In this document: one piece after another, positions 1 to 27,535 of the stretch
Position numbering within the stretch: position 1 is the first letter of the stretch
Layout of the letters: every line of letters starts with the position of its first letter
IMG/VR virus record: IMGVR_UViG_3300028025_004576
Span: 1 to 27,535 of that record
Direction: 5' to 3' (one strand)
DNA from: a virus
Length of the DNA: 27,535 nucleotides
Notes under the pieces: model-generated
Seen by the model: only the letters and a program-made list of their open reading frames with translations
Database searches by the model: none
What the model was told of the DNA's origin: nothing
Position numbers and translations under genes: made by a program

Positions 1-1
1 G

Positions 2-154
2 GTGATGATTCGCCCGCGCCCGGAAGTGGCAATGTACCAAAACGCGTGGGACCGCATGAAAAAAATTATTGGCGAATTCGGGTTGACCCCATCGTCACGC
101 GCCAAATTGGGCAAAAAAGAAGAAATTCAAGATGTTGACGATTTATTCGCATGA
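2..154 (+). CDS. terS: Terminase small subunit, C-terminal end (partial)
   Basis: This is the last 50 codons of a gene whose start lies off the left edge. The reading frame is open from base 2 to the TGA at 152-154. It contains EFGLTPSSRAKL, which matches the C-terminal end typical of P27-family phage small terminases. TerS binds the packaging site on concatemeric DNA and hands it to the large subunit. The stop overlaps the terL start in an ATGA, as expected for translationally coupled packaging subunits. P27 proteins are usually about 130-170 residues long, so roughly 80-120 codons are missing. The HNH gene at the far right end of the window normally lies just upstream of terS, which suggests that the two ends are neighbours in the genome. 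Confidence 0.85.
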   Translation: MMIRPRPEVAMYQNAWDRMKKIIGEFGLTPSSRAKLGKKEEIQDVDDLFA

Positions 155-1698
155 AATACCAATACGATCCCACCAAAGCCGAACGCGTCATTCGTTTCAT
201 TGAAACGCAATGTACACACGTCAAGGGCGAATTGGCCAAACAACCGTTCATTTTGGAACAATGGCAAAAAGACGACATCATTCGTCCATTGTTCGGAATG
301 GTTGACGCCAAAGGAATTCGGCAATACCGAACGGCGTTTTTGATGTTGCCGCGGAAAAACGGAAAGTCAAATTTGGTGGCGGCCATTGGTTTGTACCTAT
401 TGTTCGGCGAAGGCGAACCCGGCGCCGAGGTTGTGACGGCCGCCGCCGACCGCGGCCAAGCGGCCATCATTCACGAAATTCAAAAGCAAATGATTTTGAA
501 TTCGCCCGAAATGTCGAAGCGTTGCAACGTCTACCGCAATTCCATCGTTTTGAAACGTGACGCGTCGTTCATCCAGGCGATTTCAGCGGACGCCGACACG
601 AAACACGGATTCAACTGTTCGGCAATTTTGTTCGACGAATTACATTCACAACCAAACCGTGAATTGTGGGACGTTTTGAACACGTCCATCGGCGCCAGGC
701 GTCAACCGTTGGTGTTGGCCATCACCACGGCCGGACATGACAAACAATCCATTTGCTATGAGGTGTACGATTACGCGTTGAAAGTCCGCGACGGTGTGAT
801 TGAAGATGAAACGTTTTTGTCGATTATTTACGAAGCGCCAACCGACGCCGACATTTTTGATCCAAAGACGTGGGCGGCGGCAAATCCCGGATTGGGCGTC
901 ACCATCAAAACGGACTACATGACGCAACAAGCCGCAAAGGCCAAAGCGTTGACGACGTATGAAAACACGTTCCGCCGTTTGCATTTGAACCAATGGACGT
1001 CGTCGGAACAAAAATGGTTGTCGGACGACGATTGGATGTCGGGCGTTGATGCGTTGCCCGATTTGGCCGGGCGCGAATGTTTCGCCGGCCTGGATTTGGC
1101 CGCTACCGAGGACATCACGGCATTGGTATTGTTGTTCCCGATGCCCGACGATTCGTTTGTTGTGTTGCCGTTTTTTTGGGTCACGGATTCCGCCGTGGAA
1201 AAACGCCGCGGTCGAACCGGCGCCGATTATTCGGCGTTTGTGAAAAATGGAAATTTGAGGGCAACGAAAGGAAATTCAACCGATTACCGCGTTTTATTCA
1301 ACGACATATTGAAGTTAGCCGACCAACACAAAATCAAACAAATCGCGTTTGACCGTTGGAATTCGTCAACAATCATTCCTGACCTGGTTGATGCCGGATT
1401 GGAGTGTTTGCCGTTCGGCCAGGGTTTCGCGTCCATGTCCGCGCCAATTAAAAATTTGGAAATCGTTGTTCGGTCCGGAAAATTGAACCACGCCGGACAT
1501 CCGGTGTTGCGTTGGATGGCGTCGAATGTCCAGGCCAAACGTGACCCGTCCGACAACATAAAATTTGACAAATCGAAATCATCCGACAAAATCGACGGAA
1601 TGGTTGGATTGGCGATGGCGATGGGTTCGTACATGATGTCCAGGGAATCACCATCGGGCGAATCCGTGTACAACGAACGCGACATATTCATTTTATAG
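151..1698 (+). CDS. terL: Terminase large subunit
   Basis: This 515-residue ATPase/nuclease motor translocates DNA into the prohead through the portal and cuts concatemers. The N-terminal ATPase has a Walker A at residues 66-73 (LPRKNGKS) and a Walker B at about 159-163 (ILFDE). The C-terminal RNase H-like nuclease shows the expected spaced acids: D315 in GLDLAATED, D401 in the FDRW segment and D482 in DKIDG. Length and motif order fit the Terminase_1/HK97-like family. The start overlaps the terS stop by 4 bp. All key residues are present, so the protein is probably functional. Confidence 0.97.
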   Translation: MKYQYDPTKAERVIRFIETQCTHVKGELAKQPFILEQWQKDDIIRPLFGMVDAKGIRQYRTAFLMLPRKNGKSNLVAAIGLYLLFGEGEPGAEVVTAAADRGQAAIIHEIQKQMILNSPEMSKRCNVYRNSIVLKRDASFIQAISADADTKHGFNCSAILFDELHSQPNRELWDVLNTSIGARRQPLVLAITTAGHDKQSICYEVYDYALKVRDGVIEDETFLSIIYEAPTDADIFDPKTWAAANPGLGVTIKTDYMTQQAAKAKALTTYENTFRRLHLNQWTSSEQKWLSDDDWMSGVDALPDLAGRECFAGLDLAATEDITALVLLFPMPDDSFVVLPFFWVTDSAVEKRRGRTGADYSAFVKNGNLRATKGNSTDYRVLFNDILKLADQHKIKQIAFDRWNSSTIIPDLVDAGLECLPFGQGFASMSAPIKNLEIVVRSGKLNHAGHPVLRWMASNVQAKRDPSDNIKFDKSKSSDKIDGMVGLAMAMGSYMMSRESPSGESVYNERDIFIL

Positions 1699-1708
1699 TC
1701 AACGAGTT

Positions 1709-1939
1709 ATGGCGGTAAACTTAAATAAAACATTCAAACCACAAATGGCAACGGCGTTGTCTTTTTGGGGTGTATTCATCGAATTCATCCGCGAAGGGAA
1801 CAATTACCGCGACGCGTATGAATTGGCCGAAGAATTGCACGAAATCCAATACGAAAGGCGTCGTTTTTCGTCGTACGATTCGTTTAGAACATACATCAAA
1901 AAACATTTCAAAAACAACCTAAAAAGTCGCATAAAATGA
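1709..1939 (+). CDS. Small hypothetical protein
   Basis: This 76-residue protein is not recognised. It is basic at the C-terminus (KKHFKNNLKSRIK) and rich in aromatic and charged residues, with no membrane segment, cysteines or catalytic motif visible. It begins 10 bp after terL and its stop overlaps the next start in an ATGA, so it is part of the packaging operon. Codon use (TTG, CGT, GAATTC-type runs) matches its neighbours. The composition would allow a small helical nucleic-acid-binding protein, but that is a guess. Confidence 0.7.
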   Translation: MAVNLNKTFKPQMATALSFWGVFIEFIREGNNYRDAYELAEELHEIQYERRRFSSYDSFRTYIKKHFKNNLKSRIK

Positions 1940-2238
1940 ACGCCGAAAATACCACAAAAAACCACGAAAAAACGATGCACGACATTGACGCCGTTTTGTC
2001 GGAATTGCGGTCGATTTTGGAATCGAAGAATTTGGCGTACGGCGATTCCCTGCAAAACCCAATTTCAACGTTTCACCGTGGCAACGTTGCCGACGGCATT
2101 TGCGCCAGGATGGACGACAAATTGGGGCGAATCCGACGCGTTGGTTTGTCGGACCACACCGAAGATACGTTGATGGATTTGATGGGCTATGCCGTCCACC
2201 TGGTTGTCGCGGTGCGACGGGCGCAAAAAATACGTTGA
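1936..2238 (+). CDS. Nmad1/DUF1599-like (MazG-like) protein
   Basis: This 100-residue protein has the pattern of the nucleotide-modification-associated domain 1 / DUF1599 family. An ESKNLAYGDS segment is followed by ARMDDKLGRI and then by EDTLMDLMGYAVHL. Such all-alpha, MazG-related domains are associated in phages with nucleotide metabolism or DNA base modification; the reaction here is unknown. The start is taken at 1936 because it forms an ATGA overlap with the previous gene; an internal ATG at 1975 is possible. It is the last gene before the hairpin gap at 2239-2424. Its place between terminase and portal is unusual for a nucleotide-metabolism protein. The family assignment is from memory of the motif pattern. 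Confidence 0.65.
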   Translation: MNAENTTKNHEKTMHDIDAVLSELRSILESKNLAYGDSLQNPISTFHRGNVADGICARMDDKLGRIRRVGLSDHTEDTLMDLMGYAVHLVVAVRRAQKIR

Positions 2239-2240
2239 TG

Positions 2241-2360
2241 TGTTTGTGTGTGTGGTTGATTGTGTGGGTGCGGGTGTTAGGATGGATGGGCCCCCCTATG
2301 GGGGGTCCCATACCTTCCCATCCAAACCCCCCAACACACCCATCACCACCAACCCCACAA
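2241..2360 (+). repeat. GC-rich hairpin element, copy 1
   Basis: This element fills most of the gap between the DUF1599-like gene and the portal. The core contains GGGCCCCCCTATGGGGGG followed by TCCC, giving six C:G pairs closing a three-base loop, a one-base bulge and further GGG:CCC and AT:AT pairing. The left flank (2241-2280) is 37/40 G or T and the right flank (2317-2360) is 42/44 A or C, so transcribed RNA could extend the stem imperfectly to about 120 nt. Bases 2282-2316 recur without mismatch, in reverse complement, at 19479-19513. There is no downstream T-run, so it is not a classical intrinsic terminator. It could be a bidirectional transcription block, an RNA-processing site or a replication/packaging signal; the function is unknown. 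Confidence 0.85.
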
Positions 2361-2424
2361 GGTCGAAACGAAAAAATGAAACTAAATTCCGTTTTGTTCG
2401 CAAAGCAATTCGGAAATTTGTTTC

Positions 2425-3657
2425 ATGGCCGAGCAAAAACAAAATTTCATTCAGCGGTTCAACCCGTTGAATTTGGTTCGTTCGTCAACTGTTTCGTCGT
2501 CGTTGACCCGCCCCGCATCGTGGTTGTACGATTTGATGTTCCGTAGCAAATCCGGCGCATCGGTCACCGAAGATACATCGTTACAATTTTCCGCCGTTTG
2601 GGCATCAATTCGGATTTTGTCTGAAACTTTTGCATCGTTACCGTTGCACGTTTACCAACAAACAACCGAAGGAAAATTCATTGCGCCAAACCATCCCGTT
2701 TCGTTTGTTATCAATTTTCCAAATAATTTTCAAAACGAATTCACGTTTTGGTCGTATTTGGAATCGTGTCGCCAACTGTACGGAAACGCATTTGCACAAA
2801 TCAAACGCAACGAAGCCGGACGTCCAATTGAATTGATCGCCATTCATCCGAAGCGCGTGAAAATCAAAATCGTTGACGGTGAAAAATACTACATCGTCGA
2901 CAACAACGGCGAAGCGGTTGATGATCAACACATGATGCACATCATGGGTTTGACCCTCGATGGTTTGGTTGGAAAATCAACATTGGCGTCCGCGCGTGAA
3001 GCGATTGGAATGGGATTGGCCGCGCAAACATTCGGCGCACAATTTTTCGGAAACGGTGCGAATTTGGGTGGCGTTTTGATTCACCCAGGCACGTTGACCA
3101 AAGACGCCGCCGAACGTTTGAAGCGTTCATGGGATTCGGCGCAAGGCGGATTGGAAAATTCACACGGAACCGCCGTTTTAGAAGAAGGGATGAAATACGA
3201 ACGTATTGGAATTCCGCCAAACGATGCTCAATTCCTGGAATCACGAAAATTTCAAATCGCCGACATTTCACGTTTTTTCCGCGTTCCGTTGTTCATGTTG
3301 AACGAAATGGACAATTCATCGTCCCGCGCGAACATCGAAGAACAAGGCATTTCATTTGTTCGCGACACCGTCCGGCCGATGGTCAAAGCGTATGAATCGG
3401 AAATGAATCGGAAATTGTTTCGTGAGGACGAACGCGGCGAATTTTACGTCCGTTTCAATTTGGATGGTTTACTACGGGGAAACATTCAGTCCAGGTATAG
3501 CGCTTATTCAATCGGCCGCCAATGGGGTTGGTTGTCCGCGAATGACGTTCGCGACATGGAAAATTTGAACCCAATTGAAGGCGGTGACATTTACGTCACG
3601 CCGTTGAACATGGCCAATGTCGCCACGGACAATACAACCGAAAATCTTTACGAATAA
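2425..3657 (+). CDS. Portal protein, HK97 family
   Basis: This 410-residue protein would form the dodecameric ring at the unique capsid vertex through which DNA passes. It has the usual HK97-portal features: an N-terminal segment with FSAVWASIRILSET, a central QLYGNAFAQI region, a region around residues 165-200 containing HIMGLTLDG and GKSTL, and a C-terminal FRVPLFML / DNSSSRANIEEQ region ending in ESEMNRKLF. The length is normal for the family. ATG 2425 is the first start in frame and follows the GC-rich hairpin gap. The stop overlaps the next start (AATAATGC), so the protease gene is translationally coupled. Confidence 0.95.
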   Translation: MAEQKQNFIQRFNPLNLVRSSTVSSSLTRPASWLYDLMFRSKSGASVTEDTSLQFSAVWASIRILSETFASLPLHVYQQTTEGKFIAPNHPVSFVINFPNNFQNEFTFWSYLESCRQLYGNAFAQIKRNEAGRPIELIAIHPKRVKIKIVDGEKYYIVDNNGEAVDDQHMMHIMGLTLDGLVGKSTLASAREAIGMGLAAQTFGAQFFGNGANLGGVLIHPGTLTKDAAERLKRSWDSAQGGLENSHGTAVLEEGMKYERIGIPPNDAQFLESRKFQIADISRFFRVPLFMLNEMDNSSSRANIEEQGISFVRDTVRPMVKAYESEMNRKLFREDERGEFYVRFNLDGLLRGNIQSRYSAYSIGRQWGWLSANDVRDMENLNPIEGGDIYVTPLNMANVATDNTTENLYE

Positions 3658-4862
3658 TGCCATACAACGATTACCCACAATCGGCATCGGACAACGCACA
3701 ACGCGCATTGGATTTCAAAGCCGAACGCGACATTGATTGCGGAACCGTTGTCGGTTGGACACGCGCCAACCAATTGGCCAGCCGTGAAGCGATTTCCGAC
3801 GAAATCGTTGTTCGCACATTTTCTTTTTTGGTCCGTGCCAAAGTTTACGACACCGGCGAATTTGAAGATTCCGAAGGGAATGTCGTTTGCGGTTCCGTGA
3901 TGTATGCCGCGTGGGGCGGTGACCCAATGATGGAATGGACCGAAGAAGTGATGGAGGGTTGGAACGCCGAAGAAGAATCAAAATTGACCCGCGCCGCCGC
4001 CGGTGAATTGTTCGTCGGTGATTTTGTTCGTTGGAACACGTCCACGGGTTTTGCTTACGGTCGCATCGTTCAAGTCGAATCAAATGGTGATTTGACAGCC
4101 ACGTCGGGGTTCTCGATGACCGGCACCAATGACGATCCCGTCGCATTGGTGCAAATTTACGATTTCGACGCCGACGCCAACGAATACGTTGAACGTCGCC
4201 CGGAATTGAATGTTGTTCACCGTTTTTCTACGTTGACAAAACACGACGAAGAACAACGCGGTTCCGCCGCAATCGTTGAACGTCGGGCGGTTTCCGATAT
4301 TGGAATCAGCAACGAAGCCACACGAACGGTCCGCGGTTACGCCGCCGTTTTCAATTCCGAATCCGAAGATTTGGGCGGGTTCATCGAATTGATCAAACCC
4401 GGCGCGTTTGACGACGTGATGAACGACGACGTCCGTGCGCTATTCAACCACGACCCGAACTATTTGTTGGGCCGCACAAAATCGGGAACATTGAAATTGT
4501 TCGTTGATGCCCGTGGTTTGGGTTACGAATACGATTCACCGGAAACCACATACGCAAACGATTTGTTGGAATTGATGCGCCGCGGCGACGTCACACAATC
4601 GTCGTTTGGTTTTACGGTAAAAAAGGACAATTGGATTCAGCGCGGAAACGTGATGTTCCGATTCATCGAAAAGGTAGGTCGCCTTTATGACGTTAGTCCC
4701 GTGACCTACCCAGCATACCCCGCCACGACCGCCGGAATCGCCAATCGGAATTCAATTCCAAATGACGATTTGCAGCGGGAACCCGTCGAGCAAAGCGCCG
4801 ATGGAAACACCGAAACGCCAATTCAAGCGTTCCGGATTCGTTTAATCAAAACACAAATTTGA
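3657..4862 (+). CDS. Prohead protease with extra N-terminal domains
   Basis: This 401-residue protein is about twice the length of a normal HK97 prohead protease. The C-terminal part (about 205-365) is the protease (U35/S78 type). It has RGYAAVFN, then H265 in ALFNHDP and S315/S316 in DVTQSSFGF as the expected His and Ser, and a VSPVTYPAYP end. The N-terminal part has two added segments. Residues 1-100 contain YPQSASDNAQRAL, CGT, GWTRANQLASREAIS and an AAWGGD motif. Residues 115-195 (GDFVRWNTSTGFAYGRI through TGTNDDPVALVQIY to HRFSTLTK) look like an SH3-like barrel module seen in some phage head proteins. The protease would process capsid delta domains and scaffold during maturation. The N-terminal part may bind portal or capsid or act in cis as scaffold (inference). 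Confidence 0.9.
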   Translation: MPYNDYPQSASDNAQRALDFKAERDIDCGTVVGWTRANQLASREAISDEIVVRTFSFLVRAKVYDTGEFEDSEGNVVCGSVMYAAWGGDPMMEWTEEVMEGWNAEEESKLTRAAAGELFVGDFVRWNTSTGFAYGRIVQVESNGDLTATSGFSMTGTNDDPVALVQIYDFDADANEYVERRPELNVVHRFSTLTKHDEEQRGSAAIVERRAVSDIGISNEATRTVRGYAAVFNSESEDLGGFIELIKPGAFDDVMNDDVRALFNHDPNYLLGRTKSGTLKLFVDARGLGYEYDSPETTYANDLLELMRRGDVTQSSFGFTVKKDNWIQRGNVMFRFIEKVGRLYDVSPVTYPAYPATTAGIANRNSIPNDDLQREPVEQSADGNTETPIQAFRIRLIKTQI

Positions 4863-4868
4863 ACTAAC

Positions 4869-6071
4869 ATGAATAGTGTTCAATTGCGCGAAAAGCGCGC
4901 CGCTCTTATCGAGCAAATGAATGGTTTGGTCGCAGCCGCCCAAGCCGAAGGACGTTCATTGAACGCCGAAGAAGGATCGAAATTCGATGCAATGGAAAAT
5001 GACGCCAACGAATTGAAGGCGAATTTTGAGCGTGTCGAACGCTCCGAATCCATGCGTAAAGAATTGGCCGCCAAGCGCGAAGAATCCATCGAAGAACGCG
5101 CCGCAACGGCCAAGCCGGAGCAACGCGCCGTATTCGCTAAATTCCTTCGCCACGGCATCAATGCTTTGAACGCCGAAGAACGCGCCGAAATGCGTGGCAC
5201 GTCCACACAAGTCGCCGGCACGGATTCTTTGGGTGGATTTTTGGTTCCCGAAGATTTCAGCAACGCACTTGACGTCGCCATGAAATTCTCCGGACCCGTT
5301 GAACAATTGGCCCAGGTATTGAACACCACAAGCGGTGCGCCTTTACCTTACCCAACCGTCGACGATACATCCGTAATTGGCGCCATTTTGGCCGAAGCCA
5401 GCGCGGACACAGTTTCCGACATGACGTTTGCAGCGTTGAATTTGGGCGCGTACACTTACACGTCCAAAATCGTTAAAGTTTCACGCCAATTGTTGCAAGA
5501 CAACGCGTTTGACCTTGAAGCGTTTTTGGTTGACGCATTGGGCCAGCGCATCGCGCGCGGAACCAACGCCGATTTCACCACGGGCAACGGTTCATCCAAG
5601 CCAACGGGTGTTGTTAACGGTTCGTCTTTGGGCAAAACTGCCGCCAGCGCCACCGCGATTACGGCAGCCGAATTGTTGGATTTGTTGTACTCCGTTGACC
5701 CAGCGTACCGCAATTCAGCCAATGCCGCGTTCATGATGAAGGATTCAACCCTTTCAGCCGTTCGCAAATTAGGTATTGGTTCCGCCAATGATTTCCCGGT
5801 ATTTATGCCAGGTATCGGCGTAGGTCAACCCGACACCTTGTTCGGGAAGCCCGTGTATGTGAACAACGACATGGCCGCCATTGCAACAACCAACAAATCC
5901 GTTTTGTTCGGTGATTTCAGCAAATACGTTGTTCGTGTTGCCGGTCCGTTGCAATTCCTACGCCAAGACGAATTGTACGCGGCATCTTTGGTTGTTGGAT
6001 TCACCGCGTTCAAGCGCGTTGACGCCGGATTGTTGCAGTCCGCTGCAATCAAGCACCTTGTTCAAGCGTAA
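4869..6071 (+). CDS. Major capsid protein, HK97 fold
   Basis: This 400-residue protein builds the icosahedral shell. The N-terminal 75-100 residues are charged and predicted coiled coil (REKRAALIEQMN, EERAATAKPEQ), as in the HK97 delta domain that acts as built-in scaffold. The mature fold begins around GTDSLGGFLVPEDF (about 117-130), and the C-terminus has the DELYAASLVVGFTAFKRVD pattern typical of the family. No separate scaffold gene is seen between protease and capsid, which fits a delta-domain design. The exact cleavage site cannot be read from sequence alone. It overlaps the next gene by one base (TAATG). Confidence 0.96.
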   Translation: MNSVQLREKRAALIEQMNGLVAAAQAEGRSLNAEEGSKFDAMENDANELKANFERVERSESMRKELAAKREESIEERAATAKPEQRAVFAKFLRHGINALNAEERAEMRGTSTQVAGTDSLGGFLVPEDFSNALDVAMKFSGPVEQLAQVLNTTSGAPLPYPTVDDTSVIGAILAEASADTVSDMTFAALNLGAYTYTSKIVKVSRQLLQDNAFDLEAFLVDALGQRIARGTNADFTTGNGSSKPTGVVNGSSLGKTAASATAITAAELLDLLYSVDPAYRNSANAAFMMKDSTLSAVRKLGIGSANDFPVFMPGIGVGQPDTLFGKPVYVNNDMAAIATTNKSVLFGDFSKYVVRVAGPLQFLRQDELYAASLVVGFTAFKRVDAGLLQSAAIKHLVQA

Positions 6072-6256
6072 TGATTGATGTCGAATTTTTGCAAACCATC
6101 GTGGGTGATGGGTTCGCGTATCGCTCCGGCGATACGGGATCCATCCCCACGGGGATTGCTGAAGAATGGTTGGCATTGGGATATTGCCAGGCCATTGGTG
6201 TGAAGCAAGTCGAGAAAAAGGAACGCGCAACATATACGAAGCGCGAAAAACGATAG
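6071..6256 (+). CDS. Small head-region protein
   Basis: This 61-residue protein of unknown function is coupled to the capsid gene by a TAATG overlap. The pattern VEFLQTIVGDGFAYRSGDTGSIPTG followed by a helix (IAEEWLALGYCQAIG) and a basic tail resembles short phage proteins placed after capsid genes, in which a small beta unit with a 'Y..GD...P' turn is followed by 'A..L...G.A'. The gene at 8113-8250 has the same general plan. A decoration or assembly role is possible but unproven. Codon use is like the neighbours. Confidence 0.75.
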   Translation: MIDVEFLQTIVGDGFAYRSGDTGSIPTGIAEEWLALGYCQAIGVKQVEKKERATYTKREKR

Positions 6257-6259
6257 TCA

Positions 6260-6829
6260 ATGTCAATCAAAATAATCACCCCCGCAGCCAGCGAACCGCT
6301 ATCGTTGTCCGACGTGAAAACGTTTTTGCGCGTTGATTCCAACGCCGAAGACGCATTGATCACGGCGATGATTGTGGCGTCGCGGCAATTGTGCGAACAA
6401 TATATGCGGCGGATTTTGATTACTACGACTATTGAAGAATTTTTCGATTATTTTCCGCCCTACAAATTCGGTCAATCGGACATCATATATATGTCCGTTG
6501 GACCCGTTCAATCCATCACGTCCGTGAAGTATTTGGATGGCGTTGGCGCGGAAATAACGGTCAACAACTCCAAATACCGAACGGACATCATTTCAGAACC
6601 CGCGCGCATCATTTCAACGGATGGTTGGTTCGATACCGAAGATACCATCAACGTTGTGACGATTCGTTATGTCGTTGGCTATTCGTCCGCATCGGATGTC
6701 CCCGGACCCGTGAAACAAGCGATGTTGTTGATCATTGCCGATATGTACGAAAAACGTCAAGATTCCATAAAACAATTGCCAACGGCATCGGAGTATTTGA
6801 TGAAGCCGTACCGAATTTTCACGTTCTAA
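6260..6829 (+). CDS. Head-tail connector (gp6 / phiE125 gp8-like)
   Basis: This 189-residue connector would form the adaptor ring below the portal. The N-terminus (LSLSDVKTFLRVDSNAEDAL) followed by IVASRQLCEQYMRR is the hallmark of the phage gp6-like/phiE125 gp8 connector family. A beta-rich middle carries a 'VGPVQSITSVKYLD' segment, and the C-terminus has VPGPVKQAMLLIIADMYEKR. The position between capsid and head-closure protein is the expected one. The length is normal. Confidence 0.9.
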   Translation: MSIKIITPAASEPLSLSDVKTFLRVDSNAEDALITAMIVASRQLCEQYMRRILITTTIEEFFDYFPPYKFGQSDIIYMSVGPVQSITSVKYLDGVGAEITVNNSKYRTDIISEPARIISTDGWFDTEDTINVVTIRYVVGYSSASDVPGPVKQAMLLIIADMYEKRQDSIKQLPTASEYLMKPYRIFTF

Positions 6830-6832
6830 TCA

Positions 6833-7156
6833 ATGGACATCAAAGACATTGGTCAATTGGACCGCCGAATCACGTTACGAACGCCCGTCGAAACCACGGA
6901 CGCGTTCGGACAATTAGTGCGAACCTATGCCGACAACGGCCAGGTGTGGGCGGCGGTTCAATTTGATTCCAATGACGAAGGTGAAGTTTCCGACCGTTTG
7001 ACGGCGGTGAAAAACGCTTCATTTGTGATTCGTTACAATACGAATTTCAATGAAAAATGCCAAATACTTTGGGATGGCCAAACGTTTGAAATTGAAAACG
7101 TTTTGCCCGTCGAACGCAAACGTTGGATGATGATCAAAACGCGTTTGATTTTTTAA
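6833..7156 (+). CDS. Head-tail joining / head closure protein
   Basis: This 107-residue protein is of the phage head-tail joining type (SPP1 gp16-like). Diagnostic features are LDRRITLRTPVETTDAFGQLVRTYADN, then VWAAV, and later SFVIRYNTN and ILWDGQTFEIENVLP. It forms the ring that plugs the portal exit and receives the tail. It follows the connector by 3 bp and its TAA overlaps the next ATG (TAATG). The length is typical. Confidence 0.9.
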   Translation: MDIKDIGQLDRRITLRTPVETTDAFGQLVRTYADNGQVWAAVQFDSNDEGEVSDRLTAVKNASFVIRYNTNFNEKCQILWDGQTFEIENVLPVERKRWMMIKTRLIF

Positions 7157-7719
7157 TGAACGCCAGGACCCACACCCGTACAAAAGCCAAATTGCCGAAA
7201 GGATTCAGTTTGGAGGTTACCGGCGTGGCCGAAACAATGGCGGCGATGAAAGGGTTTGACGAAACTTTGCGTTTGAAGGTTATGAAAACCGCCGGACGCC
7301 GTGCGGCCGCCCCGATGGTTCAATCTTATCGTGACGAAATTAGCAACTTTTCGGGTGATAAATTCATCGTGTATCGTAACGGTTCAATTTACGCCGAGGT
7401 TCGCCCAGGACAATTGCGCGATTCAATTGCGCCGATGTTTTTCCGTTCAAAAAAACGCGATATGATCATCACCGTAATTGGACCCCGTGTGAAGGGAGCA
7501 TTTCGCGACCCGAACAAGGGTGGTTGGTTCGCGCATTTCATCAATTACGGCTATTTGTCCGATGGCAAATATATTGGTAAAAATTTGGGATTTGCAGAAC
7601 GCGCCCAACAAAAAGCCGCATCGTCGGTGAACTCCGAATTCAAATTGGTGTTTTTCCAGGAAGCGCAAAAATATATCAACCGTTTGGTGAAACGCCAAGC
7701 AAAAGGCAGCGCAAAATGA
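7156..7719 (+). CDS. HK97 gp10-like neck/tail protein
   Basis: This 187-residue protein resembles the HK97 gp10 family at the head-tail interface. SLEVTGVAETMAAMKGFDETLRL is followed by an alpha-helical KTAGRRAAAPMVQSYRDEI and a C-terminal stretch with GGWFAHFINYGYL and FAERAQQKAASSV. I chose the start at 7156 because it forms a TAATG with the preceding stop; an upstream in-frame ATG at 7123 would overlap the previous gene by 34 bp. The C-terminus is basic. It overlaps the next gene by 4 bp. Confidence 0.85.
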   Translation: MNARTHTRTKAKLPKGFSLEVTGVAETMAAMKGFDETLRLKVMKTAGRRAAAPMVQSYRDEISNFSGDKFIVYRNGSIYAEVRPGQLRDSIAPMFFRSKKRDMIITVIGPRVKGAFRDPNKGGWFAHFINYGYLSDGKYIGKNLGFAERAQQKAASSVNSEFKLVFFQEAQKYINRLVKRQAKGSAK

Positions 7720-8108
7720 TAGGTAAGGTCGTAAAATATAAATTTGACAACAACGCCACGTTGAACGGATTGTTCGCCGGGCGGGTTTACCCATTCATTG
7801 CCGCGCAAGGTGTTTTGACGGCGCCCTATGCGGTGTACGAAATCATTCGTACCAACCCGGCGGGTTCAAAAGACAACGATTCCGAAATCGACGAAACGTT
7901 GGTTCGGATCACGGTTGTTTCAACAAAATACAGCGATATTCAAACCGCTGTTGAAGGTGTCCGGGCTACCTTTCCAAGAACGTCCGGCCCCGTGGCGGGT
8001 GTACAATATCAATCATGTTCGTTCGACGATTTTCGCGATATTTATTCCGATAAGGACGAATTTTTCGGCGGGCAGATTGATCTAACGTTTCGAATTCCTA
8101 AATCTTGA
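7716..8108 (+). CDS. Tail completion / terminator protein (DUF3168-like)
   Basis: This 130-residue protein caps the head-proximal end of the tail tube. FAGRVYPFIAAQGVLTAPYAVYEIIRTNPAGSKD gives the DUF3168 start, in which a 'G.....PYAVY' strand follows a 'V.P' turn. It is followed by RITVVSTKYSDIQTAVEGVRATF and ends in FFGGQIDLTFRI, all typical of tail completion proteins. The position just before the tube protein supports this. The ATGA overlap couples it to the gene before. Confidence 0.87.
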   Translation: MIGKVVKYKFDNNATLNGLFAGRVYPFIAAQGVLTAPYAVYEIIRTNPAGSKDNDSEIDETLVRITVVSTKYSDIQTAVEGVRATFPRTSGPVAGVQYQSCSFDDFRDIYSDKDEFFGGQIDLTFRIPKS

Positions 8109-8112
8109 AACT

Positions 8113-8250
8113 ATGATTGAAGTTAAATTGATTGGCGATTGGGAAATCAAACGCGAACACGTTGTCAAAGCGGGTTCGTTGATTGAAGTCACCAAAGACA
8201 TCGCCGCCCAATTGGCAAAAGCCAAATTGGTTGAACCCTTAAAAAAATAA
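8113..8250 (+). CDS. Small tail-region protein (45 aa)
   Basis: This short gene opens with ATG at 8113 and closes with TAA at 8248-8250. The product begins MIEVKLIGDWEIK and continues with a HVVKAGSLIEVTKDIA turn and a lysine-rich helix (QLAKAKLVEPLKK). The 'beta strand, G-turn, A-L-A-K helix' plan is common among tiny phage proteins next to structural genes and echoes the 61-residue protein at 6071-6256. It fits neatly between the tail completion and tube genes with 4-6 bp gaps. The function is unknown. Confidence 0.75.
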   Translation: MIEVKLIGDWEIKREHVVKAGSLIEVTKDIAAQLAKAKLVEPLKK

Positions 8251-8256
8251 TAAGTC

Positions 8257-8694
8257 ATGCCAGCATCAACTAACGTGATGAACGGAACGGATGTTCTGTT
8301 AGCAATTAGCACCGATGGCGGGACAACGTATTCAACCGTGGGCAAAGCAACGACCGCATCGTTGCAAATGAACATGGAAGTACGCGATGTGACCACCAAA
8401 GATTCCGCCGGATGGCGCGAATTGTTGGGCGGTTTGAAGTCGTGGTCGTTGTCCGGTGAAGGAATGGTAACGTACAATTTGACGGCAAAGGTTGGATTTT
8501 CCGATTTGTTCGGACACATGAATAGCCGCACTAAATTGTATTTTCGTTTCGGATCCACCACCACCGACGAAAAGCAGTACAAAGGATATGGATATTTGAC
8601 ATCGTTGTCGCAGGACGGCGGCGTTGAAGATAACAATTCTTTTTCGTTTTCAATCGAAGGCGACGGTACTTTGGTCCAGGCCAACGCCGCGTAA
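8257..8694 (+). CDS. Major tail tube protein
   Basis: This 145-residue protein is probably the repeated subunit of the tail tube. The sequence starts with a GTDVLLAISTDGGTTYSTVGKATTASL pattern, then EVRDVTTKDSAGWRELLGGLKSWSLSGEG, and ends with a VEDNNSFSFSIEGDGTLV strand, as in TP901-1-like tube proteins. It sits between the tail terminator and tail chaperone genes, as expected, and is followed by a strong hairpin terminator, as is frequent after abundantly made tube proteins. No sheath gene follows, which supports a siphovirus. Confidence 0.9.
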   Translation: MPASTNVMNGTDVLLAISTDGGTTYSTVGKATTASLQMNMEVRDVTTKDSAGWRELLGGLKSWSLSGEGMVTYNLTAKVGFSDLFGHMNSRTKLYFRFGSTTTDEKQYKGYGYLTSLSQDGGVEDNNSFSFSIEGDGTLVQANAA

Positions 8695-8706
8695 TTAAAA
8701 CCGGGT

Positions 8707-8745
8707 GTGGGGCGGGTGACCAGCCCCACGCTCACAAATTTTTTT
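8707..8745 (+). terminator. Hairpin plus T-run after tube protein
   Basis: A perfect 7-bp stem (GTGGGGC at 8707-8713 with GCCCCAC at 8723-8729) closes a 9-base loop, and seven T residues follow at 8739-8745. The T-run begins 9 bases after the stem, so termination may be partial. That would lower expression of the chaperone and tape measure genes relative to capsid and tube. It lies in the only sizeable gap of the head-tail operon. Confidence 0.7.
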
Positions 8746-8747
8746 GT

Positions 8748-9083
8748 ATGACTGAAATCGTAAGCATCGACGGCAAAAGTTACGCCGTCAAATTCGGATT
8801 CAACGCGTTGCGTTTATTCGGAAATGAAACCGGCAAATCTTTAGCCGAAATCATGACATTGTCGAACAACATCGGAATCAATGACGCCATTGCGTTGATG
8901 TGGGCCGGGTTGAAAGACGGCCACCGCGTTGAAAAAACCCCGTTCGTTATGACGATGGACGACGTTTCCGATTTGCTCGATGCCGACCCGTCGGCATTGA
9001 ACAAGGTGATGGATGTGTTCGCGAAATCTTTCAAAGCCCCGGAATCGGGAAACGTCCAAACCCAACCGACGGCGACCCCTTAA
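8748..9083 (+). CDS. Tail assembly chaperone, G-like
   Basis: This 111-residue protein sits between the tube and tape measure genes, where siphophages encode chaperones that coat the tape measure during tube assembly. The sequence (MTEIVSIDGKSYAVKFGFNALRLFGNETGKS, then NDAIALMWAGLKDG and MTMDDVSDLLDAD) matches the general N-domain pattern of tail assembly chaperones. The gene carries a GGGAAAC heptamer at 9047-9053, nine codons before its end. A fraction of ribosomes probably shift -1 there to make the longer G-T product. Confidence 0.87.
   Translation: MTEIVSIDGKSYAVKFGFNALRLFGNETGKSLAEIMTLSNNIGINDAIALMWAGLKDGHRVEKTPFVMTMDDVSDLLDADPSALNKVMDVFAKSFKAPESGNVQTQPTATP
9047..9053 (+). promoter_or_regulatory. 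Programmed -1 frameshift site GGGAAAC
   Basis: The heptamer is in the correct phase: zero-frame codons are GGA (9048-9050) and AAC (9051-9053), preceded by G, so it reads X XXY YYZ. Lambda gpG-T uses GGGAAAG at the same functional place. The -1 frame is open from 8933 through 9412. A short CCCAA (9061-9065) / TTGGG (9085-9089) stem starts 7 bases downstream, a usual spacer length, but it is weak. Confidence 0.82.
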
Positions 9084-9415
9084 ATTGGGACGGAATTGAA
9101 GCCATCGCGTTGGGTGAAATGTCGTTGACGCCCGCCGAATTTTACGAACTAACGCCGCGCGAATTTTCCAACAAATCCATTGGACATTTCGAGCGCGTGG
9201 AACGTGATTTCAAAACGTCATGGGAGCAAACCCGGTGGTTGGCCGCAATGGTTATGAATCCGCATTTGAAAAAATCATTGAAACCAAATGATTTGGCGAC
9301 GTTCCCGTGGGAAAAAAACTACAAAAAAACGAAACAAAAAACGCCGCCAACCCGGTTTGAATTGATTAAATTGGCCGAAGATTTGGGCATTTTAACGCCC
9401 GAAAAAAACGGTTGA
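9053..9415 (+). CDS. Tail assembly chaperone T-like domain (by -1 frameshift)
   Basis: This segment is probably not a free-standing gene. It has no good start near its beginning; the first ATG in frame is at 9110, inside the conserved region. Read after a -1 shift at GGGAAAC it adds 120 residues to the first 102 of the G-like protein, giving a 222-residue G-T fusion. LNWDGIEAIALGEMSLTPAEFYELTPREF is the recognisable T-type motif (W, then 'G..sl.PaEFy.LTPrEF') and sits upstream and downstream of that ATG, which supports the fusion. In lambda the T domain recruits the tube protein to the tape measure. Independent initiation at 9110 cannot be fully excluded. Confidence 0.83.
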   Translation, partial: RPNPTDGDPLNWDGIEAIALGEMSLTPAEFYELTPREFSNKSIGHFERVERDFKTSWEQTRWLAAMVMNPHLKKSLKPNDLATFPWEKNYKKTKQKTPPTRFELIKLAEDLGILTPEKNG

Positions 9416-9417
9416 TA

Positions 9418-11634
9418 ATGGCGGGTTTAGGTTCAATCAATTTTCGTATCGGCGCGGATCTAAAAGAATTCCGTTCGTCGATGCAAAATATCGACCGCAC
9501 GTTGGGCGGTTTGTCGTCTAAATTCAACATGGTTGGTGGCGCCCTTGCGGGGGCGTTTGCCGTGAACGGAATCCAACAATTCGTTACTGAAACGTCAAGA
9601 TTAGCGGGCCAGGTTGACGGCGTTCGCACGGCGTTTGATCGTATGGCGCCGGCCGGAATGTTAAGCGATTTGCGCAAGGCGACACGCGGAACCGTTTCGG
9701 ATTTGGAATTGATGCAAAACGCCGTAAAGGCGGGCAACTTTGGAATTCCGTTGAAAGAAATGGGAACGTTGTTGCAATTTGCATCACGCCGCGCCCAGGA
9801 AACGGGCGAATCCGTTGACTACCTTGTTTCGTCCATCGTTACCGGTATTGGTCGGAAATCGCCTATGATTTTGGACAACCTGGGAATTTCAACGTCCCGG
9901 TTGAAAGCCGAATTCAAAGGCGCATCGGTTGAAGCACAATCAATCGCCGACGTGACCGCCGCGGTTTCTAAAATCGCGCAAGAGGAAATGTCAAAAGCCG
10001 GGGCGGCAACAATCACCGCCGCCGACGCCGCCGCACAAGTGACGGCCAATATGACGAATTTACAAGCCGCCATTGGTGAACGGATGAATCAATCCATGGG
10101 ACCGTTTTTGTCCAATTTGGGTTCAACGGTTGGATATTTTGCCGATTTGGTCGCCATTCCATTGTCCGAAAAATACGAAGATGAAGCGTCCGCCGTTGCG
10201 GGTTTGACGGTGGAATTGACATCGTCCGACACCGCATTGGAACGCCGCCGGGACATCATCAATTATTTGAATTCCAAATACCCCGGTTACCTGGATAACA
10301 TCGACGCAGAAAAATCGTCAATGGCGGATTTGACCGCAGCCACACGGAAATTGAATGAACAAATGATCAACCGTGTGATCGTTCAGCGCCATCAAGAGGA
10401 TATTGACGAACAAAACGAAAAGGTCGCCGACCGTGCCGTTGATGTTGCCCAAGCGCGAATTGATTTGACAAAGGAAATTGCAAAACGCGAGCGTGAATAT
10501 AACATCATTTCCAAAGAAGGGGCAACGATTCAGGAAAGAGCCACGGCAGTAATTGAAGCACAAAACAAGGCGTACAAAGATAAATTTGGCACGAACCAGG
10601 GACAAAAACAAGGTGGTATCGCCGCTAAAAAGTTAGCCGAAGATTTGGCGTTCGCGGAAAGGAAATTAACAAAGGAACAAGACAAAGGGAACGATATTTT
10701 CAAAAAACGCGACGAAATTTTGAAGCAACTCAACATTTCGTTGGGTGATTCCGAAAAATTAATCAATAAAACGTCCGAATCAACAAACGATTCAACCGCG
10801 GCAACGGTGGCATCAACCGCCGCCAAACAAAATGACGTCAACGAATTGGGCCGTTCGGCCGATGCGATGGCCGAAATGAAAGCGGCGTTGGATGAATTAT
10901 TCATTTCGGTCGCCATGGAGGGTTCCATGTCGGAAAAAATGGAATTGGCCAACGTCGTTTCGTCGTTGAAACAAGCCGCCGACAACACCGAAAGAATGAA
11001 AAACGAAATGGCGGGTTTGTTGATTGAACCGCCATTCGACCCAATGTTGCCAGGCCAAGACGCGTTCAACGAGGGATTGGAAGATACCGTAGAATTGATG
11101 TCCGGCCAGGTTTTTCCCGTGTTCAATGCATTTGCCAAAAACATGGACACGATTAATTGGGCAATTGGTGAATTCGGAAACATTTTGACGGCATCATTTG
11201 AAGCCGCGTTGACGTCGGGTGAAAAGTTTTTTCCGACGTTGATGAAGGCATTGGGCGACATGATCAAAAAACTAATTGCCGCCGCCATTGCCGCCGCCGT
11301 ATTGGCCGCCGCGATTACCGTTGCGTTCGGCGGAAACTTTGCCAACATCGGAAAATTATTCGGCGGGGCAAAGAATTTCGGGCAACTGTTCGGCAAAATG
11401 TTCGGCGAAATGTCCGGAATCCCTGGATTGGCCGAAGGTGGAATTGTCACCGGCCCGACGTTGGCGATGGTTGGCGAAGGCCGTGGTCCCGAAGCCGTGA
11501 TCCCATTGGACCGTTTGCATGAATTTACCGGCGGTGGCGGTGGTGTCCAGGTTTACGGACGAATCCAGGGCGCCGACATCCTTTTATCATCCGAGCGCGC
11601 CACACGCGTTCGTTCACGTTACCGCGGTTTCTAA
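9418..11634 (+). CDS. Tail tape measure protein
   Basis: This 738-residue protein sets tail length. The N-terminus has SINFRIGADLKEFRSSMQ, the common tape-measure opening, followed by a glycine/alanine-rich hydrophobic stretch and conserved ETSRLAGQVDGV and SRRAQETGESVDYL segments. The middle (about 320-500) is long charged helix. A hydrophobic helix at about 620-640 (LIAAAIAAAVLAAAITVAFG) precedes a C-terminal GGIVTGPTLAMVGEGRGPEAVIPL motif typical of these proteins. ATG 9418 is preferred over the in-frame TTG at 9412. If the usual rule of about 0.15 nm per residue holds, the tail is around 110 nm. Confidence 0.95.
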   Translation: MAGLGSINFRIGADLKEFRSSMQNIDRTLGGLSSKFNMVGGALAGAFAVNGIQQFVTETSRLAGQVDGVRTAFDRMAPAGMLSDLRKATRGTVSDLELMQNAVKAGNFGIPLKEMGTLLQFASRRAQETGESVDYLVSSIVTGIGRKSPMILDNLGISTSRLKAEFKGASVEAQSIADVTAAVSKIAQEEMSKAGAATITAADAAAQVTANMTNLQAAIGERMNQSMGPFLSNLGSTVGYFADLVAIPLSEKYEDEASAVAGLTVELTSSDTALERRRDIINYLNSKYPGYLDNIDAEKSSMADLTAATRKLNEQMINRVIVQRHQEDIDEQNEKVADRAVDVAQARIDLTKEIAKREREYNIISKEGATIQERATAVIEAQNKAYKDKFGTNQGQKQGGIAAKKLAEDLAFAERKLTKEQDKGNDIFKKRDEILKQLNISLGDSEKLINKTSESTNDSTAATVASTAAKQNDVNELGRSADAMAEMKAALDELFISVAMEGSMSEKMELANVVSSLKQAADNTERMKNEMAGLLIEPPFDPMLPGQDAFNEGLEDTVELMSGQVFPVFNAFAKNMDTINWAIGEFGNILTASFEAALTSGEKFFPTLMKALGDMIKKLIAAAIAAAVLAAAITVAFGGNFANIGKLFGGAKNFGQLFGKMFGEMSGIPGLAEGGIVTGPTLAMVGEGRGPEAVIPLDRLHEFTGGGGGVQVYGRIQGADILLSSERATRVRSRYRGF

Positions 11635-11637
11635 AAT

Positions 11638-14600
11638 ATGGCAATACGTTTCACATCAGAATTCCGGTCCGACACCGGAATCGACTACAAAATCGAAATC
11701 GACGATTCAATTTTCGTCGGTTCACCAACCACGTTTGCCGTTGGTTCCGATGGGTTCACATTGCAATACACGGGTGAAACCGATGATATTGTTTCGCCGA
11801 TCATGTCGTCGAACGTTTCCATTCCGTTCATGGTTCAAACGGTGTTGCAACAAACGTTTTTTGAGCAATTAGTCGCCGTCCAGGAATCCCGTTTTCGCGT
11901 TAAAATTTCACGTTGGGTGTCCGGCGCGTACCAAACGTATTGGGTCGGTTACATCATGCAAGATATCGCCCAAATCGAGGACGCCCCATTGCCGTACATT
12001 TACGATTTGCGGGCGGTTGACGGATTGGGACGGTTGGCCAACATTGACTACAACATAAACAACGATATTTTTCAAAATTCGTTGGCGTTGACGCGTTTGA
12101 ACAAATTGGTTTACAATTGTTTGGCCGCGGTTGGAACAACCGATTTGTTCACAATAACGGACACGTTTTTAGAAACGTGCGTGAATTGGTGGGAAAACAA
12201 CATGGTCTATTCAGCCACCAAAGACGCCGCCAATGAAATCGCCGTTGACCGACGCATTTGGACATCCATCGACGACAACGGCAACGAAACCTATTCAAAA
12301 GTTATTGAAGTTTTACGGCAACTTTGCGTGTCTTTTGGCGCACGGGTGTACCAATCCAACGGCCGATTTGTTTTCGAGCAATACGGCGAACGTGCGGCAG
12401 CATCACGAATCGTTTCAACATACGACCGCGCGGGCGCTTACATTGCCACGGCGTCAAAATCCGACGACATTGTAATTGATCAAACCATCGGCGAAGCGCG
12501 TTTGGCGGGAAATCAATTTGATTTTTTGCCCGCCATCAAACGTTGTGAAATTCAATTCCAACAAAAATTTATTGGTTCCAGGGTCGGGCAAATTTTTTTC
12601 ACATTCACGCAAACCGCCGCACAATCCATCGGGTTCATTTCGCAAGATTCTTCGGCGGTGTTGGAAATTGTGTGTCCAATGATGCATTTTTATATCAACC
12701 GGACGCCGAACACAATCATTGCCGTTCCATCCTATGCCATTGCGCCAATTTTTTCAATGACAATAAAAATTGAGGATGTAAACAACCCCGGCACTTTTTG
12801 GTATTTCAAACGAACATTTAGCGGGTTTTCAACGACGTCACCTTACACGACGCCACAATGGACAACCACGCCATCAGATTACCAATTCGACATTGGAAAT
12901 TTCAAATTTTCGCCCTATGCAACGGCTGGGTTGTCGTCACCGGTTACCATCCAAACGGATCAATTGCCCGTTTCCGGTGAATTGTCATTGCAATTGAAAC
13001 AACCAACGTTGCGTCGCGTTTCAAATGGCGCCATTTACGCACAACCGCCGTTGTATATTGGAATGATTGCCGGGTCGTCCATCAAACATGATTTTTTTGC
13101 AAATATCAACTACATTTCCGACGGCCAATTGTCGCCGGAATCAATCATTTACAAGGCGTCAAACAACACAAGTGGAATTGATTCAAATTTGGTGTTGGAA
13201 TTGGGCAATACATCCATTGCGGATGGCCCATTGCAAACGGGAAATTTGGCGGTTTGGAGTGGTTCAATTTGGGGCGGTTCCGACCAATGGCGCAAAGGCA
13301 ATTCCGGCGGTTATAAAAAATTGTTGCAACTATTAGTCACGGAAGCGTTGGCGTTACACGCGAAACCCATTCGGCGATACAACGGTTCATTTTATTCGTC
13401 CCATGACATTTCCCGACGTTACACCTTTGACACATTTGATTGGCTATTCATCGGAGGTTCGTTGAACGCCAACAACGAAAATGTTGACGGTGAATTTTTC
13501 GCTATTGCCCGTGACGTCACAAATATCGTTGACGTGAATTCCGGATTGTTCATTGGTGATTTGTCACCGATGTCGGTCAACAAAGTTTCCGGACCCAATT
13601 CATTCGGCGGCGTTTTTGGCGATGGTTCCATTGCTGGAATGTTGGTGGATTCGGACACGTTTTCCGTCGGTCCATTTTCACAACCCAACGCGGGCGAAGC
13701 ACGAATCACGGGAACAACAACCGTTGACGGCGACGCATTTTTCACCCAAGATGTTGACGTTACCGGCGATTTGGTTGTGGATGGAACCATCGTGATTGAC
13801 GGGTTGGGCGACGTTGCGACGGAATCGTGGGTGACGTCGCAAGGTTATTTGACTACCGCCGTCACAAGCGTTGCGCTTACGGCGCCATCGGCGTTCACGG
13901 TTACGGGTTCACCGATTACAACAACGGGAACAATTGCGATTGGTGCGGCCGGAACGTCGGGGCAATATGTGCGCGGCGATGGCCAATTAGCGAATTTTCC
14001 GACCAATACGGGCGGCGGGTCAACTGTGAACTATTATTTGAACGGATCCGTAAGTCAAGGCACGTTCGGCGGGGTTCCGTATTATGAAATTAGCCGCGTT
14101 CCAATTGTCGGCGCCGGAACCGATTTCATCCGAACCAATGCCGCCGGCAATGGCTATATTGCGTCGTTCATAACCGATGCCGGTGATCCTGCATTGTTGA
14201 ACATCCCTGGAGGTAACTGGAATTTGGAATTTTATTTCAATTCATCGTCGAGCGGAGGGACCCCGTCTTTTTATGGCGAATTGTACAAAGTGAATGCCGC
14301 AAATACATTCACCTTAATTGCGAGCGGTTCAACGAATCCCGAAGACATCACAAACGGCACAACGGTTGATCAATATTTTACGTCAATTCCCGTACCGCAA
14401 ACGACGTTGTTGGTTACGGACCGATTGGCGGTTCGTATTTATGTGATTACCAACGGCCGAAACGTAACGTTGCACACGGAAAATGGCAATTTGTGCGAGG
14501 TTATTACAACCTTTTCCACGGGATTGAGCGCATTGAACGGGTTGACCGAACAAGTACAGTATTTCGCCACCGGAACAAGCGGAAGCGATTTCAATATCAA

Positions 14601-17600
14601 TTCCGCAACGAACACACACACGTTCAATTTTCCGACCGGTTCGGCGACAAATCGCGGTTTAATTTCAACGGCCGATTGGACGAATTTCAACACGGCCTAT
14701 AATGACAAAATAAATAGCGCCGCCGTAACGGGAACGACAACAAAAACGTTGACGTTGACGCAGCAAGATGGCGGAACAATTACCGCATCGTGGACCGATT
14801 ACGACACGGCGCCAGTCACAAGCGTATTCGGCCGCACGGGTGTTGTTGTCGCCGTTGGTGGTGATTACAACACAAGCCAGGTCACGGAAAACACCAATTT
14901 GTATTTCACCGATGCACGGGCCAGGGCGGCAATAAGTTTGACCACAACGGGAACAAGCGGGGCGGCAACGTATAACAATACGACCGGGGTCATAAACATT
15001 CCGCAATATCAAGCGGTGTTGACGAATCCCGTGACGGGAACGGGAACAACGAATTATGTTTCCAAATTCACGGGAACAAGCACCGTTGGAAATTCGCAAA
15101 TCTTTGACAACGGAACCAACGTCGGCATTGGGACCACAAGTCCGGGCGCAAAACTTGACGTGAGTGGAATTGCACGGGCAACAAGTTTATCAACGGTTAG
15201 CGGTTTGGGTTTGCAGGTTGGGGGTTATGCTTTTTTGAGCCAAACCACATCGGGGGTGATGACCTTTTTGGGACACAACATTCGTGCGTCCGATTCGGTG
15301 GCAAATACCGCAATTGTTCAAAATGCTGGTTGGATTTCGTCGTTGATGAAAATGTACTATTCCGACGGAATAACGTTCCACACCGATTCAACCGTGTACG
15401 CAGCGGGCGCAACATACCCATTGTCAACGTCCGAACGTATGCGAATTACACCCGCTGGAAACGTTGGCATTGGGACGACAACCCCCAACGGAAAACTCCA
15501 GGTAGACGGCGATTTTTATGTCAACGGCCTGGATCGAAAAATAATGAATTACAATGGCGCCGTTGACTACGGCACGTTGACAAATAATTCCGTAAGATTT
15601 AACCAAAACGGTACGGAAATAGCGAGAATAAATACCAGCGGAAACTTTGGCATTGGTACGACATCGCCATTTTCACGCTTTACTGTTAGCGGTGCTTTGA
15701 GCGCATCAACATCGCAAATTAGCATCGTAAACACCGAAGGCGGTCATTCAATTATTCGAGCTGGAATTTCTGGTGTTTCCAACAATGGAATGTCGTTTGT
15801 CACCGCAAACGTTGATGGTTCATCACAAAATGTTCGGATGGTTGTTGGCGCAACTGGACGTGTTGGAATTGGAACGACAAGCCCCCCCCAAGCCCTTTCA
15901 GTAATTGGAAACATTTACCAAAGAACGGGCGATTTCATAACATGGGACAACGGTGACGCTCAAATCGGCGCAGTTTCCGGGTATTCGTTGACATTTAGCA
16001 CATACAACGGATCAACCGCATTGCTTGAACGCCTCCGCATCACATCGGCAGGAAACGTCGGGATTGGAACGACAAGTCCAACTGCTCAATTGGATGTAAC
16101 TGGAAGTACAAGCACCACTAAAATAAAGGTCGTTTCTCCTACCGCAAGTTCTTTATTTGAAAGTGGTATTGAGTTTATACGAACAACTGTTGCTGGCGGA
16201 TCAAAAATACAATCAATAAGAGATGCGTCATTAGGTGGGGTTGGTTTAACATTTCATACAACTGCAGATAATGCTGCAGAAGTTGCTGCGACTTACTCGC
16301 AGAGAATGGCTATTTTACCAAATGGAAATGTTTTAATTGGTACAACTACAGATTCTGGATTCAAATTTGAAACCACGGGAACAGGACGATTCAGCCAAAC
16401 AACGGCAATACCTTTGACGGTCCAACGCACTACGGCAAATTCAAACGTTGGAATCCGATATCAAAATAACACGACATCGTGGTATTCCGGTTTGGCCGCT
16501 GATGATTCATTTTCGGTTTCGTTTAACGATGCGAATTTGTCAGCAGGACAATTCAAGGTAGCGACAACTGGCGCAGCAACGTTTACAAGTAGCGTCACGG
16601 CAACGTCGTTCAATGGCACAACGAACAACATTTTGAGCGTTGGCGGAACGGAGCGTATGCGAATCAATTCGTCTGGAAACGTTGGAATCGGCACGACAAG
16701 TCCAGCGACAAGGTTGGATGTATTGGGGGCGTCAAGTGCCGACGTTACGTTGCAATTAAAAGCAAACGCGTCAAATGATTACAATTCAAAGATATTTTTC
16801 AGCGATAACGTAAGCAATAGAGGTGTCATATTGTACAGCAATTGGCAAAACTATTTTTCATTTTTTACAAATTCATCCGAGCGTGTCCGTATTGATTCAA
16901 GCGGAAACGTTGGTATTGGAACCACATCACCGGCAGTAAAATTGCACGTTGAAGGCCGAATATATGCGGGGGACATTGGCATTGCCACCACATCACCAAC
17001 GCAAAAATTGCACGTTGTAGGCAACGCACGAATCACCGGGGCGATTCACGATTCGCTGAATTCGCCCGGAACCGCCGGTCAAGTTTTATCATCAACCGTA
17101 ACCGGAACGGAATGGATCACGGGCGGTGGAGGCGGTGGTTCAACGATCATTGTCAAAGACGAAGGAACGACCATCGGTTCATCGTTTACCACATTGAATT
17201 TTGCTGGAAACAACATCCAGGCGACGGCAAGTGGTGCAACTGCCAACATCACGGCGTTCAACAACGCCGGAACGGGTTCGTATTATTTGAACGCGGCAAT
17301 AACAAATTATGCCCCAGGTGCGACATTTGACGACGTTGAAATTGATTCGGCGTTGATTGTTGCATCATCACCCGACGCCGCATCGGGTTCGTCAAAATTG
17401 ATTGCAACGGTGACGTTCGGCGTTGAAAACGTTTCGTCGTATGACGGTTTCAACAACTTTGAATTCCGTTTGTACGACGTGTCACAATCAATTGTTGTTT
17501 CAGATACAACACATACATGGACGGGTTATATGTCAAAAGACGAAGGGGCAACACGAACCGTGTTCACGTTTCACATTCCGTTGCAAGATGATGTCACGCC

Positions 17601-17694
17601 GGGCGATCAAATCAACGTCCAAGCGAAACAAGGCGTTTCATACACGCCCGAAATTTACTATTGCGCGATCACGTTACTGGAAGGAACTACTTAA
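11638..17694 (+). CDS. Giant distal tail / receptor-binding fibre protein
   Basis: This 2018-residue protein is the largest gene and the only one between tape measure and lysis region, so it probably combines distal-tail, tail-tip and receptor-binding roles. Residues 1-640 are non-repetitive and resemble the baseplate-type part of Bacteroidota phage tail proteins (MAIRFTSEFRS..GIDYKIEIDD, a VFEQYGER region). Residues 640-740 form a VTGDLVVDGTIVID transition. About 1060-1101 hold the fibre motif VTSVFGRTGVVVA and NLYFTDARARAAIS. About 1160-1790 carry nine GIGTTSP-type repeats. Residues 1833-2018 form a distinct C-terminal domain after a GGGGGG hinge, predicted beta-sandwich and plausibly the receptor-contacting tip. 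No S74 chaperone domain is seen. Codon use changes in 16081-16380. Confidence 0.87.
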   Translation: MAIRFTSEFRSDTGIDYKIEIDDSIFVGSPTTFAVGSDGFTLQYTGETDDIVSPIMSSNVSIPFMVQTVLQQTFFEQLVAVQESRFRVKISRWVSGAYQTYWVGYIMQDIAQIEDAPLPYIYDLRAVDGLGRLANIDYNINNDIFQNSLALTRLNKLVYNCLAAVGTTDLFTITDTFLETCVNWWENNMVYSATKDAANEIAVDRRIWTSIDDNGNETYSKVIEVLRQLCVSFGARVYQSNGRFVFEQYGERAAASRIVSTYDRAGAYIATASKSDDIVIDQTIGEARLAGNQFDFLPAIKRCEIQFQQKFIGSRVGQIFFTFTQTAAQSIGFISQDSSAVLEIVCPMMHFYINRTPNTIIAVPSYAIAPIFSMTIKIEDVNNPGTFWYFKRTFSGFSTTSPYTTPQWTTTPSDYQFDIGNFKFSPYATAGLSSPVTIQTDQLPVSGELSLQLKQPTLRRVSNGAIYAQPPLYIGMIAGSSIKHDFFANINYISDGQLSPESIIYKASNNTSGIDSNLVLELGNTSIADGPLQTGNLAVWSGSIWGGSDQWRKGNSGGYKKLLQLLVTEALALHAKPIRRYNGSFYSSHDISRRYTFDTFDWLFIGGSLNANNENVDGEFFAIARDVTNIVDVNSGLFIGDLSPMSVNKVSGPNSFGGVFGDGSIAGMLVDSDTFSVGPFSQPNAGEARITGTTTVDGDAFFTQDVDVTGDLVVDGTIVIDGLGDVATESWVTSQGYLTTAVTSVALTAPSAFTVTGSPITTTGTIAIGAAGTSGQYVRGDGQLANFPTNTGGGSTVNYYLNGSVSQGTFGGVPYYEISRVPIVGAGTDFIRTNAAGNGYIASFITDAGDPALLNIPGGNWNLEFYFNSSSSGGTPSFYGELYKVNAANTFTLIASGSTNPEDITNGTTVDQYFTSIPVPQTTLLVTDRLAVRIYVITNGRNVTLHTENGNLCEVITTFSTGLSALNGLTEQVQYFATGTSGSDFNINSATNTHTFNFPTGSATNRGLISTADWTNFNTAYNDKINSAAVTGTTTKTLTLTQQDGGTITASWTDYDTAPVTSVFGRTGVVVAVGGDYNTSQVTENTNLYFTDARARAAISLTTTGTSGAATYNNTTGVINIPQYQAVLTNPVTGTGTTNYVSKFTGTSTVGNSQIFDNGTNVGIGTTSPGAKLDVSGIARATSLSTVSGLGLQVGGYAFLSQTTSGVMTFLGHNIRASDSVANTAIVQNAGWISSLMKMYYSDGITFHTDSTVYAAGATYPLSTSERMRITPAGNVGIGTTTPNGKLQVDGDFYVNGLDRKIMNYNGAVDYGTLTNNSVRFNQNGTEIARINTSGNFGIGTTSPFSRFTVSGALSASTSQISIVNTEGGHSIIRAGISGVSNNGMSFVTANVDGSSQNVRMVVGATGRVGIGTTSPPQALSVIGNIYQRTGDFITWDNGDAQIGAVSGYSLTFSTYNGSTALLERLRITSAGNVGIGTTSPTAQLDVTGSTSTTKIKVVSPTASSLFESGIEFIRTTVAGGSKIQSIRDASLGGVGLTFHTTADNAAEVAATYSQRMAILPNGNVLIGTTTDSGFKFETTGTGRFSQTTAIPLTVQRTTANSNVGIRYQNNTTSWYSGLAADDSFSVSFNDANLSAGQFKVATTGAATFTSSVTATSFNGTTNNILSVGGTERMRINSSGNVGIGTTSPATRLDVLGASSADVTLQLKANASNDYNSKIFFSDNVSNRGVILYSNWQNYFSFFTNSSERVRIDSSGNVGIGTTSPAVKLHVEGRIYAGDIGIATTSPTQKLHVVGNARITGAIHDSLNSPGTAGQVLSSTVTGTEWITGGGGGGSTIIVKDEGTTIGSSFTTLNFAGNNIQATASGATANITAFNNAGTGSYYLNAAITNYAPGATFDDVEIDSALIVASSPDAASGSSKLIATVTFGVENVSSYDGFNNFEFRLYDVSQSIVVSDTTHTWTGYMSKDEGATRTVFTFHIPLQDDVTPGDQINVQAKQGVSYTPEIYYCAITLLEGTT
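15121..16999 (+). repeat. Nine GIGTTSP-type repeats in the fibre
   Basis: The repeats share a core NVGIGTTSP followed by a short segment ending in (K/R)LxVxG. They start near 15121, 15460, 15643, 15858, 16054, 16327, 16678, 16906 and 16973. The sixth (NVLIGTTTDSG) and ninth (DIGIATTSP) are degenerate. At DNA level the shared stretch is variations on ATTGGAACGACAAGTCC. Spacing is irregular (about 65-350 bp), which fits shaft building blocks inserted or lost by recombination rather than a strict tandem array. Similar repeats are common in fibres and surface proteins of Bacteroidota and their phages. Confidence 0.88.
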
Positions 17695-17705
17695 TTCAAA
17701 TCAAA

Positions 17706-18101
17706 ATGACAAACGAAATCAATTACAATTGGGATTGCAAAACAACGGACGTTTACCCGCAATTCCAAAATCTTAACGACGTCGTGTACAATGTACATTG
17801 GCGTTTGACCGGTTCAACCACCGTTGACGGAAAGGAATACTACCAACAAGCCATTGGAACGCAAATGTTGTCGTTGGAAGTGATTCAACCCGAAGGGTTC
17901 ATACCGTTTCCGGAGCCGTCCGACGTTTCGGCGTGTGATGCGTTCGCCCAACAAGTTACCGAATGGACGATTGAAGCAATTGGCGAAGATCGCGTGAACG
18001 AATTGAAGGCCATTTTGGCCACGCAAATTGCGAACCAAATCAACCCGCCGAGCGTCACATTGACGATTGGGGTTAGTGAACCGTACGTTGTAAATTCGTA
18101 A
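17706..18101 (+). CDS. Hypothetical tail-associated protein
   Basis: This 131-residue protein resembles a small family found beside phage tail genes. NYNWDCKTTDVYPQFQNLNDVVYNVHWRL is followed by a GTQMLSLE strand, a FIPFPEP segment and a helical VTEWTIEAIGEDRVNELKAILATQI. I recognise the 'W......YP....L.DVV..VHW' plan from cyanophage and Bacteroidota phage proteins of unknown role. The start at 17706 is chosen because it follows the fibre stop by 11 bp with an A-rich leader; an upstream ATG at 17661 would overlap the fibre gene. Confidence 0.8.
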   Translation: MTNEINYNWDCKTTDVYPQFQNLNDVVYNVHWRLTGSTTVDGKEYYQQAIGTQMLSLEVIQPEGFIPFPEPSDVSACDAFAQQVTEWTIEAIGEDRVNELKAILATQIANQINPPSVTLTIGVSEPYVVNS

Positions 18102-18120
18102 TTTTGTATTAAATACAAAT
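18100..18120 (+). promoter_or_regulatory. AT-rich palindrome with TAnnTTTG
   Basis: TTTGTATT (18104-18111), one base, then AATACAAA (18113-18120) form a perfect 17-bp palindrome just before the 78-residue gene. A TAATTTTG at 18100-18107 matches the Bacteroidota -7 element TAnnTTTG. No TTG lies at the right distance upstream, so the promoter is doubtful. If it is real, the palindrome would cover the start-site region like an operator for the lysis genes. Confidence 0.35.
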
Positions 18121-18123
18121 AAA

Positions 18124-18360
18124 ATGGCAAAAATTGACGAACAATTGATCGCAAAGATCAACCAGGCAAAAAACGAAATGCAGCAAATCCAAATGGAATT
18201 GGGCGCCATTGCGTTGGCCGAAATTTCAAAAGACATTTTGTTGGAAAATTACAAAAAGTTAAAAACAACAATTGATGAAACCGTGTCCGAAATCGGTGCC
18301 GAATTCGGTGATGGTCAAATTGATTTAGAAACCGGCGAATTTACGCCAACGGAAAAATGA
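18124..18360 (+). CDS. Small coiled-coil protein
   Basis: This 78-residue, mostly helical, charged protein has a heptad-like N-terminal half (IDEQLIAKINQAKNEMQQIQ) and an acidic C-terminus. I cannot assign a function. Short proteins of this kind are common between tail-fibre and lysis genes of Bacteroidota phages. It follows an AT-rich palindrome and overlaps the next gene in an ATGA, so it probably starts the lysis operon. Confidence 0.78.
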   Translation: MAKIDEQLIAKINQAKNEMQQIQMELGAIALAEISKDILLENYKKLKTTIDETVSEIGAEFGDGQIDLETGEFTPTEK

Positions 18361-18527
18361 AAAACGAATCCGCTCAACACATTGTGACAACGTGGTCCAT
18401 GACCACGGCGTCGATTTTAATCGCTCAAATTTCACAAATCATCGGATTGGTCGCGATGGTCGCATCGTTGGCCTATACGATTTGGCGTTGGCGCCGTGAT
18501 TATTTGAAAGACAAACCCAATGCTTGA
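18357..18527 (+). CDS. Small membrane protein, holin-like (56 aa)
   Basis: This short gene begins in the ATGA overlap at 18357. Its product has one clear membrane segment at about residues 17-42 (TASILIAQISQIIGLVAMVAS, then YTIW) followed by a basic WRWRRDYLKDK tail. Size, single span, basic tail and position before another membrane protein and a spanin fit a class III-type holin or an antiholin. The sequence is not diagnostic. Its TGA lies inside the start of the next gene (8-bp overlap). Confidence 0.7.
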   Translation: MKNESAQHIVTTWSMTTASILIAQISQIIGLVAMVASLAYTIWRWRRDYLKDKPNA

Positions 18528-18735
18528 ACGGATTTTCCGTAATTGGAAAACCACCGTCATTGGATTGACAATTTTGGTTGTGTCGTTGGTGTTCGTATGG
18601 TTCGAGCGCGCGACATTGACCGAAGTGTCCATTTTTTTGATGGGCGGATTCGCCTTCCTTTTTTCTAAAGATCCAAAACCTACCGATGGCAAAGCCAACA
18701 CAACAAAACGCAAAGCCCCAACGGGCCGTTCGTAA
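18520..18735 (+). CDS. Holin-like membrane protein (71 aa)
   Basis: This protein has two predicted membrane segments, about residues 11-28 (TTVIGLTILVVSLVFVWF) and 36-50 (VSIFLMGGFAFLF), with a short polar turn, a basic N-terminus (ERIFRNWK) and a basic C-terminal tail. The architecture fits a small holin. Together with the previous gene it may make a holin/antiholin pair that times membrane permeabilisation. The last 50 bases overlap, in another frame, the small basic gene at 18686-18820. Confidence 0.75.
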   Translation: MLERIFRNWKTTVIGLTILVVSLVFVWFERATLTEVSIFLMGGFAFLFSKDPKPTDGKANTTKRKAPTGRS

Positions 18736-18820
18736 ACGTCCAGGCGTTCACTCAAAATCAAAAACGTCGAGCAATAAGGGGGCGGATAATTACGCCAAAC
18801 CCAACCGTGGGCAAGGTTGA
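18686..18820 (+). CDS. Small basic protein, overlapping gene (44 aa)
   Basis: ATG 18686 to TGA 18818-18820 encodes a very basic peptide containing RKRPGVHSKSKTSSNKG and ending in KPNRGQG. The RPGVHSKSKTS core and the terminal RGQG are features I recognise from short conserved proteins of many Bacteroidota phages, usually near the lysis or tail genes. It overlaps the end of the holin-like gene by 50 bp in a different frame. The function is unknown; a nucleic-acid-binding or virion role is conceivable given the charge. Confidence 0.75.
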   Translation: MAKPTQQNAKPQRAVRKRPGVHSKSKTSSNKGADNYAKPNRGQG

Positions 18821-18833
18821 ACAATAAATTCAA

Positions 18834-19244
18834 ATGAATATGCGTAATTTTTTGATTTTCACAATGTTGTTTGCGTTGTGTTCGTGTGGCATTTTCAAAA
18901 AAGCCGACCCGATTATTGTTGAAAAAATTGTGTTGAAATGGGACACAGTATACACGGAGCGAATCACCGTTGACACGTCCTTTGTGACCACGCCAAATGA
19001 TACCATTTTTGTAACTAAAGACAAATTGTTGGTTCGCGTGATTCGCAAATTCGACACCATCCGTGTTTCGGCGCAATATGCCGGCGACACCACGGCCGTC
19101 AAATCGGTTGTTTTAGAGCAAAGACAATCCCCACCCGCCAAACGTGGCAACACCTGGAGTGAATTATTATCGGGGTTGGCTGTTGTTGCCGTCGTCGTAA
19201 TGGCGTTCAAAGTGTTTTTCGACACCATTTTCAGCAACAAATAA
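18834..19244 (+). CDS. Unimolecular spanin-like lipoprotein
   Basis: This 136-residue protein has an N-terminal signal (residues 4-16, RNFLIFTMLFALC) with a lipoprotein-type cysteine, most likely C18 (L-C-S-C). A periplasmic stretch of about 90 residues follows, and then a C-terminal membrane helix at about 110-130 (LLSGLAVVAVVVMAFKVFF). An outer-membrane lipid anchor plus inner-membrane C-terminal anchor in one chain is the architecture of u-spanins such as T1 gp11 (131 residues), which fuse the membranes at lysis. The periplasmic part looks beta-rich, as in u-spanins. It is the last gene before the double terminator. The role is predicted from topology, not sequence identity. Confidence 0.78.
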   Translation: MNMRNFLIFTMLFALCSCGIFKKADPIIVEKIVLKWDTVYTERITVDTSFVTTPNDTIFVTKDKLLVRVIRKFDTIRVSAQYAGDTTAVKSVVLEQRQSPPAKRGNTWSELLSGLAVVAVVVMAFKVFFDTIFSNK

Positions 19245-19250
19245 ATTTCC

Positions 19251-19295
19251 ACGGCATACAACGAACCGCCACGCGTTCGCTGATGCCGTTTTTTT
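19251..19295 (+). terminator. Intrinsic terminator of the late operon
   Basis: Outer stem ACGGCAT (19251-19257) pairs with ATGCCGT (19283-19289). Inside it, CGAAC pairs with GTTCG around an 8-base loop. Seven T residues (19289-19295) follow directly. It lies 6 bp after the spanin stop and is a textbook intrinsic terminator. Confidence 0.88.
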
Positions 19296-19301
19296 GACGC
19301 G

Positions 19302-19360
19302 TAACGAAGTTTTACGCCGCTTTGGTACATTGGTATCACCGCGGCGTTTTTAATTCGTTA
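19302..19360 (+). terminator. Second, nested dyad terminator
   Basis: TAACGAA (19302-19308) pairs with TTCGTTA (19354-19360), and inside it ACGCCGC (19314-19320) pairs with GCGGCGT (19341-19347), followed by five T residues. The AT-rich junctions (GTTTT, TTTTAA) make an interrupted 59-bp palindrome. It may back up the first terminator; an operator or RNA-processing role is possible. Confidence 0.65.
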
Positions 19361-19478
19361 AAACGCACGAAAACGCTTCATCGGTTTTTTTATGGGTTTG
19401 GCGTTGGTTGTTGACATCGGAAACACATTCATTCAAACGATGGGGTTGGTTGGTAGGTGGAAAGGGGATGTGGATGAA

Positions 19479-19513
19479 AAGGTATGGGACCCCCCATAGG
19501 GGGGCCCATCCAT
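19479..19513 (-). repeat. GC-rich hairpin element, copy 2 (inverted)
   Basis: These 35 bases are the exact reverse complement of 2282-2316. The strand read here has GGGACCCCCC, a three-base ATA loop, then GGGGGGCCC. As at copy 1, the upstream flank is G/T- or purine-rich (about 19441-19478) and the downstream flank A/C-rich (19514-19560), so a long imperfect hairpin is again possible. Identity extends beyond the palindromic core, which argues for duplication or strong constraint rather than chance. Confidence 0.88.
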
Positions 19514-19560
19514 TCACATACCCCCATCCGTACATACAACCACATCACCACATCCATCAA

Positions 19561-19578
19561 TTAACAATGCGTTGTTAA
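19561..19578. promoter_or_regulatory. Candidate operator dyad
   Basis: TTAACAA (19561-19567), four bases TGCG, then TTGTTAA (19572-19578) form a perfect 7-bp inverted repeat. CGTTGT occurs in it (19570-19575) and again at 19586-19591. It lies about 34 bp upstream of the promoter -33 element, where an activator or repressor could bind. No regulator gene is recognised in the window. Confidence 0.45.
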
Positions 19579-19611
19579 TATAACACGTTGTAAAATTTTT
19601 TTTGAACAAGT

Positions 19612-19642
19612 GTTGCGGGAATGAATTTTGGTTGTATGTTTG
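19612..19642 (+). promoter_or_regulatory. Bacteroidota-type promoter for the early genes
   Basis: GTTG at 19612-19615, a 19-base spacer, then TATGTTTG at 19635-19642 fit the Bacteroidota primary sigma pattern (TTTG or TTG, 17-23 bases, TAnnTTTG). Transcription would start near 19650, giving a leader of about 30 bases before the ATG at 19681. It faces the early module and lies after two terminators, a logical place. Confidence 0.65.
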
Positions 19643-19680
19643 CCAAGTGAACGACAAACAACCCCGGTCACGAAAGCAAA

Positions 19681-19839
19681 ATGAAACCATTTATCACAAT
19701 CAACATTCACCCGCTACGCATGGCCATTCGTTCCATCGTTCGGAATTGGCAATTGATCGCATTTGCCGCAACTGGATTCATGTTGGGCCATTCGCTTCGC
19801 CCAATTTTGCGAATCATCATTTTCACATTTTTCAAATGA
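19681..19839 (+). CDS. Small membrane protein (52 aa)
   Basis: This is the first gene after the early promoter. The product begins MKPFITINIHPLRMAIRS and then has a hydrophobic region (LIAFAATGFMLGHSL) and a second hydrophobic C-terminal stretch (ILRIIIFTFF), with basic residues between. It is probably membrane-associated; the function is unknown. The leader carries CGAAAGCA just before the start. Its TGA overlaps the next ATG in an ATGA, which supports it being a real gene. An early membrane protein could affect host physiology or exclusion, but nothing in the sequence proves this. Confidence 0.65.
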   Translation: MKPFITINIHPLRMAIRSIVRNWQLIAFAATGFMLGHSLRPILRIIIFTFFK

Positions 19840-19994
19840 CCTACATCGTCACATTTTTAGACGGTCGCCAGGTGACTGTCTGGGCGAAATCCGCCAACAA
19901 CGCCGGCCAGGCCGCAACGGAAATCCGATGCAACGAAGATGAAACGGGCGACGTTCCGCCGATTCGTTCCATCGCCCACCATCCAAATTATTAA
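19836..19994 (+). CDS. Small hypothetical protein (52 aa)
   Basis: The start at 19836 is chosen for the ATGA overlap; the frame is also open upstream, but that part overlaps the leader and the previous gene. The product reads MTYIVTFLDGRQVTVWAKS and then NNAGQAATEIRCNED, ending in ...SIAHHPNY. This beta-beta-alpha-like plan (strand, D-G turn, strand, then an 'A.NA..AA.E' helix) is common in tiny phage proteins that look like single ubiquitin- or ferredoxin-like units. The function is unknown. Confidence 0.68.
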   Translation: MTYIVTFLDGRQVTVWAKSANNAGQAATEIRCNEDETGDVPPIRSIAHHPNY

Positions 19995-20040
19995 ACAATT
20001 ACATCAACCGAAAGCATCTAAATTTAACAAAATCAACAAA

Positions 20041-20661
20041 ATGACAAAACCCGATTTCATCAAAGGTCACCAAATGTTCGTCAACGGCAAGGCCGTTTGG
20101 GCGAAAGTGACAAGCGCCACCGGTCCGAATGATATGTCACAAAAATATCAATTGGATTTGGAATTGGACGAAGCATCGTTGGCGGAAATTCAATCGTTCG
20201 GAACACGCGTTTTTGAAGCGATTGTAAAAACAACCCGCAAGGCGAAAGATTCCGACGAACGCGTTGAATGTGCGCCATTCATCACGCCAAAATCAAATAA
20301 TTTGCCACGCGTGTTCGGCGCAAACCGTTTGCCGTACGACGGCCCCATCGGTAATGGTTCCGATGTTCGTTGCCAAATCATCATCAAAGTATTTGAATAC
20401 AAAGGGAAAAAAGGGTTGACGGTGTATTTGAACGCCGTCGTCGTTGTTTCCCTTGTTGAATACTCCAATATCAACGAAGATGCGTTGTTCGATGGTTTAA
20501 CCGCTGGTTCCGACGACGTGTTCGGCGAAGCGCCAAAACCAAATGTTGATGAATGGTCCCCGAATATCGGACCGACAACAAAGGCAACAACCGCCACACA
20601 AATAATCAAAGATAAAAACGCGGCGAAACCCGCAATTGAGGACGACGATTTGCCATTTTGA
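20041..20661 (+). CDS. Single-stranded DNA-binding protein (gp2.5/DUF2815-like)
   Basis: This 206-residue protein has the phage SSB plan of an OB-like core followed by a flexible linker and an acidic tip. GKAVWAKVTSATGPN near the start, then KYQLDLELDE, LPRVFG, GPIGNGSDVRCQIIIKVFEY and KGLTVYLNAVVVVSLVEY, match the DUF2815/T7 gp2.5-type family. The C-terminus EDDDLPF is the acidic-aromatic tail through which SSBs bind partner proteins. The start at 20041 fits the family; an in-frame ATG at 19939 would overlap the previous gene and adds an unrelated segment. It would coat ssDNA at replication forks and recombination ends. Confidence 0.88.
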   Translation: MTKPDFIKGHQMFVNGKAVWAKVTSATGPNDMSQKYQLDLELDEASLAEIQSFGTRVFEAIVKTTRKAKDSDERVECAPFITPKSNNLPRVFGANRLPYDGPIGNGSDVRCQIIIKVFEYKGKKGLTVYLNAVVVVSLVEYSNINEDALFDGLTAGSDDVFGEAPKPNVDEWSPNIGPTTKATTATQIIKDKNAAKPAIEDDDLPF

Positions 20662-20676
20662 TTTTAACCGATGAAG

Positions 20677-20717
20677 GGGTCGCGGCGCAATTTGGGTTGA
20701 TGTAAGCGTCGCGGCCC
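20677..20717 (+). other. GC-rich hairpin between ssb and the DnaA-like gene
   Basis: GGGTCGCGGCGC (20677-20688) and GCGTCGCGGCCC (20706-20717) pair over 12 positions in RNA, two as G-U, with a 17-base loop. GTCGCGGC is also present as a direct repeat in both arms. There is no T-run, so it is not a standard terminator. It may stabilise or separate the ssb message, or be a DNA site; the adjacent DnaA-like gene makes an origin-related role worth testing. Confidence 0.55.
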
Positions 20718-20737
20718 TGGATTCAAATACACATAAA

Positions 20738-21151
20738 ATGAATCCATTTCAAATGCGATTGGCGAACGAAATCATGGAATCGGTTTCCCGATATTACCAA
20801 ATCACCGTTTCCGAAATCACCGAAAAAAGACGCCACGCAAAAATTGTTCGCGCCCGCCAGGTCGCCGCGTATTTGTTGCGCGAAGATTTACGATTGTCGT
20901 TGCACGAAATTGGCGCAATTATTAACCGCGATCATTCGTCGGTTGTTCATGCCCACAAAGCCATCAAAGAATTAACAACGCCGAACGTGATTGGAGTGTT
21001 TGCCGACAAAACGTTGGTGATGGAAATTTCCGACATCCGTCATTTGTGCAAATCAACATGGTCACGCCAGGAAATTGACGAAATCGAATATCAAATGGAA
21101 CGTTTAACCCTACGCCGCGACGAATTGTTGCGGGCGCAAAATTCAAAGTAA
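20738..21151 (+). CDS. DnaA domain IV-like DNA-binding protein
   Basis: In this 137-residue protein the first 80 residues match the C-terminal DNA-binding domain of the replication initiator DnaA. YYQITVSEITEKRR is followed by ARQVAAYLLRE, LSLHEIGAIIN and the signature RDHSSVVHAHKAI (residues 64-76), where R-D-H contacts the DnaA box in bacterial DnaA. The AAA+ ATPase domain is absent. Residues 100-137 are a charged helix. It may bind DnaA-box-like sites to start phage replication, recruit the host replisome, or titrate or compete with host DnaA (all inference). It lies between SSB and the RecE-like nuclease in the early module. Confidence 0.9.
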   Translation: MNPFQMRLANEIMESVSRYYQITVSEITEKRRHAKIVRARQVAAYLLREDLRLSLHEIGAIINRDHSSVVHAHKAIKELTTPNVIGVFADKTLVMEISDIRHLCKSTWSRQEIDEIEYQMERLTLRRDELLRAQNSK

Positions 21152-21153
21152 GC

Positions 21154-21342
21154 ATGAAAAAAATGAAAATGAACTCATTGAATTGGATGTCCCTTTGGTT
21201 CATCACGTTCAAATTGGGCGAAATCGGTTCATTCGGCGAATGGACATGGTTTGAAATTTTATTGCCATTTTGGTTGAATTTGGGATTGATGTTTTTTGTT
21301 GAATTGGCCAAACGATTGGCCGAAGAAAATGAATTAAAATGA
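21154..21342 (+). CDS. Small membrane protein (62 aa)
   Basis: This tryptophan-rich protein has hydrophobic segments at about residues 10-20 (LNWMSLWFITF) and 33-50 (WFEILLPFWLNLGLMFFVEL), a basic N-terminus (MKKMKMN) and a charged C-terminal end. It is probably a one- or two-pass membrane protein of unknown role. It starts 2 bp after the DnaA-like gene and overlaps the nuclease gene in an ATGA. Confidence 0.7.
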   Translation: MKKMKMNSLNWMSLWFITFKLGEIGSFGEWTWFEILLPFWLNLGLMFFVELAKRLAEENELK

Positions 21343-22067
21343 AAGACATATTGTTGTCGTTTTCGGCCATTAAAGAATTCAACAAATCGCCGTTGCATTT
21401 TTTGACCTACAAAGCAAAAAAGAAAATCGAAACACCCGCCATGCGGTTCGGGAAAGCGGTTCACAAACTGGTTTTGGAATTCGACGAATTTTCCAAAGAA
21501 TATGCCGTCGCCCCGGAATGTGATCGCCGAACCACCGTCGGGAAAAACATTTGGAATGAATTCACGGAATCGGCTGGCGACAAAACCGTGTTGACGCAAT
21601 CGGAAATGGTGTCCATCCTGGATATTAAACACGCCATTGATCAACACCCAGCCGCATCGGAAATTGTGAAGTATTGCACAAATCGTGAACAACACGTTGA
21701 AACCGAAATCTTTGGTCACAAATTTCACGGATTCGTTGATGGTTTTGGTCCTGGATTGGCGTTTGATTTGAAAACAACGATGGACGCGTCCGAACACAAA
21801 TTCACCCGAACGATTGAATACGATTTGTATTTCGTCCAGGCGGCCATATATTGCCATGCATTGAATTTGGATGAATTCCGATTCATTGCCGTCGAATCGG
21901 CAGCGCCCCACATGATTGGCGTGTATCGTTTGGAATCGGAATGGTTGGAAATTGGATTGAAAAAATTAGAAGTAATTTTGGAAAAATTCAACCAATGGGA
22001 TGGCACGGCGGAACATTACAATTCAAACCGAACCGTGACACCCCGTGTTAACCCGTTTTTGATATGA
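21339..22067 (+). CDS. RecE-like PD-(D/E)XK exonuclease
   Basis: This 242-residue nuclease is of the exodeoxyribonuclease VIII/PDDEXK_1-like type. LSFSAIKEFNKSPLHFLTYK is the usual N-terminal helix, with H42 in MRFGKAVHKL. The catalytic core has D134 in GFVDG, D143 and K145 in FDLKTT, and Q167 in FVQAAIY. Such enzymes degrade dsDNA ends 5'-to-3' to make 3' tails for annealing, usually next to an annealing protein. No RecT/Erf-type annealase is recognised here; the SSB may serve, or an unknown gene may. All key residues are present. Confidence 0.88.
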   Translation: MKDILLSFSAIKEFNKSPLHFLTYKAKKKIETPAMRFGKAVHKLVLEFDEFSKEYAVAPECDRRTTVGKNIWNEFTESAGDKTVLTQSEMVSILDIKHAIDQHPAASEIVKYCTNREQHVETEIFGHKFHGFVDGFGPGLAFDLKTTMDASEHKFTRTIEYDLYFVQAAIYCHALNLDEFRFIAVESAAPHMIGVYRLESEWLEIGLKKLEVILEKFNQWDGTAEHYNSNRTVTPRVNPFLI

Positions 22068-22258
22068 AATTTGTCGTTGACCTTGACGAATTGCGAACCA
22101 ATGCCGAACCTGGTTCGGATTTGGCGAAATTGATTGAATGCGTCGATTCTTATCACGCATTGATCAAATCAATTGAACCGCATTTGCACCGCAACGCGTC
22201 GGTTTACGCCGGATTTAAGGTCAACGATTTCAATTTTGATTTTTATGACGAACCGTGA
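22064..22258 (+). CDS. Small hypothetical protein (64 aa)
   Basis: An acidic, probably alpha/beta protein (MKFVVDLDELRTNAEPGSD, then a helix with LIECVDSYHALIKSIEPHL, ending FNFDFYDEP). It is not recognised and has no membrane segment or metal-binding motif. It is coupled to the nuclease by an ATGA overlap and runs 14 bp into the next gene. Codon use matches the neighbours. Confidence 0.68.
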   Translation: MKFVVDLDELRTNAEPGSDLAKLIECVDSYHALIKSIEPHLHRNASVYAGFKVNDFNFDFYDEP

Positions 22259-22412
22259 ATGTTTAGCCCGATTGATTTCGGATGTCGTTTTGTACGACAA
22301 AAAATTGATGGAACATTTCAGACGCCCCGCCGATTCACCCCGGCCGGAACCCCTGGATGAATTCATTACCGCATTGGAAACAAAGTATCATGTTAAAATA
22401 AACGAGCAATGA
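22245..22412 (+). CDS. Small hypothetical protein (55 aa)
   Basis: The start at 22245 is chosen because it gives a modest 14-bp overlap with the previous gene; an in-frame ATG at 22173 would add residues that mirror the other frame. The product begins MTNRECLARLISDVVLYDKK and has a proline-rich middle (RRPADSPRPEPLDEF) and a helical end. The function is unknown. The stop overlaps the next ATG (ATGA). Confidence 0.6.
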   Translation: MTNRECLARLISDVVLYDKKLMEHFRRPADSPRPEPLDEFITALETKYHVKINEQ

Positions 22413-22630
22413 AAAAAGGAAAGGAATGGTTGGCAATGTTGCCAAAGGAAACGCAATCAAAATGGATTCGCGAGGCGATTGGCCAAAATAAAAAGGAAAT
22501 GATTCGTTATTTTTTGGATCGCGATTTTGAATCAATGTCCGAATTCATTTTGACAACTATTTTGTGGCAAACGTCAAAAGACGGCGTGACGTATTGGGGA
22601 AACATCGCATACAACGAACAATACACATGA
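22409..22630 (+). CDS. Small hypothetical protein (73 aa)
   Basis: This helical protein has KEWLAMLPKETQSKWIREA and then FESMSEFILTTILWQTSKDG and YWGNIAYNE. The pattern 'FLxxxFxSxxxFIxxxxxWxxTxxGxxYW' recurs in small early proteins of Bacteroidota phages as I remember them; no function is known. ATGA overlaps on both sides support translation. Confidence 0.7.
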   Translation: MKKGKEWLAMLPKETQSKWIREAIGQNKKEMIRYFLDRDFESMSEFILTTILWQTSKDGVTYWGNIAYNEQYT

Positions 22631-23079
22631 ACCTACCGGAAACGATTAAACAATTGAATGAATTCGCCATTCAATTAAACGCCAAAAAATACGAACACGT
22701 TCCGCCACACGCCGTACCGCGGCCGAAGGTATTGGGCGACAAAGACGCCAATTCATTGACGGCGTCGGTGTTGTTTGATTTCATCCACATTCGCGGCGGA
22801 TATGCGTTCCGTGTCAACAATATGGGTGTTTTCGACGCCAAACGCGGCGTGTATCGTAAGGGCGGAACCGTGAAAGGTATTCCGGACATTATTGGATTGA
22901 TTGATGGCCGTTTCATTGGAATTGAAATTAAATTCGGTTCCGATCGTATGTCGGCCGATCAAATGGAAATGAAACGTGAAATCGAATCAAATGGCGGCAT
23001 TTATATTGTCGCCAAACGATACGAACAATACGTTTTGGATTTAGCCAACGCCATTGGCGTTGGTGTCCTGGAAATATGA
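22627..23079 (+). CDS. VRR-NUC domain nuclease
   Basis: This 150-residue protein has a VRR-NUC fold (PD-(D/E)XK superfamily). A helix with NSLTASVLFDFIHIRGG is followed by FRVNNMGVF, then KGIPDIIGLIDG with catalytic D87, and GIEIKFG with E100 and K102. SADQMEMKREIESNGG follows as the usual closing helix. Stand-alone phage VRR-NUC proteins cut branched DNA, for example as Holliday-junction or flap nucleases; the substrate here is not known. The start at 22627 is chosen for the ATGA overlap; an upstream ATG at 22564 would overlap the previous gene. Confidence 0.9.
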   Translation: MNLPETIKQLNEFAIQLNAKKYEHVPPHAVPRPKVLGDKDANSLTASVLFDFIHIRGGYAFRVNNMGVFDAKRGVYRKGGTVKGIPDIIGLIDGRFIGIEIKFGSDRMSADQMEMKREIESNGGIYIVAKRYEQYVLDLANAIGVGVLEI

Positions 23080-23459
23080 ACGAACAAAGAATCGCCGGTG
23101 TTGTTGGCGAATTGATTTTCGCCCAACGCGCCGCGGAAATGGGATTCGTGACGTCGTTTCCGATGTTTTTGGCGTCGGAATACGACGTAATTATTGACAC
23201 CGGTTCACAACTGTTCCGGGTTCAAATCAAAGCAACACGTTCCGAACTCCGTCCAGGCGTGTTCAAATTCACGATTGATTCGTCTTTGAACGTGAAATAC
23301 ACGGGCAATTGTGTTGACGTTTTCGCGTTCGTTCACATCGATTCACGACGTATTTGGTTGGTTCCCGCACACAACGTCATTCATTTGAAAACGTTTTCCG
23401 TAAACGAAAACAACGGACGCAATGAAATGTATTTAGATTTTTGGGAAATTTTTTTGTAA
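23076..23459 (+). CDS. PD-(D/E)XK endonuclease-like protein
   Basis: This 127-residue protein has GVVGELIFAQRAAEMGF (E12), SEYDVIID (D37) and FRVQIKAT (Q50, K52). This E-D-QxK layout fits the PF11645-type PD-(D/E)XK endonucleases and resolvase-like proteins. The use of Q in place of the usual E/D before K is common in that group. It lies directly after the VRR-NUC gene in an ATGA overlap. A junction-resolving or restriction-like role is possible. Confidence 0.8.
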   Translation: MNEQRIAGVVGELIFAQRAAEMGFVTSFPMFLASEYDVIIDTGSQLFRVQIKATRSELRPGVFKFTIDSSLNVKYTGNCVDVFAFVHIDSRRIWLVPAHNVIHLKTFSVNENNGRNEMYLDFWEIFL

Positions 23460-23469
23460 AATTGCAAAA

Positions 23470-23485
23470 CGAAAGCACGAAAGCA
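23470..23485 (+). promoter_or_regulatory. Tandem CGAAAGCA before the PrimPol gene
   Basis: CGAAAGCA occurs twice head to tail (23470-23477 and 23478-23485), and the ATG follows after one base. The same octamer precedes the first early gene (19671-19678) and the ssDNA-binding gene (20009-20016). It may be a translation signal or protein-binding site in early leaders. Confidence 0.45.
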
Positions 23486-23486
23486 A

Positions 23487-25541
23487 ATGACAATCAAAGA
23501 CGCAGCCGCGCGATACATCGCGCATGGATATTCACCGATCCCGTTGTCCGGGAAACGGCCCATTGTTCCGGGATGGACAAAATTCGCAGAAAAACAAATT
23601 GATGACCTACAAATTTTCGACACCGCCACCGGAATCGGATTGGTGTGTGGATTCAACGGCCTGGAGGTCGTCGATGTGGACACAAAGCACCACGACGGCG
23701 ATGAATGGGTTCAGTTTTGCCAACTCCTTAACGACAACACCGACGCCCTATTGGACAAATTGGTGATTGCAAACACGCCGTCGGGCGGTGTTCACCTATT
23801 GTACCAATGCGATGAAATCGCCGGAAATCAAAAACTATCTAAAAACAAACGCGGTGAGGTGACATTTGAAACCCGTGGAATGGGCGGACAAATCGCCGCG
23901 TTTCCATCGCCGGGTTACACATACGAAACCAAACGCGCCATTCAACGCATCACACCCGATGAACGGGCGATTTTGTTGGATTGCGCGCGGGCGATGGACC
24001 AATCGCCATCCACGGAAATCATCGCCGCCGTTCGTCAAACGATGGCCGCACAATTGCCAGGCGATTCGGTTCGTCCCGGCGATGATTACGCGTCAAAGGT
24101 GTCGGCGCTGGAAATCTTATCAAAGCACGGTTGGATCATTGGACGCCACATAAAGGACCACATTTTAGTAAAACGGCCAGGCGATACAAACGCGGAATCG
24201 TCGGGCAAAGTGTTCGTCGAATCGGGTTTGTTTTTTTGTTGGACGACGTCCACGGTGTTCGATGCCGAACGTGCGTACAATTCATTCGCCATTTACGCGA
24301 TTTTGGAACACGGCGGCGATTTCCACACCGCCGCAAAAACTTTGGGTGGTTTGGGATTCGGTGAACAAAAGAAGTCCGCATTGGACGACGAACAATTGTT
24401 CGCCATCAAATCAATGTCGTCGGTTTACACGGCGCCAGGTGTTGACACGCCCCCGATGGACATCGACGAACCAACCGAACAAATTGAATTGACGGCGGAC
24501 GAAATCAAAGCGCGTGAATTGATTGACCGTTTGTTTTCGTTTGAAGTGGATTCAACTGTGATTCCGCCAAAACCACCGGTCGCAATTGAATTGATTGACA
24601 CGGTTGATCGTTACATTTTGGGAACATTGGGAAATTTTTCATTGGTCCAGGGCAAAGCGAAGTCACGCAAATCGTTTTTTGTGTCCGCATTGGCCGCCGC
24701 TGGAACATCAATAATTGACGTTTGCAACAAGTTTCGCGGTTACAATAGCGGAAAATGTGTTGTTTATATTGACACCGAACAAGGGGATTTCCACGCCCAC
24801 CGCGTCAAATCACGGATTCACCACATGGCGGGATTGGCGCCCGACGCCAACACGCCGTTGGTTCGTTATTTTCAATTGAGGTCGGCGGAAAACAATAAAG
24901 AGCGATTGATGTTGTCGCAAGTCGCCATCGCATCAATTCAAAACATCGGCGTGTTGATTTTGGACGGTGTTGTCGATTTGATGTCGAAAGGCGTGAATGA
25001 CGAAGAAGAAGCCACGGAAATGGCGTCACGTTTGTTGAAATGGTCCGCGCAACTCAATTGCCACATCATTTGTGTGTTGCACGAAAACAAAAACGACCGC
25101 AACGCAAAGGGACATTTGGGCGCTTATTTGGTGCAAAAAGCGGAAACGGTATTCGCCGTTACCCGTGAAGATGACGACACGGTAATTTCCGCGGAATACA
25201 CTCGGAACAAATCGTTTCCCGATATTAAAATGACCATTGATGACGACGGGCGCCCGGCGTTTGAATTGGTGACGCCACAACCCACCGCCAAACGCAAAGC
25301 ATTGACCGACGCCGATTTGTTTGAAATTGGCGCAGCGGTTAACGGAATGAAGAAAACCGATGCCCGTGATTGGGTTCGCGTGAACAAAAACACAACCGAC
25401 GCCCACGCGCGCCAGGTGATTCAAGACATCATCATCAAAGGATTTGTCAATGCCGTACAAGACGACAAAGGCCGTGGATTTACCTTGCAATTAGTAAATT
25501 TTCCAACCCCTAATTTGAAAGCCGATGAAACGCCTTTTTAA
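23487..25541 (+). CDS. Primase-polymerase / RecA-like helicase fusion
   Basis: This 684-residue replication protein has two parts. The N-terminal bifunctional primase-polymerase domain (about 1-180) has PIPLSGKRPIVPGW, catalytic D63 and D65 in VVDVDTKH, H103 in SGGVHLLY, and FETRGMGGQIAAFPSPGY. The C-terminal RecA/AAA_25-type ATPase (about 370-600) has Walker A GKAKSRKS (389-396), Walker B with D493 in VLILDG, and LHEN (531-534). A helical linker (247-292, CWTTSTVFDAERAYNSF) and a C-terminal winged-helix-like end join them. The protein probably primes and unwinds at the phage origin. No separate DNA polymerase gene is present, so extension may rely on the host or on this protein. Confidence 0.93.
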   Translation: MTIKDAAARYIAHGYSPIPLSGKRPIVPGWTKFAEKQIDDLQIFDTATGIGLVCGFNGLEVVDVDTKHHDGDEWVQFCQLLNDNTDALLDKLVIANTPSGGVHLLYQCDEIAGNQKLSKNKRGEVTFETRGMGGQIAAFPSPGYTYETKRAIQRITPDERAILLDCARAMDQSPSTEIIAAVRQTMAAQLPGDSVRPGDDYASKVSALEILSKHGWIIGRHIKDHILVKRPGDTNAESSGKVFVESGLFFCWTTSTVFDAERAYNSFAIYAILEHGGDFHTAAKTLGGLGFGEQKKSALDDEQLFAIKSMSSVYTAPGVDTPPMDIDEPTEQIELTADEIKARELIDRLFSFEVDSTVIPPKPPVAIELIDTVDRYILGTLGNFSLVQGKAKSRKSFFVSALAAAGTSIIDVCNKFRGYNSGKCVVYIDTEQGDFHAHRVKSRIHHMAGLAPDANTPLVRYFQLRSAENNKERLMLSQVAIASIQNIGVLILDGVVDLMSKGVNDEEEATEMASRLLKWSAQLNCHIICVLHENKNDRNAKGHLGAYLVQKAETVFAVTREDDDTVISAEYTRNKSFPDIKMTIDDDGRPAFELVTPQPTAKRKALTDADLFEIGAAVNGMKKTDARDWVRVNKNTTDAHARQVIQDIIIKGFVNAVQDDKGRGFTLQLVNFPTPNLKADETPF

Positions 25542-25710
25542 TGAATTGATTGACCGCATTTGTAGCAAATGCGGTGAAATGCGAAACGCGCGATTGTTTT
25601 CGTATTATGGGAGAAAAAACATCAACGAAATGGTGTTTTATCAGCGCGCCCAATGTAACATTTGCAGATCCAAAGCCGAAAGCCAACGAAGAAAAAATAT
25701 AAACAAATGA
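25525..25710 (+). CDS. Zinc-ribbon protein (61 aa)
   Basis: This small basic protein has two CxxC pairs, C13-C16 (CSKCGEMRNARLF) and C44-C47 (CNICR), which fit a four-cysteine zinc site. The KCGE...F......C..CR layout resembles the zinc part of HNH or endonuclease VII-like proteins, but no HNH residues follow. It may be a nucleic-acid-binding remnant or a small regulator. It overlaps the end of the PrimPol gene by 17 bp and the next gene by 4 bp. Confidence 0.75.
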   Translation: MKRLFNELIDRICSKCGEMRNARLFSYYGRKNINEMVFYQRAQCNICRSKAESQRRKNINK

Positions 25711-26261
25711 ACGACGACGAAAAGAGAATGATGGCAATCATGCAAAACGGAAACAATGGCGATCATTACTATACCATTGGCCCGACGGTTTTTTTGACCG
25801 AAGATGAATTGGCATTGGCCGAACGCGTTGGCCGTGTGCGAAACGAAATGATGAACAAAATGAATTTGTCATCGACAAATCGCAATTTGCCCGACAAAGA
25901 AAACATGGAAATCATGGCCGTCGCCGCGGAAATAGCCGTCGCAAAGTATTTGAATTTATATTTTGAATACCGTTTGCCGTTGGTTCCTGGATCATGCGAT
26001 ATGAAATTGAACGACGGCCGTGGAATTGATGTTAAATTCACAACATACGGAAACGGAAAATTGATTGTTCCCGTGTCAAAACGCAATTCGTGTTCGGTTT
26101 ACGTTTTGGCGATCAACACCAACGGTTCGTCGATGTTCAACATCGCCGGTTGGGCGACGGCCGACGAACTGTTCAACGACGAAAATATCGTTGAAATGTA
26201 CGGGAAAAAAAAATACGTTATGCATCAAATACAATTGAACCACATCAACGAATTAAAATGA
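25707..26261 (+). CDS. Putative PD-(D/E)XK nuclease-like protein
   Basis: In this 184-residue protein a helix with E75 in VAAEIAVAKYLNL precedes a CDMKL segment (D98), and GIDVKFTTYGNGKLIV has D108 and K110. E, D and DxK are in the order seen in phage PD-(D/E)XK proteins, followed by a VYVLAINT strand and a GWATADEL segment as in similar proteins. The substrate is unknown. The start at 25707 is chosen for the ATGA overlap; an upstream ATG at 25662 would overlap the zinc-ribbon gene. The N-terminal 60 residues are acidic and not recognised. Confidence 0.7.
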   Translation: MNDDEKRMMAIMQNGNNGDHYYTIGPTVFLTEDELALAERVGRVRNEMMNKMNLSSTNRNLPDKENMEIMAVAAEIAVAKYLNLYFEYRLPLVPGSCDMKLNDGRGIDVKFTTYGNGKLIVPVSKRNSCSVYVLAINTNGSSMFNIAGWATADELFNDENIVEMYGKKKYVMHQIQLNHINELK

Positions 26262-26761
26262 AAAATCCATCCGCACATACCACATGGGCCGAGGTGACAA
26301 AGTCACAAACGGCCGAACGTTACGGAATTGACAATATGCCAACGCCAACGCACAAAGCGAATTTGGTGGCGATTTGTCAAAATGTCTTTGAACCATGCCG
26401 CGAATTTGTCGGCGGGCCGTTGCACATTTCGTCGGGCTACCGTTCCCGCACGTTGAACAATAAAACGCCAGGCGCTTCAAAGACGTCCGACCATTTGACG
26501 GGCAACGCCCTAGATTTGGATTGCGATCATTTTGGTAACGGAACCAACGCCGAATTGTTTCATTTCATTTTGGACAATTTGCAATTTTCCCAATTGATTT
26601 GGGAACATGGCAATCACCCGTGGAATTCAAAGGCAGAAACGCCACAACCCGCATGGGTTCACGTTTCGTTTTTTACGGACCCATCCAAAAACAATGGTCA
26701 AGTGTTGGTCGCATCACGCGACGCGGCCGGACGTACAATATACCGCCGATATGTTCGATGA
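26258..26761 (+). CDS. Endolysin, M15 zinc peptidase
   Basis: This 167-residue protein is of the Peptidase_M15_3 (M15A) type, which cuts peptide cross-links in peptidoglycan. HISSGYRSRTLN is followed by SDHLTGNALDLD, with zinc ligands H79 and D86, then LIWEHG (E116) and AWVHVSF (H135) as third ligand. No signal peptide is seen, so it would need the holin for export. It lies in the early module, about 7 kb from the holin/spanin cassette. ATGA overlap at its start; the next gene begins 11 bp before its end. Confidence 0.92.
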   Translation: MKNPSAHTTWAEVTKSQTAERYGIDNMPTPTHKANLVAICQNVFEPCREFVGGPLHISSGYRSRTLNNKTPGASKTSDHLTGNALDLDCDHFGNGTNAELFHFILDNLQFSQLIWEHGNHPWNSKAETPQPAWVHVSFFTDPSKNNGQVLVASRDAAGRTIYRRYVR

Positions 26762-27038
26762 TCCCCGTATCGTTGCCGATTCGTATTGGGACAAACCCGC
26801 CGACGTGTTCATCATGTTGCGGCAATTGTTCCCGTACGATCAACATCGAACCGTTTGGAAAATGTACACGCACATTTGTAAAATGCCGTTGGCATCATTC
26901 CAGGCAATCGCCAAACCCGAAGTGGTTCCGATGCTGGAAAAATTGAACGAATCGCGCGTCGTTGGTCGGGCGGTTTGGATTTTTGAATCGGGATTTTTTA
27001 AGATTAGACAACCAATGTATCGAATTAAAACATCATGA
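26751..27038 (+). CDS. Hypothetical protein (95 aa)
   Basis: The start at 26751 is chosen for a short 11-bp overlap with the endolysin; an earlier in-frame ATG at 26607 would sit deep inside it. The product has PADVFIMLRQLFPYDQHRTVWKMY and then ICKMPLASFQAIAKPEVV, a helical layout that could be a small winged helix, ending in a basic beta stretch. The function is unknown. Overlap with the next gene is ATGA. Confidence 0.7.
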   Translation: MFDDPRIVADSYWDKPADVFIMLRQLFPYDQHRTVWKMYTHICKMPLASFQAIAKPEVVPMLEKLNESRVVGRAVWIFESGFFKIRQPMYRIKTS

Positions 27039-27169
27039 CAAACGAACAAATCGAACACGCTTCGTGGCAATTCGTCGCGGACAAAGTCAATCAACCACAC
27101 GGTTGGATTCGCACGGCGTTTGTCGCCGGCGCAGAATGGGCCATCGAACAAAACAATCAATCAAAATGA
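27035..27169 (+). CDS. Tiny hypothetical protein (44 aa)
   Basis: ATG 27035 to TGA 27167-27169. The product begins MTNEQIEHASWQFVADKV and ends with an AFVAGAEWAIEQNN motif. An 'AF..GAEW' helix is frequent at the end of very small phage early proteins. The ATGA overlap at its start and position before the HNH gene support translation. The function is unknown. Confidence 0.6.
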   Translation: MTNEQIEHASWQFVADKVNQPHGWIRTAFVAGAEWAIEQNNQSK

Positions 27170-27175
27170 AACGCC

Positions 27176-27466
27176 ATGCCGACAATTCCAAAGGGTCAAC
27201 GCCCGCCGTGGGTGAAATCCTCACCAAAACCAAAGTCGCCGGACGAAAAATTCTACGGTTCGGGCGCGTGGAAAAAACTCCGCGGAATGTTCATCCGCTC
27301 GAACCCTGCGTGTGTGGATTGTGGACGGTCTGCAAATGTGGTTGATCACATTGTACCAATTCGTGACGGTGGTCCGACACTTGACATGGCGAATTTTCAA
27401 TCGCTATGTCACCGGTGTCACAACGCCAAGCGAGGACGTGAATCGCACCAAATTAAAAAAAAATAA
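27176..27466 (+). CDS. HNH endonuclease (packaging-associated)
   Basis: This 96-residue protein has a YGSGAWKKLRGMFI segment, zinc cysteines C46 and C49 (CVDCG), the DHIVPIRDGG motif (D57-H58), N73 in MANFQSLCHRCH, and C78/C81 with a basic KRGRES end. This is the small HNH type found next to terminase genes in HK97-like cos phages, where it works with TerL to cut at cos. A basic proline-rich N-terminus (KSSPKPKSP) precedes the domain. All key residues are present. Confidence 0.93.
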   Translation: MPTIPKGQRPPWVKSSPKPKSPDEKFYGSGAWKKLRGMFIRSNPACVDCGRSANVVDHIVPIRDGGPTLDMANFQSLCHRCHNAKRGRESHQIKKK

Positions 27467-27489
27467 TTTTTAATTTGAAACCGTAAGGT

Positions 27490-27515
27490 GGGGGGGGGTC
27501 AAATGCTAATGACCC
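27490..27515. other. G9 tract and dyad, candidate cos/packaging region
   Basis: Nine G residues (27490-27498) run into GGGTCA (27496-27501), which pairs with TGACCC (27510-27515) around an 8-base spacer. It lies between the HNH gene and the expected start of terS, where cos sites lie in phages with HNH-TerS-TerL order. From 27503 a frame opens to the right edge, but it does not look like terS. Confidence 0.45.
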
Positions 27516-27535
27516 TTTGTAGAACCATCGCCGGG

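Follow-up and report, generated by a model that had tools for sequence, protein, structure and literature searches.

The window, by which the whole analysed stretch of 27,535 bases is meant, is an IMG/VR virus record that carries two long imperfect hairpins, one directly before the portal gene (site 1) and one at the head of the replication module (site 2). Among its relatives the hairpin at site 2 keeps its place while its sequence is replaced, a combination which suggests that the signal is the hairpin as such. The hairpin is probably a working signal, and it is tentatively read here, with somewhat less than even confidence, as a DNA stem-loop that starts replication, ancestral at site 2 and present at site 1 as a second, inverted copy. 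The features of the window that bear on this reading are the following.

151-1698, plus strand: TerL
2249-2359, plus strand: full hairpin of site 1 (111 nt; quasi-palindrome score 22.6, rank 1 in the window)
2282-2316, plus strand: first copy of the 35-nt core, reading exactly as the reverse complement of the second
2425-3657, plus strand: portal protein (profile match), first gene 3' of site 1
9412-11634, plus strand: tape measure
18834-19244, plus strand: small lipoprotein-like ORF that closes the late module, spanin-like by position and N-terminus alone
19314-19351, plus strand: terminator-like hairpin past the late operon (ACGCCGC ... GCGGCGT, then TTTT), a putative function
19439-19554, minus strand: full hairpin of site 2 (116 nt; quasi-palindrome score 20.0, rank 2 in the window)
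19479-19513, minus strand: 35-nt core, copy 2, exact reverse complement of copy 1
19635-19642, plus strand: candidate -7 element TATGTTTG for the promoter of the replication operon, conserved in 3/3 near-clade genomes
19939-20661, plus strand: Gp2.5-like ssDNA-binding/annealing protein
20738-21151, plus strand: small protein with a DnaA C-terminal DNA-binding domain (PF08299)
23487-25541, plus strand: Prim-Pol (PF09250) with an AAA_25 domain (profile match)
26258-26761, plus strand: M15 endolysin

Protease and capsid genes occupy the plus strand between the portal and the tape measure, and a PD-(D/E)XK nuclease gene follows the DnaA_C-domain gene on the same strand. The PF08299 protein is a possible initiator, while the Prim-Pol is a candidate user of the hairpins. 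The family scan returned no family match for the lipoprotein-like ORF. An HNH endonuclease gene lies near the window end (27176-27466, E 1.5e-9), and at 15119-17022 a long fibre-like ORF contains repeats of families D1-D3 that encode an NVGIGTTSP-like motif, as translated by eye. Within the 'phages' collection, no record reached at least 60% identity to the portal (2,235 records matched, with ~45% among the matches listed), to the tape measure (21 matching records, mostly Porphyromonas phages) or to the Prim-Pol (48 records, from Arthrobacter, Cellulophaga, Flavobacterium, Olleya and other phages). Relative to window positions 151-155, ~840 nt are inserted just before TerL in L005 (3696-4537), L008 (1085-1926) and L009 (539-1380).

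As a preliminary description of this DNA had reported, the two cores are exact inverted copies, with all 35 bases matching (E 2.5e-15). Among inverted repeats whose copies lie at least 200 nt apart, the longest measures 35 nt in the window, compared with 14-20 nt in 15 dinucleotide-shuffled windows. The extent of 35 bp given there proved too small, each core being the tip of a longer imperfect hairpin, and the opposite orientation ascribed to the copies rests on minor asymmetries (the TAT loop, an extra T and an ACCTT bulge), since the element is near-palindromic. The hairpin at site 1 is built from a C6-TAT-G6 tip, a 6-nt bulge, a GT-rich 5' arm and a CA-rich 3' arm; the outer arms are almost without C on the 5' side and almost without G on the 3' side, and the two copies are 78% complementary over 97 nt. 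The third-ranked quasi-palindrome of the window scores 17.6 and the best among 30 shuffled windows 18.6, and a comparison set of 50 unrelated viral loci (375 kb) contained 12 hairpins scoring at least 18 and 2 scoring at least 20 outside the selected C6-TAT-G6 places, all under gap costs that were softened after a stiffer-cost scan had missed the window's own elements, so that the scoring was chosen afterwards. Folding of both strands at both sites yields -56.8 to -66.2 kcal/mol (z-scores -2.6 to -3.9); by folding energy alone, the elements rank only second and third in the window, behind 6101-6200. Neither the window nor six pieces of relatives matched Rfam at gathering thresholds, and no paper on this element was found among the open-licence papers listed for hairpins, palindromes or terminators in such phages.

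Site 1 lies in the gap 2239-2424, between a small ORF ending at 2238 and the portal start at 2425, whereas site 2 separates the end of the late module from the replication module, in a gap of 19245-19681 or 19245-19601 according to the start codon chosen. These are the two largest gaps between ORFs taken as genes, although not the only non-coding ones, as had been claimed. Similarly, contrary to the earlier account, only part of the structural and lysis module is enclosed by the pair, from the portal to the lipoprotein-like gene ending at 19244, while TerL and the M15 endolysin fall outside. For a packaging signal, another of the functions suggested earlier, there was no evidence; the oriented contigs of five relatives (G004, G008, G010, G013 and G001) start 526-544 nt before TerL, which suggests a fixed, cos-like genome end at that likelier place. 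A weaker hairpin (score 13.8-18.7) also occurs just past the capsid gene in the window (6078-6176), G004 (6496-6578), G001 (7740-7802), G009 (4415-4490) and G011 (5033-5081); it lies inside or close to a small ORF and may be related to coding.

Eight other IMG/VR contigs contain exact matches to a 29-base core pattern, in 9 stretches altogether, and one of these contigs, 3300044546_000401, carries both copies, making an assembly artefact unlikely. Among the loci recovered with the portal, of which 80 of 110 were kept, the hairpin is present at site 1 in all eight close relatives that include the upstream gap (L012, L013, L014 and L016-L020; portal 84-95% identical), L015 and L023 being excluded from this count as they start within the portal. 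Given that L013 matches part of the L014 genome exactly and that L018-L020 are 99.9-100% alike, these represent five distinct site-1 sequences besides the window. At site 2, the hairpin is present in all three near-clade records (the window, G004 and G007). G006 and G007 share 1,931 identical overlapping bases, so the second near-clade group very probably carries both copies as well. The loss of the hairpin in close relatives, against which the preliminary description had asked that its proposal be judged, was thus not encountered.

The structure has also been retained through sequence change. Over nine distinct copies, the 36 stem pairs are formed in 98.1% of cases, against 93.7% in shuffles, and two-sided change affects 7 of the 36 pairs, against 3.5 expected, a level reached by 1 of 500 shuffles, which ignore relatedness and use a structure derived from the same alignment. 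The changed cells comprise 15 two-sided, 3 one-sided and 6 unpaired cases; further standard pair types were not above shuffles in these copies (9 vs 9.4), and slid versions of the structure are only 46-61% paired. L012 and L017, which belong to different groups, both show GGG..CCC changed to GGA..TCC. At site 1, the two near-clade groups have common outer arms and different inner sequences, that of the second group being of the site-2 type, which suggests that patches may have been exchanged between the copies, and the core is nearly identical between copies despite a DNA difference of ~12-25% among near-clade genomes. The block CCCCGTTGCATAAATGCCGGGGAACGTTCACC occurs in only 3 contigs and is therefore not a general part of the element. 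The strand in gene direction folds better in 9 of 19 copies and is thus not favoured; it does so in 0/6 copies at site 1, 3/3 at near-clade site 2, 0/1 in G001 and 6/9 in the far group. The counts at the two near-clade sites mean that the same strand of the element always folds better there, whatever the gene direction.

In the far group, whose portal is ~51-54% identical, a hairpin unrelated in sequence to that of the near clade stands at site 2 in all nine spanning records; G014 and L236 fail to cover the site and were not counted. The scores are 22.2 (G008), 22.6 (G009), 23.6 (G010), 17.4 (G011), 16.3 (G012), 19.5 (G013), 16.7 (L233), 19.1 (L234) and 18.1 (L235). Each hairpin is the best of the part scanned, although barely so in G011 (17.4 vs 17.3) and G012 (16.3 vs 16.1), and the three weak ones that score below 18 (G011, G012 and L233) are insufficient on their own. 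These hairpins fall into two sequence groups, each with common stems on alignment folding, and are AT-richer than those of the near clade; covariation is slight, both partners having changed in 1 of 32 pairs, one that lies outside the main stem, in one group and in 3 of 23 pairs in the other. None of the 15 far-group loci compared has a strong hairpin at site 1 (none scoring at least 18 by quasi-palindrome scan), so that conservation of the hairpin at the same places holds for site 2 and fails for site 1 in this group. L021 and L022 (portal 58% identical) carry an unrelated long palindrome exactly at site 1, and the only copy known in G001 sits there too. A second hairpin copy was represented only by chance matches of 10-15 nt in the whole records G008, G009 and G010 and in the first 20 kb of G011 and G013. 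Fourteen other loci (L094-L107), with an ssDNA-binding protein 30-33% identical, contain no hairpin scoring at least 18, the best (17.4) lying downstream of that gene; because they match none of 12 other family proteins tried, they carry no weight for or against the hairpin pattern.

The spacing around site 2 is asymmetric. From the hairpin start to the first downstream ORF, the distance is 357-387 nt in all eight far-group records in which it is measurable (G011 ends too early) and 242-244 nt in the three near-clade records, and the gap from the last late ORF to the hairpin varies from ~50 to 626 nt (eight far-group records, L234 starting too late). This near-fixed downstream distance and variable upstream gap indicate that the hairpin travels with the leader of the replication module. 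The far-group leader has a promoter-like end and contains conserved T-tracts, small hairpins and, in most records, a GCGCGTGAGCGC block. Upstream of the hairpin, six far-group records (G008, G009, G013, L233, L234 and L235) possess a minus-strand ORF of 80-96 codons, 50-87% identical between records. By eye, the first ORF past the leader differs in each of G008, G009, G010, G012, G013, L233, L234 and L235, as if small genes had been swapped in directly after it. In the near clade, the terminator-like hairpin at 19314-19351, which was read from the sequence and was not listed by a terminator scan with a loop limit of 8 nt, is conserved in G004 and largely in G007. The candidate promoter element at 19635-19642 is one of eight TATGTTTG-type motifs on the plus strand of the window; TATGTTTG, or TAnnTTTG, is what we take to be a Bacteroidota-type promoter element.

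If replication starts at the hairpin, the stem-loop would act as DNA, either as a cruciform or as a hairpin on single strands, and the phage-encoded Prim-Pol/helicase would begin DNA synthesis there. The ancestral copy would be that of site 2, in front of the replication module, and site 1 would hold the second, inverted copy carried in the near clade, the two copies potentially giving two start points. Prim-Pol PF09250 was detected in all four genomes scanned (E 4.1e-14 to 7.1e-13), and the sole PDB match of the Prim-Pol is pRN1 ORF904 (1rni), at an E of 0.075 that is not significant alone. GC skew shows no change of polarity, and DnaA boxes are not enriched, with 3 one-mismatch sites in the window, one of them within the site-2 arm, compared with ~6 by chance. 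Against a role in replication stands the location of site 1, which precedes the portal, far from the replication genes. No hairpin scoring at least 16 was found in the first 40 of the 72.5 kb of the PF09250-annotated Cellulophaga phage phi38:1, and none above 17.0 in MT836043, which is matched over the helicase half. GTG and CAC together number 11 at site 1 and 6 at site 2, against a genome mean of 2.8, and the 4 hairpins counted from the far group or G001 contain no GTG. The site-1 copy, the part of phi38:1 examined, with no comparable hairpin, and the far-group absence of GTG leave the replication reading uncertain.

The foremost alternative, a serious possibility that is likewise judged short of probable, is a transcript boundary, in which the hairpin would form in read-through RNA, be cut by RNase III or block polymerase or exonucleases, and so separate the TerL, late and replication operons and protect RNA ends. 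Each site separates two modules and has promoter-like sequence downstream of it, the folds are very stable on both strands, and the asymmetric bulge between the stems resembles T7 RNase III sites; site 1 and the copy in G001 are also explained as simply as site 2. In addition, a GC hairpin followed by CATACCTTTT, weakly terminator-like, occurs on the minus strand of site 2 and on the gene strand of site 1 in the second near-clade group. However, a terminator-like hairpin is already present upstream of near-clade site 2, and the plus strand of the window has no U-tract after either hairpin, so the earlier suggestion of a transcription block, taken as an intrinsic terminator, is not supported for that strand of the window. 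The hairpin lies between divergent ORFs in six far-group records, the far-group hairpin has a T-tract before it but lacks one immediately behind it, the gene strand is not consistently preferred, and one-sided pair changes are few. The terminator scan says little, as its 40 matches in the stretch compare with 39.7 in shuffles; those on the element are both on the minus strand of site 2 (19507-19487 and 19498-19483). A stem-loop that starts replication is preferred over a transcript boundary on account of the seemingly unneeded terminator at site 2, the fixed place with free sequence, the precedents of pRN1 and RSF1010, and the Prim-Pol. From the options listed in the preliminary description, which chose none of them, a replication signal and RNA processing both survive, the former fitting slightly better.

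A protein-binding or DNA-topology element, such as an operator-like dyad or a cruciform beside the module promoters that controls transcription rather than replication, is considered unlikely. The near-identity of the core within the divergent near clade suggests sequence recognition or gene conversion, and a promoter-like motif lies downstream of site 2, but far relatives retain the hairpin without the sequence, which means that a fixed motif is not kept across the family. A host-derived or mobile repeat caught in the phage, of the REP or MITE-like kind, would account for two similar palindromes between genes, yet it is very improbable: the 26-base core pattern has no exact match in 84,980 species represented by one genome each, among which the host, probably a member of the Bacteroidota, may be missing, and each phage has two copies at fixed places. 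A looser 19-base pattern gave two matches in the same collection, to a Deltaproteobacteria MAG and a Rhodobacteraceae genome. Least credible of all is that the copies are recombination sites inverting the 17-kb module, as was also proposed earlier, for despite the exact inverted repeat and the site-2-type inner sequence that the second near-clade group has at site 1, for which gene conversion alone suffices, the module order is the same in 9/9 records at site 1 and 3/3 at site 2 (the window in both; L012 and L017 by eye from their flanks), and no recombinase appeared among the 25 window ORFs family-scanned, the fibre and several small ORFs lying outside the scan.

The tip sequence was also tried as a general signal and rejected, C6-TAT-G6 occurring in 109 stretches of IMG/VR against 104 for C6-TTT-G6, with no enrichment. 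Among the matches listed, at least 6 of 8 flanking bases are paired at 8 of 79 distinct C6-TAT-G6 sites, compared with 0 of 83 C6-TTT-G6 sites, and long palindromes centred on C6-TAT-G6 are present in other viral contigs (L127, L152, L170, L163, L135, L128 and L120).

To our knowledge, most replication origins of phages that encode a Prim-Pol have yet to be mapped. A hairpin that is fixed in place while its sequence is replaced provides a small, concrete target for testing replication initiation, and such hairpins could serve as a marker for finding the origins of Prim-Pol phages among uncultured phages. If the RNA reading is true, the hairpins show instead how these phages keep their operons apart.

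Several known systems offer comparisons. The RNase III processing sites of phage T7 are irregular intergenic hairpins, often near promoters, with an asymmetric bulge between two stems; the hairpins described here differ in being longer and in having no gene-strand preference, and they are known from sequence alone. Bidirectional intrinsic terminators share the GC-rich perfect tip, but in the window the gene strand has no U-tract after the present elements, and a separate terminator-like hairpin accompanies the one at site 2.

The IncQ plasmid RSF1010 has two single-strand initiation hairpins, ssiA and ssiB, one per strand, for the RepB' primase (PMC4434180). The near-clade pair resembles them in its paired hairpins of opposite orientation and in the archaeo-eukaryotic type of the primase; the ssi sites measure 40 nt with a short hairpin, whereas the present hairpins are ~110 nt long and 17 kb apart. 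GTG is the primer start in pRN1 and RSF1010, and here strong GTG enrichment is confined to site 1, with none in the far-group hairpins counted. A more specific proposal, which is itself improbable, is that the inverted pair would form strand-specific Prim-Pol start sites 17 kb apart, in an IncQ-like manner within a tailed dsDNA phage, and that the single hairpin of the far group would be the general origin form among Prim-Pol phages of this kind.

By analogy, the closest precedent is the stem-loop of plasmid pRN1. It is a movable stem-loop of ~100 nt, required for replication and conserved in structure but not in sequence, which adjoins a dispensable terminator, and the replicon depends on a Prim-Pol; the authors of that study do not directly show initiation at the stem-loop, and they suggest that Bordetella phages, BIP-1 among them, use a similar element (PMC4234260). 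The pRN1 stem-loop lies just 3' of the replication protein gene and has a large loop, and its Prim-Pol is fused to an SF3 helicase and a winged helix, whereas the present hairpin precedes the Prim-Pol gene by 3.9 kb and has a short loop (3 nt in the window), the Prim-Pol is joined to an AAA_25 domain, the DnaA_C-domain protein is separate, and one clade carries two inverted copies. The likeness in conservation of structure is qualified by the restriction of clear covariation to the near clade and by the three of nine far-group hairpins scoring below 18. What the two systems have in common is a stem-loop of ~100 nt with conserved structure and free sequence, situated near a terminator or terminator-like hairpin in a genome that encodes a Prim-Pol.

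Follow-up and report, generated by a model that had tools for sequence, protein, structure and literature searches.

What could the DNA-reading domain of DnaA do in a phage that encodes it on its own, detached from the rest of the initiator? The question is raised by an ORF of the window (the whole 27,535-nucleotide stretch analysed here), a 27.5-kb virus contig that carries terminase, portal, head protease, major head, tail and tape-measure genes. The ORF, on the forward strand at 20738-21151, runs from ATG to TAA and encodes 137 amino acids; in the matching register, the opposite strand is rich in stops.

The product matches the Pfam family Bac_DnaA_C (PF08299) from residue 10 to residue 76, covering profile positions 2-69 of 69, with an E-value of 9.7e-22 and a score of 77.2 bits (curated cut-off, 31.5). 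The segment RDHSSVVHAHKAI corresponds to residues 64-76. A phmmer search against solved structures matched six distinct DnaA sequences, among them those of E. coli, M. tuberculosis and A. aeolicus, and nothing else. An AlphaFold2 model built on 13 aligned viral sequences reaches a mean pLDDT of 90.6, and its residues 7-108 superpose on two DnaA-box complexes: 3pvp (Z 17.0, rmsd 1.3 Å over 95 residues) and 1j1v (Z 16.7, rmsd 1.4 Å over 93 residues, 32% identity). An alignment of 19 rows, with database phages among them, proved too diverse for scanning; rows from the window and the fetched loci took its place. No AAA+/ATPase domain, the domain III that a full DnaA initiator possesses, was found in the 137 residues. 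Profile and predicted fold thus identify the product as a DnaA domain IV, and bear out the sequence-only reading, which had described such a domain in a phage without its ATPase. Compared with a sister phage, the gene displays 49 nucleotide differences, of which 36 fall on third codon positions, and only nine amino-acid differences, a pattern indicative of purifying selection.

Are the residues that contact the DnaA box retained? In E. coli numbering, the window protein keeps R399, D433 (its D65) and H434, while T435 is replaced by serine, S400 and P423 by histidine, and K443 by alanine; judged from the alignment, the contacts of the window clade are still near-canonical. The family as a whole is highly divergent: members outside this clade are about 20% identical to the window protein. 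Across 22 representatives chosen at less than 80% identity, the only invariant columns, among the domain columns filled in all sequences, are the equivalents of R399, R407 and H434; the last two are said to have been found in contact with DNA by Fujikawa in 2003. The D433 equivalent is altered in most lineages, being mostly N, S or K outside that of the window, and the T435 equivalent is A, S, C or P elsewhere in the family. In the E. coli complex, as PMC9638019 summarizes it, R399 occupies the minor groove and T435 is in contact with bases. Variation at D433 and T435 around an invariant core fits a family that would have kept DNA binding while its specificity drifts between lineages. It makes a site on phage DNA a better candidate for the target of the family than the conserved DnaA box of the host.

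The helix that the model adds at the C-terminus (Table 1) lies outside the DnaA fold. The hydrophobicity of its a and d heptad positions exceeds that of shuffled tails in 17 of 22 family members (Wilcoxon p 4e-4, for sequences that are not independent); for the tail of the window protein alone, p is 0.26. Dimerization through a coiled coil is suggested for the family, with weak evidence from the window protein taken by itself.

The gene is surrounded by replication and nuclease genes (Table 1). The primase half of the PrimPol-helicase matches the ORF904 PrimPol of an archaeal plasmid, while structure comparison of the helicase half returns RSF1010 RepA, RadA, RAD51 and DnaB about equally (Z 18-19), which leaves the exact helicase type unsettled by structure. 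Neither a DnaB-type helicase gene (DnaB_C) nor an IstB/DnaC-like loader gene was found in this record, and DnaB_C was likewise not found in 16 related records. PADLOC returned no match for the proteins tested. To note, identity to the related locus L011 drops to 40% in the PDDEXK_5 gene, against 80-82% for the neighbouring genes, and the gene may be read as a swapped or fast-evolving nuclease.

Table 1. Positions of the DnaA domain IV gene, its neighbours and the associated sequence elements in the window
Feature	Position	Strand	Basis or remark
Largely non-coding region preceding the SSB gene; candidate origin or operator	19245-20040		
TCATCCACA, DnaA-box-like site, one mismatch	19469-19477	-	Also in the close relatives G001 and L011; count not above chance
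Bacteroidota-type promoter-like sequence, GTTG-N19-TATGTTTG	19612-19642	+	Chance expectation 0.5 per window; Bacteroidota host only suggested
Gp2.5-like SSB, acidic tip EDDDLPF	20041-20661	+	Start at 20041 chosen by eye
Stand-alone DnaA domain IV gene, 137 aa	20738-21151	+	Pfam; purifying selection relative to a sister phage
Bac_DnaA_C domain, residues 10-76	20765-20965	+	Pfam
Additional helix at the C-terminus (residues 110-136) with heptad pattern; candidate coiled coil	21065-21145	+	AlphaFold2 model
RecE/exonuclease VIII-like PDDEXK nuclease	21339-22067	+	
VRR-NUC-like nuclease	22564-23079	+	Pfam match below curated cut-off
PDDEXK_5 endonuclease-like protein	23076-23459	+	
Fusion of PrimPol and RecA-fold helicase (AAA_25); probable partner	23487-25541	+	

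Is this neighbourhood conserved? Searches with the PrimPol-helicase gathered 31, then 80 viral loci, of which 46, window included, carry a related PrimPol-helicase preceded by 3.5 kb of sequence or more. Several other “phage” matches were bacterial chromosomal dnaA and were left out: L009 (CAKLQH020000026.1), filed as an Acinetobacter phage, exhibits the order rpmH-dnaA-dnaN-recF-gyrB of a bacterial chromosome. An iterated DnaA domain IV profile detects an ORF 1.7-4.5 kb upstream of the PrimPol-helicase gene, on the same strand, in 37 of the 46 loci; these share ancestry and do not amount to 37 independent cases. When ten members were checked directly with Pfam, nine matched Bac_DnaA_C with an E-value no higher than 1e-4 and the tenth, L075, at only 0.04, so that the iterated profile has reached very divergent members. 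A Gp2.5-like SSB gene lies directly upstream of the DnaA domain IV gene in 34 of the 37 loci. With each open frame taken to start at its first ATG, the two genes are at most 80 bp apart or overlap in 33 of these 34 pairs, several of which show the short overlap typical of translational coupling. The order is near-invariant: SSB, DnaA domain IV, (exonuclease), VRR-NUC, PDDEXK_5 and PrimPol-helicase. In cultured flavobacterial phages, too, a DnaA domain IV gene has neighbours whose annotation is that of primosomal or DNA replication proteins.

The remaining nine loci have no DnaA domain IV gene, nor does Pfam detect one anywhere else in their records. Seven of them (L018, L019, L084, L091, L101, L106 and L107) form one clade in the PrimPol tree and lack the Gp2.5-like SSB and VRR-NUC genes as well; L110, whose sequence is too short to be placed in the tree, shares the gene order of this clade, and L103, with only 3.5 kb upstream, is probably a truncated contig. 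This clade keeps its PrimPol-helicase, so the helicase can work there without the DnaA domain IV protein. The co-presence of SSB and DnaA domain IV genes gives a Fisher value of 2e-7, which overstates the evidence because their joint absence is a single event.

Given the position of the gene in a conserved viral replication cluster, the protein most likely marks the start of viral DNA replication. From the domain, its fold, the core contact residues and the linkage to the SSB and PrimPol-helicase genes, we infer, with a probability of roughly 0.6, a phage-specific, ATPase-free origin-recognition protein serving an SSB/PrimPol-helicase replisome. A DnaA domain IV devoid of its AAA+ motor would act as the phage initiator and would be made together with the adjacent SSB. 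It would bind one or a few sites of the phage DNA, probably as a dimer held by the C-terminal helix, and help to load the PrimPol-helicase there. As the protein has no domain I, II or III, neither an ATP-driven filament nor origin melting by it is expected; opening would be left to SSB, helicase and transcription, and SSB would protect the opened strands. The linkage itself shows association, not mechanism. Among the roles proposed from sequence alone, marking the origin for the PrimPol-helicase is the one favoured by the linkage across phages and by the search of the record, in which no DnaB-type or DnaC/IstB-type gene was found; no cluster of boxes was found either. Borrowing of host DnaB loading is unsupported, if still conceivable: DnaA domains I and III are absent and the phage possesses its own helicase.

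The protein might instead bind a phage promoter region and turn on a block of genes. Real precedents exist in gene transfer agents: the N-terminal DnaA-like domain of GafA is required for promoter activation (PMC9638019), GafY, first named HdaB, and GafZ are the counterparts of the two portions of GafA, N- and C-terminal respectively (PMC9632790), and GafY binds promoters together with IHF (PMC11150451). These proteins share with that of the window a phage-derived context and a small DnaA domain IV-like DNA-binding domain outside DnaA, and the window provides both a promoter-like sequence and a hairpin element that flanks the late gene block on either side. GafA and GafY, however, activate transcription with a sigma-like partner, and none was detected among the window ORFs scanned with Pfam, which included part of the small ones. 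GafA, moreover, has E8 at the position of DnaA R399 (PMC9638019), the residue that is kept here and invariant in the 22 representatives. The conserved linkage, besides, is to SSB and PrimPol-helicase genes rather than to late genes. We consider a role as transcription activator unlikely.

Interference with the host, by occupying its DnaA boxes or acting on DnaA control so that initiation is stopped or raised to the benefit of the phage, draws on the near-canonical contacts of the window protein and on HdaB, whose overproduction is reported to affect chromosome replication in work cited in PMC9632790. The shutdown of host initiation envisaged by the sequence-only reading is possible for this protein, given its contacts, but fits the family poorly: changes at D433 and T435 in most lineages are unexpected for a conserved host box. 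The gene, moreover, stays tied to those of phage replication. We consider this role improbable. A third possibility is that the protein is an accessory of recombination-dependent replication, bringing SSB and the nucleases, the RecE-like enzyme among them, to a site while something else acts as initiator. The SSB and three nuclease genes next to it, and the clade devoid of SSB, DnaA domain IV and VRR-NUC together, would agree with such a role; against it, the SSB/DnaA domain IV pairing persists where the exonuclease varies in type or escapes detection, and we know of no DnaA domain IV recombination factor. We consider it improbable as well.

If the origin-recognition reading is correct, where does the protein bind? 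A DnaA-box site in the phage had been expected and was not found: canonical box-like sites are neither enriched nor clustered. With up to two mismatches, TTATCCACA has 57 matches in the window against 83 in dinucleotide shuffles, and TTWTNCACA has two against 5.2 expected. A depletion of boxes was rejected, as 47% of permuted 9-mers of the same composition have as few matches or fewer; since permuted 9-mers behave alike, neither depletion nor enrichment is claimed. A search for iterons in ten loci, the window and nine related ones (9-mers with at most one mismatch in 300-bp stretches, eight shuffles per locus), gave nothing convincing: the maxima fall within the shuffle range or equal its top, mostly on low-complexity or coding words. 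With no cluster of boxes or iterons found in the window or in nine related loci, the binding site and the origin are putative. The best lead is the mostly non-coding region upstream of the SSB gene, in which the TCATCCACA site and the promoter-like sequence are likewise leads only.

Stand-alone DnaA domain IV proteins are common in phages, and they are already annotated in PHROGs, BFVD and cultured phages. The window protein matches phrog_27829 and phrog_30669, DnaA-like replication initiation families, with E-values of 9.7e-6 and 2.7e-5; BFVD holds many entries of the same fold, named “Chromosomal replication initiator, DnaA C-terminal”, from uncultured Caudovirales; and further examples occur in Polaribacter P12002L, Tenacibaculum Gundel_1 and Pelagibacter HTVC204P. 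All are likewise short, with no full-length DnaA, and several have replication genes as neighbours, as here. Their identity to the window protein is low, about 25-42%, and their partners are DnaC-like or primosomal genes instead of a Gp2.5-like SSB and a PrimPol-RecA-fold helicase. With bacterial DnaA, the window protein shares the domain IV fold and the core box contacts; it differs by the absence of domains I, II and III and by its extra C-terminal helix. An analogy may be drawn with RSF1010, in which a RecA-fold helicase, RepA, works beside RepC, an ATPase-free origin-binding protein that is not a DnaA domain IV; here, the helicase half matches RepA no better than RadA or DnaB, and no iterons were found. 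The DnaA-like-I plasmid replicases of Rhodobacterales (Petersen 2011, cited in PMC4148982) are likewise extrachromosomal and named after DnaA, a likeness by description only; unlike the window virus, their replicons are alphaproteobacterial plasmids with parAB partitioning.

New here are the conserved partnership with SSB and PrimPol-helicase and the pattern of invariant contacts. A literature search found no functional test of such a protein when it comes from a virulent phage and stands alone. The module offers a concrete set of partners with which to ask whether the DNA-reading domain of DnaA can define an origin without an ATPase, and the natural variation at D433 and T435 constitutes a ready series for following how DnaA-box recognition changes. 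A wider proposal, which we hold at somewhat less than even odds, is that of a widespread phage replisome in which an ATPase-free DnaA domain IV protein with a coiled coil would serve as minimal initiator, working alongside a PrimPol-helicase and an SSB whose translation is coupled to its own; changes at D433 and T435 would provide lineage-specific origin codes.

The host of the virus is only suggested. PrimPol matches in Cellulophaga, Flavobacterium and Olleya phages, together with the promoter-like sequence, may point to Bacteroidota; others occur in Arthrobacter phages, and those of terminase and portal spread over Firmicutes, Actinobacteria and others. No relatives of PrimPol or terminase were found in genome_contigs. 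A 2018-residue tail fibre-like protein with many NVGIGTTSP-type repeats is encoded at 11638-17694.

Two further non-coding elements were observed. An intergenic block of about 55 bp (19629-19683), almost identical in three related phages, contains TATGTTTG and, just before an ATG, CACGAAAGCA; ACGAAAGC also occurs in tandem at 23469-23485, ahead of the PrimPol start. The block is possibly a promoter and leader motif. The other is a hairpin element of about 115 nucleotides, present as two inverted copies, 78% identical, at 19441-19560 (forward strand) and 2357-2235 (reverse strand), with an invariant core, ATGGGACCCCCCATAGGGGGGCCCAT. The copies stand at both ends of the late structural block, one between g1936 and the portal gene and the other between g18834 and the SSB gene, and both positions recur in relatives. 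Rfam gave no match for this element, for which a boundary terminator, an origin or a structured RNA are candidates. Two related contigs end at it (L062, at 13863-13888 of 13903; L063, at 4083-4108 of 4119), probably because assembly breaks at repeated sequence.
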